A DNA stretch of 64,000 nt from Alkalihalobacillus sp. CinArs1 (lineage in GTDB: Bacteria > Bacillota > Bacilli > Bacillales > Guptibacillaceae): contig NZ_CANDOB010000002.1 of NCBI RefSeq assembly GCF_947387515.1, positions 992,001-1,056,000 of the forward strand, read 5' to 3'. Under the pieces are notes generated by a model. That model ran no database searches. It was not told where the DNA came from and was given only the letters and a program-made list of their open reading frames with translations. Below are positions 1-64,000 of the stretch, one piece after another. The number at the start of each line of letters is the position of its first letter. Position 1 is the stretch's first letter. Made by a program: the position numbers and the translations under genes.

Positions 1-869
1 AAAATGAAGTCGGTATGGGCTTCAGGGAAGTAGACGGTACCATCTGCATAGCCTTTTCCTTCAAGCTTTCCTGACCCGATGGCTAGGATTGCTTTCGTTG
101 CTTGATAGCCTGCATCCGTATATTCTTCTGGTGCGAGCCAGCCATAAAAACGGGCAAGCTGGTATTCATCTAGAATGTAACTTTTGAAAAAGGTTGGGAA
201 TTTAAAGAATGTGAATACTACTGCAGCAATACCTGCAACTCCCGTTAGCGTGAGCAATGCGAGCAAACGCCATCGAACGCCTGATACGAGCGTAATACTT
301 ACGACGATCGCGGTAAAAACCATCGCGGTACCGAGATCGGGCTGTTTCATAACAATCGCAAGTGGAAGAGCAGCGATCGCAAAGATTTTACCTAGTAAGA
401 TCAAATCGGTTTGAATCGTTTTTTCTCCGTATTTTTCATGGTGCTTCACGACAGAAGAACTGATTGTGATGATCATAAAGATCTTCATAAACTCTGATGG
501 CTGCACGCTTCCAAGCCCAGGTAATACGAACCAACTTTTTGCTCCGTTTCGAATTGGGGCAATCTGATAGCTCCCTATGTATTCTGGCATGATCATGAGC
601 AGTAGTAAAAGGAAAATACCGAAACCGTATAGGTACCACGAGAGCTGTTTGAAACGATCAAAGTCGATGACCATAGTGAGTGATAATACAAACGCTCCAA
701 TGAAATACCAAGTTAGCTGTTTTCCAGCGAAGTTTACGTTTTTTAACTCTCCAGGAAGTGAAGCTTGTGCAGAATAAATGGCAACTGTACTGACACACAT
801 CAGTAAAAAGATAAAGAACAGAAGCGTATAATCGATCTGCTGCCAAGGTGTTTGATTGTCATTGTTCAT
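1..869 (-). CDS. RodA/FtsW-family SEDS cell-wall polymerase (partial)
   Basis: SEDS-family peptidoglycan glycosyltransferase, a multi-pass membrane protein that polymerises lipid II together with a class B PBP. About 289 codons are visible and the C-terminus lies beyond the left edge. The translation begins MNNDNQTPWQQIDYTLL and shows repeated hydrophobic segments. Family motifs visible are NGAKSWF, QPSEFMK, KQPDLGTAM and, near the edge, PEAHTDFI. These fit RodA-type proteins better than FtsW, but I cannot separate RodA, FtsW and SpoVE firmly. The start is the ATG at 869-867 with AAAGGA upstream. It is transcribed away from mgtE. Confidence 0.85.
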   Translation of the reverse strand, partial: MNNDNQTPWQQIDYTLLFFIFLLMCVSTVAIYSAQASLPGELKNVNFAGKQLTWYFIGAFVLSLTMVIDFDRFKQLSWYLYGFGIFLLLLLMIMPEYIGSYQIAPIRNGAKSWFVLPGLGSVQPSEFMKIFMIITISSSVVKHHEKYGEKTIQTDLILLGKIFAIAALPLAIVMKQPDLGTAMVFTAIVVSITLVSGVRWRLLALLTLTGVAGIAAVVFTFFKFPTFFKSYILDEYQLARFYGWLAPEEYTDAGYQATKAILAIGSGKLEGKGYADGTVYFPEAHTDFI

Positions 870-923
870 GATATAATCCTTTCTAAAGAAAAGCGTTGGA
901 GACGTGCTCAAAGCACATCACCT

Positions 924-951
924 ATCTTATCTGAAAAAACTCTTTTTGCAA
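924..951 (-). promoter_or_regulatory. Candidate sigma-A promoter for the RodA/FtsW gene
   Basis: On the minus strand TTGCAA is followed after 16 bases by TAAGAT, 55 bases upstream of the ATG. The match to the consensus is moderate. Confidence 0.3.
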
Positions 952-971
952 ATCTGAAAAAGGAATTTGTT

Positions 972-1001
972 TTGACAAAATTACTATGTTCCGACTAAGA
1001 T
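972..1001 (+). promoter_or_regulatory. Candidate sigma-A promoter for mgtE
   Basis: TTGACA (972-977), an 18-base spacer, then TAAGAT (996-1001). This leaves a leader of about 135 bases before mgtE. I looked for an M-box magnesium riboswitch in that leader and did not recognise one. Confidence 0.4.
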
Positions 1002-1145
1002 AGGAAGGTAATTTTACTTATTATATTATAAATGAGATTGTACGCTACTTAAAGAAATAAACAAGACCTCACATGCAATTTATGTCTATTTTATTACGAT
1101 AACGCATGACGCGCTTAGTAAAGAGTAGGAAGGAGGGAGTGCTTG

Positions 1146-2507
1146 GTGGCACATCCAGAACAAGAGATCCAACTTATTTACGATGCCCTTATCGAATCTT
1201 TATCTGAAGAAAAAATAGAGGCATTTCGTGACCTATTTCTCGATATACATCCTTATGACCAGGCAAAATTCTTCCTTACTGTTGAAGAAGACGTTCGACT
1301 ATTGGTATATACGTATTTGTCTCCAAAAGAAATGGCAGAGATCTTTCAAAACTTTGAAATAGAAGAGCAGGAAGATTTTATTTCTGAAATGGAACCTCCA
1401 TATGCTGCTGAAATGCTTGCTGAGATGTATGCCGATGATGCTGTTGACGTCTTGAACGAGCTTAACCCAGAACAGATTGCAAGTTATTTAACAATCATGG
1501 ACGATGATGCAGCTGACGAGATCAAAGAACTGCTTCATTATGAAGAGAAGACTGCCGGAAGTATCATGACGACTGAATTTGTTTCGATACGAGCTCACCA
1601 AACGGTGAAACGTGCGATGCAAATTCTTAGACGTGAAGCCCCCGAGGCAGAAACCATCTACTATGTATTCGTAGTGGACCAGCAAAAAAGGCTGGTAGGC
1701 GTCATATCTTTAAGAGATTTGATCATAGCTGAAGAAGATGTCCTGATCGAAGACATCATGAATGAACGTGTTGTATCGATTTCAGTTGGAGAAGACCAGG
1801 AAGAAGCGGCTAGGTTGATGAGAGATTATGACTTCCTCGCGCTACCCGTACTGGATTTTCAACAGCACCTACTTGGAATCATCACGCACGATGATATCGT
1901 TGATGTTATTGAAGAAGAAGCTTCAGAAGACTACTCCAAGCTTGCCGCAATCTCAGACGATGGGACGCTTGATCGAAACCCATTTGCTTCAGCACGAAAA
2001 CGATTGCCCTGGCTCGTTATCTTATTGTTTCTTGGTATGATGACCGCTAGTTTAATCGGACAATTCGAAGAAACCCTCGATAAAGTGGCTCTCCTTGCCG
2101 TATTTATCCCGTTGATCGCAGGGATGGCGGGAAATACAGGTACACAGGCACTAGCAGTTGTCGTCCGAGGGATTGCAACAGGGGATTTTGAAGAACATAG
2201 TAAATGGAACTTAATTTTACGAGAAGCTGGTACAGGATTGATAACGGGAGCAACATGCGGGATCCTTGTAACAATTATTATTTTCTTATGGCAAGGAACC
2301 TTTTTTCTTGGAATTTTAGTTGGATTTTCGCTATTATGTACTCTGATAGTCGCAACGCTTGCAGGTGCGCTTGTACCACTACTTATGCATAAATTAAACA
2401 TTGACCCTGCAGTGGCCTCAGGGCCGTTCATTACGACGATCAACGATATTATCAGTATTCTCATCTACTTTGGTATGGCTACTGCATTTATGAGCTATCT
2501 CATTTAG
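1146..2507 (+). CDS. mgtE: Magnesium transporter MgtE
   Basis: Homodimeric Mg2+ channel of the cytoplasmic membrane, gated by cytosolic Mg2+. Order of parts: acidic MgtE N-terminal domain (about residues 1-135), paired CBS domains (about 140-260, starting at TAGSIMTTEFV), then a five-helix membrane domain beginning near PWLVILLFLGMM. The pore-lining signature AGMAGNTGTQALAV and the terminal DPAVASGPFITTINDI segment are present. Length (453 aa) is normal. The GTG at 1146 and a TTG at 1143 both follow GGAGG (1132-1136). I prefer the GTG, 9 bases from it. The antiporter gene follows after 33 bases, so the two are probably cotranscribed. Confidence 0.95.
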   Translation: MAHPEQEIQLIYDALIESLSEEKIEAFRDLFLDIHPYDQAKFFLTVEEDVRLLVYTYLSPKEMAEIFQNFEIEEQEDFISEMEPPYAAEMLAEMYADDAVDVLNELNPEQIASYLTIMDDDAADEIKELLHYEEKTAGSIMTTEFVSIRAHQTVKRAMQILRREAPEAETIYYVFVVDQQKRLVGVISLRDLIIAEEDVLIEDIMNERVVSISVGEDQEEAARLMRDYDFLALPVLDFQQHLLGIITHDDIVDVIEEEASEDYSKLAAISDDGTLDRNPFASARKRLPWLVILLFLGMMTASLIGQFEETLDKVALLAVFIPLIAGMAGNTGTQALAVVVRGIATGDFEEHSKWNLILREAGTGLITGATCGILVTIIIFLWQGTFFLGILVGFSLLCTLIVATLAGALVPLLMHKLNIDPAVASGPFITTINDIISILIYFGMATAFMSYLI

Positions 2508-2540
2508 TAGGATATCGTTGGGGTTTGAAGGAGGAAAGAC

Positions 2541-4388
2541 ATGGAACACGGCGCATCAGTATCATCCTTAGTTATTGTAGTTGTTATTGCATTTTTAATT
2601 CCATTCATTCTACACAGATTTAAGTTGAACATTCTTCCTGTAGTAGTAGCTGAAATTATCGCTGGTATCATTATCGGGCAGAGTGGATTCAATTTGGTCG
2701 AAGCGGATACCTGGCTAGACACACTTTCAACGCTTGGGTTCATCTTCTTAATGTTCTTAAGTGGACTTGAGATCGATTTCTCTGTGTTTGCCAGTAAAAA
2801 GAAGAAAGTGAAGCTGCCGACTGGAAAAATCGAACCGAACCGTGTTCTGGTTTCATTCATCGTCTTCGTCTTCGTATTTCTTGTGTCGTATGGATTATCT
2901 ATATTATTCGTCGTTCTCGGCTATACAGACAATGCCTTTTTCATGACGTTAATCATCTCGACGATCTCGCTTGGCGTCGTTGTGCCAACATTAAAAGATG
3001 CAAATGTGCTTAAAACGAGTATCGGACAAACGATTCTTTTGATAGCTGTCATCGCTGACCTTGCTACGATGATCTTGTTAGCGATCTTTGTTTCTCTTCA
3101 TTCAGGTGGAGAAGGAAACATGTGGCTCTTGTTAGTTCTATTTGGAGCGGGTATCCTTCTGTATTTCATGGGTGCTTATTTCAGACATCTTTCCTTTATT
3201 GAAACGATGTCAAAAGGGACGATACAGATTGGAACGAGAGCAGTATTTACACTAATTATCGTACTTGTTGGTATTTCAGAAACGGTTGGAGCGGAAAATA
3301 TCCTTGGTGCATTCTTGGCAGGAGCACTCGTATCGCTTCTATCACCAAATACAGAACTTGTACAAAAGCTCGACTCATTTGGATATGGCTTTTTGATCCC
3401 AATCTTCTTTGTGATGGTAGGGGTCGAGCTAGATGTTTGGTCATTGTTCCAAGACCCTAGAGTACTTGTCTTGATTCCATTACTATTGCTTGCACTATTT
3501 ATTTCAAAGCTAGTTCCAGTATTAGTGCTAAAAAGATGGTATGACATCAAAACGGTCCTCGGAAGTGGAATTCTATTAACGTCAACGCTTTCTCTCGTAA
3601 TCGCTGCAGCAGAAATCGGGGAACGAATCGATATCATCGATGAACAATTGTCTTCTGCTTTGATATTAGTAGCCGTCATCAGCTGTATCGTTGCACCGAT
3701 CTTGTTTAGGAAAGTAATGCCGAAACCTGAAGAACGATCCAACGCTAAAAAGCTTGCGATTATTGGTGCAAACCAGATCACGCTACCGATTTCCTTAGAG
3801 CTGAATCCTGCGAATTATCAAACGTCGATTTATCATACGAAGCAAGAGAAGGTTGACTCAGATAAGCAAAGTAGTCACTTCAGCGTTACTGAACTTTCTG
3901 ATTATCGTATCGATACGCTCCGAAACAGTGAAGTATTCGATGCAGATATCCTATTGATTTCAACAGGTGACGATGAAACGAACGCAGATATCGCTGTATT
4001 CGCTAGAGAGTATGGAACTGAACGTGTCATTGCGAGAATTGAATTAACTGAAGTCGCTGATCAATTACGTGATCTGAACATCGATGTGTTCTCAGTATTC
4101 TTCTCTACAAAAGCGTTACTCAAAGCTCTGATTGAGTCACCTGGAGTCGTAAATATCTTCACTAAAGAAGAAAATGCGCTTTACCAGATCAATATGAACA
4201 ATGTTGAATATAACGGCGTGCCACTCCGCAACTTCCCTTACTTAGGAGATACGATCATCGTTCGTATTTTCCGCGGTAAAGACTCGATCGTACCACACGG
4301 AGACACGGAACTACGGATTGGTGATCGTTTGATCGTAACAGGTAGCAGTGAGAGTGTAGAAGAAGTAAGAACATTATTGAGTTATTAG
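2541..4388 (+). CDS. yjbQ: CPA2-family monovalent cation:H+ antiporter with RCK_C domain
   Basis: Kef-type antiporter of 615 aa. The N-terminal 390 residues are a hydrophobic Na+/H+-exchanger domain with about 12 membrane segments. A TrkA_N-like stretch follows (about 400-520, opening with KKLAIIGANQITLP). A C-terminal RCK_C domain (about 530-615, INMNNVEYNGVPL to GDRLIVTGS) probably binds a regulator such as c-di-AMP. The nucleotide-binding part lacks an obvious GxGxxG loop, so NAD binding is doubtful. Size, architecture and position before fabI match YjbQ of B. subtilis. The substrate is probably K+ or Na+. The ATG follows GGAGG closely. Confidence 0.85.
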   Translation: MEHGASVSSLVIVVVIAFLIPFILHRFKLNILPVVVAEIIAGIIIGQSGFNLVEADTWLDTLSTLGFIFLMFLSGLEIDFSVFASKKKKVKLPTGKIEPNRVLVSFIVFVFVFLVSYGLSILFVVLGYTDNAFFMTLIISTISLGVVVPTLKDANVLKTSIGQTILLIAVIADLATMILLAIFVSLHSGGEGNMWLLLVLFGAGILLYFMGAYFRHLSFIETMSKGTIQIGTRAVFTLIIVLVGISETVGAENILGAFLAGALVSLLSPNTELVQKLDSFGYGFLIPIFFVMVGVELDVWSLFQDPRVLVLIPLLLLALFISKLVPVLVLKRWYDIKTVLGSGILLTSTLSLVIAAAEIGERIDIIDEQLSSALILVAVISCIVAPILFRKVMPKPEERSNAKKLAIIGANQITLPISLELNPANYQTSIYHTKQEKVDSDKQSSHFSVTELSDYRIDTLRNSEVFDADILLISTGDDETNADIAVFAREYGTERVIARIELTEVADQLRDLNIDVFSVFFSTKALLKALIESPGVVNIFTKEENALYQINMNNVEYNGVPLRNFPYLGDTIIVRIFRGKDSIVPHGDTELRIGDRLIVTGSSESVEEVRTLLSY

Positions 4389-4393
4389 GAAAG

Positions 4394-4423
4394 GCTCCCG
4401 GCATCATGCCGGGGCTTTTTTTC
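4394..4423 (+). terminator. Rho-independent terminator after yjbQ
   Basis: GC-rich hairpin (GCTCCCGGCAT pairing with ATGCCGGGGC) followed by a run of seven T. Confidence 0.85.
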
Positions 4424-4477
4424 GTATAGAAAATTCCTTCGAGGTGATACTACTAGCAGTTGAAGGAGGTCATGGAT

Positions 4478-4627
4478 ATGAACCCTGAACTTGAAGTTGT
4501 GTGTCCGGCTTGTCATAAGAAGAGTGAACTAGAACATACGATTACCGCTCAATCTAATCAGAACATTATCTTTGTATGCCCTCATTGCGGTTATGAAAAA
4601 AGAAATATCGAAACGAGCAAAGGGTAA
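4478..4627 (+). CDS. Small zinc-ribbon protein (49 aa)
   Basis: Short gene with two CxxC knuckles, VCPACHKK near residue 8 and VCPHCGYEK near residue 36, spaced as in a zinc ribbon. The strong site GAAGGAGGT (4462-4470) lies 7 bases before this ATG. An in-frame ATG at 4472 is too close to it. The gene sits alone between the yjbQ terminator and the fabI promoter. Function unknown; the coding call rests on the ribosome site, the paired cysteines and an ORF that fills the gap. Confidence 0.7.
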   Translation: MNPELEVVCPACHKKSELEHTITAQSNQNIIFVCPHCGYEKRNIETSKG

Positions 4628-4667
4628 TGAATTCTACATGGTACAGGTTCCATCAAACATGTTATAA

Positions 4668-4684
4668 TTAGCACGTGGTGCTAA
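4668..4684 (+). promoter_or_regulatory. Probable FapR operator in the fabI promoter
   Basis: Perfect dyad TTAGCAC-GTG-GTGCTAA of 17 bases. It directly follows and overlaps a TATAAT box (4663-4668), so a bound repressor would cover the start of transcription. Length, half-site spacing and position fit FapR, the malonyl-CoA-responsive repressor of fatty acid synthesis genes, whose sites resemble TTAGTAC-N3-GTACTAA. The -35 region is poor. Confidence 0.65.
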
Positions 4685-4719
4685 GAACTAATAATAAAAA
4701 ATCGAGGAGGAGCATGGAT

Positions 4720-5496
4720 ATGAACCTGTCTCTTGAAAATCGTACATACGTCGTAATGGGTGTTGCGAATAAACGCAGCATCGCTTGGGGAATTGCTCAA
4801 GCACTAAGTAACGCTGGAGCAAGACTTGTTTTTACATATGCTGGCGACCGTTTAGAGAAAAACGTACGCGATCTTGCTGCTACGCTTGATCGTGATGATT
4901 CTGTTATTTTACCTTGTGACATAACAGACGATCATGAGATCGAGTCGACTTTTGCAAAGATCAAAGAAGAAGTCGGTGTGATTCATGGACTAGCGCATTG
5001 TATTGCGTTTGCGAAAACAGAGGAGCTAAAGGGAGAGTACCTTGAAACAACGAGAGAAGGCTTTATGCTTGCTCACAACATCAGCTCATACTCACTGACA
5101 GCTGTATCAAAGGCTGCTCGTCCGTTGATGACAGAAGGTGGAAGCATCTTAACGATGACGTATCTTGGTGGAGAACGTGTCGTGAACAACTATAATGTGA
5201 TGGGTGTTGCAAAAGCCTCACTAGACGCAAGCATGAAGTACCTTGCGAATGACCTTGGAAAAGATGGCATTCGCGTAAATGCCATTTCAGCTGGACCAAT
5301 TCGTACCCTTGCTGCAAAAGGCATCGGAGACTTCAACTCTGTCTTAAAAGAAATTGAAGAGAAATCACCTCTTCGTCGAACAGTAACGAAAGAAGATGTA
5401 GGAAATACTGCACTCTTCTTGATGAGTGATCTTTCAGGTGGTATCACCGGAGAAATGATTCACGTCGATAGCGGCTACAACATTATCGCAACATAA
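4720..5496 (+). CDS. fabI: Enoyl-[acyl-carrier-protein] reductase (NADH/NADPH) FabI
   Basis: Catalyses the last step of each fatty acid elongation cycle, reducing trans-2-enoyl-ACP in the cytosol. Rossmann-fold SDR of 258 aa, the same length as B. subtilis FabI. Visible are the cofactor segment VMGVANKRSIAWGI, the catalytic Tyr-x6-Lys in YNVMGVAK (near residues 156-163), and the HVDSGY tail. GAGGAGG at 4704-4710 is 9 bases before the ATG at 4720. The in-frame ATG at 4714 is too close and a GTG further upstream would lie in the operator. Probably repressed by FapR. Confidence 0.97.
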   Translation: MNLSLENRTYVVMGVANKRSIAWGIAQALSNAGARLVFTYAGDRLEKNVRDLAATLDRDDSVILPCDITDDHEIESTFAKIKEEVGVIHGLAHCIAFAKTEELKGEYLETTREGFMLAHNISSYSLTAVSKAARPLMTEGGSILTMTYLGGERVVNNYNVMGVAKASLDASMKYLANDLGKDGIRVNAISAGPIRTLAAKGIGDFNSVLKEIEEKSPLRRTVTKEDVGNTALFLMSDLSGGITGEMIHVDSGYNIIAT

Positions 5497-5501
5497 GGGA
5501 A

Positions 5502-5529
5502 ACGCCTCGGCACATGCCGGGGCGTTTTC

Positions 5530-5530
<1 letters not shown>
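5502..5530 (+). terminator. Terminator after fabI
   Basis: Hairpin CGCCTCGGCA / TGCCGGGGCG followed by TTTTCTT. Confidence 0.8.
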
Positions 5531-6741
<1,211 letters not shown>

Positions 6742-6760
6742 CTATCATATCTGTTCCTAA

Positions 6761-6788
6761 TACGTTATGGAGAATGAGATAGTCATGT
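6761..6788 (-). promoter_or_regulatory. Sigma-K-type promoter for the CotS-like gene
   Basis: On the minus strand a GACA -35 element and CATAACGTA -10 element are separated by exactly 16 bases, matching the sigma-K pattern (mACm, N16, CATAnnnTA). It lies about 35 bases upstream of the start codon. This supports late mother-cell expression. Confidence 0.6.
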
Positions 6789-7003
6789 CACCATTTTCGA
6801 CCAATCTATTGAAAAATAGGTATATTTAACAGGTGGTAAAGCCCTTTTTATGTTTTAGGTATAGGATTTCGCACAACCTTCCTTTTCCTCCGTATCATGC
6901 TTATAAACAGAATTTTAAGTGGTCTTCTGCTTAACGTTCTAAAACTTATCAACGTCATCAGACGTTCGCATACGGAGTCTTAAAGAATTAAAGGAGGGTG
7001 AAC

Positions 7004-8143
7004 ATGAAAATAGCCTTAGTCGCAACAGAGAAGTTGCCTGTTCCAGCAATACGGGGCGGTGCGATTCAAATTTATTTAGAAGCCGTTTCAAAACTTCTAG
7101 CAAATCATCATGATGTGACTGTCATATCGATCGATGATGTGAATTTGGAATCAAGAGAAAAAAGCAATGGAGTGCAGTACATTCGCATCAATCAGGAAGA
7201 TTATTTAGAAGGGCTTATCCAAGAGATCAGTGATAACAGGTTCGACGTTATCCATGTTTGTAATCGTCCAGCTTGGATCGAACAATTAAAGAAGGCGTCA
7301 CCTACGAGTAAGTTTATCTTGAGCGTGCATAATGAAATGTTTGCACAAGGAAAGATGGAGGACGAAGAAGGAGAGACGTGTATCTCCCTCGTTTCGAAAA
7401 TCGTTACGGTGAGTGATTATATCGGGCGAACGATCACAGATCGTTTTCCTTCAGCGCGAGGAAAAGTGCAAACGGTTTATTCTGGTGTGGACTTAAACAC
7501 CTATCACCCGAGATGGACATCGAAAGGCAGAGAACTAAGGAATTCGATCAAGTCTCAATTGAATATTGAAAATAAGAAGGTCATCTTGTTCGTCGGAAGG
7601 CTGAGTAAAGTAAAAGGGCCTCATATTCTGCTTCATGCGCTGCCAAAAATTATCGAACAACATCCAGATGCACACATGGTTTTCATTGGATCTAAATGGT
7701 TTGGTGAGAACGATGTAAACAACTATGTAAAGCACCTTTATACACTAGGTGCCATGTATCCTGACAACATTACGTTCATTAAATTTGTTGAGCCGAAGGA
7801 CATTCCAAAGCTCTACTCGATGGCGGATGTTTTCGTATGTTGTTCACAGTGGCAAGAGCCGCTCGCACGTGTTCATTACGAAGCGATGGCTGCTGGATTA
7901 CCTGTATTAACAAGTGACCGTGGAGGCAACCCCGAAGTGATTGTGGAGGGAAAGAACGGGAACGTGATCCATCAATTTGATGAGCCTACTGCCTATGCAG
8001 ATATGATTGGCAAGTTTCTTTCAAGTGAAGGAACTCGAGATCGCTACGGTAAATTTGGCCGTGCGTATGTCGAGGAGAAGTTTGGCTGGAATCGAGTAGC
8101 GTCTAACTTAAAATCCGTTTATGAAGCTGCTTCTAGACGGTAG
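7004..8143 (+). CDS. cotSA: CotSA-type glycosyltransferase family 4 protein
   Basis: GT-B fold glycosyltransferase (379 aa), the size of spore coat protein CotSA. The N-terminal half begins MKIALVATEKLPVPAIRGGA. The C-terminal donor-binding half begins near VILFVGRLSKVKGPHILLHAL and carries the retaining-GT4 motif EPLARVHYEAMAAGLPV, with paired glutamates. AAGGAGG (6991-6997) is 6 bases from the ATG at 7004; an in-frame GTG at 6998 overlaps it. A CotS-like gene follows after 20 bases. It probably adds sugars to the spore surface from the mother cell. Clear paralogue of 10633-11967. Confidence 0.88.
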   Translation: MKIALVATEKLPVPAIRGGAIQIYLEAVSKLLANHHDVTVISIDDVNLESREKSNGVQYIRINQEDYLEGLIQEISDNRFDVIHVCNRPAWIEQLKKASPTSKFILSVHNEMFAQGKMEDEEGETCISLVSKIVTVSDYIGRTITDRFPSARGKVQTVYSGVDLNTYHPRWTSKGRELRNSIKSQLNIENKKVILFVGRLSKVKGPHILLHALPKIIEQHPDAHMVFIGSKWFGENDVNNYVKHLYTLGAMYPDNITFIKFVEPKDIPKLYSMADVFVCCSQWQEPLARVHYEAMAAGLPVLTSDRGGNPEVIVEGKNGNVIHQFDEPTAYADMIGKFLSSEGTRDRYGKFGRAYVEEKFGWNRVASNLKSVYEAASRR

Positions 8144-8163
8144 AGGAAGAGAGGGAAACGATC

Positions 8164-9396
8164 GTGGAAGAAGAAAGGAATCTTGAGCAGGAGTTAGAAG
8201 ATTTGGAACATGCTGAAGAGGCTGAAGACGTAAGTGAAGACATAGACGGTGAAGAGATCGATGATTTGAATGAAGACATGGAAGATCTAGCTGACGACGG
8301 AGATTATTCTCTTGTGCATGAAACAGCCAATCTTGCTGAATTGAACCAGGTACTCCGTTATTATCCCGTTGAACCGACAGCGGTTCATTTGATCTTCAGT
8401 AGACAAGGACGAACAAAATGGCGTGTGCATACGAAGCAAGGAACGATGATGTTGAGGCAAGAGTTCATCAGACCCGATCGGATGCTTTACATTGCAGGTG
8501 CACATTGGCATCTCCAAGAAAAAGGCATGCCGATCGCAAAGTTGATTCGAACTCGAAACAATGGATTGATCCTTGCGGGTGAAGACCATGCTTATGTTCT
8601 GTATGAAGATGTAGAAGGCGAAACGATGCTGTATTACGATAAAGAACAGACGAAGAAAACGATGGCGTTTATCGGACAATTCCACAATGCCTCGAAAGGA
8701 TACGTTCAACCTGAAGGAAGCAAGAAGCGAAGTCGAATAGACAAGTGGCATAAGCTATATCGCTGGAAGATTCAAGAGTTAGAAGGCTATAAAAAGCTTG
8801 CGAACGACTACACAACGGATCAATTCTCAATTCTGTTTTTACAACAGGTCGATTTGATGCTCGCCCGTGCAAAAGAAGCTTTAGCTGAACTAGACAATCC
8901 AAACTTTTCTTCATGGACGAATGAAGTTTTTGAGTCAAAAATGTTCTGTCAGCAAGATTTCACGATGGCTCGTTTGATCGAGAAAGATGGGGCTGCCTTC
9001 ATGAGAGATCTTCATTCAGTGAATGCTGATTTACCATCTCGAGATATTCGTATTCTGATGAATAAAGTAATGAAGAAGCTTGCGGTTTGGGATCATGAGC
9101 TAGCAGAGGAGATGCTCATCCATTATGACCAGGTCCATCCCCTAACAGAAGGGCAATATCGGGTCCTATGGACAGATTTGAAATTTCCTCATTTATTCTG
9201 TGCCATCGCTCATAAATACTATCTCAGTCAGAAAAGATCCTGGTCAGATGAAAAATATTTGATGCACATTCAGAACATTATCGCTGTAGAAAATTCAAAG
9301 GAAGAGTTTCTATCGAATTTTGATGGAATTTTCAAAGGAATAAAAGGAGGTGTCATAAGCGATGGAACAAGTTTCACAGCAGAAAGCGATTCCTAA
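8164..9396 (+). CDS. CotS-like coat protein with degenerate kinase site
   Basis: CotS family (410 aa), second gene of the cotSA operon. Residues 1-55 are an acidic Glu/Asp-rich leader (14 or more acidic residues in the first 40). The kinase-like domain follows, but the catalytic loop reads FCQQDFTMARLI where the paralogue at 5530-6729 has [12 protein letters not shown]. The IDLD metal motif is replaced by FMRDLHSVNADLPSRDIR. A catalytically dead scaffold is therefore likely. Start GTG at 8164 with AGAGAGGG upstream. The 3' end overlaps the next gene by 35 bases. Confidence 0.8.
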   Translation: MEEERNLEQELEDLEHAEEAEDVSEDIDGEEIDDLNEDMEDLADDGDYSLVHETANLAELNQVLRYYPVEPTAVHLIFSRQGRTKWRVHTKQGTMMLRQEFIRPDRMLYIAGAHWHLQEKGMPIAKLIRTRNNGLILAGEDHAYVLYEDVEGETMLYYDKEQTKKTMAFIGQFHNASKGYVQPEGSKKRSRIDKWHKLYRWKIQELEGYKKLANDYTTDQFSILFLQQVDLMLARAKEALAELDNPNFSSWTNEVFESKMFCQQDFTMARLIEKDGAAFMRDLHSVNADLPSRDIRILMNKVMKKLAVWDHELAEEMLIHYDQVHPLTEGQYRVLWTDLKFPHLFCAIAHKYYLSQKRSWSDEKYLMHIQNIIAVENSKEEFLSNFDGIFKGIKGGVISDGTSFTAESDS

Positions 9397-10204
9397 GTTA
9401 GAGCTTGAAGAGTTTCGATTCTCTCCTCCTGGTTCGATGGGGTGGAGTTATGCGGAATATGAAAAAATCCTTGATGGGCAAGCGGAGTTAGAAGTAGACA
9501 CCACATCTTCACTTCATACACCTCCGATTCCAACGACAAACTTGAAAGAATTGCCTCCAGGCGATGGAACGATCAACATACCCCTTGTTTCTTCAGAAGA
9601 GCTTAGCCCCGAAAGTGTTAGTGAGGAGCCTGAAACTAGTAGTGCTCCAATAGAAGAACCGACTATGGAATTAAGCGAGATAGAAGAAGTTGTACAGAAC
9701 GTTGAAGAAGCCCCGGTAGCAGAAGAGACACATGGAGAAGTTGAAGAGAAGTATGCACTTACGGTGAGAACGATCGGTCGACCTCGTAATTTAGGTAAAA
9801 GCAGATATCGTTGCCCAGTTATGAATCAGCAATCATTCTTCCAAGAAGATTGTGGCTGTGAAGAACCTATTGTAGAAGATGAGGAGTTAGAAGTTGAAGA
9901 CGTGCTGGAGGTTGAGGAAACGACTGAAGATGTAACCGATGAGCTAGAGGTTGAAGAAGTAGAGGATGAGTTACCGATTGAAGAAGAGGTCAAATTAGAA
10001 GGACACGTGATTAAAGAAGACGAAGATGAAGACGAAGACGAAGATGAAGATGAAGATGATGAGGACGAAGATGAAGACGATGACGAAGATGAAGATGAAG
10101 ATGAAGATGAAGATGAAGATGAAGATGAAGATGAAAAATGCGTAAAGAAAGTGAGAGTAATCGATAGCCCAATGAAGGCTTCTTCAATCTGGGTACCAGC
10201 TTGA
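9362..10204 (+). CDS. Acidic Asp/Glu-repeat protein of the cotS operon (YtxO-like position)
   Basis: 280 aa, not matched to a family by sequence. The N-terminal 45 residues look folded (FSPPGSMGWSYAEYEKIL). The middle is Pro/Ser/Glu-rich. Around residue 145 comes a short conserved-looking patch, RYRCPVMNQQSFF, then DCGCEEP. Residues about 218-258 are almost only alternating Asp and Glu, encoded by GAWGAW repeats. A basic, hydrophobic tail (KKVRVIDSPMKASSIWVPA) ends it. AAAGGAGGT is 10 bases before the ATG. Position after cotSA and a CotS gene matches YtxO in B. subtilis. Probable coat or matrix component; function unknown. Confidence 0.7.
   Translation: MEQVSQQKAIPKLELEEFRFSPPGSMGWSYAEYEKILDGQAELEVDTTSSLHTPPIPTTNLKELPPGDGTINIPLVSSEELSPESVSEEPETSSAPIEEPTMELSEIEEVVQNVEEAPVAEETHGEVEEKYALTVRTIGRPRNLGKSRYRCPVMNQQSFFQEDCGCEEPIVEDEELEVEDVLEVEETTEDVTDELEVEEVEDELPIEEEVKLEGHVIKEDEDEDEDEDEDEDDEDEDEDDDEDEDEDEDEDEDEDEDEKCVKKVRVIDSPMKASSIWVPA
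10018..10137 (+). repeat. GAW trinucleotide/hexanucleotide microsatellite
   Basis: About 120 bases of nearly unbroken GAA/GAT/GAC codons, with a GAAGAT hexamer repeated perfectly at least seven times near the end. The strand is purine-rich. Slippage would stay in frame and change only the length of the Asp/Glu tract. Confidence 0.85.
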
Positions 10205-10331
10205 TCGAAAAATAGGTTCATCAGTGGAAGGTAAATCGCACCATTTGTCCTATACAAAAAATCAAAATGCTCATACCCTATAAAGAATTCTTTAACGAGA
10301 ATACAATGCAAATTAACGAAAAAGGGGAATT

Positions 10332-10604
10332 ATGATGGCGCATCACGATAAGCACGAAGAAGTATTGAAAAAGCTGCAAGAAATGCTTGCAGGAGGAGAA
10401 GTCGAAGAAGTGGAACTAGCGTTTGAAATGGTGAGTGGAGAAGAGCTCTCATTCGAGTTTGACTTAGACGATGACGAGGAAGAGGAAGAGGAAGTAGCAG
10501 AGGAAGAAGAGGAAGAAGAGGAAGCAGCAGCTATTGAAGATACTCAAATCCTTGATGATGAAGAGGAAGAAGAGTTTGACGAAGAGGACGAAGAAGACGA
10601 GTAA
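10332..10604 (+). CDS. Small highly acidic protein (90 aa)
   Basis: N-terminal 45 residues are helical and balanced (HEEVLKKLQEMLAGG...). The C-terminal 45 are almost entirely Glu and Asp. Same style as the preceding gene, so both may act as polyanionic partners in the spore coat. AAAGGGGAAT lies just before the ATG. It lies 127 bases downstream of the previous gene, with no terminator between them, and ends at a strong bidirectional terminator. No family recognised. Confidence 0.7.
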   Translation: MMAHHDKHEEVLKKLQEMLAGGEVEEVELAFEMVSGEELSFEFDLDDDEEEEEEVAEEEEEEEEAAAIEDTQILDDEEEEEFDEEDEEDE

Positions 10605-10646
10605 AAAGAAATAGAACCGGTCACGACCGGTTCTATTTCTTTTTTT
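10605..10646. terminator. Bidirectional terminator between convergent coat operons
   Basis: Perfect 18-base-pair stem with a 2-base loop, T run on both strands. The stop codon of the convergent YtcC-like gene lies inside the stem. Confidence 0.9.
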
Positions 10647-11967
10647 GTCTGTAAGTTCTATCGAAGATCCAGGGTTCCTCTAATTTAGACTGCCTCGTTT
10701 CTTGTACAGGGGTAGATGAACGTTCAGGAAATATAAACGTGTCATCGTCAAAATCTTCAACTTCCTCAACTACCTCATCTTCCTCAACTGGTTCAAGCGA
10801 TTGTTCTATGGCGGGTAGAATGGTTTCTAAAGGACATGCCTTACGATATACGCGTTCTAAGCGGTTTGCGACGTGTTGAAACGTATGATTCGCTTCTACT
10901 ACTTTACGTCCATTTAAGCTCAATTCTATCGCTTTCTCAGGGTGGTTTAACAAGTCACATACTGCCCTTGCGAAAGATGAGGGTTGCCGGTATGCTCCTA
11001 CAACAAGACCATTGTGCATATGCGTTACAACCTCAGCATTTCCTCCTCGTTTCGTTGTGATGAGTGGAACACCAGCTGCCATCGCTTCATAATGGACACG
11101 AGCGAGGGGCTCCTGCCACTGTGAACTGCAGACAAAAACATCACCGAGTAAGAAGGTTCTTGGTATGTCCTCGTGAGGAATATATTTTGTAAAGAGCACA
11201 TGATCTCCTAACGGTTTAGCAAGTTTGTAGAGGTATGAGACGTATTCATTCAAACGGTTGTCGCTAAACCATTTTCCTCCACAAATAACGAGTACCGCGT
11301 CGGGGTGTTCTTTTAAAATGGCTGGCATCGCTTTGATCAAAAGATGTGGTCCTTTTGTCTTACTGAGTCTTCCGATGAACAGGATCACTTTTCGGTTCGT
11401 TAGTTGGTACTTCTGTTTTAACTTTTGTTTGATCTTGTTTCCCTCTTCCGTCCACGAAGGTTGAAACTGGGTTAGATCGACACCAGAATAGACGACTTGA
11501 ATCTTCTCATCGGCTTCTGGAAACCGATTTAATATCGTTCCTCTAATATAATTGCTGACTGTCATGATTTGGGATGCGCACTCGATCGCTTTCATGCCTT
11601 CTTCATCACTTAGTTTCCGCTCTTTAAACATATCGTTATGAAGACTCAGTACAATCTGGCTTTCTGGCATGACGCTCTTATACAGAATAACAGCTTTGGG
11701 TCTGTTAAAAACATGGATGAGGTCAAAAGGTGTCATCTCAGTAAGTACTTCTGCAACATTTTCGCTGTAATTTTCACGAGGGACTCGTATATACGTAACG
11801 GAATCTATCTCTTCATAGTCAGGTAATTCTGGGTCTTGAACAGAGAAAACGGTCATGGAGTGGTGTTCTGTGAGATAAGGAAGCACCCCATCGATCATCA
11901 TCTGAATCGCCCCACCTTTTACAGCGGGAGATGGAAGTTTCTCTGTGCAAACGTAGGCGATATTCAC
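10633..11967 (-). CDS. ytcC: YtcC-like glycosyltransferase family 4 with acidic tail
   Basis: Paralogue of the cotSA product: same opening (AYVCTEKLPSPAVKGGAIQ) and same donor motif EPLARVHYEAMAAGVPL. Here the GT-B core (about 375 residues) has an extra C-terminal tail of about 70 residues, first acidic (EEDEVVEEVEDFDDD) and then basic (ending RQKKK). The GTG at 11967 is preferred because AAAGGA lies 9 bases upstream; the TTG at 11976 touches that site. Five bases separate it from the epimerase gene, giving a ytcA-ytcB-ytcC operon as in B. subtilis. Likely makes spore coat polysaccharide. Confidence 0.8.
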   Translation of the reverse strand: MNIAYVCTEKLPSPAVKGGAIQMMIDGVLPYLTEHHSMTVFSVQDPELPDYEEIDSVTYIRVPRENYSENVAEVLTEMTPFDLIHVFNRPKAVILYKSVMPESQIVLSLHNDMFKERKLSDEEGMKAIECASQIMTVSNYIRGTILNRFPEADEKIQVVYSGVDLTQFQPSWTEEGNKIKQKLKQKYQLTNRKVILFIGRLSKTKGPHLLIKAMPAILKEHPDAVLVICGGKWFSDNRLNEYVSYLYKLAKPLGDHVLFTKYIPHEDIPRTFLLGDVFVCSSQWQEPLARVHYEAMAAGVPLITTKRGGNAEVVTHMHNGLVVGAYRQPSSFARAVCDLLNHPEKAIELSLNGRKVVEANHTFQHVANRLERVYRKACPLETILPAIEQSLEPVEEDEVVEEVEDFDDDTFIFPERSSTPVQETRQSKLEEPWIFDRTYRQKKK

Positions 11968-11972
11968 TATCC

Positions 11973-12920
11973 TCAATCCTTTCTACCGTATAACTTGGTT
12001 AAATCTATAATTTCATTCATTAACCCTTCCCTTAGCAACACGCTTGGTCGATAGTTTAACAGGTTTTCAGCTTTTGAAATATCAGCCCATGTGTGCATCG
12101 GCTCACCTGTTGCTTTCGGTACGAAATTGATCTTGGCTTTCTTAGAGAGAAGTTCTTCTAGTATGGAAATCACATCTAGGACGGTAGCACGTTCTTTTCC
12201 ACCTATGTTGATCGTTTCCCCAACGACGTTGTCTGCATCTTTTACAGCTGCCGTCGCTTGTACACAGTCGCTCACATAGGTGAAATCTCTTGATTGAAGC
12301 CCGTTTCCGTAAACTGTAATCGGCTTATCTTGCAGCATTTGCTTGATGAATCGATGGAATGCCATATCAGGGCGTTGTCTTGGGCCATACACTGTGAAGT
12401 AACGCAAAATGACGACAGGCACCCCGAAATAGAGATGATAAATATGACAAAGCTGTTCTCCTGTGAGCTTTGTTACTCCGTAGGGTGAGAGGGGAACCGT
12501 TTTCATATCTTCTGAAACCTTTCCAACCTTCTCCCCATAGACTGAGGAGGTGGAGACATAGATGAATTTTGTGATTGAGTGATTTCTACTTGCTTCTAGT
12601 AGTTTTTGAGTGACCAGGCCATTGTTGAGGATGTAGCGTTCAAAGTCGCTGCCGAAACTTGATCTTACACCAGGTATCCCAGCAAGGTGGTAGATCACAT
12701 CCACATTTTTTAACAACCCTGAGAGGTCTTGCTTTAAAAGGTCAATGTCGTAGAGCTTGAATTTTGGTCGTTTGAGCAGCTGCTTTATGTTTCTTATCTT
12801 GGTTTCATTTCCCTCGATGTCCAGGTCGATTCCAATCACGTCGGTTTCGGACGTATTAAGAAGCTGCTCACATAGGTGCGAGCCAACAAAGCCGGCAGCA
12901 CCCGTTACGAGAATCGTCAT
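11973..12920 (-). CDS. ytcB: NAD-dependent sugar-nucleotide epimerase/dehydratase (YtcB-like)
   Basis: Extended SDR of 315 aa, the size of YtcB. NAD loop TGAAGFVGSHL at residues 6-16, active-site serine region STSSVYG, and catalytic YGVTK (Tyr-x3-Lys). Substrate segment RYFTVYGPRQRPDM is typical of UDP-glucose/glucuronate 4-epimerases. Next to a UDP-glucose dehydrogenase, UDP-glucuronate to UDP-galacturonate is a reasonable guess, not proven. Overlaps the upstream ytcA gene by 4 bases (ATGA). Confidence 0.82.
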   Translation of the reverse strand: MTILVTGAAGFVGSHLCEQLLNTSETDVIGIDLDIEGNETKIRNIKQLLKRPKFKLYDIDLLKQDLSGLLKNVDVIYHLAGIPGVRSSFGSDFERYILNNGLVTQKLLEASRNHSITKFIYVSTSSVYGEKVGKVSEDMKTVPLSPYGVTKLTGEQLCHIYHLYFGVPVVILRYFTVYGPRQRPDMAFHRFIKQMLQDKPITVYGNGLQSRDFTYVSDCVQATAAVKDADNVVGETINIGGKERATVLDVISILEELLSKKAKINFVPKATGEPMHTWADISKAENLLNYRPSVLLREGLMNEIIDLTKLYGRKD

Positions 12921-14197
12921 GCTCGACCAACCCCAAGATAAGTTAAACCAGCATGTTTTACTTCTTCTGGATCAAGAAAGTTCCGACCATCCAATACAAT
13001 CCTTCCTTTCAATTCGTTCCTCACTCGTTCCCAATCAGGTGATTTGAATAGTGCCCAGTCGGTTGCAACGATTAACGCGTCTGAACCTGATAGCGCATCA
13101 TACATATCGTTCGTTTGATGGATAAATAGGTTTTCAGCATGTGCTTCTGGATCGAATGCAAAGACTGAACACCCGCTTTTTATGAGTTTTTCGCAGAGTT
13201 TTATCGATTGCGAATCACGTATATCATCTGTATTAGGTTTAAAAGAAAGCCCCCAAACTGAAATTCGCTTTCCTTCTAGTCCTCGTAATTTCTTTTCTAA
13301 CTTCCTGATGTAGTAATCGACCTGTTCACTGTTAACTTGCTTTACAGCCTTTAATAGCTGAGTTGAAATCCGCTTCTTTCTTGCAGCATAACAAAGTGCA
13401 TCGAGGTCTTTTGGAAAACACGAACCGCCATAACCAAGTCCGGACTGTAAAAAGTGCGGTCCGATTCTCGGATCGATTCCTAGTGACGAGGCTACGTCAG
13501 TAACATCGACGTGATACTTGTCGCAAACTCTTGCGAATTCATTGATGAACGAAATTTTTGTAGCAAGAAATGCGTTCGATGCGTATTTCATCATCTCAGC
13601 TCCTGCTAAGGTCGTCTCGATAACGGGAGCTGATAACTGTGCGTATAGTTCTTTCACCCGTTTTCTTGCTTTTGCAGATCTCGAGCCAATCACAATTTTA
13701 TCCGGATGAAACGAATCGTAAATGGCAGAGCCCTCTCTTAAAAATTCAGGGTTCGAGACGACATCGAACAGGTTTTGGTCGACTCCTTTCTCGATGAGGT
13801 AGTTGTGTGCCCACTCATTTGTACCAGGAGGGACGGTGCTTTTAATAATGATCGTTTTGTGTGTGGAGATTTTTTGCGAGATGTGTTGGAACACTTTCTT
13901 AAAAGCTGTTAAATCAGAATCGCCGTTCGGCTTCGGCGGGGTACCGACAGCGATGAGTATGGTAGGAGAATGAAGCATACATGCTTCACGATCATCAGAG
14001 AAGATCAAACGTCCATTCTTGGTGTTCTTTTTTATTAAATCCTCGAGCTCCGGCTCGTGTATAGGGCAAATCCCTTGGTTTAATTTCTCGATCTTATCGA
14101 TATCTTTATCGATGCAATGGACGTTGTGTCCAAGTTCAGCAAGCAAAACGGCTGTCGTTAGACCAACATAGCCTGCACCAACGATACATATATCCAT
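12917..14197 (-). CDS. ytcA: UDP-glucose 6-dehydrogenase (YtcA-like)
   Basis: Oxidises UDP-glucose to UDP-glucuronate with 2 NAD+. The 426 aa show the N-terminal Rossmann loop GAGYVGLTTAVLL, a central helix domain, the catalytic cysteine motif GGSCFPKD near residue 260, and the C-terminal domain with SFKPNTDDIRDS. GGAGGG precedes the ATG. First gene of ytcA-ytcB-ytcC; glucuronate units would make the coat glycan acidic. The 199-base gap to the divergent galU-type gene holds the promoters of both, none clear enough to name. Confidence 0.92.
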   Translation of the reverse strand: MDICIVGAGYVGLTTAVLLAELGHNVHCIDKDIDKIEKLNQGICPIHEPELEDLIKKNTKNGRLIFSDDREACMLHSPTILIAVGTPPKPNGDSDLTAFKKVFQHISQKISTHKTIIIKSTVPPGTNEWAHNYLIEKGVDQNLFDVVSNPEFLREGSAIYDSFHPDKIVIGSRSAKARKRVKELYAQLSAPVIETTLAGAEMMKYASNAFLATKISFINEFARVCDKYHVDVTDVASSLGIDPRIGPHFLQSGLGYGGSCFPKDLDALCYAARKKRISTQLLKAVKQVNSEQVDYYIRKLEKKLRGLEGKRISVWGLSFKPNTDDIRDSQSIKLCEKLIKSGCSVFAFDPEAHAENLFIHQTNDMYDALSGSDALIVATDWALFKSPDWERVRNELKGRIVLDGRNFLDPEEVKHAGLTYLGVGRA

Positions 14198-14396
14198 CCG
14201 GTGTTCCCTCCAATAACAATCACATTACTTTATATCGTATTAGGCTTGAAGGCGTTGGTGTGATGAAATTGCATGAGTTGGTAATAAATAGGCATTCATC
14301 CGTAATGCTTATTCGCCTGTTTTTCAAAAGACAAGTTACTGTGTTTTAACCCTTGAATAAAGTATTAAAATAGAGAACAGAGGAAGGGGAGCACGT

Positions 14397-15194
14397 ATGA
14401 TAAAGAAAGCAGTGATTCCTGCAGCCGGTTATGGTACAAGAAGCCTACCGATTACAAAAGTAATACCAAAAGAGATGTTCCCAATCTGTGGTAAACCGGC
14501 GATCCACTATGTAGTAGAAGAAGCAGTTGCTTCTGGTATAGAAGAAATATTGATCATCATCTCTCGAACAAAAAACCTTATCATGGATTACTTTGATCAC
14601 TCATTAGAACTTGAAGCGTTTCTAGAGCGTGTAAATAAAACACACTTATTAAAGAAAACGGAGGTCCCAAACGTCTCCATCCAATATGTAAGGCAGTCTC
14701 ATGCAAAGGGGTTGGGTGATGCGATCTCTCTCGCAAAGTCGTTTACTGGTGAAGACCCATTTGCTGTACTACTTCCAGATGACATCTTCCTTGGAACGCC
14801 AGCTCTATCTGAGTTGATCGAGGTATATAATAAGAGCCGAGCAAATGTGATCGCAGTGAAAGAGGTAGCAGAACAGCACCTTAAAGACTATGGAGTAATA
14901 AAAGGAAAGCAAACGTCTGAAGGAATTTACGAGATTTCAGATCTAGTAGAAAAACCTGCTTCCAATCCGCCTTCAAATCTCGCAGTAACAGGAAGATATA
15001 TATTTACCAAGAACATCTATGAAAAGTTGAATAAGCTGAATCCTGGTAAAGGGGGCGAAATTCAACTGACAGATGCAATAAAGGATATTCTTACAGAAGA
15101 GCGATGCCTCGCCAGAATTTCTTCAGGTGAACGGTTTGATATTGGGAAAGAAGAGGAGTATATCAAGTTGATTCAGGCTATTTATCGAACATGA
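14397..15194 (+). CDS. ytdA: UTP-glucose-1-phosphate uridylyltransferase (YtdA/GalU type)
   Basis: Forms UDP-glucose, the substrate of the divergent ytcA product. 265 aa with the nucleotidyltransferase signature AAGYGTRSLPITKVIPKEM (residues 9-27), the LLPDDIFLG metal site, and the VEKP and GGEIQLTDAI segments of GalU. Shorter than housekeeping GtaB (about 290 aa) and adjacent to ytcABC, as ytdA is in B. subtilis, so probably sporulation-specific. AGGAAGGGG precedes the ATG. Confidence 0.9.
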   Translation: MIKKAVIPAAGYGTRSLPITKVIPKEMFPICGKPAIHYVVEEAVASGIEEILIIISRTKNLIMDYFDHSLELEAFLERVNKTHLLKKTEVPNVSIQYVRQSHAKGLGDAISLAKSFTGEDPFAVLLPDDIFLGTPALSELIEVYNKSRANVIAVKEVAEQHLKDYGVIKGKQTSEGIYEISDLVEKPASNPPSNLAVTGRYIFTKNIYEKLNKLNPGKGGEIQLTDAIKDILTEERCLARISSGERFDIGKEEEYIKLIQAIYRT

Positions 15195-15206
15195 GTGAAA
15201 AGAATG

Positions 15207-15236
15207 AAAAGCTTCTATTGATTAGAGGCTTTTTTC
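15207..15236 (+). terminator. Terminator after the uridylyltransferase gene
   Basis: AAAAGCTTCTA pairs with TAGAGGCTTTT, then T-rich. Confidence 0.65.
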
Positions 15237-15240
15237 AAAT

Positions 15241-15265
15241 TAAAAAAGGCTGCTTTTCAGCAACC
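15241..15265 (-). terminator. Terminator of the Cys-rich coat gene (minus strand)
   Basis: On the minus strand GGTTGC / GCAGCC hairpin followed by six T. Confidence 0.6.
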
Positions 15266-15292
15266 TTCATGGATGAGGAAAATCTATTATTC

Positions 15293-15631
15293 TCAGTTTG
15301 CAGCGCGAGAAATACCAGCAAGCGTGCTACAGTCGATGATAACTGTTCTAGGTGTTCCTGCGGCATCTACTGGTGTGTAACGGAACCTTGCGCAACAGCT
15401 GTGCGATTCAAACCCCATAAAAGTGAATGTTGTAGGATTTTCTGCACCACTCATATACATATATCCTGTTTGACCTTTAGGAAGTAAATACACTTCAGTC
15501 ATTGTATCTTCCCAAATATCACAGTTGTTTCCGTTAGCCATGCGGCGCAACACATCACATACACAACCTTTGCAATGTGAAGTAGGTCTTACAGAACCAC
15601 AACATGTATCGTCAAAAAGACTTCTTCTCAT
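15293..15631 (-). CDS. Cys-rich probable spore coat/exosporium protein (CotZ/ExsY-like features)
   Basis: 112 aa with nine cysteines, including CC at 10-11, CKGCVCDVLRRM near residues 20-31 and SHSCC in the middle. The CVCDVLR element and the C-terminal VIIDCSTLAGI beta-rich part recall the CotY/CotZ/ExsY coat proteins that cross-link by disulfides. It is shorter than CotZ and I cannot confirm the family. AAGGAGG precedes the ATG. Isolated gene with its own terminator between sugar-nucleotide and glycosyltransferase genes. On the minus strand CATACACT, a sigma-E-like -10, lies about 85 bases upstream. Confidence 0.65.
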   Translation of the reverse strand: MRRSLFDDTCCGSVRPTSHCKGCVCDVLRRMANGNNCDIWEDTMTEVYLLPKGQTGYMYMSGAENPTTFTFMGFESHSCCARFRYTPVDAAGTPRTVIIDCSTLAGISRAAN

Positions 15632-15882
15632 ATCATTTCCTCCTTATCGAAAGATCAACCTGACAATTTTCAGGCTTACAATAATGTATTAGAAGTTGGT
15701 ACAAAGTGTATGAGCAATACAACCATTTATTTACAAAATAGTTATCTAACACCTTGTTTTTACGTGTTAAATAAATTATTTTTTGAAAAAATGATATTTG
15801 TCCAAACAACCATTTTTTGGATACATATTTATATTAAAGTAGGTTGAATAAACCTAGAATTTATTTTGAGAGGAGATATCGT

Positions 15883-16113
15883 ATGGGTTTGAGAGTATTG
15901 AATTCCAAATTGTATCAGTACAAAAACTCGAATACAGTCTTTACGATGGTGCATGTGACTGAAACGCAAAATAGTGATGGAACACCAGATCTTGCAGGTG
16001 TCATGATTAAGGAAATCGGTTTTGACTATGTCATCTTTACTCCTGTAGGGGCTTCCGGACAGGCTAATGAAATTCTGGTATGTACAGATCAAATCGTTTC
16101 ACTAGAACTATAA
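15883..16113 (+). CDS. Uncharacterised 76-aa beta-rich protein
   Basis: Begins MGLRVLNSKLYQYKN. Predominantly short hydrophobic strands with polar turns, no signal peptide, no cysteine until CTDQ near the end. GAGAGGAGAT is close before the ATG at 15883; an upstream in-frame TTG at 15844 has no ribosome site. Its own terminator follows. Position among coat genes suggests a spore role. No family recognised. Confidence 0.65.
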   Translation: MGLRVLNSKLYQYKNSNTVFTMVHVTETQNSDGTPDLAGVMIKEIGFDYVIFTPVGASGQANEILVCTDQIVSLEL

Positions 16114-16121
16114 TTTTCTTG

Positions 16122-16150
16122 AAGGTTTCACAACTGTGAAACCTTTTTTA
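16122..16150 (+). terminator. Terminator after the 76-aa gene
   Basis: Perfect stem AAGGTTTCAC / GTGAAACCTT with AACT loop and a T run. Confidence 0.9.
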
Positions 16151-16180
16151 TATTCTGCTAGAAAGAAAGGGTGTGAACGG

Positions 16181-17119
16181 ATGGTCCGGAAACGAACGAT
16201 CTTATTTATTACAAAAGATTTATCAAAGCATGTAGAGCGCAGCAGTTATTATTTGGTGAGAGAATTACAAAAACGCGCAAACGTCATCTTTTGGCATGAT
16301 CATGGATTGTTACCTGACATTCTAGCTAAGATTCAAGTACGTCCAGATTTCATTCTGATGAACGATCTACATCCTACTTATTGCCCTTTTATAAGAAGAA
16401 TAAATGAAACAGACATACCGGTCGGAATCTTTATGCATGACCTTCATTATAAAAAGCAGCACCGTAAACGGTTTATCGAGAAAGGGAACGTGTCTGTAAT
16501 CTTTGCTCACTATCGAGATGCGTTTTTAAAATGGTATCCGGAATTTCAGGATCGCTTCATTTGGTTTCCTCATCATGTCGACACATCGATCTTCAAAGAT
16601 TATAAGCTAGGTAAAAGTACTGATTATTTAATGCTTGGTGCATTGTTTCCAAGCTTCTATCCACTGCGTGCGAGTATGTACAACCAATTGAAGGCTACGA
16701 CGAATTTTAAATACTATGAACATCCTGGATATAAACGAATTGGCAAAGGTCATTTAGCAGGGGAAGCTTACGCAATGGAATTAAATCGTGCGAAGATGTT
16801 TTTTACGTGTGACTCGATCTACCATTATCCAGTACTAAAATATTTTGAAGTGCCAGCATGCAATAGTCTACTTTTAGCTTCCTCATCGAAAGAATTAACA
16901 GATCTCGGGTTCGTTGATGGGAAAACCTTTGTGGCTGTTCATGAACAGAATGTGCTTCAGAAAGCTTCGTATTATTTGAAACATGAAAAAGAACGACTTC
17001 AAATAGCAAGAGCAGGTCATCAGATGGTGATTGCGAATCATTCCACATCGAAACGAGCAGATGAGCTGATGGAACACATCGAAAAAGTGATCATAGATAA
17101 AGAAAAGACGCGAAGGTAA
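16181..17119 (+). CDS. CgeB-like glycosyltransferase
   Basis: 312 aa; C-terminal half fits the Glyco_trans_1_2/CgeB family (GYKRIGKGHLAGEAYAMEL, then YHYPVLKYFEVPACNSLLL). CgeB is a spore maturation protein of similar length (about 317 aa) that alters the outermost spore layer. N-terminal half includes MNDLHPTYCPF and FMHDLHYKKQHRKRF. The ATG at 16181 has GAAAGG about 10 bases upstream. A GTG at 16136 in the same frame lies inside the preceding terminator and is rejected. Ends at a short terminator. Confidence 0.8.
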   Translation: MVRKRTILFITKDLSKHVERSSYYLVRELQKRANVIFWHDHGLLPDILAKIQVRPDFILMNDLHPTYCPFIRRINETDIPVGIFMHDLHYKKQHRKRFIEKGNVSVIFAHYRDAFLKWYPEFQDRFIWFPHHVDTSIFKDYKLGKSTDYLMLGALFPSFYPLRASMYNQLKATTNFKYYEHPGYKRIGKGHLAGEAYAMELNRAKMFFTCDSIYHYPVLKYFEVPACNSLLLASSSKELTDLGFVDGKTFVAVHEQNVLQKASYYLKHEKERLQIARAGHQMVIANHSTSKRADELMEHIEKVIIDKEKTRR

Positions 17120-17120
17120 G

Positions 17121-17143
17121 GACACACTTCAGTGTCTTTTTGT
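17121..17143 (+). terminator. Short terminator after the CgeB-like gene
   Basis: GACAC / GTGTC hairpin followed by five T. Confidence 0.55.
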
Positions 17144-17293
17144 TGTGTTAAGATTTGTCGATTTTCCGATTCAAAAGCCTGTGACCATAACTGAACTACA
17201 GAAATACTTCCTAGAATAATAGATTTTCATTGGTTTCAATTTATCGTGTTAAACGGAATGCCGTTTTTTTACAAATATAGTGTGCTAACCATA

Positions 17294-17321
17294 TCAAACT
17301 GTTAATAACTTACATAACCTA
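17294..17321 (+). promoter_or_regulatory. Candidate sigma-K promoter of the amino-sugar operon
   Basis: CATAACCTA (17313-17321) is a perfect sigma-K -10. Sixteen bases upstream is ATCA, one mismatch from the -35 mACm. The first gene starts 43 bases downstream. Confidence 0.45.
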
Positions 17322-17363
17322 TCAGTAAGCTGTCCTAGAAATCTAGCAGGAGGGGAAGGAACC

Positions 17364-18461
17364 ATGAAAATCATTACCGTTTTAGGTACTAGACCTGAAA
17401 TCATACGGTTGAGCTTGATCATCGATAAGCTCGATCATCTAGCAGATAAGCATGTACTTATCCATACAGGGCAAAACTTCACGAAAACCCTCAGCAGCAT
17501 CTTTTTTAAGGAGCTCGGTATAAGAGAGCCTGATTATATGTTATTTAATCAGCAACAATCGCTAGGAGAACAGCTCGCGACCATGTATCGAGAGCTTGAA
17601 ATCATATTTAAAAAAGAAATGCCTGATAAGGTTCTTGTGTTAGGAGATACAAACAGTGCGTTAAGTGCCATTTTAGCAGAGCGGATGGGAATTCCTGTCG
17701 TGCACATGGAAGCTGGAAACCGATGCTTTGATTGGTCTGTACCTGAAGAGAAAAACCGACGTGTCATCGATGCGATCTCAACATTCAATCTTCCGTATAC
17801 GCCTCAAAGTAAAGAAAACCTCTTACGGGAAGGCATTGCGACCAATCGGGTTTATGTTTCTGGAAATCCGATCAATGAAGTGTTGAAACATAATCAAGCT
17901 AAGATCAATGAAAGCTCAATTCTTGAGGATCTTAACCTGACAAAAAAGGATTATTTCCTAGTTACGGCTCATCGGGCTGAAAACGTTGATTATGATGAGA
18001 ACCTCAAAGAAATCCTTCAAGGAATGAATCATGTTGTTAAAACACATGGTAAACGGATGATTTGTAGTGTTCACCCGCGTACAAGATCACGTTTGTCACA
18101 ATTGAATGGCATCGAATTAGATCCCCTCATCGAATTTCATGAACCGTTCGGATTTTTTGACTTCGTGAAGCTTGAACAGAATGCAAAGTGTGTTCTAACA
18201 GATAGCGGTACTGTCCAGGAAGAATGTTGTTTGTTCTATATTCCTACAGTAACGATACGAAAAACAACGGAACGTCCAGAAACCGTTGCATGTGGAAGCA
18301 ACATTGTTTCAGGTTTAAATGCGATGAATATTTTGCGAGCAGTGAACGTGATGGTGAATCAACCTTCGGAATGGGATCTTCCAGAAGGCTATGCAGATGA
18401 TGCAGTTTCAGATAAAGTGGTGAAATTTTTAATGGGAGGGCTACATGTTGTTCCACAATAA
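17364..18461 (+). CDS. Non-hydrolysing UDP-GlcNAc 2-epimerase family protein (CapG/WecB type)
   Basis: 365 aa, begins MKIITVLGTRPEIIRLS, the family signature. Also visible are GDTNSALSAILAERM, HMEAGNRCFDWSVPEE, TAHRAENVD, and LTDSGTVQEECC near residue 275. WecB itself makes UDP-ManNAc. In a cluster with the next two genes, the CapG/FnlC/WbvD reaction (2-epimerisation of a UDP-6-deoxy-L-amino sugar) is more likely. First gene of a tight operon running to 21144; its 3' end overlaps the next gene by 17 bases. Confidence 0.88.
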   Translation: MKIITVLGTRPEIIRLSLIIDKLDHLADKHVLIHTGQNFTKTLSSIFFKELGIREPDYMLFNQQQSLGEQLATMYRELEIIFKKEMPDKVLVLGDTNSALSAILAERMGIPVVHMEAGNRCFDWSVPEEKNRRVIDAISTFNLPYTPQSKENLLREGIATNRVYVSGNPINEVLKHNQAKINESSILEDLNLTKKDYFLVTAHRAENVDYDENLKEILQGMNHVVKTHGKRMICSVHPRTRSRLSQLNGIELDPLIEFHEPFGFFDFVKLEQNAKCVLTDSGTVQEECCLFYIPTVTIRKTTERPETVACGSNIVSGLNAMNILRAVNVMVNQPSEWDLPEGYADDAVSDKVVKFLMGGLHVVPQ

Positions 18462-19437
18462 AACGATACTGGTAACTGGGGGAACTGGATCATGGGGAAA
18501 TGAACTTGTAAAGCAATTGCTTGAAAAACAGCCGAGCGAAATAAGAGTTTTCTCGAGAAATGAGTCCAGTCAAGTCGCGATGAAACGAGCTTTTCATCAA
18601 GAGAAAAAGCTTAAATTTATTATAGGAGATATTAAGGAAAAGGACGGTCTAATCGAGGCAACGAAAGGGGTAGACTTTGTTTTTCATCTTGCAGCTCTTA
18701 AGCATGTTCCGGTATGTGAGGATCAACCTTTAGAAGCGATGAAGACAAATGTCATTGGGACCCAAAACGTAATCGATGCGGCTATTCTTAATAACGTTGA
18801 AAAAGTAATCTATATTTCGACGGATAAAGCAGCGAATCCATCGAACTTTTACGGATTCACAAAAGCGATGGGTGAGCGTTTGATCATTCATGCGAATGTT
18901 CTCAAATCGAATACAACGTTCGTATGCGTGCGTGGCGGGAACGTGTTAGGCACGAACGGGAGCGTTATCCATGTATTTAAGAACCAGATAGAAGAACACG
19001 GTAAAATCGGTATAACAGATATGAGGATGACACGATTTTTCTTAACGCTTGAAGATGCGATCAAGCTTCTTTTCAAAGCAACGTACGAAAGCAAGGGTGG
19101 CGAGATTTTCGTTATGAAGATGCCTACATGTAAGATTGTAGACCTTGCAGATGTGCTGATCGAAGCGTCTGGTAAGGAAAATGTAGACATCGAAGTACTT
19201 GGCATACGACCAGGCGAAAAGTTGCACGAGTTACTATTTTCAGAGTATGAAAGTCAGAGCACGGTGTATTACGACAAAGAATACTTCGTGATCTTACCAT
19301 CAATTACAGTAGACGGGCTTCAGGAATATTACGCTGACTTTAAGCAAGTAGAACTAGAAAACTATAATTCTAGCGAGAATTTGATGTCGAGAGATGAGTT
19401 GAAGAATCTCCTTCAAAAAGGTGGATTCATCTCATGA
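18445..19437 (+). CDS. UDP-GlcNAc 4,6-dehydratase/5-epimerase (CapE/FnlA type)
   Basis: Polysaccharide-biosynthesis SDR of 330 aa. NAD loop TGGTGSWGNEL at residues 11-21; active site STDKAANPSNFYGFTK combining Thr-Asp-Lys with Tyr-x3-Lys; C-terminal GIRPGEKLHELLF, typical of CapE/FlaA1-type enzymes. It converts UDP-GlcNAc to a 4-keto-6-deoxy intermediate and may invert C5. No membrane segments, unlike CapD. The ATG follows GGGAGGG. Confidence 0.87.
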   Translation: MLFHNKTILVTGGTGSWGNELVKQLLEKQPSEIRVFSRNESSQVAMKRAFHQEKKLKFIIGDIKEKDGLIEATKGVDFVFHLAALKHVPVCEDQPLEAMKTNVIGTQNVIDAAILNNVEKVIYISTDKAANPSNFYGFTKAMGERLIIHANVLKSNTTFVCVRGGNVLGTNGSVIHVFKNQIEEHGKIGITDMRMTRFFLTLEDAIKLLFKATYESKGGEIFVMKMPTCKIVDLADVLIEASGKENVDIEVLGIRPGEKLHELLFSEYESQSTVYYDKEYFVILPSITVDGLQEYYADFKQVELENYNSSENLMSRDELKNLLQKGGFIS

Positions 19438-20258
19438 AGCTACTTGTCTTAGGTGGAAAAGGAATGGCCGGGCATATGATCGTGGATTATTTCCAGCGAA
19501 AAGACGGCTGGGATGTCTCCTATACTTGCCGGGACAGCAATAGTGGTGGAATCTATTTAGACGTACTCATACCGAGCCAGGTAGAAGAGTTGATCGATCA
19601 GATGAAACCGGACATCGTGATCAACGCGATTGGAATCTTGAATCAGCACGCCGAGCGAAATAAAACAGAAGCCTTCCAAGTCAACAGCTTACTCCCTCAT
19701 CAGCTTGCAAAGTTAACGAAGCGGTATGGCGGGAAGCTTGTTCATATCAGCACAGACTGTGTATTTTCAGGTGAGAAGGGTGATTATACAGAGTTTGATT
19801 CCAAGGATGGAACGTCTGTTTACGCAAAAACAAAAGCAATGGGCGAGGTGAACGATGACAGTGCGTTAACGATCCGAACTTCAATCGTGGGTCCAGAACT
19901 GAAGAAGGACGGTATCGGATTGCTACTGTGGTTTATGCAGCAAAAAGGAGAAATAAAAGGGTATAAGAACATGATGTGGAATGGCGTAACAACGCTTGAG
20001 CTAGCGAAGGCGATCGACTGTTTGCTTTTGAACAACGTAACAGGACTCTATCATCTATGCGTTGGTGAGAAGGTATCGAAATACGAGCTCCTACACTTGT
20101 TCAAAAATGCATTTAATAAAGATGACGTACGCATCACACCTGATGAAGAAGTCGTGCTAGATCGTACGATCGTGAATACGCGGAAAGACTTTATTTATAC
20201 ACCTCCTAATTATGAATCGATGCTAAAGGAACTTAAGGATTGGATGGAAGATGAGTGA
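19434..20258 (+). CDS. RmlD-like 4-keto-sugar nucleotide reductase (CapF/WbvR type)
   Basis: 274 aa SDR: NAD(P) loop LGGKGMAGHMI at residues 6-16, HISTDCVFSGEKGDYTE, and catalytic YAKTK. It lacks the C-terminal cupin domain of CapF/FnlB (about 370 aa), so it resembles the single-domain WbvR/RmlD reductases. With its neighbours it should reduce the 4-keto intermediate to a UDP-6-deoxy-talosamine or rhamnosamine-type sugar. Start and stop overlap both neighbours (4 and 8 bases), indicating translational coupling. Confidence 0.85.
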   Translation: MKLLVLGGKGMAGHMIVDYFQRKDGWDVSYTCRDSNSGGIYLDVLIPSQVEELIDQMKPDIVINAIGILNQHAERNKTEAFQVNSLLPHQLAKLTKRYGGKLVHISTDCVFSGEKGDYTEFDSKDGTSVYAKTKAMGEVNDDSALTIRTSIVGPELKKDGIGLLLWFMQQKGEIKGYKNMMWNGVTTLELAKAIDCLLLNNVTGLYHLCVGEKVSKYELLHLFKNAFNKDDVRITPDEEVVLDRTIVNTRKDFIYTPPNYESMLKELKDWMEDE

Positions 20259-21144
20259 TGACTCCATTCTAATCACGGGCGCGTCTGGTTTTACGGGACA
20301 GCATGCGTGCAGACACTTTCTTAAGACTGATCTGAAGGTTACTGCTGTCGTTCGAAACACTTGCTTAGAAGGTTTGCGTTCGGTCCAGTGTGATTTAACA
20401 GACAAGAATGCTATCGATCGTTTGATAAAAGAAGAACAGCCAACATATGTGCTCCACCTCGCAGGGGTAAACGCAGTTCAGACGTCATGGGAAAATCCGG
20501 TGAGTACGTTAGAAGCAAATGTGTTATCGACGGTTTATTTGCTCGATGCGATACGAACTACGAAGCCTTCGACAAAAGTCGTGATGGTTGGCTCTGCACT
20601 TCAATATGATCCTGCTAAAGGAAAACCCAGCCACCCTTATGCGCTGAGTAAAACGATGCAGTCGCAGGTCGCTCTTCACTTGGCAGAATTGTATAACCTT
20701 CACGTTGTATTAGCTAAGCCAACAAACCTAATAGGTCCAGGAAATTCTTCTGGGATATGTGCACTGCTTACGAAACACATCGTAGATATGGAACGAAACC
20801 TTACGTCCGAGGCGTTTTCTGTTTCGAATCTACAGGTGAAAAGGGATTTCCTTGACGTCCGTGATGTGGTAAGTGCTTATGAGAAGTTATTCGTTACAGG
20901 AGAAAGGACACGAACATACGATCTTGCTACTGGAAGACTTGTCGCACTGCAAGAGGTAGTGAGGGAGCTTGAGACGTTAACAGAGGTATCTCATTTCGTA
21001 GTCGACAAGAAACTTGGTGAGAATGGAACTGTTATTCCGATGGATGTGTCGAACATTAAAAACCTTGGTTGGAATCCGACATACTCCCTTCGCCAGAGTC
21101 TAGAAGATTCTCTAGAGTACTATAGAAACCTTGAGCAGGCGTGA
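20251..21144 (+). CDS. NAD-dependent sugar-nucleotide epimerase/reductase (RMD-like SDR)
   Basis: 297 aa extended SDR. NAD loop TGASGFTGQHA at 9-19, VLHLAGVNAV, serine segment VGSALQYDP, catalytic YALSK, then VLAKPTNLIGPGN. The short GSALQY active site resembles GDP-4-keto-6-deoxymannose reductases, but the real substrate is not deducible. It overlaps the upstream reductase by 8 bases, so it acts in the same pathway or on a second sugar of the same glycan. A sulfotransferase gene follows 37 bases downstream. Confidence 0.8.
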   Translation: MSDDSILITGASGFTGQHACRHFLKTDLKVTAVVRNTCLEGLRSVQCDLTDKNAIDRLIKEEQPTYVLHLAGVNAVQTSWENPVSTLEANVLSTVYLLDAIRTTKPSTKVVMVGSALQYDPAKGKPSHPYALSKTMQSQVALHLAELYNLHVVLAKPTNLIGPGNSSGICALLTKHIVDMERNLTSEAFSVSNLQVKRDFLDVRDVVSAYEKLFVTGERTRTYDLATGRLVALQEVVRELETLTEVSHFVVDKKLGENGTVIPMDVSNIKNLGWNPTYSLRQSLEDSLEYYRNLEQA

Positions 21145-21181
21145 GCCATAGTATTTTACTACGAGAAAGTGAGGAACGACA

Positions 21182-21955
21182 TTGTCTAAAACAAATGAAT
21201 TAGATCCTTTTATCATGATTTCAATTCCAAAGAGCGGCACACATTTGCTTAAGCAAATTCTGCTTGGCATCCCTGGAATGAAACACTTCCCTGATAAAGG
21301 GATGTTTGGTCACTTCAATAATCAACCGAAGCTACAGCTTTCTAGAACAGAGAATCTAGAAAAAAATGAGTTTGTGAATGGTCATTTGTTCTGTTCGGAT
21401 GAATGGGATGCGTTTTTTACGAAGTTGAATATGAAGAAGATATTTGTCATGAGAGACCCGCGAGACGTTGTTGTTTCTTATGCGTATTTTATTCCTACTT
21501 TAGAAATACACCCACTCTACGAAACATTCACACAAAAAGGATTTACCCATCGTGATCGCATGAAGTTCTTAATTGAAGGTGGTCAACCGATCACGCCTCA
21601 AAAGCCTTATCAGCCGAACATTGAAGAATGGTATACAAGTTTTTCTAAATGGAAGGACCGTCCGAATGTTTTTACGATCCGGTTTGAAGACTTAATTTCA
21701 TCAGAACGAAATCGAATTCTCGTTCTTCATCATCTCGTTAAATTTCTATGGAAAGACGATTCTGTTCCTAAATCGCGATCTTGGATGGTAGGAAATATGC
21801 TTAAGAACATCGACCCTTCTACATCACCAACGTTTCGAAAAGGTACGATAGGCGGCTGGCAAGGCGAGTTCGATTCTGATTTAAAGAGTCTATTTAAAAA
21901 AGAGAGTGGTACCCTTTTAACATCGTTAGGATATGAAAAAACTCCAGATTGGTAA
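21182..21955 (+). CDS. PAPS-dependent sulfotransferase (cytosolic type, Sulfotransfer_1)
   Basis: 257 aa soluble enzyme with all three cofactor signatures of cytosolic sulfotransferases: 5'-phosphosulfate loop IPKSGTHLLKQIL (15-27), 3'-phosphate site MRDPRDVVVSYAYF (90-103), and FRKGTIGGWQGEF (218-230), the RKGxxGxW element. Expected to transfer sulfate from PAPS to a sugar hydroxyl. TTG start at 21182 with GTGAGGAA upstream. Last gene of the amino-sugar operon, with a terminator after it. Sulfotransferases are not among the coat genes known in B. subtilis. Paralogue at 25163-25909. Confidence 0.88.
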   Translation: MSKTNELDPFIMISIPKSGTHLLKQILLGIPGMKHFPDKGMFGHFNNQPKLQLSRTENLEKNEFVNGHLFCSDEWDAFFTKLNMKKIFVMRDPRDVVVSYAYFIPTLEIHPLYETFTQKGFTHRDRMKFLIEGGQPITPQKPYQPNIEEWYTSFSKWKDRPNVFTIRFEDLISSERNRILVLHHLVKFLWKDDSVPKSRSWMVGNMLKNIDPSTSPTFRKGTIGGWQGEFDSDLKSLFKKESGTLLTSLGYEKTPDW

Positions 21956-21958
21956 TCA

Positions 21959-21990
21959 AAAACGGCATGGTAGACAAGTGCCGTTTTTTA
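21959..21990 (+). terminator. Terminator of the amino-sugar/sulfotransferase operon
   Basis: AAAACGGCA pairs with TGCCGTTTT, then T run. Confidence 0.85.
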
Positions 21991-22042
21991 GTTGGTTTAT
22001 GGAAAGTTGTGGGTGTGTATCTAGTCGGCGTTTCGTCTTATT

Positions 22043-22051
22043 CATAAACTA
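22043..22051 (+). promoter_or_regulatory. Sigma-K-like -10 before the glycosyltransferase operon
   Basis: CATAAACTA matches CATAnnnTA perfectly, 53 bases before the GTG start at 22105. No good -35 at 16 bases, so weak. Confidence 0.3.
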
Positions 22052-22104
22052 GTGATAGGTAAGATAGTTTACACGTTAACGACTTAAATATGAGGAGGGA
22101 TCCA

Positions 22105-22839
22105 GTGAGTGATCGTCCGAAAGTTAGTATCATCATTCCATTTTATAACTGTGAGTACGTTAATCAAGCGATTGAAAGTGCACTGAATCAAACGTATCAA
22201 CATATAGAAATCATTGTGGTAGACGATGGTTCTTCCATGCACAAACAGCTGATCGACCCTTATCTCCCTCTTGTAAAATACGTTTATAAACGTAATGGAG
22301 GCACAGCGACTGCACTTAATCGAGGGGTCGGTTTAGCTACAGGTGAATTCATCGCATGGTTAAGCTCAGATGATCTATTTTTACCAGACAAGATAGCAAA
22401 ACAAGTTTCGCACATGAAGCACTCAGGAGCGGATCTCGTCTATACAAACTTCAGCTTGATCGATGAGAACAATGTTGTTTTTAGAGAGCATGTAGGGACA
22501 AGGTTAAAAACAAGGCTGGCTTTTTTAAAGCATTTACAAAACAACTGTCCAATCAATGGAAGTACAGTATTGGTTAAGAAAGCGCTATTTGAGAAAACTG
22601 GAATGTTTAACCCGAAGCTGAAATACACCCAGGATTATGATATGTGGATGAGGATGGCAAGATATGCACGAATCGAAAGTATGGAAGAAACCTTACTATA
22701 CTATCGAAAGCATAGGAAGATGGGATCCGTTGTCCATAGTGATGAACAACAAAATGAAATCGCGTCATTAAAAAAACGGTATGAACGAATGCTCGATGAA
22801 CTGATTATAGAAGAGCAAAGAAGAATTCTAGAAACATGA
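22105..22839 (+). CDS. Glycosyltransferase family 2 protein
   Basis: GT-A fold enzyme of 244 aa. Begins with VSIIIPFYNCEYVNQAI, nucleotide site IIVVDDGSS, NGGTATALNRGV, and the metal motif SSDD near residue 90. The acceptor side ends with TQDYDMWMRMA, an ED-like motif of inverting GT2 enzymes. The RBS AGGAGGG lies 5 bases before the GTG at 22105; the ATG at 22090 sits upstream of that site and is rejected. Close paralogue of 26101-26823. First of three glycosyltransferases in a row. Confidence 0.87.
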   Translation: MSDRPKVSIIIPFYNCEYVNQAIESALNQTYQHIEIIVVDDGSSMHKQLIDPYLPLVKYVYKRNGGTATALNRGVGLATGEFIAWLSSDDLFLPDKIAKQVSHMKHSGADLVYTNFSLIDENNVVFREHVGTRLKTRLAFLKHLQNNCPINGSTVLVKKALFEKTGMFNPKLKYTQDYDMWMRMARYARIESMEETLLYYRKHRKMGSVVHSDEQQNEIASLKKRYERMLDELIIEEQRRILET

Positions 22840-22863
22840 AGGTTATGAGAGCGAGGTGATTCC

Positions 22864-24069
22864 ATGCATGGCAGCAAGACTGAGAAAGAGATCAGTATCA
22901 TTATCCCGACCTATAATAAATTTCCTCAAAATTTATTCACGCTTTACTCCCTCCAGAATCAAACGTTTGATTTATCTAAGGTCGAGGTGATTTTGATCGA
23001 TGATGGTTCTACGGATGAAACAGCTCAAATCATGAATCGTCATTCGTTTACATTCGATCTGAAGTACATCGATTGTGGCGGAAATATCGGAAGAGCGGCT
23101 GCACGAAATAAAGGTCTTATGGAAGCGAAAGGAAAAGTTATTATCTTTCTTGACGCAGAAATACTGGTGAGACCGGATTTTTTGACGATCCATCACACCT
23201 ATCACAAAGAAATTAAAAATGCGGTCGTAACAGGAATCATTTTTATAAAACGACTGTACTCTGTACTATTTAATGACTTCACACCTGAACAGATCGAAGA
23301 GTGTTATGAACTAGCAAAATGTAATCCAATACTGGTAAAAAAGTTTAAGGAGTTCGAGGTGAACAAAGGACGAAAACCCTTGATCACTCGAGCAGATATC
23401 ATAAATCAATCGTACCAATCCATGACTATGCCTACACATTACGAAGAATTTTATAAACGTATTTTAATCAACAATTACGGTTATCAATTACAAGACTACC
23501 GTATTCCGTGGCAGTTATTTGGAACCGGACATGTTTCTGTTTCTAAAGGAATGCTCGATCGGGTAGGGCTGTTCTCTGAATACCCAGGCTATGGGTGGGA
23601 TGATTGCGAGATGGGCTTCAGACTGTATAAAAAAGGCGCTAAATACGTTACGGATCCAAGGCTTGTGAGTTATCACCAGGAACATCCTGTTTCGATTCAT
23701 AATACTGACGATTCAAAAAAGAACTACTACCGATTTCAAGAAACGTATCGGTCGATCGAATGTATGATCATTAGCCTTACGTTTTTACCAGTTCCTTTCA
23801 ATTTGCATGAAGTGAATCAAATATTGATAGATTACCACAAGCTATGTGAAACGTACCCGAACGATTATTCGCTAACGAAGAAAGTGTTTCATGAGATGTT
23901 GAGAGGTATCGGAAAGCGACGTGCTTTTAATGAACCGTTAACAGAATTGATTCCTAAACATCTGAGTGAAGAACAAGTTGCAGCGTTGCATGAAGAACTT
24001 CAAACAGTGGGGAACAAAAAAGAGTTTACGCGTTTTCTAGAGTGCTTTGATCGCTTAAAGAAGCTGTAA
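22864..24069 (+). CDS. Glycosyltransferase family 2 with galactosyltransferase-like C-terminal domain
   Basis: 401 aa. N-terminal GT-A domain: ISIIIPTYNKFPQNLF, ILIDDGSTDET, NIGRAAARNKG, FLDAE (in place of DxD). Then a helical insert and the segment GYGWDDCEMGFRLYKKGA, typical of Glyco_transf_7C in chondroitin-synthase-like enzymes. The last 130 residues are helical without a clear match. Gap to the upstream gene is 24 bases. Acceptor unknown; the resemblance to glycosaminoglycan-type synthases is suggestive next to sulfotransferases. Confidence 0.83.
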   Translation: MHGSKTEKEISIIIPTYNKFPQNLFTLYSLQNQTFDLSKVEVILIDDGSTDETAQIMNRHSFTFDLKYIDCGGNIGRAAARNKGLMEAKGKVIIFLDAEILVRPDFLTIHHTYHKEIKNAVVTGIIFIKRLYSVLFNDFTPEQIEECYELAKCNPILVKKFKEFEVNKGRKPLITRADIINQSYQSMTMPTHYEEFYKRILINNYGYQLQDYRIPWQLFGTGHVSVSKGMLDRVGLFSEYPGYGWDDCEMGFRLYKKGAKYVTDPRLVSYHQEHPVSIHNTDDSKKNYYRFQETYRSIECMIISLTFLPVPFNLHEVNQILIDYHKLCETYPNDYSLTKKVFHEMLRGIGKRRAFNEPLTELIPKHLSEEQVAALHEELQTVGNKKEFTRFLECFDRLKKL

Positions 24070-24098
24070 GACAAATTGAGTGAAAGGAAAACAATGCT

Positions 24099-25124
24099 AT
24101 GAAAATTACATTTGCTGCATTAACTCTCTGTAAGGGAGGGGCACAAAGGATGTTGGTTGAACTAGCCAATGGTTTGGCAAACAAGGGGCATGACGTTTCT
24201 TTTGTTATGCCTCCTGGCGGCGTTATCGAATATCCGAACAAAGTAACGGTTATCAGGACAAAGGGTACAGGGATCAAATCAGATGATTTTCCAGTAAGCG
24301 ACGTGATTGTTTCGAACTTCTACACACTTACGAACGTGTGTCAGCAAGCGAGTCAGGAAGGGAAAGGAATTCATGTTCGGATTAGCCTCTGCTATGAACC
24401 GGTTTTTCTAGATGATCATGAAGCGTCTTTTAAAAGCTATCACATTAGTAAGAACCTTATTGTTCTCTCAAACTGGCAAAAACAGCTCATCAACTTAAAT
24501 CATGGGATTGAAGGCAAAATTGTACCTGTCGGAGTCAGTGATGTGTTCAGGAATATGAACATCCGAAACAACAAGAAGTTAGAGGTGAGCGGCATCCTTC
24601 GAATACCAGAAGGAGGCTATTCCTGGCATAGAGAGCAAGAGTATTTGATTTCTGTTTTCACTCGGTTGAAACAAACGTACCCTGATTTGAAAATAAATTT
24701 GATCACACCACCTTCAGAATTAAACTCATCACGGTGGTTGAGGCAAATGCATGCAAATCAACTGTTTCAATCGTTAACTCCGCAAAATGATCAACAGCTC
24801 AATCTATTCTTGAATCAAGCGGACATATTCGTGAGCTCGTCTACTTACGACACCGCCTCTCTTCCAGGATTAGAAGCCATGAAGTGTGGTGCGGCACTTG
24901 CAACGGTTTACTCTGGTGGAAACATGGACTATTGCAGAAGCGGGGAGAACTGCCTGTTATCTTACCGGCATGAAAATAACTTGTTTCGAGATGTATCGAC
25001 CTTGATTCAGCAGCCGAACCTTCGAAACAAATTCATGGTTGAGGGACAGAAAGAAGCTGCGAAATGGACATGGCAGCGAAGTGTGAATCTGTTCGAACAG
25101 GCGTTGATCGCTTTTAAGAAATAA
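24099..25124 (+). CDS. Glycosyltransferase family 4-like protein
   Basis: 341 aa GT-B enzyme. Opening LTLCKGGAQRMLVELANGLANKG is the acceptor-domain signature of GT4. C-terminal half holds QADIFVSSSTYDTASLPGLEAMKCGAALA, which has the second glutamate of the Ex7E motif but not an obvious first one. AAAGGAAAA precedes the ATG. Third gene of the glycosyltransferase operon, closed by a terminator. Confidence 0.82.
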   Translation: MKITFAALTLCKGGAQRMLVELANGLANKGHDVSFVMPPGGVIEYPNKVTVIRTKGTGIKSDDFPVSDVIVSNFYTLTNVCQQASQEGKGIHVRISLCYEPVFLDDHEASFKSYHISKNLIVLSNWQKQLINLNHGIEGKIVPVGVSDVFRNMNIRNNKKLEVSGILRIPEGGYSWHREQEYLISVFTRLKQTYPDLKINLITPPSELNSSRWLRQMHANQLFQSLTPQNDQQLNLFLNQADIFVSSSTYDTASLPGLEAMKCGAALATVYSGGNMDYCRSGENCLLSYRHENNLFRDVSTLIQQPNLRNKFMVEGQKEAAKWTWQRSVNLFEQALIAFKK

Positions 25125-25137
25125 TCGCTTGCTAATT

Positions 25138-25160
25138 GGGGGAGAGGTCCCCCTTTTTTT
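25138..25160 (+). terminator. Terminator of the glycosyltransferase operon
   Basis: GGGGGA / TCCCCC hairpin with GAGG loop followed by seven T. Confidence 0.9.
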
Positions 25161-25162
25161 CA

Positions 25163-25909
25163 TTACCAGCTCTTATCGTTCTCGTAACCTAATTGAATGA
25201 GAAGATCTCCTGCTACCGCTTTAAAGGCGTCCTTCACCTCTTTATCAAACTCTTGCCTCCAATTTCCTGATTGCCCTTTCCGAAATGTGACTGATTTTTT
25301 AGGATCTACATTCGATTGCATCTGATTGACTCGCGTTTTTATTACGTCTTGGTGAAGTTCTAACTGAAAGAAGCGTACTATTCTTTCTAATTGCTGTAAC
25401 TGAGATTCTTTTGATTCTACAAGTGATTCGTAAGAGATTGGAAGAACATTCGGTTCATTCAACCATCCTGCGAACTTCTGGTACCAATCTCTAATATTAG
25501 GCCTCTTGATTAAATCATTAGTTGCTCCGTTTATGAAAATTAGAAATCTCTCTTTGATCGACAACTTATGATCTTGGAAGTATCTTCGATAAGGGTGGTC
25601 GGGAAATTGCATGAAGAAATAACCGTAAGACACGACGATATCTCGAGGGTCTCGATACAAAAAGAGCTGTTTAAGTTCCAGTTCCTTAAAAAGGGCTGTA
25701 TACTCATCCGAATGGAAGAGGTGACCGTTTGCAAATGAGTTTATTGGAAGTGAGGAGAGCGTTTTTCGATGCTCCTCGAGTTGTTGAAGATGACCAGGAT
25801 AGATGAATGCTTTGTGCGTAAGCTCTGGGTGTCCCTCTAGGAGTTGTTTCATTAAGTGTGTTCCGCTCTTAGCAATGGAGTTCGCAAAAAATGGGTTTCT
25901 ATTCGTCAA
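25163..25909 (-). CDS. PAPS-dependent sulfotransferase (second copy)
   Basis: 248 aa paralogue of the 21182-21955 product. AKSGTHLMKQLL (13-24) as phosphosulfate loop, YRDPRDIVVSYGYFF (85-99) as 3'-phosphate site, and FRKGQSGNWRQEF (209-221). Shared FANGHLFHSDEY-type and WYQKFAGWLNEPNV segments show recent common ancestry. The loop reads AKSG rather than PKSG. TTG start at 25909 with AGAGAGGA 8 bases upstream. Transcribed convergently toward the glycosyltransferase operon. Presumed to modify a different position or sugar of the spore glycan. Confidence 0.87.
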   Translation of the reverse strand: MTNRNPFFANSIAKSGTHLMKQLLEGHPELTHKAFIYPGHLQQLEEHRKTLSSLPINSFANGHLFHSDEYTALFKELELKQLFLYRDPRDIVVSYGYFFMQFPDHPYRRYFQDHKLSIKERFLIFINGATNDLIKRPNIRDWYQKFAGWLNEPNVLPISYESLVESKESQLQQLERIVRFFQLELHQDVIKTRVNQMQSNVDPKKSVTFRKGQSGNWRQEFDKEVKDAFKAVAGDLLIQLGYENDKSW

Positions 25910-26020
25910 AGCAAAAATCCTCTCTGCTTTTTTCTAATACTTTCACACCTTCATCTTATGCAGTACCTACAAGTTGGTCTCTTTGAATAAGAAGAGGTTT
26001 GGTTCATCGCATACATAATC

Positions 26021-26029
26021 CATAAAATA
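26021..26029 (+). promoter_or_regulatory. Sigma-K-like -10 before the lone GT2 gene
   Basis: CATAAAATA fits CATAnnnTA, 71 bases before the TTG start at 26101. No matching -35 element was found. Confidence 0.25.
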
Positions 26030-26100
26030 GAGGAATGTCCAATACAAATTGGAAGCAATTGCATAATTTAATATGACTATGAAATCCAGGGGGGAGACCG

Positions 26101-26823
26101 TTGGAAAAGGTTTCGATCATCATTCCATTCTATAACTGCGCATACGTAGATCAGGCGATACAGAGTGCGCTGAACCAAACCTATGAAAATATTGAAATCA
26201 TCGTTGTGAACGATGGTTCTACGAAACATGAAGAAAAAGTTAAGAAATATCTGCGTTCGATCACGTATATAAAAAAAGAAAACGGTGGAACTGCAAGTGC
26301 GCTGAACGCTGGAATCAAAGCAGCAACGGGGGCTTATTTTTGCTGGTTAAGTTCAGATGATTGTTATGAAGCCGATAAAGTACGAAAGCAAGTTGAGTTT
26401 ATGAAAAGAACGAATGCCTCAGTCAGCTACTCATCTTACGTCCTGATGAATCAATCGAGTGCTGTCGTCACTGGCCCGATCGGTGTTTACTTTCCAACTA
26501 ATCTACTCTTTTATAGAAAGATCAAGGTGAACTGCCCAATCAATGGATGTACGGTGATGCTTAAGATGTCACTATTCGAAGAACTCGGAGTGTTTGATGA
26601 AAGCCTTCCCTTCACGCATGATTATGATTTATGGTTAAGAATCGTGCAAAAATACGACTTCAAGTATTTAGATCAGCCTCTCGTACGCTATAGAGTCCAT
26701 GATGAAATGGGAACGAAGAAACATGCTGCAGCCATTCGAAAAGAAATTCAAACCGTTCGGAAAAGACATCTTCGAAACATGAATCGGAAAATTGTAGACG
26801 AAATCAAAGGAAGAAGACTGTAG
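26101..26823 (+). CDS. Glycosyltransferase family 2 protein (paralogue)
   Basis: 240 aa, very similar in layout to 22105-22839: VSIIIPFYNCAYVDQAIQSA, IIVVNDGST, NGGTASALNAGI, WLSSDD, NCPINGCTVMLK, THDYDLWLRI. Starts with TTG at 26101 after GGGGGGAGACCG. The pair brackets the sulfotransferase and the other glycosyltransferases, as if a duplicated unit had been split. The SLC13 transporter gene follows after 34 bases. Confidence 0.86.
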   Translation: MEKVSIIIPFYNCAYVDQAIQSALNQTYENIEIIVVNDGSTKHEEKVKKYLRSITYIKKENGGTASALNAGIKAATGAYFCWLSSDDCYEADKVRKQVEFMKRTNASVSYSSYVLMNQSSAVVTGPIGVYFPTNLLFYRKIKVNCPINGCTVMLKMSLFEELGVFDESLPFTHDYDLWLRIVQKYDFKYLDQPLVRYRVHDEMGTKKHAAAIRKEIQTVRKRHLRNMNRKIVDEIKGRRL

Positions 26824-26857
26824 ATGGCTGAACATAAAAAATTTTTAATAGGAGAGT

Positions 26858-28123
26858 GTGTCAGTTGAAATGATGAGCATCTATGGATTTATCACGATCA
26901 GCATCATTTTCATCATGTTTATCATTTTGATGTTCGAGTGGGTAAGGGCTCACATTGCGTTTGTTTCAGTTGTCTTCATTCTACTTCTAATCGGAGTGCT
27001 CTCTCCAATGGAAGCCATATCAGGATTTATTAATCAGAGTGTCATCACGGTTGGAGCATTATTCGTAATCATCACTGCCATTCAGAGGACCAGCGTTGTG
27101 GAAACCTTAACAAGTATGATTTCGAGGTCAGCTGATAATGAATCAAAAAGCACGATGAAGATCATGGCGATCGTTTCCGCAATGTCTAGCTTCCTTAACA
27201 ATATACCGCTCGTTCTTCTGATCACCCCAATCGTTAAAAAGTGGTCGATCGCCAAAAACTCTTATCCATCAAAATTTCTCATCTCAGTGTCTTATGCAGC
27301 TATTCTAGGCGGAATGTGTACACTGATTGGAACTTCGACGAACCTTTTGATTCATTCCATGCTCGTACAAAATGGGTATGAAGGGTTTTCAATGTTCGAA
27401 TTAGCCCTAGTCGGTGTACCAAGCGCGATAGCAGTGATTCTCTACATGAGTATTTACGGCTATCGACGACTGCCGGAAATACACCATGAAGAAAAAGAAC
27501 TTCCAACTCAGGTGAAGAAACTGACAATGTCGGGAAAAGAAATCCTCATTTATGTTTTGTTTTTCTCCATGCTTCTTAGTGTAAGTTTGCAGTGGATTTC
27601 GATGGCTCACGGTGCAATGATCACCTGTATCCTTTTCCTCATTCTCAGAGTGATCACAATCAAAGAAGCGTTCCGATCGATCCCCTGGCCGCTGTTAAGC
27701 ATCATTGGATCTGCTCTAGGGATTGCGGTGGCACTTGAAAAGTCTGGTGCTGCTCTCATGATGACAGAAACATTTATCTTACCATTGAGTGAGTATGGCC
27801 CCTTTCCTTTACTCGTTGCAATCTATATCTTAGCCTCAGTCGTTACAGAGATGATTACGAATAACGCTGCAGCTGCTCTCGTTTTTCCAATCGCACTCTA
27901 TATGACGGAACAACTAGGATTCAATGTTGAACCATATGCAATTGCGATCGCGATTGCTGCCTCAGCTAGCTTTTTAACTCCTTTCGGCTATCAAACGAAC
28001 CTAATAGTTTATGAAGAAGGAAAGTATCGATTCGTCGATTTTATGAAAGCTGGTTTGCCAGTGAAAATCATCGTCATGTGCACGACGCTTTATTTGATCC
28101 CTCTTTTTTGGCCGCTCATATAA
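26858..28123 (+). CDS. SLC13/DASS-family transporter, possible sulfate permease
   Basis: Integral membrane protein of about 420 aa with some 11-12 hydrophobic segments. Two pseudo-repeated Na+/anion motifs are visible: FLNNIPLVLL with GTSTNLLIHSM in the first half, and MITNNAAAALVFP with TPFGYQTNLIVY in the second. It lacks the internal RCK domains of SAC1/SLT-type sulfate transporters, though the core resembles them. Substrates of the family are sulfate, dicarboxylates or phosphate. Being next to two sulfotransferases makes sulfate an attractive guess. Start is uncertain: GTG at 26858 is 1-3 bases from GGAGAG, ATG at 26870 is 13 away. Confidence 0.75.
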   Translation: MSVEMMSIYGFITISIIFIMFIILMFEWVRAHIAFVSVVFILLLIGVLSPMEAISGFINQSVITVGALFVIITAIQRTSVVETLTSMISRSADNESKSTMKIMAIVSAMSSFLNNIPLVLLITPIVKKWSIAKNSYPSKFLISVSYAAILGGMCTLIGTSTNLLIHSMLVQNGYEGFSMFELALVGVPSAIAVILYMSIYGYRRLPEIHHEEKELPTQVKKLTMSGKEILIYVLFFSMLLSVSLQWISMAHGAMITCILFLILRVITIKEAFRSIPWPLLSIIGSALGIAVALEKSGAALMMTETFILPLSEYGPFPLLVAIYILASVVTEMITNNAAAALVFPIALYMTEQLGFNVEPYAIAIAIAASASFLTPFGYQTNLIVYEEGKYRFVDFMKAGLPVKIIVMCTTLYLIPLFWPLI

Positions 28124-28157
28124 AAGCCACCTTCCATAACCATGGTAGGTGGCTTTA
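28123..28157. terminator. Terminator after the SLC13 gene, probably bidirectional
   Basis: Long stem AAAGCCACCT-CCAT / ATGG-AGGTGGCTTT. T stretches on both sides serve also the small minus-strand gene. Confidence 0.8.
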
Positions 28158-28158
28158 C

Positions 28159-28290
28159 TTATCTATTTGGTTTCCATGTCACTTTCCCACATGATTTACA
28201 CCCTGATTTCTTTGGTGCTGGCGGTTGCGATTTACCGCGAGGACGGCGTTTCGCTTGATTAAATAATTCCTGTATATCTTTCTTTAACAT
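28159..28290 (-). CDS. Small basic CxxC protein (43 aa)
   Basis: Begins MLKKDIQELFNQAKRRPRGK and ends SGCKSCGKVTWKPNR. Strongly basic with one CxxC, like half of a zinc ribbon. AGGAGG is 6 bases before the ATG at 28290; another in-frame ATG is too close. Convergent with the SLC13 gene. Small spore-matrix or nucleic-acid-binding protein are possibilities. No family recognised. Confidence 0.65.
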   Translation of the reverse strand: MLKKDIQELFNQAKRRPRGKSQPPAPKKSGCKSCGKVTWKPNR

Positions 28291-28364
28291 TGTCATCCTC
28301 CTATTAAAATACGATCGATGGTTTGATCTAGTTTATTCATTAGAGGAGGACGGAGTATAGGCAT

Positions 28365-29183
28365 TTAACGCTTTTTTTGAAATGGATTTATTATGGATCG
28401 TCGGTTTTCTCTATTTTGGAATTTAAACGGATTAAACGTTTGGACGTCTTGATTAGCATTTACGTTTTTAAATGGTTCGATCTGATGGCTTAATTTCGGT
28501 TTTTCCTCGAGCAAACCTTTCTTTGCTTCTATAGGCTTCTTTGTAGGGGAAGAAGCAAGTTCAGGTGGTAAGTCTGGCCAGTCTGTTTCAGTTTCGTTCA
28601 ATTGGTAGTTTGCAAAATGAGGATTGATGGGGCGAAGAACTTTCTTAATGATCGTTTGGTATTCATGAAACGTGATCGCTGAGATTGGATAAAGTTCTTC
28701 TCTATAAAACGACTGTATGATCGCATAGCTAAGCCATTCAGGAATTTGTTGTGAAACGTAAGGTTGAAATCGAAATCGTAATGTAGCACTTAACGTTGGA
28801 AGCCATAAGTGTTTGTGAAGGTGCTCTTGAACGTTTTTCGTCGAGAGCTGTAGCGGCTTTAAATAGTAGTTCATATTATTTACTCTGAGTGCAATTGGAT
28901 GAGAGCCGCTATGACGTACCTCAACGAAGATCCGTAGGTCCTGAGCTTCATGTCGATTCGTGGTTAGCCGAACTCCAGTATGCAATAAACTTTTTTTTAG
29001 TGAATCAAACAGCTCAACAGGTAACCCCTCGATACACACAACTTTACCGGTGAACGCGCTCGACGCTTTACTCGAGCGGGCATCGATGGATAGCCCAAAG
29101 TATGGCATGAGAAGATTGAGGTGCTCTCGTTCTTCCTTTGTTAAGGATCCGATCGCTCTCTCTTTCCAATAGAATTGTTCCAT
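28365..29183 (-). CDS. Uncharacterised protein, probable spore role
   Basis: 272 aa. Residues 1-180 look globular (FYWKERAIGSLTKEEREHL at the start; QIPEWLSYAIIQSFYREELYPISA in the middle). From about 185 on it is low-complexity, rich in Pro, Lys, Asn and Phe, with NPFKFQNRENRRS and INPFQKKR at the end. The repeated NPF element recalls coat morphogenetic or interaction tails. In B. subtilis cotO lies after fabI in this region, but I do not see enough to equate them. AAGGAGTG precedes the ATG. Confidence 0.7.
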   Translation of the reverse strand: MEQFYWKERAIGSLTKEEREHLNLLMPYFGLSIDARSSKASSAFTGKVVCIEGLPVELFDSLKKSLLHTGVRLTTNRHEAQDLRIFVEVRHSGSHPIALRVNNMNYYLKPLQLSTKNVQEHLHKHLWLPTLSATLRFRFQPYVSQQIPEWLSYAIIQSFYREELYPISAITFHEYQTIIKKVLRPINPHFANYQLNETETDWPDLPPELASSPTKKPIEAKKGLLEEKPKLSHQIEPFKNVNANQDVQTFNPFKFQNRENRRSIINPFQKKR

Positions 29184-29329
29184 ATAAAAACACTCCTTCG
29201 ACGGATTAAAATGAATAAGAAGCAGATTTCCAATAAAAGAAATTTGGGCAGCCTTTACTGTTGCATTTCTCTCCTAATTCCATAATATGTAGTGAATCAA
29301 CCTATAATGTGAAGAAAGGAATGAACTAT

Positions 29330-30508
29330 ATGGGTCACAAGCCTAAACCGAACCGAACGATTCCTACTGCAACGAACAGTTTGCAAGATGAATGTATTCG
29401 CGTTCAAAAAGTTTACGACTGGGTAACGGACCAACTGATGGTTTCAAAGAACATCCAATTCTCTGAAGATCAGTTAGAACAGATAGAGTCTGCAATGGAA
29501 GATCCTAGTCGCCGTCCGCTAAGGATCGTTGCACAAACGCCTGAAGCGCCACCATTATTTCCGCTAGCAGATAGCGATCACTGTGAGGAGTTTCTTTGCG
29601 AACAGGTTGGAGAGAAACGAGATGTGAACGTCGTACTTCCAGGGGGAGGCTATGCGGACGCACAACTCGTCGATTTACTCTTCACCACAGATGTGAAAGT
29701 AAGAGTAGTCGACCGTAACGGTCAGACGGTTACAGAGGTTAGCTGCAATGCATCTGTATTAGAATCTTTCGTTCTATGCTATCCGGACGGAACTGATCTT
29801 TATTGCCGCATTACGAAGATCATCGCACGCATCCCATCTGGCACGATTCTCTTAAACTGTCCTGTTCCTCAATCATTCGATCTAGAAGTTATTTTCTGTG
29901 TAGATATTCAAGTTGAAGCAGAGGTGAAGCTAGAAGTTCTTGCTAAGTTCTGTTCACCTCGTGATAATGACCTGATCGCTCCAGAAGATGTTGATGAGTG
30001 GTGCCCACCAATTACGTTCCCTGAACAATGTCCAGATATCTTCCCAAGACCAAGCTGCGATTGTACTGTAGCGGGTGAAGCCAGCGGTTCTACTGGTAAT
30101 GGAGACTACGAAGGAAATATCTCGATGAAGCTCAATATTTGTCCTGATTGCAGCTTGACTGGAAGCAATATGTCATTTACATTCAATGATTCAAACATGG
30201 AAGATGGCACGATGGACTTTTCATTCACAGCAGAGTCATTCGATCAAGATTCACTCGTTTGCGTTCCTTGTGGAGACGAAGGTGTTAAATTCATGATCAA
30301 TGGATCCGGAAGAATGAAAAACGGAATCAGATGTGAATTCAAGCTAGCTGTTGTAGATACTGATGAAGGCAATGAATTCGAAGTGCATTTGTACGACCGT
30401 AGAGGGGAAACTGTATTCAACTCTGGTGTAGTCGAAGCTGAAACAGGCGGTTTAACGATCGACAACTGCATTAATTTCGACGACATAAAGTACAAGAAAC
30501 ATCACTAA
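29330..30508 (+). CDS. Cys-rich probable spore structural protein with CIRVQKVYDWV motif
   Basis: 392 aa. N-terminus GHKPKPNRTIPT is unstructured, followed by ECIRVQKVYDWVTDQL, a signature I associate with uncharacterised Bacillaceae spore/exosporium proteins. The rest is beta-rich, with around 20 cysteines in pairs (CEEFLC, CPDIFPRPSCDC, CPDC, CVPC). The C-terminal 130 residues resemble an immunoglobulin-like sandwich (SFTFNDSNMEDG...). AAAGGA precedes the ATG at 29330; upstream in-frame starts lack spacing. Disulfide cross-linking in a coat layer is a plausible role. Terminator follows. Confidence 0.7.
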   Translation: MGHKPKPNRTIPTATNSLQDECIRVQKVYDWVTDQLMVSKNIQFSEDQLEQIESAMEDPSRRPLRIVAQTPEAPPLFPLADSDHCEEFLCEQVGEKRDVNVVLPGGGYADAQLVDLLFTTDVKVRVVDRNGQTVTEVSCNASVLESFVLCYPDGTDLYCRITKIIARIPSGTILLNCPVPQSFDLEVIFCVDIQVEAEVKLEVLAKFCSPRDNDLIAPEDVDEWCPPITFPEQCPDIFPRPSCDCTVAGEASGSTGNGDYEGNISMKLNICPDCSLTGSNMSFTFNDSNMEDGTMDFSFTAESFDQDSLVCVPCGDEGVKFMINGSGRMKNGIRCEFKLAVVDTDEGNEFEVHLYDRRGETVFNSGVVEAETGGLTIDNCINFDDIKYKKHH

Positions 30509-30524
30509 GATCGAAGGATGTGAA

Positions 30525-30550
30525 GGGGGAGAGAGATCTCTCCCTTTTTG
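30525..30550 (+). terminator. Terminator after the Cys-rich gene
   Basis: GGGAGAGA / TCTCTCCC hairpin with a 2-base loop, then five T. It shows that the next gene starts downstream, at 30604. Confidence 0.85.
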
Positions 30551-30603
30551 TTATGAAGAGGGGACCGAGGTTCATACATATAATAGGGAGAGGAGTGAGC
30601 CAA

Positions 30604-31602
30604 GTGAAACAGGATGAAACGTTAAGCTATTCCAGGTTGATTACAAGAACAAAATACTTTCAAGAAAAATCATTAGAACTTGAAAAAGAACTGATATTTG
30701 TAAAAGATCATCTTCATTTGGTCGAAACTAAAATGGAAGAGTTACAATACGAAAACGATGCTAAAAGAGCGTCACTCGAAACGAAAGAAGGGAAGATAAA
30801 GGAATTTGAGAAGGAAGTAAACAAAGCTCACCTAAAGATTGAAGCATTGGAAGAAGAGCGGCGTAAGTTAATCGGTGAGCTTGAGAGAACAAAGGCTGAA
30901 ATCGACAAAGAACAAAAGAGTACAACAGACCTGAAGATGAAGCTTGAAGCTGTAGAAAAGAAATACCAAGGAGCAGTTTCAGAAGGTAGGATCAAGAATT
31001 ACGAAAAGCTTCTTACATCGATGCAAAATGATATCAATGAGAAAGAAGTACAAATACAACAATTCAAAACAAAAATAAAAGATTATGAAAGACGTATGAA
31101 ATATCGAACGCCAAGTGATGTAAAGGATACAGAAACATCTGAAAGTACAGATAAACTAAACGCGTTAGCGTACTTAAATTACTCGATCATTGTGAATGAT
31201 AAAAAGTCATTCATCATAAGAGGGGACTTGCAGATTACGAACAAAGGGATGTCGTCGCTGAAGAACCCAGTTGTATGTTTTCGATTCCGTCCAGCAGAAA
31301 CAGCCATAATTAAAGGTCAGATTCTAACGGTTGAACAGGCAGAGACAAGAGGGGCTACAAACGGTACACAGTGGACGTTCATGGATAGCGACTGGATGTC
31401 GAAAGCAAGAGAGCGAGGCGAGATCTGGGTATCACCTCTTGGTGATGTTTCCATTTCTCCTGGCAACAAAATAGGGATCGAGAATTTTCAAATTCCATTA
31501 AGAACGGAGATTCATGAACCTTTTATTGTAGAGGGATTCGTATACTTTTATGAACAAGATTATAAGATCAAAACGTCGAATCAAATCGCGATCAGCTATT
31601 AA
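30604..31602 (+). CDS. Coiled-coil protein with C-terminal beta domain
   Basis: 332 aa. Residues about 15-185 form one long, charged heptad-type coiled coil (EKSLELEKELIFVKDHLHL... EKEVQIQQFKTKIKDYE). After a polar linker, residues 200-332 make a beta-rich domain (LNYSIIVNDKKSFIIRGDL to KTSNQIAISY). GTG start at 30604 with GGAGAGGAG 8 bases upstream. In-frame codons upstream lie within the previous terminator. No family recognised. A filamentous coat or exosporium linker is a guess. Confidence 0.7.
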   Translation: MKQDETLSYSRLITRTKYFQEKSLELEKELIFVKDHLHLVETKMEELQYENDAKRASLETKEGKIKEFEKEVNKAHLKIEALEEERRKLIGELERTKAEIDKEQKSTTDLKMKLEAVEKKYQGAVSEGRIKNYEKLLTSMQNDINEKEVQIQQFKTKIKDYERRMKYRTPSDVKDTETSESTDKLNALAYLNYSIIVNDKKSFIIRGDLQITNKGMSSLKNPVVCFRFRPAETAIIKGQILTVEQAETRGATNGTQWTFMDSDWMSKARERGEIWVSPLGDVSISPGNKIGIENFQIPLRTEIHEPFIVEGFVYFYEQDYKIKTSNQIAISY

Positions 31603-31697
31603 GAATTGGAATAAATGAGTTTTCGCCCACTCTCACGATCTTCCAGTTGCATACGATAAGAATGTGAAACCACATCTAGATGAAGAGGGGGCAAGAA

Positions 31698-31973
31698 ATG
31701 TCTAAGAAAAAACGAAAGCCAAAAGTGATACGTGTTGAAAAGGTGATCATAAAAGCTGATGAAGTGATCATCGAAGACCACGGTAAGAAACGTCATCACG
31801 ACCACGATCATCATGAAGACCGTCATGATGACGACAGAAGGGATCCATGGGGATTCTTTGGTCCTGGACCTACTGAAGAAATTGCCGAAGAAGTAGAAAG
31901 TGATGATGAAGAGAGGAAAGACGAAGCTTCTGAAGATGACGATCAACCTCAAGGCGGCTTTTCATGGTTTTAA
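31698..31973 (+). CDS. His/Asp-rich small protein (91 aa)
   Basis: Basic start MSKKKRKPKVIRVEKV, a metal-binding-like stretch HHDHDHHEDRHDDDRRD (about residues 33-49), then DPWGFFGPGP, an acidic region and the tail QGGFSWF. GAAGAGGGGG lies 9 bases before the ATG at 31698. His/Asp tracts of this sort occur in spore coat proteins and could hold divalent metal. No family recognised. Confidence 0.65.
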   Translation: MSKKKRKPKVIRVEKVIIKADEVIIEDHGKKRHHDHDHHEDRHDDDRRDPWGFFGPGPTEEIAEEVESDDEERKDEASEDDDQPQGGFSWF

Positions 31974-32001
31974 GAGCAGATGATCATCTGCTCTTTTTTT
32001 A
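31973..32001 (+). terminator. Terminator after the His/Asp-rich gene
   Basis: Perfect 22-base palindrome AGAGCAGATGA/TCATCTGCTCT followed by seven T. Confidence 0.9.
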
Positions 32002-32688
32002 TGTATCATCATGTCTAACAGGATGCAGGAATACACCTTCATCTTGCTTCCATTCGAGAATGAGAACTTCTTCAGGGTGATCGATATGATGCTTCTTTAG
32101 TACTTTATTAAGCCATTCTTCATTAAATCCAGCTTCTTTTAAGTTGCCCCAATCGACCTTACCATCTGAAATGAAGGTCGTTGAAAGGTGTTCTTTCACT
32201 GGACGAAGGTCAAAGTCGCCTCTCGTAGGCTGTGAGTACTCTGATTTCTGTAAGACGCTTATACTTCCATTCGTTTCAAGAATGGCAAATTCAACTTCTC
32301 TTAAGGAAAAAATGCCTTTTTGTCTAAGTAAGTTCTGAAGTTGGTTCAAATCTAATTTATTCTTCTTAAGGTTTTTTCGGTTGATTCTACCATGGTGAAT
32401 TACGATCGAAGGACTTCCTTCCAATAGCTTCCTCGTTCCTCTAAACTTTTGAGTAATCCATTCGATAACGTAGATAAGCAATCCCCATAGTGTGACTGTG
32501 TAAATGATCGTTACGTATGTAATATCTTTGTCATAAATCGCATTACCGACCAATTCACCGAGGACGAGGGAGGAGATGAAATCAAACGGTGTGATCTGAG
32601 TAATCTGTGTCTTACCGAGCATTTTGGTTAACACGAGTAGTGCGAGAAAGCCTACGATGAGTTCTATAAAGATTGACCCATATTCCAT
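31999..32688 (-). CDS. DUF421 (YetF/YdfR-like) membrane protein
   Basis: 229 aa: three N-terminal membrane helices (FIELIVGFLALLVLTKMLGK; FDFISSLVLGELVGNAIY; VTIIYTVTLWGLLIYVIEW) then two cytosolic beta/alpha repeats containing the conserved SLREVEFAILETNGSISVL. Proteins of this family (YetF, YdfS and the mobile 2Duf) are found in spore inner membranes and affect spore resistance in some Bacillus. The ATG at 32688 is preferred over the one 9 bases upstream, which touches GGAGGG. Confidence 0.88.
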   Translation of the reverse strand: MEYGSIFIELIVGFLALLVLTKMLGKTQITQITPFDFISSLVLGELVGNAIYDKDITYVTIIYTVTLWGLLIYVIEWITQKFRGTRKLLEGSPSIVIHHGRINRKNLKKNKLDLNQLQNLLRQKGIFSLREVEFAILETNGSISVLQKSEYSQPTRGDFDLRPVKEHLSTTFISDGKVDWGNLKEAGFNEEWLNKVLKKHHIDHPEEVLILEWKQDEGVFLHPVRHDDT

Positions 32689-32771
32689 CTCTACCATTCC
32701 CTCCTAATACGCCATCGTACTTAGCATGTGCGAATCATTCAGAAAATACCCTTCGTCAAGGCTGCTTAGAA

Positions 32772-32803
32772 TAAAAAAAGACACCGGACTTAAACCGGTG
32801 TCA
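32772..32803 (-). terminator. Terminator of the yjcG-yjcF operon
   Basis: GACACCGG / CCGGTGTC stem; T run on the minus strand; the yjcF stop codon lies at its edge. Confidence 0.88.
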
Positions 32804-33223
32804 TAGTGCTTTGATCATCGTTACATGAGGGATGCCAGCATCCATAAATTCATCAGACGTCACTTCATAACCTAATGATTTATAAAATTCGATCGCTGAT
32901 ACTTGTGAATTGAGCTTCAATCCGGCTGTTTCAATTTTACGAACCTGATTTTCAAGCTCGTTCATCAAGAGCCTGCCAATTCCAGTTCCTCTTGCTTCCT
33001 TTAGAACACAAATTCGCTCGACTTTTACAAAGTCACCGACCATACGGTAGCGCCCTGCCGCAACAGGTGTGTCCTCATCATAAGCTACAAGATGTGTAGC
33101 TTCGTCTTCGTGCTGGTCGATCTCAAGATCTTCAGGAACGTTCTGTTCCTGAACGAAGACGCGATGTCTTACGCTGAAAGCATCATCCATCTCTTTCTTT
33201 GTTTCCGCTACTTTAATTAGCAT
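32801..33223 (-). CDS. yjcF: GNAT-family N-acetyltransferase YjcF
   Basis: 140 aa Gcn5-type acetyltransferase. Opens [19 protein letters not shown], with acetyl-CoA loop VLKEARGTGIGRLLM (Q/RxxGxG/A) and LNSQVSAIEFYKSLGY. Substrate unknown. Start overlaps the yjcG stop by one base (TAATG), and the yjcH-yjcG-yjcF grouping matches B. subtilis. Confidence 0.88.
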   Translation of the reverse strand: MLIKVAETKKEMDDAFSVRHRVFVQEQNVPEDLEIDQHEDEATHLVAYDEDTPVAAGRYRMVGDFVKVERICVLKEARGTGIGRLLMNELENQVRKIETAGLKLNSQVSAIEFYKSLGYEVTSDEFMDAGIPHVTMIKAL

Positions 33224-33738
33224 TAGCGAACTTTACCGAGGTGGAATGTTTCATAAACAGTCCAAGACCCATTCTCAAGTTGATAAAGAAGTTGAAAACG
33301 GTCGATGGTTTCCTCTTCATCAACATCCATCATACGTAGGCTGCCGTACACATCTGAATGTTCATCATCAGAAAGCTTTTGAGCGATCGTAATGTGAGGA
33401 ACGAAGTTGTATTCACGATCTGTCCTGACTTCCTCTGGGTTAAGCTGACGATAGAGGTCATTTAACACGTCATTTTCTTTTACCTTCATATAGATCACAT
33501 TGTTAACTGGATGAAACGATCCAATTTTATAAACGTTCATCGTAAAAGGTTTTGATTCGTCAGAAATTCTGTGGAGCTCTGGTGTAATCTCCTTAATTTC
33601 TTCCTCTGTCGCTTCGAATGCTTCTCTTATCGTTAGGTGTGGCGGGATAAGTGCATAATGTGGATCGTAACGTTTTCTGTATGAGTTTGCGATGTCTTGT
33701 AGTTTCTTTGACGGGAATATTGCAATGCCGTATTTCAT
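33223..33738 (-). CDS. yjcG: YjcG, 2H phosphoesterase superfamily
   Basis: 171 aa, two HxT signatures, PPHLTIRE near residue 34 and VPHITIAQ near residue 115, that form the active site of the 2'-5' RNA ligase/2H phosphoesterase fold. Length matches B. subtilis YjcG. Physiological substrate unknown, probably an RNA or cyclic phosphodiester. GGGAGGGA precedes the ATG. A TATAAT on the minus strand near 33796-33801 may be its -10. Confidence 0.9.
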
Positions 33739-33835
33739 AGTATAATCCCTCCCATTAAATTTGCTCTGGACGTGACTTATTCATTTCCACTGTTAATTAT
33801 ACCAAAAATTCAAAAATAAGAAATGGTAATGTCGT

Positions 33836-34558
33836 TTACAGCTTGAACATATGAAGAAGCGCGCGTTTCATATCTGGCTGCCAGTGTTTCCAAAGGTGGC
33901 CACCTTCGAATTCATCATAGAAATAGTCAAAGTCTTTTTCTTTAATGATTTTACTCAATTCTCTGTTTGGGTCGATGAAATTTTTCTTCTGTCCATCAGT
34001 CGTAGGTACTTCTGTTTCTTCAGTACCAATCACATGATAGATCGAAAGAAGTTCAGGGTCTTTAAAGGTTGCGACTTTCTCTTTCAATTCGTCATCAACG
34101 TATGGCGAGTGAAGAATCGCTTTACCAAACGTTCTCGGATATTCGAGCCCGGCACGTAATGCAACCGTTGCAGCAAGCGAGTCTCCTATTAAAGCACGCC
34201 CATAACCTAAGTGGAAGGTCGCGTATTCTTCATCGAGAAACGGTACTAATTCATTGACTAAGAAGCGTAGGTAGGCTTCACTTTGTTCGCCATCTGGGTG
34301 ATATTTTTTTCTGCGGTCTTCCACGCTTTTGTATGGAATTCCTACAATGATCAGTTCTTCGATTTCATCATTTTCGATCAGCTCATCTGCCGTTCGACCA
34401 AGGCGACCTAGCTTAAAGTAATCGCTACCATCATTCGCGATCAAAAACGAATATTTATAGAGTGGAGAATAGTTATATGGCAAATAAATTTGGAGTGGGA
34501 TTTCTTCTTGTAAATGTTCGCTATATAGTGAAGTGTCCTGGTATGTTCCTCTGTTCAT
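33836..34558 (-). CDS. yjcH: YjcH, alpha/beta-hydrolase (esterase D-like)
   Basis: 240 aa putative esterase. Nucleophile elbow LIGDSLAATVAL (G-D-S-L-A), acid YVDDEL region and the histidine in EGGHLWKHW near the C-terminus. Proposed to resemble enterochelin esterase or acyl-peptide hydrolases. The ATG at 34558 follows CAGGAGGC; further upstream in-frame codons have no site. It may be transcribed separately from yjcG, with 97 bases between. Confidence 0.87.
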   Translation of the reverse strand: MNRGTYQDTSLYSEHLQEEIPLQIYLPYNYSPLYKYSFLIANDGSDYFKLGRLGRTADELIENDEIEELIIVGIPYKSVEDRRKKYHPDGEQSEAYLRFLVNELVPFLDEEYATFHLGYGRALIGDSLAATVALRAGLEYPRTFGKAILHSPYVDDELKEKVATFKDPELLSIYHVIGTEETEVPTTDGQKKNFIDPNRELSKIIKEKDFDYFYDEFEGGHLWKHWQPDMKRALLHMFKL

Positions 34559-34596
34559 TTCAAAGCCTCCTGTGCAGTAGTGAAAGTTAGTTTTAT

Positions 34597-34627
34597 TTGA
34601 CATTCTAATTTTTCGTAGTGATATAAT
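34597..34627 (+). promoter_or_regulatory. Sigma-A promoter of the PgpA-like gene
   Basis: TTGACA (34597-34602) and TATAAT (34622-34627), spacer 19 bases, slightly long. Confidence 0.45.
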
Positions 34628-34673
34628 GATTCTAACATACTTGCTTTTGGGGGACATAGAGAGGAGAACTAAC

Positions 34674-35228
34674 ATGAAGAAAAGGATACATAGTCGTGAA
34701 GTAGAAGCTGCAACAAGAGCATTATTAAAAGAGCGTGGCGTATCGATTCAGGATATTGCTGATATTGTGTTTAAAATGCAATCTCCTTATGTAGATGATC
34801 TATCGATGGAAGACTGTATAGAGAGCGTTGAAGCGGTTCTGATGAAACGTGAAATTCAGCATGCTGTACTCGTTGGCATCGAACTCGATAAGCTTGCTGA
34901 ACAGGGGAAACTTTCAGAGCCTTTGCAGTCCATCGTCGAAATGGACGAAGGGTTGTTCGGAGTCGATGAAACAATCGCGCTAGGTGCGGTGTTCGGATAT
35001 GGAAGTATCGCTGTTACGACCTATGGTCATTTAGATAAACAAAAGATTGGAATTATTGAGAAGCTCGATACAAAGTCTGGAAACGGAGTTCATACATTTT
35101 TGGATGACCTAGTGGCTAGCATCGCTTCAAACGCTTCTAGTCGTCTCGCTCACAGACTTCGTGACCGAGAGGAAGCATTGGACAAAGAAGAGCGTGAGAA
35201 GAGAGATCAAGAAGAGCGGATCGGTTGA
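34674..35228 (+). CDS. YutG-like phosphatidylglycerophosphatase A domain protein
   Basis: 184 aa. The family core is VLVGIELDKLAEQGK, then GYGSIAVTTYGHLDKQKIGIIEKLD and VHTFLDDLVASIASNASSRLAHRL. It fits the PgpA domain of B. subtilis YutG, which removes phosphate from phosphatidylglycerol phosphate. The helix-rich N-terminus is soluble. The charged tail (REEALDKEEREKRDQEE) is specific. GAGAGGAG is upstream of the ATG at 34674. Confidence 0.82.
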   Translation: MKKRIHSREVEAATRALLKERGVSIQDIADIVFKMQSPYVDDLSMEDCIESVEAVLMKREIQHAVLVGIELDKLAEQGKLSEPLQSIVEMDEGLFGVDETIALGAVFGYGSIAVTTYGHLDKQKIGIIEKLDTKSGNGVHTFLDDLVASIASNASSRLAHRLRDREEALDKEEREKRDQEERIG

Positions 35229-35233
35229 TTTTA

Positions 35234-35267
35234 GAGGAGTCCCAAATGTGGGACTTCTCCAATTTTT
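35234..35267 (+). terminator. Terminator after the PgpA-like gene
   Basis: GGAGTCCCA / TGGGACTTCTCC hairpin then TTTTT. Confidence 0.85.
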
Positions 35268-35281
35268 ATTCACGGAAAGTA

Positions 35282-35311
35282 TTGACAGTTCTTTATTCAG
35301 TCATGTATATT
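35282..35311 (+). promoter_or_regulatory. Sigma-A promoter of tRNA-Val
   Basis: TTGACA (35282-35287), 18 bases, TATATT (35306-35311), 21 bases before the tRNA. Confidence 0.6.
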
Positions 35312-35332
35312 AATAAATGTCCTTAAAGAACT

Positions 35333-35407
35333 GATCCGTTAGCTCAGCGGGAGAGCACTTGCTTGACAGGCAAGGGGTCACTGGTTCAAATCCAGTACGG
35401 ATCACCA
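35333..35407 (+). tRNA. tRNA-Val(GAC)
   Basis: 75-base cloverleaf including encoded CCA. Acceptor GATCCGT pairs with ACGGATC, D-arm GCTC/GAGC, anticodon stem CTTGC/GCAAG with loop TTGACAG (anticodon GAC), T-arm ACTGG-TTCAAAT-CCAGT. Single gene with its own promoter and terminator. Confidence 0.97.
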
Positions 35408-35421
35408 TACATAACCTAACC

Positions 35422-35452
35422 AGCGCGACCTCATAGAGGTCGCGCTTTTTTC
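35422..35452 (+). terminator. Terminator after tRNA-Val
   Basis: AGCGCGACCT / AGGTCGCGCT stem, then six T. Confidence 0.92.
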
Positions 35453-35731
35453 TTAAAACTCTGGTAGATTATCGAAATTGTTTTCTTTAATTCCGTCTGG
35501 CTCACTGCGTATAATATCCCGACCGTATTTATGAAAAACATCAACCCCGCTTAACTTACCGCTCTTCGCAGCCTCAAGTGCTTGTATATAATCTAACTCC
35601 TCACCAGTATTGGTTTTAAAAGCAATAAGATCACCATCTTCATTCTTTCTTACTGCTGAGATGTATGTTCCGGTTTGTTCTACAGCATTTTGCTGCCTGT
35701 AGGTTTCAAACGCTTTCTCGTAACGATCCAT
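35453..35731 (-). CDS. DUF3892 protein
   Basis: 92 aa. The domain starts at YISAVRKNEDGDLIAFKT, continues LDYIQALEAAKSGKLSGVDVF and ends IRSEPDGIKENNFDNLPEF, the typical DUF3892 shape. Function unknown. It lies 15 bases downstream of the secreted-protein gene and is probably in its operon. Confidence 0.85.
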   Translation of the reverse strand: MDRYEKAFETYRQQNAVEQTGTYISAVRKNEDGDLIAFKTNTGEELDYIQALEAAKSGKLSGVDVFHKYGRDIIRSEPDGIKENNFDNLPEF

Positions 35732-35746
35732 GTGCCATTCTCCTTT

Positions 35747-36550
35747 CTAATCGATCATGTTGAGTAAAGGCTCCGTATCGATCTTCCATTTGCTAGTGAG
35801 CGGATCTCGTTTAGCATTGAGACTAATTACTGTTGTGATTGTACCTGCATCCGAAATGTATACTTCAACTTTTGTTTTTATCTCACGAACGAATGGATTA
35901 CCCTTATTCTTTTGTATCGATTCAATGTTCCAATTCGTAACGTACAGCTTAAATAGTTTCTTACTGTCCTCATTCACAACAACCTTTTCTAACAACGTTT
36001 TATCCGTATTGTTAATCGCGATCATCGCGACATCAACAATTTCTTCTGGACTTTTTTTACCGAGGTAGTCATCGATCTTACCTGCTGCTTTTAAGACCAT
36101 AAGATGGTGAGCTGGATCAGGTTCTGAAGATCTGTGTGTGGAACTGTTCAAGAAATGTAAACAGAAGTGGCCGTTGAATCCATTTTGCAATGCTCCAGCT
36201 CCATGAGGCATGCCGTTCATTGAGCCAGCGATCTGTTTCCCATCGATCGTAACGATGACAGCTCTCCGTTTCCAGCTCCATTTTCGATAAATCGCCTTCA
36301 TGATCTTTGTATCTTTATGTGTTAACGGTTGTACATCCGCGTGATCACTTCCAGCTCTGCGCTGAACGTCAAAAGACTTACCCGTTTCTACATCCGTAAT
36401 CGAAAATACTGCCTTTCTAGGAATGATTTTCTCTACTTCTTTCCAAGGGATGAGCTGTACTTTATTGTCTAACGGAGGGATAGCGTATGTTCGATCGATT
36501 GGGTGTAAAATGAGGCTTAATAAAATTAACATCGAAACAAGAAATTTCAT
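35747..36550 (-). CDS. Secreted protein with HFCLHF motif
   Basis: 267 aa with a signal peptide (MKFLVSMLILLSLILHPIDRTYA, cut near residue 22). The centre has PHGAGALQNGFNGHFCLHFLNSSTHRS followed by DPAHHLMVLKAAGKI. The GHFCLHF...H pattern suggests a cysteine-based hydrolase or transpeptidase acting on the cell wall, but I cannot assign the family. AAGGGGG lies 6 bases before the ATG at 36550; an in-frame ATG next to it is too close. Confidence 0.75.
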   Translation of the reverse strand: MKFLVSMLILLSLILHPIDRTYAIPPLDNKVQLIPWKEVEKIIPRKAVFSITDVETGKSFDVQRRAGSDHADVQPLTHKDTKIMKAIYRKWSWKRRAVIVTIDGKQIAGSMNGMPHGAGALQNGFNGHFCLHFLNSSTHRSSEPDPAHHLMVLKAAGKIDDYLGKKSPEEIVDVAMIAINNTDKTLLEKVVVNEDSKKLFKLYVTNWNIESIQKNKGNPFVREIKTKVEVYISDAGTITTVISLNAKRDPLTSKWKIDTEPLLNMID

Positions 36551-36673
36551 AATCATCCCCCTTGTCGAATCCCCATTATTTTGCACAATACGTGGGAGAG
36601 TATTCTTTTATTTATACGACTCTTTAGAGGAGCATGATATAATCGTTGCAAAGATACTAAAAGGGGAACGCTT

Positions 36674-38536
36674 ATGAGACGAAACGATTTGTTTTTTCTA
36701 AGTACAAGTGAAAACTCGATTCAAAATGAAAGCGATCTTCGAAGTGAGTTAGTTGAAAAGAGCAAAAAACTATCTCATATTTTTAGTTCTTCGAAAGATG
36801 GGATCACGTTATTCGACCAGGATAATGGGTTGGTCGAAATTAATCAGGCTTGCTGTGACATTTTCGAACTAGAGAGAGAAGACATCTTAAACATGAAGAT
36901 CGGTCATCATATTCGATCTGAATGTAAAGATGACTTTGAGAAGATGATGACGGACCTTAAAAGGTTTGGATATGTTAGAAGCCAGTTTCCGATTGTTTTG
37001 GGAAATGGCAAGGAGAAGTTTATCGAACTTTCGATAACGTCTAGCGCGTACAAGGATTTAAATTTATCGATCATTCGAGACATATCTTCAGAACGTGCAT
37101 TATTCGAAGAATTAATGGAAAACAAAGAAAAGTTCAATAGTATTTTTGATCATGCCCTCGATGGCATCTTGATTTGGAATAAAGATCGCATGATCGTTGA
37201 TGCGAACCCTGCTGCATGCAAGATGTTTAACTTAACGTCTGAAACAATCAGGAAGTACAATATTTTCGATTTCCTAGAAGGTAAAAGCGTATCTACAGGA
37301 AAATTGTTTCAACAGGAGCTTGAAGAAAAGGGAGAAATTCGTGCGGAGTTAGAATTTACGATAGCTGGTGGAGAAAAGAAGTTTTTAGAGTTCACCTCAA
37401 AGAAAAGTATTCATGGTGACCTTTACATGACTATCTATAGAGATATTACTGAAACGAAAGCAATGATTGTGGAGATTAAGGAAAGTGAAGAACGCTTCCG
37501 CAGGCTGTTTGAAGGGGCGATGGACGGCATGGCGATCATCCATCATGGTGGATTGATTAAAGATGTGAATCGCGCTTTTGTAGAAATGGCCAACTTTGAA
37601 AAAGATGATGTGGTTGGTTCTCACTATGACGATATAAGAGGTGACTGTGATATTACGTGGGACTATCATGCTGCTAATGGGCGGAATGGCGAAGGCAAGC
37701 GATGGAACCCCGTAACAGAAAGCGTCCATACTTATAGCTTCACAGTGAGTTACAATATCTATCCGAACCACCACCTCGTTATCGTGCGCGATGTAACAAA
37801 GATTAAACGATCAGAAGAAATTGCGAAAAGGACAGAAACAAGCAATGTCTTGTCAGAACTTGCAGCAGGAGTCGCACATGAAATACGTAATCCCCTTTCG
37901 TCGATCAAAGCGTTTTTACAGCTACTTAAAGGGAACGATTCAGTGAATCAAGATCTTCTAAACGTAGTAGGAACTGAGATGAAAGAAGTAGAAGAGTTCG
38001 TCAATGAGTTCCTTCTATTATCTAAACGTGAATTGGTTTCATACGAAGAAGTAAATATGGTCGATCTGCTAGATAGCATCATCTCCAGCCTTTCAAATAA
38101 GGCAATGGAACATCATGTTGAAATCATCACGAGAACAAATACCAGTATATATTGTGTTTGTATCAAATCACATATAAGACAAGCCCTATACAATATTATT
38201 GAAAATGGAATCGAATCCATGGTGAATGGAGGAACATTATTAGTGACGCTCTCCATGGATCAAGACATCATGATTGAAGTTGCTGATGAAGGAACCGGAA
38301 TTCCACATCAAATCATTCATAAGTTAGGTGAACCATACTATAACACTGCCGAAAAAGGCACGGGGCTAGGTTTGATGGTGAGTTACAAAGTAATAGAAGA
38401 GCACGGTGGATCGATCACGGTTACAAGTAAAGATAATATCGGAACTCGATTTGTTATCGGTTTGCCCTTAGACAGCAAACAAGCTCGACAAGAAATAGAA
38501 GATCGACGCCAGAAAAAGGAGAGAAACTATGATTGA
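36674..38536 (+). CDS. Soluble PAS-domain sensor histidine kinase (sporulation-kinase type)
   Basis: 620 aa without membrane segments. Three PAS domains (about 30-145, 150-265, 270-390), then HisKA with LAAGVAHEIRNPLSSIKAF near residue 400, and HATPase_c with IENGIESMVNG (N box), VADEGTGIP (G1) and KGTGLGLMVSYKVIEEHGG (G2). A soluble three-PAS layout of about 606 aa is that of KinA, which feeds the Spo0F-Spo0A phosphorelay. No response regulator is encoded beside it, consistent with an orphan sporulation kinase. Overlaps the VOC gene by 8 bases. Confidence 0.88.
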   Translation: MRRNDLFFLSTSENSIQNESDLRSELVEKSKKLSHIFSSSKDGITLFDQDNGLVEINQACCDIFELEREDILNMKIGHHIRSECKDDFEKMMTDLKRFGYVRSQFPIVLGNGKEKFIELSITSSAYKDLNLSIIRDISSERALFEELMENKEKFNSIFDHALDGILIWNKDRMIVDANPAACKMFNLTSETIRKYNIFDFLEGKSVSTGKLFQQELEEKGEIRAELEFTIAGGEKKFLEFTSKKSIHGDLYMTIYRDITETKAMIVEIKESEERFRRLFEGAMDGMAIIHHGGLIKDVNRAFVEMANFEKDDVVGSHYDDIRGDCDITWDYHAANGRNGEGKRWNPVTESVHTYSFTVSYNIYPNHHLVIVRDVTKIKRSEEIAKRTETSNVLSELAAGVAHEIRNPLSSIKAFLQLLKGNDSVNQDLLNVVGTEMKEVEEFVNEFLLLSKRELVSYEEVNMVDLLDSIISSLSNKAMEHHVEIITRTNTSIYCVCIKSHIRQALYNIIENGIESMVNGGTLLVTLSMDQDIMIEVADEGTGIPHQIIHKLGEPYYNTAEKGTGLGLMVSYKVIEEHGGSITVTSKDNIGTRFVIGLPLDSKQARQEIEDRRQKKERNYD

Positions 38537-38909
38537 AGCGGTAACGATTCATCATGTAAGCATATCTGTTACGAACCTCGAGAAAGCTAACGAGTTTTAT
38601 AAAGATATATTATGCCTAGAGGAGATTGATCGTCCTGATTTTGGTTTTAAAGGAGCATGGTATGCGATAGGAGATCGACAGCTTCACTTAATTGAGTATC
38701 CATCTTCGAGTTCTCTCAGACATTCGAGTGAACTCGATTCAAAAGTAGGTCACTTTGCTCTACGGGTTAAAGACTATAGTGCTTGCGTAGAATGGTTGAA
38801 GAAGAAAAGTGTACCTTTTTATGAAAATCCTACGAGCAGAAGCGGATTCGCGCAGATTTTTGTTGCAGACCCTGATGGAAATTTAATTGAACTAAATACA
38901 GAGCAATAG
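38529..38909 (+). CDS. VOC (glyoxalase/bleomycin-resistance) family protein
   Basis: 126 aa with two beta-alpha-beta-beta-beta units. Candidate metal ligands are His in IHHVSISV, His in QLHLIEY, His in VGHFALRV and Glu in GNLIELN. The complete set of four suggests an active metalloenzyme such as a glyoxalase or dioxygenase; substrate unknown. Translationally coupled to the histidine kinase gene. Confidence 0.85.
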   Translation: MIEAVTIHHVSISVTNLEKANEFYKDILCLEEIDRPDFGFKGAWYAIGDRQLHLIEYPSSSSLRHSSELDSKVGHFALRVKDYSACVEWLKKKSVPFYENPTSRSGFAQIFVADPDGNLIELNTEQ

Positions 38910-38913
38910 AAAA

Positions 38914-38968
38914 AGAGCCCTAGGTTTGGGAGCGATAAGAAGCTCCCAAACCTAGGGCTTATTTTTAT
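38914..38968. terminator. Long bidirectional terminator
   Basis: 18-base-pair stem (AGCCCTAGGTTTGGGAGC and its complement) with T runs on both strands. It separates the VOC gene from the small convergent gene. Confidence 0.88.
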
Positions 38969-38975
38969 TGATAAA

Positions 38976-39119
38976 CTATTTTTTAAATTCGCTATGCTCT
39001 CGCTGAGGATTAGCTGCTTTTTGGGCTTCTTTTACTACTTTTTTCGCCTCTTCTGCTCGTCGTTGTTCTTCTTTAGCTTTTTCTTCGATCTGTTTAATTT
39101 GTTCATTTGAACGATCCAA
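38976..39119 (-). CDS. Small charged helical protein (47 aa)
   Basis: Starts with TTG at 39119, 7 bases after GAGGAGGAG. Sequence MDRSNEQIKQIEEKAKEEQ... is a continuous charged helix of Glu, Lys, Ala and Arg, ending HSEFKK. No cysteine or hydrophobic segment. Unknown function; such peptides are common in Bacillus intergenic regions. Confidence 0.55.
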   Translation of the reverse strand: MDRSNEQIKQIEEKAKEEQRRAEEAKKVVKEAQKAANPQREHSEFKK

Positions 39120-39257
39120 AATGGAACTCCTCCTCTAAAAATACCTTTCTCGTACCATACCTTAGATTCCAAAAAGAATCAAGTAATTTACAGCCTTTTC
39201 TGACATTTCGCATGATGGACAAGAATACATTGTGTTATAGGAGAGGAGGAGGATAAC

Positions 39258-39416
39258 GTGTTTGAAACGATTCTTGGACTAGTTGCGATGTTTTTAGGTC
39301 TAGGGTTATTTATGGTGATTATTTGGAGAGGAATTAAGGTCGATTCTGCAAAACATGACATGGAGTTTTTATGGGAGGATTATAGAGAAATCATAAAAAA
39401 AGAAAAGGCACTGTAG
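39258..39416 (+). CDS. Small membrane protein (52 aa)
   Basis: Begins MFETILGLVAMFLGLGLFMVI, a single membrane helix with positive WRGIK after it, so the C-terminus is probably cytosolic. Then a charged tail of about 27 residues. GTG start with GAGAGGAGGAGG upstream. A terminator follows. Function unknown. Confidence 0.65.
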   Translation: MFETILGLVAMFLGLGLFMVIIWRGIKVDSAKHDMEFLWEDYREIIKKEKAL

Positions 39417-39461
39417 TGACATAGATTATGTAAAAACGTAAAAGTGAAGATTGAGAACTAC

Positions 39462-39488
39462 AAACTCGCAAATGCGGGTTTTTATTTT
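39462..39488 (+). terminator. Terminator after the small membrane protein gene
   Basis: AAACTCGC / GCGGGTTT hairpin then TTTT. Confidence 0.65.
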
Positions 39489-39558
39489 TGGGCAAAAGGC
39501 TAGTTGGTTTCTGTTATTCTTGTTTTGGGTACTTTAGTAAAGAAGTGAGGTGAAGACA

Positions 39559-40638
39559 GTGGGACTAAGGAGAAGGATCAAACGACCGCGTATGAGGAAC
39601 AGAACACAAAAAAAGGGGATGCCACCAGGCTCACTTGTGTATGTAGGAGAGGAGCACCAGGAAGAAGTTACTGTTTCGGCGATCGAATTTGATGAACATG
39701 AAATAAATGAGCAGCATAACGTTTCATTAGATGATCTTAAACCAAAAATTGATTCTGAAAAGATTACGTGGGTCAATGTAAATGGGGTACATAATGTAGA
39801 AATCATTGATAAAATCAGCAAGATGGTCGGACTCCATCCGTTAACAACAGAAGATATTCTCAACACGGAACACAGGCCAAAAATCGATTTCTTTGAAAAC
39901 CACCTCCTTGCAATCGTAAAGATGCTAAATCTTGAACAAGATCAACTAGATATAGAGCAAGTTAGCTTTATATTATTGAAGAATACTGTGATCACATTTC
40001 AAGAAAAAAAGGGAGATCTCTTCGATCCCGTAAGACTCATGTTAAAAGAAAACAAAGGGAAAATAAGGAAATCGGGTGCTGACTTCTTATTTTATTCTTT
40101 GATGGACGTGATTTTCGATCAATATTTAATCATTATGGACGACATGGATGATCGAATCGCACATTTAGAAGGAAATATTATGGAGGACCCTGATAACCAT
40201 TCGTTACAGGACATCAATGAATATAAAAATACAATTCTACAATTGAAGAAAACAGTGTGGCCTGTAAGAGAAGTTGTTAACAAACTGATAAACAGAAAAG
40301 TTCCTTACATCAGTGATTCGATTTCTTTTTATTTACAGGATATTCATGATCACATCGTTCAAGCAAATGATATGGTCGAAACATCCCGTGGACAGCTATA
40401 TGGATTGTTAGATGTGTATTATTCCACGTTAAGCATGAAGATGAATGAGATCATGAAAGTGCTCACGATCGTGTCGACCATCTTCATTCCATTAACATTC
40501 ATAGCTGGAATATATGGAATGAACTTTGCGCATATGCCTGAACTAAGTCTTTCTTGGGGTTATCCTGCAGTTTGGATCATCATGATCATCATTACGGGAA
40601 TTATGGTGATGTATTTCAAAAAGAAAAATTGGTTTTAA
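39559..40638 (+). CDS. CorA-family magnesium/metal ion transporter
   Basis: 359 aa. Large acidic cytosolic funnel (1-290) followed by two membrane helices with the invariant GMN signature in AGIYGMNF, and a basic tail KKKNWF. Pentameric channel for Mg2+, possibly Co2+. The GTG at 39559 is chosen because GTGAGG overlaps the alternative GTG at 39550. It is the second Mg2+ system in the window, besides MgtE. Twelve bases before the SDR gene, so probably cotranscribed. Confidence 0.92.
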   Translation: MGLRRRIKRPRMRNRTQKKGMPPGSLVYVGEEHQEEVTVSAIEFDEHEINEQHNVSLDDLKPKIDSEKITWVNVNGVHNVEIIDKISKMVGLHPLTTEDILNTEHRPKIDFFENHLLAIVKMLNLEQDQLDIEQVSFILLKNTVITFQEKKGDLFDPVRLMLKENKGKIRKSGADFLFYSLMDVIFDQYLIIMDDMDDRIAHLEGNIMEDPDNHSLQDINEYKNTILQLKKTVWPVREVVNKLINRKVPYISDSISFYLQDIHDHIVQANDMVETSRGQLYGLLDVYYSTLSMKMNEIMKVLTIVSTIFIPLTFIAGIYGMNFAHMPELSLSWGYPAVWIIMIIITGIMVMYFKKKNWF

Positions 40639-40650
40639 GGAGCGTTATAA

Positions 40651-41382
40651 ATGAAAGAAGTCGTCATTGTAACAGGAGCAGGACACGGAATAGGACGTGG
40701 CGTTGCACTTCAGTATGCTAAAAAGGGAAGCATCGTCATTTTAGCTGATAAAGATGTTGAAGGGTGTGAAGACACGTTAAGAATGATGGAGGGCAATGAA
40801 GGGGAAATTATTCGTACAGATGTAAGTGACCCTGCTTCCATCGAAGCTTTGATGAATCACGTCGATCACGTTTATGACAGGCTCGATGTGTTGGTCAATA
40901 ATGCAGGTGTCTCTGTTTTTAAACCGTTAGAGGAACTTGATGTGAGGGAATGGGATATGATTTTGGATACAAACCTTAGGAGTGTATTCCTCTGTTCTCA
41001 AGCTGCTTCACGAATCATGAAAAGAAACGAAAAAGCAGCGATTCTCAACATCGCATCAACCAGAGCGTCTATGTCTGAACCTGGCAGTGAAGCATATGCT
41101 GCTAGTAAAGGAGGAATCGTTGCTCTGACGCATGCCCTGGCGGTTTCTCTTGCGAAGTATCACATCACAGTAAATAGTATTAGTCCCGGCTGGATTGAAG
41201 TTTCAAATTATGAAGGGCTGAGAGGCATCGATCATGCGCAGCACCCATCCGGAAGAGTTGGAAAACCATCGGATGTTGGGAGAGCATGTCTTTATCTCTC
41301 TCATCCAGACAATGACTTTATAACTGGAGAAAACTTGGTGATCGATGGTGGGATGACTAGAAAAATGATCTATGAACATTAA
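40651..41382 (+). CDS. SDR-family oxidoreductase
   Basis: 243 aa classical short-chain dehydrogenase. Cofactor loop TGAGHGIG (7-14), VNNAGVS, catalytic serine in NIASTRAS, and YAASKGG (Tyr-x3-Lys). An Asp after the second strand (LADKDV) suggests NAD(H) preference. C-terminal GENLVIDGGMTRK is typical of 3-oxoacyl-ACP reductase-like proteins. Substrate unknown. The gene has a ribosome site AAGGAGCG. Confidence 0.88.
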   Translation: MKEVVIVTGAGHGIGRGVALQYAKKGSIVILADKDVEGCEDTLRMMEGNEGEIIRTDVSDPASIEALMNHVDHVYDRLDVLVNNAGVSVFKPLEELDVREWDMILDTNLRSVFLCSQAASRIMKRNEKAAILNIASTRASMSEPGSEAYAASKGGIVALTHALAVSLAKYHITVNSISPGWIEVSNYEGLRGIDHAQHPSGRVGKPSDVGRACLYLSHPDNDFITGENLVIDGGMTRKMIYEH

Positions 41383-41488
41383 AGCGTTTGCAGTTAACGG
41401 ACAATCACGATTCATGTTACTATAAACAAAGACCCTTCATTATAGAAGAAGATTAACAGGGTGAATCATGCTTGAGGGGAAGTTATAT

Positions 41489-41950
41489 ATGGCTAAGCAT
41501 ATGGAATTGCCAAATTTGTACGAAACAGGAATACAAGATTTGATTATCTCGGCTGAGAAAGTGGCTCATGTTCAATTAACAAATCCATTGGAACACGCCA
41601 TGCTCATCTTGATTAAGTCTGGTTATTCTTCCATTCCTGTACTCGATACTCAGTTCAGGCTGAAAGGTTTAATCAGTCAACCGCTTATTTTGGATTCAAT
41701 TCTTGGAATTGAAAGAATTGAGTTTGAGAAGTTAAGCGACTATGTTGTAGAAGATGTTATGAATACTGACATTCCATGTATCAATGAAAACGAAGGTTTT
41801 TTCAAAGGCTTAAAGCTTTCGATCGATCATCCCTTTTTATGTGTCGTTGATGATGAGAACATCTTTAAAGGCATCTTAACGCGTAGAGCACTTCTAAAGT
41901 TTGTTAACAGGTATCTTCATGAATCTTCATTTAAGCGATCTGAATCATAA
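41489..41950 (+). CDS. darB: CBS-domain c-di-AMP receptor DarB (CbpB/YkuL)
   Basis: 153 aa made of two CBS repeats. Strong resemblance to B. subtilis YkuL across DLIISAEKVAHVQLTNPLEHAML, YSSIPVLD, LGIERIEFEKL and IFKGILTRRALLK. In B. subtilis the apo form binds the (p)ppGpp synthetase Rel and pyruvate carboxylase, and c-di-AMP prevents this. The ATG at 41489 lies 8-9 bases from GAGGGG; the ATG at 41468 precedes that site. Position close to ccpC is as in B. subtilis. Confidence 0.88.
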   Translation: MAKHMELPNLYETGIQDLIISAEKVAHVQLTNPLEHAMLILIKSGYSSIPVLDTQFRLKGLISQPLILDSILGIERIEFEKLSDYVVEDVMNTDIPCINENEGFFKGLKLSIDHPFLCVVDDENIFKGILTRRALLKFVNRYLHESSFKRSES

Positions 41951-41957
41951 TAAACGT

Positions 41958-41988
41958 AAAACCCGGTATGAATATACCGGGCTTTTCT
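41958..41988 (+). terminator. Terminator after darB
   Basis: CCCGGTAT / ATACCGGG stem, then CTTTTCT. Confidence 0.8.
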
Positions 41989-42052
41989 ATTTTCATCTCA
42001 AAAGATAACTTGTAAAATGTTAGTAAATGATGTGACTAGTGGGGATGTCATA

Positions 42053-43573
42053 ATGAAGAGTTTAACGGAGAAAGTTCTAACCAGTGTGAAAAAGAAAGAA
42101 ACAAATCGTCCTCTCGTACTTTCAGCTATTGTGATCGGAATGTTCATGGCTGCAATAGAAGGAACGATCGTTTCAACAGCGATGCCAGGAATCGTTTCTG
42201 ATCTTGGTGGCTTTTCTAAGTTTAGCTGGGTATTTTCATCATACTTACTTATGTCCGCCATTACGGTATTATTATTTGGAAAGTTATCAGATCTTTTCGG
42301 GCGAAAGCCAATCTACGCTTTCGGAGTCATCGTGTTTTTAATCGGTTCGATACTTTGTGGTTTTGCAGAGACGATGGAAGCACTCATTCTCTTTCGGTTG
42401 ATTCAGGGAATCGGTGCAGGGGCTGTTCAGCCTATCGCACTTACAATCGTAGGTGACATGTACTCAATGGAAGAAAGAGCAAAGATACAAGGGTATTTAG
42501 CTAGTGTATGGGGAATTTCAGCCATTGCGGGACCTGCTCTCGGTGGGCTCTTCGTTACATATATCGATTGGTCATGGGTTTTTTGGATGAACATCCCACT
42601 TGGGATATTGTCTCTTATTGGGGTGCTAATGCTTCTACATGAAAATATCAGTAAAGAGAAGAAACCAGTGGATTATCCAGGAGCGCTCGTACTACTAGTT
42701 TCAGTTAGTGCTCTTATGGTCTTGCTCATTCAAGGTGGTACGTACTGGGAATGGACTTCTTTGCCAATACTCGGGCTGATCGTTTTGACAATGTTTGGAA
42801 TAGGGTTGTTCTTTTTTATTGAAACGCGTGCAAAAGAACCAATCATGCCACTTGGAATTTGGAGAGACCCCTTAATTACCCTCGCAAACTCAGTAACATT
42901 CACAACGGGTATCATCTTGATCGGTGTCTCGAGCTTCTTGCCAACATTTGTGCAGGGGGTTATGGAGCGATCGCCTATTGTTGCGGGCTTCACACTCACG
43001 ACGATGTCGATCGGATGGCCGATCGCATCTACGATAGCAGGTAAGCTCGTCATCAAGATCGGATTTCGTATTACATCAGTCTTAGGAGGCATTTCTCTTC
43101 TCATTGGCGCAACGATCTACATGATGATGACGCCAGAGCTCGGGCCACTTTTCGCCGGAACAGGTTCCTTTTTTATTGGGGTCGGAATGGGGTTAACATC
43201 GACAACCTTCATCGTTGCGATTCAAAGCTCAGTTGCCTGGAAGCAGCGTGGAATCGCAACAGCTTCTAACGTATTCATGCGAACACTTGGAAGCGCAGTA
43301 GGTGCAGCACTACTAGGAGGAATCTTGAATAGCCGCCTGAAGCACTATCTTGAAAGTCGTGATGTCGACCTTGATATCAATTCAGCTAATATGCTTCTTG
43401 ATGAAGAAAAAAGGAATAATCTTGAGGCTGCTACGCTAGCAATCTTGCAAAACGGATTGACGGTTTCTCTAAAATGGGTTTATTTCGGCATCGGCATACT
43501 AGCTCTTGTTAGTTTTGCGGTTGTGATCTTTATGCCAAAGCACTCGAACAAAAGAAATCCGTCTCGATCATGA
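42053..43573 (+). CDS. MFS drug exporter, DHA2 (14-TM) family
   Basis: 506 aa with about 14 hydrophobic segments. Motif A is GKLSDLFGRKPIY, and motif C-like AGPALGGLFVTYIDW follows. The N-terminal MAAIEGTIVSTAMPGIV is the typical D1-type start of EmrB/QacA exporters. Substrate not predictable; multidrug efflux likely. The ATG at 42053 has GTGGGGAT upstream; the ORF is open from 42017. The 3' end overlaps the convergent VOC gene by 6 bases. Confidence 0.88.
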   Translation: MKSLTEKVLTSVKKKETNRPLVLSAIVIGMFMAAIEGTIVSTAMPGIVSDLGGFSKFSWVFSSYLLMSAITVLLFGKLSDLFGRKPIYAFGVIVFLIGSILCGFAETMEALILFRLIQGIGAGAVQPIALTIVGDMYSMEERAKIQGYLASVWGISAIAGPALGGLFVTYIDWSWVFWMNIPLGILSLIGVLMLLHENISKEKKPVDYPGALVLLVSVSALMVLLIQGGTYWEWTSLPILGLIVLTMFGIGLFFFIETRAKEPIMPLGIWRDPLITLANSVTFTTGIILIGVSSFLPTFVQGVMERSPIVAGFTLTTMSIGWPIASTIAGKLVIKIGFRITSVLGGISLLIGATIYMMMTPELGPLFAGTGSFFIGVGMGLTSTTFIVAIQSSVAWKQRGIATASNVFMRTLGSAVGAALLGGILNSRLKHYLESRDVDLDINSANMLLDEEKRNNLEAATLAILQNGLTVSLKWVYFGIGILALVSFAVVIFMPKHSNKRNPSRS

Positions 43574-43583
43574 GACGGATTTC
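43554..43583. terminator. Terminator inside overlapping convergent gene ends
   Basis: Perfect 12-base-pair stem (GAAATCCGTCTC and complement). Both stop codons lie within it. The T-rich side favours the minus strand. Confidence 0.7.
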
Positions 43584-43942
43584 GGTTGAATGAACTCGAT
43601 TCTATTCTTAAAAGGATCGTAGAAAGTAAACCTATCGAAACCAGCGATTTGCGTTTCTTCCTTTATCTGAACATTAAAGTGTTGTAATCTAGCACGAGCT
43701 TCATCAATGTTTCCTACTTCAAAAGCAGGGTGTCGTTTACTTGGATGAACATCTTTTTCGACACCGATATGAATTTCGATGCCTGTACCCTTGAGCCAAA
43801 ACCCACCGTTTTTCTTCAATGCCTCAGGTTTTTCGATCTCCACAAATCCAAGAACGTCTTTATAAAACATTCTTGCTTCATTCTCCATGCCTACAGGTAT
43901 ACAGATTTGTATGTGATGAACTCTTCGATAGTCGATATTCAT
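43568..43942 (-). CDS. VOC family protein
   Basis: 124 aa: VHHIQICIPVGMENEARMFY, IEIHIGVEKD, HPAFEVGN, FYDPFKNRIEFIQ. His, His, His and Glu are placed as metal ligands. Distinct from the VOC at 38529. Substrate unknown. 13 bases downstream of the TauE/SafE permease gene, probably one operon. Confidence 0.83.
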   Translation of the reverse strand: MNIDYRRVHHIQICIPVGMENEARMFYKDVLGFVEIEKPEALKKNGGFWLKGTGIEIHIGVEKDVHPSKRHPAFEVGNIDEARARLQHFNVQIKEETQIAGFDRFTFYDPFKNRIEFIQPKSVS

Positions 43943-43955
43943 ATAAAAACACTCC

Positions 43956-44696
43956 TTAAAATTGACTTGTGAATATGCTGTAGCAAACTTGGAAGATTAA
44001 TAGGATCGTCATCGTTCTTAGAAGCCAGTCGATCTGTGAAAGCGACAGCTTATCGGCTATTCTTACTGAAATTTGAGCCCCAGTAATGGAACCGACGGCT
44101 AACGGTATGGCGATCGTCATATCTAGATGACCACTCAAGGAATAAACGATAACAGCGCCTGTACAGCTTAAAAATGTATTAAAACGCGTTAATCCGATTG
44201 AAAATAGATACGAAAGCCCGCTCTGTCTAAATAAATGCATTTGAAGCGTCGCTTGTCCTGGACCAAATGATCCATCGTACCACCCGATAACTCCGACAAA
44301 GGGAAGCGCTCTTTTCGGGACTTGTTTTAACGTTGTACTAGACTGCTTTTTCTTCAAAAATGATAGCCCGAGTGCAGCTACGAGAAGAGAACCTGCGAAT
44401 AGCTGGAGAGCATCATCGGAGAGGGAAGAAGCGAACAAGCCACCAAGTATTCCTCCAACTAAAGCAATAGGACCTGTTTTTAATGCCTCTTTCATCGCTA
44501 GCTCTTTTCTTCTTAATAAAACGAAAAAGCTTGAAAATGAACTTAACATGTTAGAAAATTTGTTAGCAGAAATAATCGAATGAATCGGTAGCCCTAGTAA
44601 GATCATAGCGGGCAAGTTGATCAAGCCGCCGCTACCAGATAATGTTCCAATAAATGTTGCGATGAGTCCGATTCCAAATAACCATAGCCATTCCAT
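43956..44696 (-). CDS. TauE/SafE-family permease
   Basis: 246 aa, about 8 membrane segments in two halves. The family start GLIATFIGTLSGSGGLINLP and the repeat GWYDGSFGPGQATLQM are visible. Members move sulfite, sulfonates, sulfoacetate or other small anions, often out of the cell. Divergent from ccpC, with a CcpC-type site between. Whether it relates to sulfur use in the sulfation genes cannot be judged. Confidence 0.87.
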   Translation of the reverse strand: MEWLWLFGIGLIATFIGTLSGSGGLINLPAMILLGLPIHSIISANKFSNMLSSFSSFFVLLRRKELAMKEALKTGPIALVGGILGGLFASSLSDDALQLFAGSLLVAALGLSFLKKKQSSTTLKQVPKRALPFVGVIGWYDGSFGPGQATLQMHLFRQSGLSYLFSIGLTRFNTFLSCTGAVIVYSLSGHLDMTIAIPLAVGSITGAQISVRIADKLSLSQIDWLLRTMTILLIFQVCYSIFTSQF

Positions 44697-44790
44697 AGTG
44701 AATCACCCTTTTTCGTTCATATTGGAATCTCCTTCCATAGTATATTATTGTTAGAGTGATAATGAAAATAGATAATAATGATGATAATAC

Positions 44791-44805
44791 ATAAGAAAAA
44801 CTTAT
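44791..44805. promoter_or_regulatory. Probable CcpC operator
   Basis: Dyad ATAAG-AAAAA-CTTAT, i.e. ATAA-N7-TTAT, the pattern bound by CcpC at citB and citZ in B. subtilis. It lies 48 bases before ccpC and 94 before the divergent permease gene. Confidence 0.5.
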
Positions 44806-44853
44806 GATTACGATCATCAGAAATATGTAGACAAAACGTCGGAGAGTGATGAG

Positions 44854-45711
44854 ATGAGTACAGAATACAAGGTTCTTTCGATTCTTGCTGAAGAGAAGAA
44901 CATGCGGAGAGCCGCAGAGCGGCTATACGTTTCACAACCAGCACTAAGTCAGCGGCTCCAATCCATCGAAAAAGCCTGGGGTGTACCGATCTTCCTAAGA
45001 TCTCAAAAAGGCTTGACGGTAACACCTGCAGGAGAGCGAATTATCGATTTTGCCAACGATACGCTCAGAAGAGAAGAAAAAGTGTATGAAGCATTAACTT
45101 CGCTGAGTTCTGAAGTTCACGGAACGTTAAAACTAGCAGTCGCATCAATCATAGGACAGTACTGGCTTCCTTCTGTGTTAAAGAGGTTCGTTGAGAATTA
45201 TCCTAGTGTAAAGATTTCGCTCGTAACTGGGTGGAGCAGTGAGATTTTAAAGTATTTATATGAAGATGATATTCATGTCGGAATCATTCGAGGCAAGCCA
45301 GACTGGAGAGGGAGAAGTCATTATCTCTTGTCTGATGAACTATATTTAGTCGACACTGCGATCCGTTCGATCGAAGAGCTTCAGCAAACTGAGAAACCGT
45401 TCATACAGTTTAAGAGTGATTCGACTTACTATCAAGAGATTCAGGAATGGTGGCAAACGCAATCGTTTGCTCCACCAAAGAAAACGATCGTTGTGGACCA
45501 AATCGAAACGTGCAAACAGATGGCGCTGAACGGCATCGGCTATGCGATCCTCCCGTCGATCTCGATTACAGAAGATGTGAGTGAATATCACCGCATCCCT
45601 CTTTTAGATAAAGAAGGAAACGCGTTGAAACGAGATACGTGGTTATTGACGAATGATACCGCACTTCAATTAAAACAGGTGGAAAAGTTCATCGAACTCC
45701 TCGACGGATAG
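44854..45711 (+). CDS. ccpC: LysR-family regulator CcpC
   Basis: 285 aa. N-terminal winged HTH ([21 protein letters not shown]) and LysR substrate domain. Long stretches follow the B. subtilis CcpC sequence: [51 protein letters not shown] and [18 protein letters not shown]. CcpC represses the TCA genes citB and citZ and responds to citrate. Located next to dapH, close to its position in B. subtilis (near ykuL and dapH). Autoregulation through the dyad at 44791 is possible. Confidence 0.92.
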
Positions 45712-45724
45712 GAAATCATTAGAC

Positions 45725-45753
45725 TTCACGAAAACAATCATGTACGATAAAAT
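45725..45753 (+). promoter_or_regulatory. Candidate sigma-A promoter of dapH-dapL
   Basis: TTCACG, 17 bases, TAAAAT, 55 bases before the dapH ATG. Confidence 0.4.
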
Positions 45754-45808
45754 GAAAAGCATGCGGCAAAGCCGTGTAGCTATTTGGAATCAAGGAGGAA
45801 GAATAACC

Positions 45809-46528
45809 ATGAAAATGATGGATGCAAACGAAATTATTAGCTTTATTCAAAACAGTGAGAAATCAACTCCTGTCAAAGTACATATTAAAGGGAACTTAGA
45901 TGGTATCGACTTCGGTAGTAACACGAAGACGTTTATTACTGGCGATACTGGTGTGCTTTTCGGAGAATGGAAAGACATCAAAAACGTCCTTGAAAACGAA
46001 GCTTCTAACATCGAAGATTACGTTGTAGAAAACGATCGCAGAAACTCTGCGATTCCAATGCTTGACCTTAAAGGCATTCAAGCACGAATCGAGCCTGGCG
46101 CGATCATTCGTGATCAAGTTGAGATCGGAAACAACGCAGTTATCATGATGGGTGCTATGATCAACATCGGTTCTGTTGTTGGCGAAGGCACAATGATTGA
46201 TATGAACGTTGTTCTTGGAGGACGCGCAACAGTTGGTAAGAATTGTCACATCGGTGCAGGCGCTGTTCTTGCAGGTGTCATTGAGCCACCTTCTGCAACA
46301 CCAGTTATCATTGAAGATGATGTTGTCGTTGGAGCGAACGCTGTTGTCCTTGAAGGTGTAAAAGTTGGAAAAGGCGCAGTGATTGCAGCTGGATCGATCG
46401 TTACAGAAGACGTTCCTGAATACACGCTCGTTGGTGGTACTCCAGCACGAGTACTTAAAGAAATCGATGATCAAACTCGTTCTAAAACAGAGATCAAAAA
46501 AGAGCTTCGTCAGCTTAAAGCAGACTGA
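45809..46528 (+). CDS. dapH: 2,3,4,5-tetrahydropyridine-2,6-dicarboxylate N-acetyltransferase
   Basis: Acetylates tetrahydrodipicolinate with acetyl-CoA in the acetylase branch of lysine/diaminopimelate synthesis. 239 aa: helical N-terminal domain ([20 protein letters not shown]), then a left-handed beta-helix of hexapeptide repeats ([17 protein letters not shown] to [12 protein letters not shown]) with the acetyl-CoA loop. The ATG at 45809 is 8 bases from AAGGAGGAA; the reading frame is open further upstream without a site. dapL follows after 6 bases. Confidence 0.96.
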
Positions 46529-46534
46529 TTTCAC

Positions 46535-47650
46535 ATGAATAGAAGAGCAGTAAGACGAGATCTGCATCGTATCCCTGAAATAGGATTTCAGGAATATAAG
46601 ACACAGCAGTATCTGCTTCAGTTCATCGAACAGTTGCCTCAAGAGCATCTTGAAGTGAAAACTTGGAAAACAGGAATCTTAGTACTCGTAAAAGGAAGTA
46701 ACCCGACTAAAACGGTCGGTTACCGTACTGACATAGACGGCCTTCCGATACAAGAGCAAACTGGGTACCTGTTTCAATCAGAGCATGAAGGATACATGCA
46801 TGCTTGTGGTCATGACTTTCATATGACGATCGCGTTAACCCTTCTTGAACACTACGCTGTAAAACGTGTGAAGGATAACCTGCTGTTTATTTTCCAACCA
46901 GCAGAAGAGGGACCAGGTGGAGCTCTTCCAATGTTAGCTTCAGAAGAATTTAACGCTTGGAAGCCTGATGAAATGGTTGCTCTTCATATTGCACCAGAAT
47001 ATCCAGTCGGCACGGTCGCAACGAAGCCAGGTTTGCTCTTCGCAAACACTTCAGAGCTATTTATCGACTTGATCGGCAAGGGCGGGCACGCTGCTTATCC
47101 TCACCATTCACGCGATATGGTCGTTGCAGGCAGTCATCTTGTTACACAGCTTCAATCGATCGTTGCAAGGAATATTGATCCCCTCGATTCGGCAGTCGTT
47201 ACGATCGGGAAGATTGAAGGGGGGACGAAGCAAAACATTATTGCTGAAACCTCCCGTCTTGAAGGGACGATCAGATCGCTTTCGGCAGATTCAATGACGC
47301 TTGTGAAAAAGCGTGTTGAATCGATCGTCAAAGGGATTGAAGCTTCATTTGAATGTGAAGCGAAAATCGATTATGGCTCGAACTACTATCAGGTGTTCAA
47401 TGATGCGCAGCTAGTCGAAAGGTTTATGAACGTTACTAGAGAGTTAAGCGATATAACTATGATTGAGTGTCGTGAAGCGATGACGGGCGAAGACTTTGGG
47501 TATTTCTTACGAGATATACCAGGGTTCATGTTTTGGCTTGGAGTAGATTCAGAATCAGGACTGCATTCCTCTACTTTGAAGCCAGATGAAGATGCGATTG
47601 ACGTCGCGTTCGATGTTCTTACAAACTATATCGACAGCACGTTTGGATAA
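46535..47650 (+). CDS. dapL: N-acetyldiaminopimelate deacetylase
   Basis: M20D metallopeptidase fold, 371 aa. It removes acetyl from N-acetyl-LL-diaminopimelate. Metal site residues: HACGHDFHM (about 88-96), PAEEGPGGA with the catalytic Glu pair, and the closing [24 protein letters not shown] at the start is the family signature. No clear Shine-Dalgarno precedes the ATG, 6 bases after the dapH stop, so translation is probably coupled to dapH. Terminator follows. Confidence 0.95.
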
Positions 47651-47654
47651 TAAG

Positions 47655-47687
47655 ACGCCTCGAGGATCACCTCGAGGCGTTTTTTTG
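47655..47687 (+). terminator. Terminator of dapH-dapL
   Basis: ACGCCTCGAGG / CCTCGAGGCGT stem and seven T. Confidence 0.93.
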
Positions 47688-47691
47688 TGCC

Positions 47692-48468
47692 TTAAACCGT
47701 TTTAAGCGTTTGACTGTATTGGTACGTTACAAAATCATGTTTATAAATTTCTTTAACTAATTGCATAGTTTCTTCATTATAAAAGTTTTGATAGTCAGGA
47801 ACCGGCTTATTTAAGGAGGATTGTGACATCTTCACTTCAGCAAAGCACCTCTCATCAAATTTCTTCATCTTATCCGTTATGTGATGAGGAGACTTTACGA
47901 TCGTTTCTATGGGAGAGTGTGGCAGGTTATATTGTTTTTCTATCGTTTTTAACTCATTCATGAAGTTTTCAAGTCGTATATAGTTTTTTATTAGCAACTC
48001 TTCTCCATCAGTGTATTGTTGTGCAATATGGAGGTTGATCGCGCCTTTTGTAACACCGATGTTTCTAATAATATACAGAAATTGTTTGAACGACATACCA
48101 TCTTTAAGGTGTGGTGCGATGACTCTCATAATGCTTTCATTCGTTATCGTTGCAAAATATGAGCTCACTGCACGCGTGAACGGGTCTCGAACAAGCTTGT
48201 ATACATTTTTTTCATCGTTAACTAGTGCTTTCAGTATATTCTTCTCATAATGTGGCTGTATTTGAAATTCGTTCATTCTATATGAGTGAATGGACTCGTA
48301 TTGCGAGGCCGTTTCAAGTAGTCCTATGTGATAAAAATACCATTTAGCAAGTGAAGTACATCCTCCTTTTGGGCTCCAAAAGAATAGGATTGGGAAATTA
48401 GAATCGTATAAAGGAAGTGGAGGTGAGACTAACTTGTTGATTACCACTTCTTTTTTTAGATTGCCCAA
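47692..48468 (-). CDS. Sulfotransferase of the Sulfotransfer_2 (carbohydrate) family
   Basis: 258 aa. PAPS loop FWSPKGGCTSLAKW (about 30-43), 3'-phosphate site YKLVRDPFTRAVSSYF (about 95-110), and the C-terminal DYQNFYNEETMQLVKEIYKHDF typical of membrane-linked carbohydrate sulfotransferases, here without a membrane anchor. Not alignable by eye with the two sulfotransferases of the coat island. TTG start with AAGGAG 11 bases upstream. It interrupts the dapL-ykuS order of B. subtilis and reads against it, so it looks like an acquired single gene. Substrate unknown. Confidence 0.82.
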   Translation of the reverse strand: MGNLKKEVVINKLVSPPLPLYDSNFPILFFWSPKGGCTSLAKWYFYHIGLLETASQYESIHSYRMNEFQIQPHYEKNILKALVNDEKNVYKLVRDPFTRAVSSYFATITNESIMRVIAPHLKDGMSFKQFLYIIRNIGVTKGAINLHIAQQYTDGEELLIKNYIRLENFMNELKTIEKQYNLPHSPIETIVKSPHHITDKMKKFDERCFAEVKMSQSSLNKPVPDYQNFYNEETMQLVKEIYKHDFVTYQYSQTLKTV

Positions 48469-48698
48469 TAGTGCTCAACTCCTTTAAGGCTAGTCCTATT
48501 ATTGACTATTAATTATAGTATGCAAAGGTAATTGGAAAAGTGAGGTCAATGTCTGTTCTGGTCGCATTATGATTTTATGGGTGCGAATATTTCTTTTCGG
48601 AAACTAATGATTTATGTTCAAACAATGAATAGTTTAGCGAAAATAGTTCATCCTAATGCTAGTACTCGCAATGCATTAGAGGGGAAGGAGTGAAAAGC

Positions 48699-48944
48699 AT
48701 GAAAAGAATCGCTGTAGAAGATACGCTTTCTGACGTAGCACAAGCGCTTCAAGCAAAAGGGTATGAAGTGGTTTCCCTTAAGCAGGAAGCTGATGCAAAC
48801 GGCTGTGATTGCTGTGTGATCTCAGGTCAGGATCAGAACGTTATGGGAATGCAGGACGCTACTACACAAGGAAGTGTCATCAACGCTGATGGCATGACAG
48901 CTGATCAAGTTTGTCAGCAAGTCGACAGCAGATATCAGCAATAA
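48699..48944 (+). CDS. ykuS: UPF0180 protein YkuS
   Basis: 81 aa, the length of B. subtilis YkuS. Shared features are KRIAVEDTLSDVAQALQAKGY, the NGCDCCVISGQDQNVMGM segment with CDCC, and GSVINADGMTADQVC. Function unknown. GGGGAAGGAG is upstream of the ATG at 48699. The 230-base gap upstream is AT-rich; it holds a weak hairpin (CTAATGC / GCATTAG, about 48653-48679) and no other gene I can support. Confidence 0.92.
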   Translation: MKRIAVEDTLSDVAQALQAKGYEVVSLKQEADANGCDCCVISGQDQNVMGMQDATTQGSVINADGMTADQVCQQVDSRYQQ

Positions 48945-48976
48945 AAAAAACCGCCCCCTTCTAGAAGGGGGCGGTT
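48942..48976 (-). terminator. Terminator of the mscS-chaB unit (minus strand)
   Basis: Perfect 28-base palindrome (AACCGCCCCCTTCT and complement); T run of eight on the minus strand. It may also halt ykuS transcription. Confidence 0.88.
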
Positions 48977-48980
48977 CTCG

Positions 48981-49184
48981 TTAATCATCTTTTTTTACCC
49001 AATTGCCATTATCGTTCTTTTCGTATTTCTCTTCCACTGCACTCCAAGCTACTTTAAAAGCTGTCTTCTCGTTATCGTATTGCTCTGAAGCAGAATTAAA
49101 GGCTTCCTTAAAGATATCTTGTGCATGGGATGGAAGATTATCTTTCACCTGATCTGGCAGGTCACTTTTCGAATCATAAGGCAA
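48981..49184 (-). CDS. ChaB-family small protein
   Basis: 67 aa starting MPYDSKSDLPDQVKDNLPSH, then AQDIFKEAFNSASEQY and VAWSAVEEKYEKNDNGNWVKK, the standard ChaB fold. ChaB was named as a regulator of the ChaA cation antiporter in E. coli; the role in Bacillus is unknown. The TTG at 49184 fits the family start and lies 10 bases from AAAGGAG; the GTG at 49193 touches that site. Confidence 0.87.
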   Translation of the reverse strand: MPYDSKSDLPDQVKDNLPSHAQDIFKEAFNSASEQYDNEKTAFKVAWSAVEEKYEKNDNGNWVKKDD

Positions 49185-49246
49185 TGACGTCACGCTCCTT
49201 TAACGATTTGTCATTACTTTACCCAGCGCTAGTGACACTTAAACGA

Positions 49247-50083
49247 TTACTGCTCTTTCTTCTCAAGGTAAACTTGATGTGGGAAAGGGATTTCGATTCC
49301 GTTCGCATCGAAAGCTTCTTTAATCTCTTTACGAAGTTGACGCTCAACGCCCCACTGTTCCATATTCTTTGTTTGACAGAGAACGCGGATGACAACATCA
49401 GAATCACCCAGGTTTTGAACACCTAGAACGTTAGGACCTTCAACGATTGAATCGTTCGTTTCGGCAACCTTTTCACACACATCTTGAAGAACGCGAATCG
49501 CTTCGTCAATATTGTCATCATATGAAATGCCAATATCGACAAGGGCGCGCATGTTTCCTCTAGAATGGTTGCTCAGTGAGCTGATCTCACGGTTCGGAAC
49601 ATAGTTAAGTGTTCCGTCAAAAGAACGGATATGAGTTGTGCGGAGGCCAACTTCTTCAACGATTCCACCGAATCCAGCTGCTGTTACATAGTCGCCAACA
49701 TCCATCTGCTTTTCAAGTAAGATGAAGAATCCTGTCACGACATCACTAACCAGTCCTTGAGCACCAAAACCAACTGCTAGACCGATGATACCAGCACCAG
49801 CGATCAATGCTTTAATATCGAATCCAAACGTATCGAACACGACTGCGACAACGATGAAAATCAATACATAAGCGAAAATGCTCATCGTTAAATTCTTTAA
49901 TGTGTCTGCTCTGCTTTGACTCATATTTTTTTTCGTAGTTACTTCAGTGAAGGACTTTTCAATAAAACGAGTTCCTAATGATTTCACGATCGCATAAACG
50001 ATAAAGATTGCGATAAGTTGTAGAATGAGTAGTCCAGTATCAACGAGCAATTCTGCCCAGCTGATGTTTTCAATAAAATCCAT
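49247..50083 (-). CDS. ykuT: Small-conductance mechanosensitive channel YkuT (MscS)
   Basis: 278 aa heptameric channel that opens on osmotic downshock. Three membrane helices; the pore helix is AGAGIIGLAVGFGAQGLVSD with Gly/Ala packing. The cytosolic cage begins MDVGDYVTAAGFGGIVEEVG and ends IEIPFPHQVYLE. GGAGG precedes the ATG. It shares orientation with chaB, 62 bases downstream, and no terminator lies between them. Confidence 0.95.
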   Translation of the reverse strand: MDFIENISWAELLVDTGLLILQLIAIFIVYAIVKSLGTRFIEKSFTEVTTKKNMSQSRADTLKNLTMSIFAYVLIFIVVAVVFDTFGFDIKALIAGAGIIGLAVGFGAQGLVSDVVTGFFILLEKQMDVGDYVTAAGFGGIVEEVGLRTTHIRSFDGTLNYVPNREISSLSNHSRGNMRALVDIGISYDDNIDEAIRVLQDVCEKVAETNDSIVEGPNVLGVQNLGDSDVVIRVLCQTKNMEQWGVERQLRKEIKEAFDANGIEIPFPHQVYLEKKEQ

Positions 50084-50290
50084 GTTTCTCCTCCTTTAAC
50101 CAGATACGGGTATATACCTTACTGACAAAGTATAGCGAAAAATGTCGCTACGGTTCAAGTGAAGTGTTATAGAAGACGTAAGAAAAATAATTCGTTATAC
50201 TTATCATGTCATGTTTATGAAATAGAATACACGGGCAATATAGGGAAGTACGTTTCCTATTCATTATATTAAATTAATTATTACTTAATA

Positions 50291-50319
50291 TTGACTATAA
50301 AAAATGGTTGTACTATAAT
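50291..50319 (+). promoter_or_regulatory. Sigma-A promoter of ykuU
   Basis: TTGACT, 17 bases, TATAAT; near-consensus. Leader of about 45 bases. AT-rich sequence just upstream is not a clear PerR box. Confidence 0.8.
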
Positions 50320-50368
50320 GACAAACGTGGGCGAAAGCCGCAGGATATTTTCTAGGAGGGATTTACAC

Positions 50369-50917
50369 ATGGCAGAACGCATGGTAGGTAAACAAGCACC
50401 TCGCTTCGAAATGGAAGCAGTTATGAACAACAAAGAATTCGGTAAAGTAAGTCTTGAAGAGAACATGAAGAACGACAAATGGACAGTTCTTTTCTTCTAT
50501 CCAATGGACTTCACATTCGTGTGCCCAACTGAAATCACTGCACTAAGTGACCGTTACGATGAGTTCGACGATCTAGATGCAGAAGTAATCGGAGTATCTA
50601 CTGATACAATCCATACACACCTAGCTTGGATCAACACTGACCGTAACGAAAATGGTCTTGGTGATTTAAACTATCCACTAGCTGCAGATACAAACCATAA
50701 AGTATCTAAAGAATACGGCGTATTTATTGAAGATGAAGGTGTAGCACTTCGCGGACTATTCATCATCAGCCCTGAAGGTGAACTTCAGTACGCAGTTGTT
50801 AACCATAACAACATTGGCCGTGACGTTGATGAAACACTTCGTGTGCTTCAAGCACTTCAAACTGGTGGACTTTGCCCAGCAAACTGGAAACCAGGTCAAG
50901 AAACGCTAAACGTATAA
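50369..50917 (+). CDS. ykuU: 2-Cys peroxiredoxin YkuU
   Basis: Typical Prx1/AhpC-type peroxidase, 182 aa. Peroxidatic Cys52 in DFTFVCPTEI, resolving Cys169 in GGLCPANWKPG. It reduces H2O2 and organic peroxides in the cytosol, using thioredoxin or a similar donor. TAGGAGGG is 9 bases before the ATG at 50369. Monocistronic, with strong promoter and terminator. The thioredoxin-like ykuV that follows it in B. subtilis is absent here. Confidence 0.95.
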   Translation: MAERMVGKQAPRFEMEAVMNNKEFGKVSLEENMKNDKWTVLFFYPMDFTFVCPTEITALSDRYDEFDDLDAEVIGVSTDTIHTHLAWINTDRNENGLGDLNYPLAADTNHKVSKEYGVFIEDEGVALRGLFIISPEGELQYAVVNHNNIGRDVDETLRVLQALQTGGLCPANWKPGQETLNV

Positions 50918-50931
50918 TATAGAGTAAACCT

Positions 50932-50962
50932 AAAACCTCCAGGTGATCCTGGAGGTTTTTTT
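50932..50962 (+). terminator. Terminator after ykuU
   Basis: AAAACCTCCAGG / CCTGGAGGTTTT stem with T run. Confidence 0.93.
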
Positions 50963-51075
50963 ATTTAAACTATCATACTAAAATCGGTCATAAAAAGAAG
51001 AGTTTATACGTAATGTAACATGTGCAATGGCCTAAGTGTCGTGCTCACTCTGTTTTCTTAGAAAGAACAATTTGT

Positions 51076-51132
51076 ATGCTAGTAGTGGTAAAAAATCTTC
51101 AAGAAGAAAATCTTGGAGTTTTTTTTATTTAA
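51076..51132 (+). CDS. Possible 18-aa leader peptide
   Basis: ATG CTA GTA GTG ... ATT TAA encodes MLVVVKNLQEENLGVFFI. The whole stem and T run of the terminator at 51097-51126 lie inside it, so a translating ribosome would block or remodel the hairpin. The ribosome site is weak (AAAGA 8 bases upstream). Comparable in logic to bmrB before the bmrCD exporter genes of B. subtilis. Confidence 0.3.
   Translation: MLVVVKNLQEENLGVFFI
51097..51126 (+). terminator. Terminator/attenuator upstream of the ABC exporter
   Basis: CTTCAAG and CTTGGAG pair (one G-U) around AAGAAAAT, followed by eight T. ykuU already has its own terminator, so this one probably controls read-through into the exporter genes. 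Confidence 0.55.
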
Positions 51133-51227
51133 TAGTCTCAATTGGTGGTTATTTATTTCGAAATCCGATATATTATGTATATTGTCACTAATTTTACAAT
51201 TCATTTATAGTCAAAGGTGGTGTCGCG

Positions 51228-52982
51228 TTGGATACGTTTAAGAGATTAAAAGATTTTTATTGGCCGTATAAGAAGTTGTTCTTATGGTCTGTGTTCTCAT
51301 TGTTTTTTGTAACCGGAATCACGGTGGTATATCCGATGGTCCTGCAATTTACGATCGATGACGTCATTCTGAGTCAGGAGTATCAATGGGTTCCTTATCT
51401 CGCATTTGGATTTATTGGCATCATGTTGTTTAAGGGTATCGCTACATTCTTTCATCAGTACTTAGGGGATCTCTTTGGGGTAACAGCTGTCTATCGACTA
51501 AGAGAAGAGCTTTACAAAAAGCTTCAGTACTTACCTTTTCGATACTATGATAATGCGAAGACCGGAGATTTAATGTCACGCTTAACTGCTGATGTTGAAG
51601 GTTTTCGCTTTTTCCTTTCTTTTGGATTCGCACAAGTGATCAACTTTTTACTACTGATCACATTCAGTTTGATCGTCATGTTCAATTATTCTGTTCCGTT
51701 AGCGCTCGTAACGCTAGGAATGCTCCCTTTCCTCAGTATCGCAGTTTATCGCTTCGATAAAAACGTCCACCCAGCATTTAGAGGAATCCGGAAATCGATG
51801 GCGAGGTTAAATACGAAGGTACAAGAAAACATTAGCGGGATCAATACGGTCAAATCGCTATCGAGAGAAGACTTCGAGATCGGTAAGTTCGTAAACAGCA
51901 ATACGGACTATCGCGACAACTACTTAACGACGTCGAATATATGGGCGAAGTTCTTCCCGATGATGGAGTTTATCGGAAATCTCTGTGTGGTGTTCCTACT
52001 ATCATATGGTGGATATCTCGTATTCCAAAACCAGCTTCGACCTGGAGAACTCGTTGCTTTCTTTAGTCTTGTTTGGTACATCATCTGGCCGATCATGAAC
52101 TTAGGATTCGTCATCAACACTTTCTCTCAATCAAAAGCTTCAGGTGAGCGACTACTTGAAATTTTAGATGAACCTGAAGATATATCTGATAAAGAAGGTG
52201 CCATCGAGGTGAACCGTTTAGAAGGTCATGTTGAGTTTAAACATGTGACGCACAAGTATGCTTCTGAAGATGACGAGGCGTTGAAGGATATTTCTTTTGA
52301 TGCACCAAAAGGTACAACAATTGGTTTATTAGGTGCAACGGGGTCAGGAAAGACAACGGTTACGCAGTTGATCGCTCGTTTTTATGAACCAGATAGTGGA
52401 GAGATCTTAATCGATGGTAAAAAGATCGATGACTATACATTCAAGTCTCTTAGGAGAAATATTGGCGTAGTGCTTCAAGAGACGTTCTTATTTTCATCAA
52501 CAATTCGCGATAATATTGCCTATGGCGATCCTGATGTTTCGTTCGAGAAAATTCAAGATGCAGCGAAACGTGCACAGGCGCATGAGTTCATTATGGAATT
52601 GCCTGAAGGGTATGACACGGTTCTTGGAGAGCGTGGAATGGGGCTTTCAGGAGGACAAAAACAACGAATTGCAATCGCTCGAGCTATATTGACAGATCCA
52701 AGTATTTTGATTCTCGATGATGCTACGAGTGCAGTCGATATGCAAACGGAGTTTAAGATTCAAAAAGCTTTCGAAGAAGTGATGAAGGGAAGAACGACGT
52801 TTATCATCGCGCATAGAATTTCTTCATTGAAGCATGCCGATGAAATCCTTGTATTGAATAAAGGAGAAATCGTTGAGCGCGGAAAGCATGATGAACTGAT
52901 TGAGAACGAAGGATACTACCGAGGTATCTACGATATTCAGTATCAAGATCAAAAAGAGATTATGAGTAGACAGACGGTTTGA
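51228..52982 (+). CDS. Heterodimeric ABC exporter subunit with degenerate Walker B
   Basis: 584 aa: six membrane helices (1-320) fused to an ATP-binding domain. Walker A GATGSGKTT, signature LSGGQKQR (canonical), and Walker B ILILDDATSAVD, with Asp in place of the catalytic Glu. This is the subunit that carries the non-hydrolysing site in exporters such as BmrCD, LmrCD and TM287/288. Lengths of the pair match YknU/YknV. Substrate likely drugs or lipids. TTG start with AAAGGTGGT. The partner follows after 19 bases. Confidence 0.92.
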   Translation: MDTFKRLKDFYWPYKKLFLWSVFSLFFVTGITVVYPMVLQFTIDDVILSQEYQWVPYLAFGFIGIMLFKGIATFFHQYLGDLFGVTAVYRLREELYKKLQYLPFRYYDNAKTGDLMSRLTADVEGFRFFLSFGFAQVINFLLLITFSLIVMFNYSVPLALVTLGMLPFLSIAVYRFDKNVHPAFRGIRKSMARLNTKVQENISGINTVKSLSREDFEIGKFVNSNTDYRDNYLTTSNIWAKFFPMMEFIGNLCVVFLLSYGGYLVFQNQLRPGELVAFFSLVWYIIWPIMNLGFVINTFSQSKASGERLLEILDEPEDISDKEGAIEVNRLEGHVEFKHVTHKYASEDDEALKDISFDAPKGTTIGLLGATGSGKTTVTQLIARFYEPDSGEILIDGKKIDDYTFKSLRRNIGVVLQETFLFSSTIRDNIAYGDPDVSFEKIQDAAKRAQAHEFIMELPEGYDTVLGERGMGLSGGQKQRIAIARAILTDPSILILDDATSAVDMQTEFKIQKAFEEVMKGRTTFIIAHRISSLKHADEILVLNKGEIVERGKHDELIENEGYYRGIYDIQYQDQKEIMSRQTV

Positions 52983-53001
52983 AAAGGGGTGAAAAAGCGA
53001 A

Positions 53002-54804
53002 ATGAAACAGAATCGTAGACAACGATTTCACTATTCTCAGGATTCAGCTATTGAAAAACAGTTTAACTGGAAGCAGATGACGAGGCTCCTAGGATACATG
53101 GAACCATATAAGAAAACCCTTCTCCCAAAAGCAATCATTACGATGCTTATTTCAACAGCTGTAAGGTTGATCGTTCCGATCTTTATCGGGGTATTGCTTT
53201 TCGATCATGCGATAAAAAATAAAGATGAAACGCTATTGATTCAGCTCATTATTGGTATAGCCGTGCTGTATGTCATTTCATGGATTTCGAACACATACCG
53301 TATCAAATGGACGAATCAGCTCGGTCAATACATCATCTATGATATTAGGCAGGGGTTATTTAAGCACATACAAAAGCTATCGCATGGATTCTTTGACAAA
53401 CGATCAGCAGGTTCAATCTTAGTAAGAATCATAAACGATGTAAATTCGATGCAAGAACTTTTTACAAATGGTGTTATCAACTTGTTAATGGATATCGTTT
53501 TATTACTTGGTATCCTCGTGGTCATGTTTATTCTAAGTCCAGAGTTGACGCTAGCGATCATGATCATCCTTCCGCTCATGTTCTTAATCTCGACTAGGCT
53601 ACGAAGAAGGATTAGGAGATCATGGCAGCAGGTTAGGGTGAAGCAAGCGAAGCTAAACTCTCACTTGAACGAAAGCATTCAAGGTATTCGCGTGACACAG
53701 TCTTATACACAGGAAACAGAGAACATGGACTTCTTTGAAGGCGTAAACCATGAAACATACTCAAGTTGGAAGGATGCGACGAAGAAGAGTGCGATGTTCC
53801 GACCTTTCGTAGAGATGTCGAATGCAATTGGAACAGCGATTCTGATTTGGTTTGGTGTCTATTTAATCCAAAACGGTCTCGATTATGGTGTCTTCGTAAC
53901 GTTTGCTTTTTACTTAGGAATGTTCTGGGAACCGATTTCAAGATTAGGTCAAGTATATAACCAGCTACTCGTAGCGATGGCTTCATCAGAGCGAATTTTT
54001 GAATTTTTAGATGAAAAGCCAAATGTTCCTGAGAAAAAGGATGCAAGAGAATTTAAAGAAATGAAAGGTGAAATCACGTTCGAAGACGTTGAATTCTCCT
54101 ATGATGAGAAAAGAAAAGCACTTCATCAGATGAGTTTAAGAATGAAAGCGGGAGAAACAGTTGCACTTGTTGGGCACACTGGTTCTGGTAAATCAACGAT
54201 CGCCAATCTGATCAGTAGGTTTTATGATCCTACAAACGGGTCAGTAAAAATCGATGGCGTCGATTTACGAGATGTTAAATTGGATAGTTTGCGCCAAAAA
54301 GTGAGTGTCGTGCTTCAAGATACGTTTATCTTTTCTGGTACGATTATGGAAAACATTCGTTTCGGTCGACCTGATGCAACAGATGAAGAAGTACTCGAAG
54401 CAGCAGAAGCAGTCGGAGCGGATCAGTTTATCAAGAGGCTAAGCAATGGGTATGAAACGGAAGTTGAAGAGAGGGGTAACGTACTTTCAGTGGGTGAACG
54501 TCAGTTGTTATCTTTCGCCCGCGCTTTATTAGCCGATCCGAGAATTTTGATACTCGATGAAGCAACCGCTAGTATCGACACAGAAACTGAGCTCAAGATT
54601 CAGAACGCACTAAACGTCGTGCTTGAAGGTAGAACTGCGATTATGATCGCCCATAGGCTGTCAACGATCCGTGGAGCAGACAATATTATCGTGTTAGATC
54701 ATGGTCGTATATTAGAGCAGGGAGATCATAACGAATTGATGCGTAAAGGTGGAACCTACTACGAATTAGTCCGTTCACAGTTTAATATGATGGATGCAGG
54801 ATAA
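53002..54804 (+). CDS. Heterodimeric ABC exporter subunit with catalytic Walker B
   Basis: 600 aa with the same architecture. Walker A GHTGSGKST, Walker B ILILDEATASID with the catalytic Glu. The signature is LSVGERQ instead of LSGGQ, which pairs with the degenerate Walker B of the partner. Together they form one active and one degenerate ATP site. A soluble N-terminal stretch of about 30 residues precedes the first helix. Terminator follows. Confidence 0.92.
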   Translation: MKQNRRQRFHYSQDSAIEKQFNWKQMTRLLGYMEPYKKTLLPKAIITMLISTAVRLIVPIFIGVLLFDHAIKNKDETLLIQLIIGIAVLYVISWISNTYRIKWTNQLGQYIIYDIRQGLFKHIQKLSHGFFDKRSAGSILVRIINDVNSMQELFTNGVINLLMDIVLLLGILVVMFILSPELTLAIMIILPLMFLISTRLRRRIRRSWQQVRVKQAKLNSHLNESIQGIRVTQSYTQETENMDFFEGVNHETYSSWKDATKKSAMFRPFVEMSNAIGTAILIWFGVYLIQNGLDYGVFVTFAFYLGMFWEPISRLGQVYNQLLVAMASSERIFEFLDEKPNVPEKKDAREFKEMKGEITFEDVEFSYDEKRKALHQMSLRMKAGETVALVGHTGSGKSTIANLISRFYDPTNGSVKIDGVDLRDVKLDSLRQKVSVVLQDTFIFSGTIMENIRFGRPDATDEEVLEAAEAVGADQFIKRLSNGYETEVEERGNVLSVGERQLLSFARALLADPRILILDEATASIDTETELKIQNALNVVLEGRTAIMIAHRLSTIRGADNIIVLDHGRILEQGDHNELMRKGGTYYELVRSQFNMMDAG

Positions 54805-54805
54805 T

Positions 54806-54835
54806 AAAGAAGTCCTTTTCGGGCTTCTTTTTTTA
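54806..54835 (+). terminator. Terminator after the ABC exporter operon
   Basis: AAGAAGTCC / GGGCTTCTT stem, then seven T. Confidence 0.85.
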
Positions 54836-54842
54836 TTTTAGA

Positions 54843-54860
54843 TTGTGATACTTGTCACAA
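54843..54860 (+). promoter_or_regulatory. Rex operator (NADH/NAD+ redox control) before cydA
   Basis: TTGTGATACTTGTCACAA: perfect half-sites TTGTGA-N6-TCACAA, as in Rex boxes of Gram-positive respiratory and fermentative genes. It overlaps the -35 element of the promoter below. Confidence 0.78.
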
Positions 54861-54880
54861 AGTCCTTGTTCAGTCATAAT
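54852..54880 (+). promoter_or_regulatory. Sigma-A promoter of cydAB
   Basis: TTGTCA (54852-54857), 17 bases, CATAAT (54875-54880). The -35 lies inside the Rex palindrome, so Rex binding would exclude RNA polymerase. Confidence 0.6.
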
Positions 54881-54980
54881 AGATTTGTAGAAAGCTTCAC
54901 ATGTTTGTTAGTTTTTGTTCAAGTTGATAAGGGAAGATTGTTTACAAGACTTTGAGTTGATCTAAAAGGGGATGAAGTAG

Positions 54981-56315
54981 GTGGAAATGGATTCAGCAAT
55001 GCTCAGCAGGCTTTTAACAAGCCTTACACTAGGGTTTCATATAATCTTTGCAACTCTCGGTGTTGGTGTGCCTTTGCTTATTAGTTTAGCAGAATGGATC
55101 GGGATCAAGCGCAATGACCCTTACTACACGTTATTAGCAAGACGCTGGTCAAGAGGGTTTGTTGTAACTGTTGCAGTAGGGGTTGTGACAGGAACGGCTA
55201 TTGGCTTACAGCTTTCTTTACTCTGGCCAAACTTTATGCAGCTTGCCGGTCAGGTAATCAGTTTGCCTTTATTCTTAGAAACGTTTGCGTTTTTCTTTGA
55301 AGCAATCTTTCTAGGAATCTATTTATATACATGGGATCGATTTAAAAAGCCAATCTACCACTGGTTGATTTCAATACCAGTCGTAATCGGTTCAACCATG
55401 TCGGCAGTCTTTATCTCTACAGTCAATGCGTTTATGAATGCTCCACAAGGTTTTACGATGGTCGATGGTGTATTGACTGATATAGAACCGCTTGCTGCGA
55501 TGTTTAATCCTGCGACGCCAACTAAAGTAGGTCATGTTGTAATGTCCGCATACCTTACATCGGCAATCGTACTAGCCGCGATCACAGCATTTATGATGCT
55601 CAGGGGCAAGACTGGTACGTATTACAAAAAAGCGTTGAAACTGACGATGACAGCAGGTTTTATTTTTGCGATTGGGACCGCGATGGTAGGGGATTTCGCA
55701 GGGAAGTTTCTTGCGGAATACCAACCTGAAAAACTAGCTGCTGCAGAATGGCATTTTGAAACAACTGGGAATGCAGGGTTAATTGTTGGAGGTATTCTAG
55801 ATGAAGAGAATGAAGAAGTTAAATACGGTCTCGTGTTACCTAACTTCTTAAGTATCCTTGCTCACGGTAACCCGAGTGCGGAAGTGATGGGCTTAGATCA
55901 AGTACCAGAAGATGAAACACCGCCACTCTTTATCCATTACCTTTTTGATGGCATGGTAGGAATCGGAATGTATTTAGCAGCTCTGACGTTCTTCTATATG
56001 CTCGCTTTAAGGGTTAAACGATTCAACCCGGGTAACAGATGGTTACTAAGGCTTATCGTCATTGCAGGACCGCTTTCGATGCTTGCAATTGAATTTGGAT
56101 GGATTTTCTCAGAAGTGGGGCGTCAGCCTTGGATCCTTTGGGACATTCTCCGAACAGGTCACGCTGCAACAACGTCGGATCACGTAGGCTTGATGCTGAT
56201 CTTGTTCTTATTGTTATACATCGTCCTCGGGACGCTTTGTGTCATCGTTCTTAGAAAGATGTTCCACTCGAATCCAGCAGAAAATGAGTTAGAGGAAATC
56301 GCAAAATCTAGATAG
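54981..56315 (+). CDS. cydA: Cytochrome bd-type quinol oxidase subunit I
   Basis: 444 aa, about nine membrane helices. Expected heme b595 ligand His in TLGFHIIFATLG (residue 20), a Met/His pair further on, and the signature GRQPWILWDILRTGHA. Oxidises menaquinol and reduces O2 without proton pumping. The short quinol loop and length are closer to the YthA class (443 aa) than to CydA (468 aa) of B. subtilis. Start GTG at 54981 or ATG at 54987. Rex-controlled promoter upstream; cydB follows after 12 bases. Confidence 0.93.
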   Translation: MEMDSAMLSRLLTSLTLGFHIIFATLGVGVPLLISLAEWIGIKRNDPYYTLLARRWSRGFVVTVAVGVVTGTAIGLQLSLLWPNFMQLAGQVISLPLFLETFAFFFEAIFLGIYLYTWDRFKKPIYHWLISIPVVIGSTMSAVFISTVNAFMNAPQGFTMVDGVLTDIEPLAAMFNPATPTKVGHVVMSAYLTSAIVLAAITAFMMLRGKTGTYYKKALKLTMTAGFIFAIGTAMVGDFAGKFLAEYQPEKLAAAEWHFETTGNAGLIVGGILDEENEEVKYGLVLPNFLSILAHGNPSAEVMGLDQVPEDETPPLFIHYLFDGMVGIGMYLAALTFFYMLALRVKRFNPGNRWLLRLIVIAGPLSMLAIEFGWIFSEVGRQPWILWDILRTGHAATTSDHVGLMLILFLLLYIVLGTLCVIVLRKMFHSNPAENELEEIAKSR

Positions 56316-56327
56316 GGGGGTGTCAAA

Positions 56328-57344
56328 TTGGATATTCAGGTTATAGGGATCACGGTGTTATGGGTATTTCTATATGGCTATCTAATCACTGCTTCAATCG
56401 ATTTCGGAGCCGGCTTCTTTGCATACTATGGAGAATTAACAGGCCGAGATCATATCATCAACCGTATTATCAGTCGGTACTTATCTCCGGTTTGGGAAGT
56501 CACGAATGTGTTCTTCGTATTCTTTTTTGTAGGTCTGATCGGTTTCTTTCCAGACACAGCATATTATTTCGGAACAGCGTTGCTTGTGCCTGGAAGTATT
56601 GCGATCATTCTCATAGCCATCAGAGGATCATTTTATGCGTTCGGGAACTACGGTGCAAAAAAGAGTAAAGTGTATACCTTCTTGTATGGAGTGACAGGGT
56701 TATTGATCCCTGCTTCGCTCTCAACGGCACTCACTTTATCTGAAGGTGGTTTCATAGAAGAAGTGGATGGCAACGTCACGTTTCTCGCAGGTGAACTTTT
56801 CACAAGTTTTTATTCTTGGTCAGTCGTGTTACTTGCAATCGTTTCTGTATTGTTCATCAGTGCAGCATTTCTTACGTTTTATGCAAGCAGAGCGAATGAT
56901 ACGCCTGCGCTTGAGCTTCTAAGGAAATACGCTCTCTTTTGGAGCGCACCAACCATTTTAGCTAGTATACTCGTCTTCGTAGCGCTGCAGCAACACAACC
57001 CTGAGCATTTTGCGAGCACGCTCGACTATGCATGGCTGTTTATTGCATCACTGTTTTGTTTCTTAGTTGCAACATACTTGATCTTTCATAAGAAACGCTA
57101 TGGAACAGCCTTTATCTTTGTTATGCTGCAATTCTTTTTTGCGTTCTTTGGCTACGGGGTGTCACACCTCCCGTGGATTTTATACGACTACGTTACGATT
57201 TACTCTGGCTACACGAACGAAACGATGGGGGTTTACCTAGTAATTGCGTTCGTAGCAGGACTATGCTTACTCGTACCTTCTCTAATCTTATTGATGCGAC
57301 TATTCCTCTTTGATGCTGAGTATGTAAAAGGGAACAAGTCGTAA
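56328..57344 (+). CDS. cydB: Cytochrome bd-type quinol oxidase subunit II
   Basis: 338 aa, eight or nine membrane helices. Begins VIGITVLWVFLYGYLITASIDFGAGFF, the typical CydB start with FGAG. SPVWEVTNVF and LPWILYDYVTIY are also characteristic. TTG start with GGGGGGTG upstream. No cydCD heme/thiol exporter genes follow, unlike in the B. subtilis cydABCD operon, which again fits the ythAB type. Confidence 0.93.
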   Translation: MDIQVIGITVLWVFLYGYLITASIDFGAGFFAYYGELTGRDHIINRIISRYLSPVWEVTNVFFVFFFVGLIGFFPDTAYYFGTALLVPGSIAIILIAIRGSFYAFGNYGAKKSKVYTFLYGVTGLLIPASLSTALTLSEGGFIEEVDGNVTFLAGELFTSFYSWSVVLLAIVSVLFISAAFLTFYASRANDTPALELLRKYALFWSAPTILASILVFVALQQHNPEHFASTLDYAWLFIASLFCFLVATYLIFHKKRYGTAFIFVMLQFFFAFFGYGVSHLPWILYDYVTIYSGYTNETMGVYLVIAFVAGLCLLVPSLILLMRLFLFDAEYVKGNKS

Positions 57345-57354
57345 AGAGATCATA

Positions 57355-57382
57355 TTGACACGGTGGTACAACGTGATAGGAT
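57355..57382 (+). promoter_or_regulatory. Candidate sigma-A promoter of ktrC
   Basis: TTGACA, 16 bases, TAGGAT. Leader of about 60 bases, with a strong hairpin in it. Confidence 0.45.
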
Positions 57383-57391
57383 AGAGTTAAC

Positions 57392-57424
57392 AACGTGGCA
57401 GCGGATCGCTGTCACGTTTCTTTC
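57392..57424 (+). promoter_or_regulatory. Leader hairpin of ktrC (terminator-like)
   Basis: AACGTGGCAGCG and CGCTGTCACGTT form a 12-position stem with a 3-base loop and a single G-T mismatch, followed by TTCTTT. It lies between promoter and start codon. It could be the cydAB terminator, an attenuator, or an mRNA stabiliser. The ACAACGTG octamer at 57368 offers an alternative partner for CACGTT. Confidence 0.5.
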
Positions 57425-57448
57425 CGAGATAAGTAGGAGGAGTGTACG

Positions 57449-58114
57449 TTGAAAAAACAATTTGCGGTTATTGGACTAGGCCGTTTTGGCGGTAGTATAT
57501 GCAAATCATTGAGTCAACAGGGAATGGAAGTTCTCGCAATCGATATGGATGAAGACAAAGTTAACGAATTTTCCTCCGTAGCAACGCACGCTGTTATCGC
57601 AGATTCAACGGATGAGAGCGTATTAAAAAATCTAGGTATACGAAATTTTGATCACGTGATTGTCGCGATCGGAGATAATATCCAGTCAAGTATCCTTACA
57701 ACGTTGATCTTGAAAGAGCTAGGTGTAAGTAACATTACGGTAAAAGCTCAAAATGATTATCATGAAAAAGTTCTGAACAAGATCGGTGCTGATAAGATCG
57801 TTCACCCAGAGAGAGATATGGGGATGAGGATTGCTCATAATATCATATCGAATAGTGTACTCGACTATTTAGAGCTTTCAGATGAACATAGTATCGTCGA
57901 ACTTATCGCAAACTCAAGAATGGATAATAAAACGATTATCGAGCTCGATATCCGAGCAAAGTACGGTGCCAACATCGTTGCAATTAAGAATGGTGATGAC
58001 ATCATCGTTTCTCCTCAAGCGGACCAGAAGATCTACAAGGGAGATATTTTGATCGTGATCGGCTCAGATCAAGACATCAACCGTTTAGAGCGCCAGCTGC
58101 TTAATAGAGATTAA
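57449..58114 (+). CDS. ktrC: Potassium channel gating subunit KtrC (TrkA/RCK family)
   Basis: 221 aa cytosolic ring-forming protein that gates the KtrD/KtrB potassium channel. RCK_N domain with NAD/ATP-type loop GLGRFGGSICKSL and acidic IDMDEDKV. RCK_C domain (about 140-221, IVELIANSRMDNKTIIELDI to VIGSDQDINRLE) is the c-di-AMP-binding domain in KtrA/KtrC. TTG start after AGGAGGAG. Adjacent to rnjA as in B. subtilis (ykqB-ykqC). Terminator follows. Confidence 0.93.
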   Translation: MKKQFAVIGLGRFGGSICKSLSQQGMEVLAIDMDEDKVNEFSSVATHAVIADSTDESVLKNLGIRNFDHVIVAIGDNIQSSILTTLILKELGVSNITVKAQNDYHEKVLNKIGADKIVHPERDMGMRIAHNIISNSVLDYLELSDEHSIVELIANSRMDNKTIIELDIRAKYGANIVAIKNGDDIIVSPQADQKIYKGDILIVIGSDQDINRLERQLLNRD

Positions 58115-58121
58115 TCAAAAA

Positions 58122-58154
58122 AACGCCTGTCATCGTGACAGGCGGTTTTTTCAG
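58122..58154 (+). terminator. Terminator after ktrC
   Basis: CGCCTGTC / GACAGGCG stem, then six T. Confidence 0.9.
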
Positions 58155-58356
58155 TTTAAATGATGACTTCGTTCTAGTAGTGTCTATACCGCAGAAAAAC
58201 AGATTGTTTAAAGAGAATCAAGTTTTTTTCTTCATGCAAGACGTGTACATTCTAATTAGATTTAGGAAAGGAAATATTTCATATCCTGAGCTCTAATGAA
58301 GAAGCGTTCTACTGTTTTTAAATCAATTCTTTTAGGTTTTAGAATACATTTAACGC

Positions 58357-58475
58357 AGATTGGAGCGGAAGGATACTTGACTCCTGCGGGATATGCGGGA
58401 CAGGTAAGACCCCGCAGGAACGAGGAGGCTTACCGCCCGCCACGCGGAAAGCAAGTATCCTGGAGCGCAAATCCC
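58357..58475. repeat. Palindromic dispersed Bacillaceae repeat (about 120 bases)
   Basis: GC-rich against its surroundings. Arms AGGATACTTG (58369-58378) and CAAGTATCCT pair perfectly. Inside, CCTGCGGG pairs with CCCGCAGG and GGTAAG with CTTACC, and CGAGGAGGCTTACCGCCCGC follows. I recognise this layout (TGGAGCGGAAGG at the left end, CTGGAGCG at the right) from many intergenic copies in Bacillus-type genomes. It would fold into a branched RNA in either orientation. Confidence 0.75.
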
Positions 58476-58516
58476 ACCCATAATGGATCGTTACCTATTA
58501 ACGATACTCGACAATC

Positions 58517-58555
58517 TAAAAAAGACCGCCTATCGAAGTGATAGGCGGTCTTTAA
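58517..58555. terminator. rnjA terminator
   Basis: 14-base-pair stem AAAGACCGCCTATC and complement; T run on the minus strand. Confidence 0.9.
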
Positions 58556-58563
58556 TCATATTT

Positions 58564-60231
58564 TTAGATCTCCATGATGATCGGTAGGATCATTGGACGA
58601 CGCTTTGTTTTCTCGTAAAGGAATGGTGCAAGCGTATCAGTGATTTCATTCTTGATCTCAGACCACTGACTCGTACGCTTCTCCATGACGCCATTAAGAT
58701 GCTTCGATAGAAGATCTTGTGCATCATTGATAAGATCTCCAGATTCTCTCATGTAAACAAAGCCGCGTGAGATGATGTCTGGGCCAGAAAGAATCTTGAA
58801 TTCCTTCATGTTGATGCTGACAACAACGATAACAAGACCTTCCTCAGAGAGAATCTTGCGGTCACGGAGAACGATGTTACCGATATCTCCGATTCCTTTT
58901 CCATCCACGTATACAGAACCTGATGGAATTTTACCGCTGATCGATGCTTCATTTTCGCTTAGAGCTAGCACTTCACCATTGTCCATGATGAATGAGTGGT
59001 CTTGTGGAATGCCACAGTCCTGAGCGAGTTTCGTATGCATCTTAAGCATTCTGTATTCACCGTGGATCGGCATAAAGAACTTTGGCTTGATCAGGCGAAG
59101 CATCAATTTCTGTTCATCTTGCCCACCGTGTCCGGAAGTATGGATATCACTTAGTTTGTGATGGATAACTTCAGCTCCAGCACGAGACAGCTGGTTAATA
59201 ATTCTCGAAACGCTTACCTGGTTACCAGGGATCGGCGAAGAGGAGAATACAACTGTATCACCAGGGATGATTTGAATTTGACGGTGCGTACCGTTAGCGA
59301 TACGAGATAGCGCAGCCATCGGCTCTCCTTGACTTCCTGTACAAAGGATCGTTACTTGATTTTCTGGAAGTCTGTTGATTTGATGCGCATCGATGAACGT
59401 ATCTTTCGGCGCACGAATGTATCCGAGTTCTTGTCCAATCGTAATGTTCGCTTCCATACTACGTCCAAATACCGCGACCTTACGTCCGTTTTCAACCGCA
59501 GCTTCAACAACTTGCTGAAGACGGTGGATGTTTGATGCGAACGTTGCGAAAATAACGCGGCCATCTACTTTTCTAAAAATGTCCTGAATCGTCTCACCGA
59601 CGCGACTCTCAGACATCGTAAAGCCAGGAACTTCACTGTTTGTTGAGTCAGATAGAAGTGCTAATACGCCTTCTTTCCCGATCTCGGCCATCTTAGTAAG
59701 GTTAGCTGGCTCACCTACTGGAGTGAAGTCAAACTTGAAGTCACCTGTATGAACGATGTTTCCAGGTGGTGTCTTAACGACTACTCCAAAGGAATCTGGA
59801 ATACTGTGCGTTGTTCTGAAGAACGCAACAGATGTTTTTCTAAACTTGATGATGTCATCTTCTGTAATTTCGTTAAGAGACGCTCCTCTTAGAAGGCCGT
59901 GTTCTTCAAGTTTGTTTCGGATGAATCCTAGCGCAAGCTTACCTCCAAAGATCGGGACGTTAATCTCACGCAGTAAGTATGGGATACCACCGATATGGTC
60001 TTCGTGACCATGTGTGATGAAAAGTCCTTTAATCTTATCTTGGTTTTTCACAAGGTAAGAATAATCAGGAATTACATAATCGATTCCTAGTAACTCTTCT
60101 TCAGGGAACTTAACCCCTGCATCGACCAGGATAATTTCATCCTGGAACTGAATACCGTACATGTTTTTGCCGATTTCTCCTAGTCCACCGAGTGCAAAAA
60201 CGGCTGTTTGATGATTTTTAACAAATTTCAT
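58564..60231 (-). CDS. rnjA: Ribonuclease J1
   Basis: Metallo-beta-lactamase/beta-CASP endo- and 5'-3' exoribonuclease central to mRNA turnover and 16S rRNA maturation. 555 aa, the length of B. subtilis RNase J1. Zinc motif HGHEDH at residues 74-79, HTGDFKFD, beta-CASP domain (about 210-370), the closing PIHGEYR, then a C-terminal domain with [16 protein letters not shown]. Separated from rpoY by 3 bases. Confidence 0.97.
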
Positions 60232-60234
60232 AGT

Positions 60235-60444
60235 TTATACATTCTCCAATTCAAAGTGCTCTGATTTTTGCTCGAATTCTAGAAATTCATCTTCTACTGT
60301 TTGAATGAATTCGATATTGTAGTTGCGTTCCTTTAATTTATAGCGAACTTCCCGTTCAGAATTAGCCTCAACGTACAGGCTGTTTGTTCGCTCTCTTACA
60401 GGAACCTCCTTTTTTGTTTCTTGATAGTAAACCTTATAAATCAT
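60235..60444 (-). CDS. rpoY: RNA polymerase epsilon subunit RpoY (YkzG)
   Basis: 69 aa: [20 protein letters not shown], then [18 protein letters not shown] and an acidic tail. Small accessory subunit that binds the beta' region of Firmicute RNA polymerase and is thought to protect it, e.g. from phage proteins. GGAGAG is 8 bases before the ATG at 60444; the longer frame up to 60525 has no site. Same rpoY-rnjA order as in B. subtilis. Confidence 0.95.
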
Positions 60445-60579
60445 TCTAAATCTCTCCTTAACCAAGACAATTTGTGTGCATCTCCGTTTATTATATAGGA
60501 AATTGGTTTCTTTTTCATGTTTCAAATAGATTTTCCATTATAAAAATAGAGATTTACCGCGCCATGAAAGGAAAAATTC

Positions 60580-60660
60580 TTATTCTTGTACAGTTGGAGA
60601 GTGAGGGAAAAAGAAGGTTTTTAATGATTTTTTGATTTTTCGTTTCATTTTCGTATACAT
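60580..60660 (-). CDS. Possible small basic peptide (26 aa)
   Basis: MYTKMKRKIKKSLKTFFFPHS..., strongly basic N-terminus, preceded by GGAAAGGA at 9 bases. It lies 135 bases upstream of rpoY on the same strand and no terminator separates them. Only composition and ribosome site support it. The remaining gap (60661-60810) shows nothing I can name. Confidence 0.35.
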   Translation of the reverse strand: MYTKMKRKIKKSLKTFFFPHSPTVQE

Positions 60661-60810
60661 TTGATCCATTCCTTTCCTATTGTTTTAGTGTTGTTATTAT
60701 TCGTTAATAGTCAAAAAAATAGTTAGGAAACAGATGGAAATGAATCAAGAGACAAGAAGACCCTGTTCATGTAAGATAGAATGATACGAAATGCATGAGG
60801 AGGGGAATCC

Positions 60811-61713
60811 ATGAGACTGTTACTCGCCCTGTTATCACTTAGCTTGATCTGGGGGATGTCATTTATGTTTATCAAAATACTCGTTCCAGTGGTTGGACCG
60901 ATGGGCGTCGTATTTTACAGATGTTTGTTCGGGGCATTGGCGATTTTTATATATCTCATTGTAAAAGGGCGAGTTAGCTACCTATTTAAAAGGCTCCCGT
61001 GGGGAAGCTTGATTTTAGTGGGTTTGTTGAACGCACTTATACCTTGGGGGTTGATCGCATTCAGTGAAGAGCGTATCTCTAGCAGTTTAGCAGCTGCCTT
61101 AAATGCTACGACTCCTTTATTCACCGGGATTCTAGGAGCATTGTTCTTTTCGAGAGTTCTCAAGCTGAGACAGTGGTCAGGGGTTATTATCGGATTTATC
61201 GGTATATTATTTCTTATCGAATTCAATCTCGGTTCATTTTTTAAAGAAGATTGGATTGGGGTCGTACCGATGCTCATTGCAACAGCTTGCTATGGCTTTG
61301 CATCACAATTCACTAAGAAAAACCTTTCAGATGTTCCTGTCGATATCTTGGCGATCATGACGCTAGCAGTTGGAACACTAGGTGGATTCATCATGATGTT
61401 TGTTTCAGGAGATGTACAATTATTTACGCCGATCATCGAACGTGATATCCTTATATCGCTAATAGGACTTGGGGTGTTTGGATCAGGCATCGCCTATCTT
61501 CTCTTCTTTTATATGATTCAAAAGGGGAGTGCAGAGTATGCGACGCTAGTGACATACTTGGTTCCAGTCACGGCGTTGTTCTGGGGTAGTGCATACCTTG
61601 ATGAGGCGGTTACAGTTACAATGGTCGTTGGACTATTGTTTATCTTTACAGGCGTCTATTTATCAGGACGTACAACAAAAGCAGAGAAAAGACTTTTACA
61701 AAAGTCTGCATAG
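60811..61713 (+). CDS. EamA-family (DMT) transporter
   Basis: 300 aa, ten membrane helices in two EamA repeats (LLLALLSLSLIWGMSFMFIK; IGVVPMLIATACYGFASQF). Conserved LNATTPLFTGILGALFF and VTYLVPVTALFWGSAYLDE. Exporter of unknown metabolites, often amino acids or vitamins. GAGGAGGGG precedes the ATG. The HAD gene starts 17 bases downstream. Confidence 0.9.
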   Translation: MRLLLALLSLSLIWGMSFMFIKILVPVVGPMGVVFYRCLFGALAIFIYLIVKGRVSYLFKRLPWGSLILVGLLNALIPWGLIAFSEERISSSLAAALNATTPLFTGILGALFFSRVLKLRQWSGVIIGFIGILFLIEFNLGSFFKEDWIGVVPMLIATACYGFASQFTKKNLSDVPVDILAIMTLAVGTLGGFIMMFVSGDVQLFTPIIERDILISLIGLGVFGSGIAYLLFFYMIQKGSAEYATLVTYLVPVTALFWGSAYLDEAVTVTMVVGLLFIFTGVYLSGRTTKAEKRLLQKSA

Positions 61714-61730
61714 AAGGATAGGTGAGAGAA

Positions 61731-62507
61731 ATGATGAATGATAAGATTGTTTTCTTCGATATAGATGGTACATTGTTAGATCATGATAAAAAAGTTCCAG
61801 CTTCGACGAGAGAGGCTCTAAAAGAATTGACAGAGAAAGGTGTAACGGTTGCGATTGCGACAGGAAGAGCACCGTTCATGTTTGCAGATCTTAGAGAAGA
61901 GTTAGCTGTCGATTCGTTTATCAGCTTTAATGGACAGTATGTAAAACACAAAGAAGATATCGTTCAAACAAATCCTTTAAGTAGGGAAGAAATCGTTTCG
62001 CTTGAGAAAGTAGCGAAAGAAAACGGTCATCCTATGGTGTTTCTAGACCATGAAGCCATGATGAGTAATCACGACAAGCATCCTCATATTATGAAGAGTA
62101 TGGATGATCTAAAAATGCACTACCCGGGCTTTAATCCTACGTATTACCACGATCGTGATATCTATCAAGCTCTCCTTTTCTGTCAAAGTGAAGAAGAAGC
62201 GAACTACCGCGAAACATACGGTAACTTTGATTTTATTCGTTGGCACGACTTTTCGATGGACGTTATTCCTCCAGGAGGTTCAAAAGCAAGAGGAATCGAA
62301 GCGATGATTTCACACTTAGGGTTTAAGCGTGAAAACACATTTGCCTTCGGTGATGCTTTGAATGATATCGAAATGCTCAAATACGCAGGAACTGGTATTG
62401 CGATGGGTAATGGTTATCAAGAAGCGAAAGAAGCTGCTGACTTCGTGACGGATCCAGTCGATGAAGATGGAATCCGAAATGGATTGATAAAAGCAGGACT
62501 GTTGTAA
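61731..62507 (+). CDS. ykrA: Cof-type HAD phosphatase (YkrA-like)
   Basis: 258 aa haloacid-dehalogenase hydrolase with a C2B-type cap. Catalytic motif I FFDIDGTLLDH, motif II AIATGR, motif III Lys in GGSKARGIEAM, motif IV AFGDALNDIEML. Probably a sugar-phosphate or nucleotide phosphatase. The ATG at 61731 follows AGGATAGGTGAGAG. A GTG at 61722 is possible but crowds the site. Position between rnjA and def matches ykrA. Confidence 0.9.
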   Translation: MMNDKIVFFDIDGTLLDHDKKVPASTREALKELTEKGVTVAIATGRAPFMFADLREELAVDSFISFNGQYVKHKEDIVQTNPLSREEIVSLEKVAKENGHPMVFLDHEAMMSNHDKHPHIMKSMDDLKMHYPGFNPTYYHDRDIYQALLFCQSEEEANYRETYGNFDFIRWHDFSMDVIPPGGSKARGIEAMISHLGFKRENTFAFGDALNDIEMLKYAGTGIAMGNGYQEAKEAADFVTDPVDEDGIRNGLIKAGLL

Positions 62508-62516
62508 CGATGAAAT

Positions 62517-62551
62517 AAAAAGGAATCGCGCACTTGCGCGATTCCTTTTTT
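62517..62551. terminator. Bidirectional terminator between the HAD gene and def
   Basis: AAAAGGAATCGCGC / GCGCGATTCCTTTT stem with T/A runs on both sides. Confidence 0.92.
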
Positions 62552-62552
62552 A

Positions 62553-63098
62553 TTACCGAAGAGGTGACAGCTCCTGTGCTTCTTCTTCATTTATTCTATC
62601 GTAAAACATGATACCATCCAGGTGATCGATTTCGTGTTGCGCGACAATGGCTGGGAGCCCCTTAAGTCTTAATTTAAGTGGGTTGCCATCTGTATCAATT
62701 CCTTTTAGGGTTATTCTCGTATACCGAGGTACAGCTCCCGGAATATCTCGATCAACAGAAAGGCATCCTTCACCGCCTTCTAAATAAGTTTTTTCTACAG
62801 AATGACTGATGATCTTAGGATTCATAATTCCATAGCTGTATAACGTTCCTCTATGATCTGTAACATGGATGGCGAACATCCTTTTGCTAATGCCGATTTG
62901 AGGGGCGGCAATCCCGATACCTGATCGAAGCTCATATTCTAAAGCTGTTTCTGGATCCTGGCTATTGATTAAAAATTGAAGCATATCTTGAAGCGTTTGT
63001 TTTTCTGCTTCAGTGGCGGGGAGTTCGATTTCTTCTGCTACTTGTGTAAGGATCGGATCTCCCTCTCTACGTACGTCTTTCATTGTTAACATAAACAT
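62553..63098 (-). CDS. def: Peptide deformylase
   Basis: Removes formyl from the N-terminal methionine of nascent proteins. 181 aa. Motif 1 [10 protein letters not shown], motif 2 EGCLS with the metal-binding Cys, motif 3 QHEIDHLDG with the two His ligands and catalytic Glu. Long type 2 enzyme with the insertion before motif 1 ([18 protein letters not shown]), like B. subtilis YkrB (184 aa). The ATG at 63098 is chosen because AGGAG lies 6 bases upstream; the frame continues further without a site. Confidence 0.95.
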
Positions 63099-63354
63099 TT
63101 TCACTCCTATCTTCACGGACTCTCACGTTATAAGTATATTGAAGACACTTACTTATGGGTACCTAGATCATCTAACTATCAGTTTAGCACACCACTCAAC
63201 GCGATAAAATAAATCGTAACGTTTACGGAATGACCAATAATCTCTTCAGCTTAAATTTGTGATAAAACGACTGTTCTATTGCCTGATAGAATATGGTATA
63301 GTAATCAAAGATATGAAATCATTGGTATTAATTGGAGATGTGGGGGGACTATTG

Positions 63355-64000
63355 TTGTCAAGAGTGAACCGAGTAGGAATCATTTCTCTTTTTTTCTGTT
63401 TTCTCATCCTTGTTGGATGTCAGTTCGGTGAGAGTACAGAGGAAAAGATGTATAACCATTTAGAAGAAGCAGTAGCGTTAGAAGATCAATTTAGAGAACA
63501 GCAAGAACCATTAGCTAAGGCCGAGAAGAAAGAGCAAGGGCTTTATGATGAAATCGTTGCACTTAGCATGGATGAGTTCGATAAGATCAAATCTCTTTCA
63601 GAAGAAGCGGAAGCGCTAACGGAAAAGAGACTAGAATACTTAAACAACGAGAAAGAAAGTATCGATAAGGCTTATGAAGAATTCGAGAATACGAAAGAAT
63701 TAAGTGAAGACTTAGAAGGTGAAGTTCAAAAAAGCGCAAACACGCTCATCGAAAAGATGGATAAGCGCTATGAAGCGTACCAAACGCTTTATAAAGAATA
63801 CAAAGCAGCGATCGAATTAGACAAAAAGCTTTATAGTATGCTGCAAGATAAAGAACTTACGCTAGAGCAACTTCAAGAGCAAATCAAAAGCGTGAACGAT
63901 CAATATACGAAAGTCTCTGAACAGAAAGAAAAGTTTAATACGTACACAACTGAGTTTAATGAAGCAAAAAAAGCTTTCTATAAAGCTGCAGAATTAAATG
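63355..64000 (+). CDS. ykyA: YkyA-like cell-wall-binding lipoprotein (partial)
   Basis: First 215 residues visible; the gene runs past the window edge. Lipoprotein signal ISLFFCFLILVGCQFGES with lipobox LVGC near residue 22. After it comes a long charged coiled coil (EEAVALEDQFREQQEPLAKAE..., repeating KLYSMLQDKELTLEQLQEQ). Fits the YkyA family and the def-ykyA order of B. subtilis. Start is TTG at 63355, or TTG at 63352, after GGGGGG. The 256 bases upstream hold no other gene I can support. Confidence 0.88.
   Translation, partial: MSRVNRVGIISLFFCFLILVGCQFGESTEEKMYNHLEEAVALEDQFREQQEPLAKAEKKEQGLYDEIVALSMDEFDKIKSLSEEAEALTEKRLEYLNNEKESIDKAYEEFENTKELSEDLEGEVQKSANTLIEKMDKRYEAYQTLYKEYKAAIELDKKLYSMLQDKELTLEQLQEQIKSVNDQYTKVSEQKEKFNTYTTEFNEAKKAFYKAAELN

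Follow-up and report, generated by a model that had tools for sequence, protein, structure and literature searches.

The closest described counterpart of the locus analysed here is the sps/spsM spore-crust glycan system of Bacillus subtilis. Its glycan contains legionaminic acid and rhamnose. In the accessible portions of the papers describing it, sigK promoters drive its genes in the mother cell, and sugar-nucleotide enzymes together with glycosyltransferases produce a mother-cell glycan that is put on the spore (PMC7439481, PMC11708026). The pathway predicted for the present locus would share this general plan, its sigK control and spore location being inferred. The same portions make no mention of sulfation, the sole occurrence of 'sulf' being a phenol-sulfuric assay. 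The present island differs in having other sugar genes, two sulfotransferases and a putative sulfate transporter, and the system to which it belongs also includes PAPS genes. The island sulfotransferases share their fold and PAPS-site residues with the SULT family (PF00685) but differ from it on the acceptor side and have a gene context of glycan synthesis. The island transporter has VcINDY and the SLC13A1 sulfate carrier among its PDB matches, with PF03600 in common (201.1 bits), but differs from them in falling below the cut-off of the DASS subfamily model TIGR00785 (110.2 bits against 198.6); it is classed as CitMHS/DASS-type and not as a TIGR00785 member. A literature search, which left subscription journals mostly outside its scope, found no report of sulfate on spore glycans.

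We consider it likely that the island specifies a mother-cell-made, O-sulfated spore-surface glycan, although neither expression nor chemical data exist for it. In the proposed pathway the WecB-type epimerase, the dehydratase, the RmlD-like reductase and the SDR enzyme would make a deoxy-HexNAc nucleotide sugar, and cytosolic GT2 and GT4 enzymes would assemble the glycan. The mother cell would import sulfate through the island SLC13 transporter, Sat and CysC, whose genes lie elsewhere on the contig, would convert it to PAPS, and the two sulfotransferases would move sulfate from PAPS to the glycan, probably at different positions. The mother cell would then deposit the product on the forespore, and for this reason no export machine would be needed. 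If the proposal is correct, sulfate is a modification added to spore glycans, and its esters would give a strongly acidic, permanently charged surface. Such a surface would be unexpected for a spore and would have a bearing on adhesion, hydration, metal binding and recognition.

The window is a 64,000-nucleotide stretch of contig C2 (992001-1056000) in a 4.03 Mb genome, and an ORF check of it recovered the reading frames of a first-pass annotation at the same coordinates. The interval 17364-28123 contains 11 sense ORFs encoding four sugar-nucleotide enzymes, four glycosyltransferases, two sulfotransferases and one transporter, all on the forward strand except sulfotransferase 2. The sugar genes encode a WecB-type UDP-GlcNAc 2-epimerase (17364-18461; TIGR00236, 286.5 bits, cut-off 210.15), a PseB/FnlA/CapE-like UDP-HexNAc 4,6-dehydratase (18445-19437; PF02719, 335.6 bits), an RmlD-like sugar-nucleotide reductase (19434-20258; PF04321, 106.9 bits; TIGR01214, 114.4 bits and under its cut-off) and an SDR-family sugar-nucleotide enzyme (20251-21144; PF01370, 150.8 bits). 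They are followed by sulfotransferase 1 (21182-21955; 257 aa, TTG start), two GT2 glycosyltransferases (22090-22839 and 22864-24069; PF00535, 106.1 and 90.5 bits), a GT4 glycosyltransferase (24099-25124; PF00534, 45.7 bits), sulfotransferase 2 on the reverse strand (25163-25909; 248 aa, TTG start), a further GT2 glycosyltransferase (26101-26823; PF00535, 110.3 bits) and an SLC13/DASS-type anion transporter, a predicted sulfate importer (26858-28123). A forward-strand Glyco_trans_1_2 family glycosyltransferase, which we take to be CotSA-like, lies upstream (16136-17119; PF13524, 71.7 bits). These family matches confirm the neighbourhood of amino-sugar enzymes, four glycosyltransferases and an SLC13-type transporter described in the first-pass annotation. 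The dehydratase has PDB matches to 6bwc (CapD), 4j2o and 2gn4 and falls below the equivalog models for both PseB (TIGR03589, 324.4 bits, cut-off 407.75) and FnlA (TIGR04130, 265.3 bits, cut-off 730). Because these cut-offs were not reached, the names L-FucNAc and L-QuiNAc were dropped and the sugar is left unnamed. Pfam assigned families to all 12 sense ORFs of 16136-28123, with no flippase, polymerase or initiating phosphoglycosyltransferase among them, which fits a glycan made and used within the mother cell, as with the sps genes.

To the right of the island is a forward-strand gene for a BMQ_0737-family morphogenetic spore coat protein (29261-30508; NF052457, 140.5 bits, cut-off 71), the only flanking gene that can formally be assigned to the coat, by its family match. 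It is preceded by a reverse-strand gene for a conserved protein without a Pfam family (28365-29183), which keeps its place beside the island in several relatives, and followed by a forward-strand gene for a coiled-coil protein (30520-31602), which matches no family above cut-off and also follows the coat gene in relatives. At the other end, a small Cys-rich protein encoded on the reverse strand (15293-15631) has relatives in the same place and appears coat-like by eye only; searches of Pfam, NCBIfam and PDB gave it no significant match, and it was rejected as a proven coat protein.

The first-pass annotation had proposed looking in related genomes for co-occurrence of the sulfotransferases with cotSA/ytcABC. 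For the NF052457 coat gene, linkage proved well above expectation: in 9 of the 23 genomes that have both, such a gene and a sulfotransferase are no more than 15 kb apart, against 0.28 expected under random placing. The nine genomes span three family groups, with six from one genus. The comparison started from 27 genomes with a PF00685 match, from which four without a listed coat match (G022, G066, G067 and G102) were left out; the sulfotransferase match of one of the 23 (G046) is below cut-off, and the expectation was computed from all coat copies listed. In several relatives, however, the sulfotransferase lies apart from coat genes, an observation counted against a spore location.

The sequence CATAnnnTA is the -10 sequence of sigK promoters and is close to that of sigE. 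In the island it occurs on the forward strand as CATAACCTA (17313-17321), a sigK/sigE-like box 51 bp ahead of the sugar operon at 17364, and similar -10-like boxes are present as CATAAACTA (22043-22051), 47 bp before the gene at 22090, and CATAATTTA (26062-26070), 39 bp before that at 26101; no strict box precedes sulfotransferase 2 on its own strand in the window. Among 23 deduplicated regions upstream of wecB orthologues, 17 contain CATAnnnTA, positioned 44-101 bp from the start, against a mean of 2.1 in shuffled sequences (0 of 60 shuffles reach 17). Of 168 further ORFs in these loci whose upstream regions are non-coding, 41 have the box (Fisher p 5e-6 against wecB); this comparison set includes other spore genes, and the related sequences are not independent. 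Coat genes have a looser -10 pattern ahead of them in 6 of 8 cases, and sat genes the strict box in 6 of 16. Against the proposal, the strict box is not enriched before sulfotransferase-1 genes (1/9) or CotSA-like genes (2/11), and is found in 3 of 5 cases before a control gene, an antiporter. In several wecB upstream sequences a GCCTA-like block precedes the -10 by about 25 bp; we take this block to resemble a GerE box. A clear sigK -35 element was not established, and the boxes do not separate sigE from sigK. The genome itself has a sigK gene (371.8 bits, cut-off 298.65). Expression late in the mother cell remains inferred from these boxes. The spore location inferred in the first-pass annotation thus draws support from the coat linkage, the -10 boxes, the sigK gene and the lack of flippase, polymerase and initiating transferase families, and is unproved.

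The same evidence bears on a different possibility, that the product is a sulfated vegetative exopolysaccharide or capsule whose genes lie next to coat genes by chance. The island glycosyltransferases partly resemble exopolysaccharide and teichuronic acid enzymes, and in one genus member (G001) a separate sat-SLC13-cysC cluster also contains a CMP-Kdo-synthetase-like gene and a flippase-like match, the latter weak, such that the genus may also make sulfated vegetative glycans. We nevertheless regard this as unlikely, given an island without export or polymerase families, mother-cell-type -10 boxes ahead of its sugar operon, and coat-gene linkage that extends across three family groups.

Both sulfotransferases of the proposed spore-glycan island meet the curated cut-off of PF00685 (Sulfotransfer_1; 22 bits), sulfotransferase 1 with 64.5 bits and sulfotransferase 2 with 67.5 bits, and they are 40% identical to each other across 256 columns. 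Neither matched an NCBIfam family at E<=0.001. PF13469 (Sulfotransfer_3) was considered as the family, but has no match in the genome, and PF00685 fits. The 5' loop is PKSGTH in sulfotransferase 1 and AKSGTH in sulfotransferase 2; further motifs are RDPRDxxVS and RKGxxGxW, and the 5' loop, 3' phosphate site and RKGxxGxW are intact in both, with A for P before KSGT in sulfotransferase 2. In a 48-row alignment A2, K17, S18, G19, R91, D95, S99, E169, R219, G221 and W226 are invariant, with H68 in 47 rows, T20 in 46 and K220 in 39; P16 is present in 44 and replaced by A in four, including sulfotransferase 2. H68 is presumably the equivalent of the SULT catalytic histidine. An AlphaFold2 model of sulfotransferase 1 is confident (mean pLDDT 93.7, pTM 0.90), and all 50 best Foldseek matches listed for it are sulfotransferases, many solved with PAP or PAPS; the best are SULTs, with a TM-score of about 0.6 and about 16-20% identity. 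By family and motif both genes are PAPS-type sulfotransferases, with the transfer of sulfate itself inferred. The PAPS-binding signatures reported for them in the first-pass annotation hold up in the PF00685 matches and the 48-row conservation, and the AlphaFold2 model gave a SULT-like fold. These two are the only PF00685 matches in the genome, both within the island, with no third copy. Among 299 genomes of the order, 22 give a family-profile match over 190 bits and 28 give one at E<=0.001, and the family is therefore patchy and accessory.

The best 80 of 148 sulfotransferase relatives were kept, giving 79 loci, 41 of them in Bacillota and 38 elsewhere. Within this best-80 set, 19 of the 41 Bacillota loci have at least three of wecB, fnlA, rmlD and SDR2, 19 have sat and/or cysC, 12 have sugar and PAPS genes together, and seven have a coat marker; 15 have neither the sugar quartet nor a PAPS gene in the flank examined, which counts against the proposal. 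PAPS genes are present at two of the 38 non-Bacillota loci of the same set, while the quartet and coat markers are missing from all 38. By their names the genus relatives belong to the Pseudalkalibacillus / 'Alkalihalobacillus' algicola and macyae group, to which we also assign this genome, and the genome and locus sets overlap (e.g. G003 is L053 and G012 is L048) and are not independent. Several arrangements bring these genes together. G008 has coat gene - unknown - cysC - transporter - sat - glycosyltransferases - SDR - rmlD - fnlA - wecB - sulfotransferase. Pseudalkalibacillus decolorationis (L051) has wecB-fnlA-rmlD-SDR-GT-sulfotransferase-GT-GT-sat-SLC13-cysC followed by a coat gene, and Fictibacillus barbaricus (L058) has a coat gene, cysC, an apparently broken sat, a sulfotransferase and the sugar quartet. 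Extra large genes in relatives' clusters (10 proteins tested) encode glycosyltransferases, some of which carry a lectin-like domain, along with a subtilase and an IS21-type element.

The acceptor is inferred from this context, and the sulfotransferases could instead have a lipid, a protein or a small metabolite as substrate, with unrelated neighbours. Judged by sequence and by fold, the nearest solved structures are cytosolic SULTs of animals, whose substrates are small molecules, and lone copies exist, in Fictibacillus and as second-type copies in L062, L064, L096 and L147, which have no quartet and no PAPS genes in the flank examined. Such an acceptor is nonetheless quite improbable, as the sugar quartet and glycosyltransferases recur with sulfotransferases down to about 30% sulfotransferase identity, and up to four sulfotransferase copies occur within one glycan cluster.

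Sulfation of a spore glycan would require sulfate and PAPS. The transporter is 75% identical to a protein of G003; the closest outside G003 is the G008 orthologue, which is 57.6% identical across 420 aa and sits between sat and cysC. TrkA_C-bearing SLC13 relatives, which occur alongside sat/cysC in many other loci, match in pieces with 33-45% identity, and the genome's own matching paralogue is only about 23% identical. Sulfate is the best-supported substrate because the orthologue between sat and cysC is closer than either the TrkA_C-bearing relatives or the paralogue; transport itself is inferred from that linkage. The sulfate specificity suggested earlier has thereby gained comparative support from relatives and is unproved.

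The PAPS-forming genes, which the first-pass annotation had placed outside the window, are indeed there: ATP sulfurylase adjoins APS kinase at C2:42.8-44.6 kb, and the sole APS-kinase match of the genome (G000:C2:44089) is roughly 0.95 Mb from the window. A PF01507 search for CysH in this genome gave a single weak match (24.8 bits, cut-off 22.5) to a 467-aa ORF that we take to be TilS. The same search gives 185-201 bits in 10 of 14 genus genomes, and the CysP permease model matches 10 of 14, being absent from this genome (G000), G002, G003 and G013, the same four that lack a strong CysH match. Unidentified 532-aa frames with PF01507 matches in G003 (48.8 bits) and G004 (similar) were excluded from the CysH counts, and short APS-kinase fragments (26 to 41 residues) in G006, G007 and G010 from the CysC counts. 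Full-length APS kinases outnumber CysH genes in all 12 genus genomes with a sulfotransferase and in neither of the two without (G006 and G009; Fisher p 0.011, phylogeny ignored). With sat-cysC present and no CysH or CysP match at family strength, the PAPS of this genome probably serves sulfation. Whether the lineage lost cysH and cysP and kept SLC13 import, Sat and CysC solely for late-sporulation sulfation of the spore surface is an even call; this bolder reading depends on CysH and CysP being missing from an assembly that is 99.76% complete. Such a loss with sat-cysC retained would make the claim directly testable, as PAPS has no other evident use in the genome. It is very hard to sustain that sat, cysC and the transporter are ordinary sulfate assimilation genes only incidentally linked to sulfotransferases: Sat and CysC are also assimilation enzymes and APS kinase is present in 11 of 14 control genomes, but this genome lacks the CysH and CysP matches and separate cysH-cysP-sat-cysC sets occur in G008 (L142), as an additional set, and in G006 (L143), as read from matching ORF lengths and sat/cysC.

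Linkage of sulfate activation and sulfotransferase genes is also seen elsewhere in the genus. In G001, G004, G005, G007, G010 and G011 a sulfotransferase about 50-53% identical to sulfotransferase 1 lies directly 3' of an APS kinase and beside an SLC13 gene, and the Pfam-checked order in L032 is sat - SLC13/TrkA_C - cysC - sulfotransferase. Counting against the proposal, six genus members have a sulfotransferase with sat-SLC13-cysC away from the coat gene; in one of these six loci the sulfotransferase cluster lies beside a gas-vesicle gene.

Matches to the CysH (reductase) and CysP (permease) models of sulfate assimilation are jointly absent from four genomes, the window's own (G000) and three others of the genus (G002, G003, and G013), and all four retain either sat (ATP sulfurylase) together with cysC (APS kinase), or cysC.

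Sets containing sat, an SLC13 anion transporter gene, cysC and a sulfotransferase gene are situated distant from the coat gene (NF052457) at locus L032 of genome G001 (G001:C41:196001-216000), where a GvpL/GvpF gas-vesicle gene lies nearby, as well as in G004, G005, G007, G010, and G011. The sat-SLC13-cysC sets of G002, G012, and G013 lack the sulfotransferase gene. A third sat-SLC13-cysC set in G001 (L141; G001:C41:246001-262000) adjoins a gene resembling that of a CMP-Kdo synthetase, together with a weak HfsF-like match, and possibly corresponds to another sulfated polysaccharide.

The genes flanking the window's island (17364-28123) include FabI and others that we tentatively take to be yjcF, yjcG, and yjcH (4675-5496 and 32801-34675 for the four together); presumably the cotVWXYZ crust locus of B. 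subtilis sits between these same neighbours.

Among relatives of the window's sulfotransferases, three loci (L044, 10936-12717; L075, 11078-12886; L115, 13745-15532) have an adjoining gene encoding a protein of ~600 aa in which a lectin-like Laminin_G_3 domain is fused to a GT4 glycosyltransferase, and the sulfotransferase island of G008 contains an IS21-type transposase and IstB pair (L039 11923-14246). Relatives of the second sulfotransferase (25163-25909, reverse strand) with 58-60% identity are solitary in L062, L064, L096, and L147, distant from glycan and PAPS genes. Two sulfotransferase matches in Fictibacillus (L079 and L122) likewise stand alone, each with an in-frame stop within the matched stretch, and are perhaps decaying copies.
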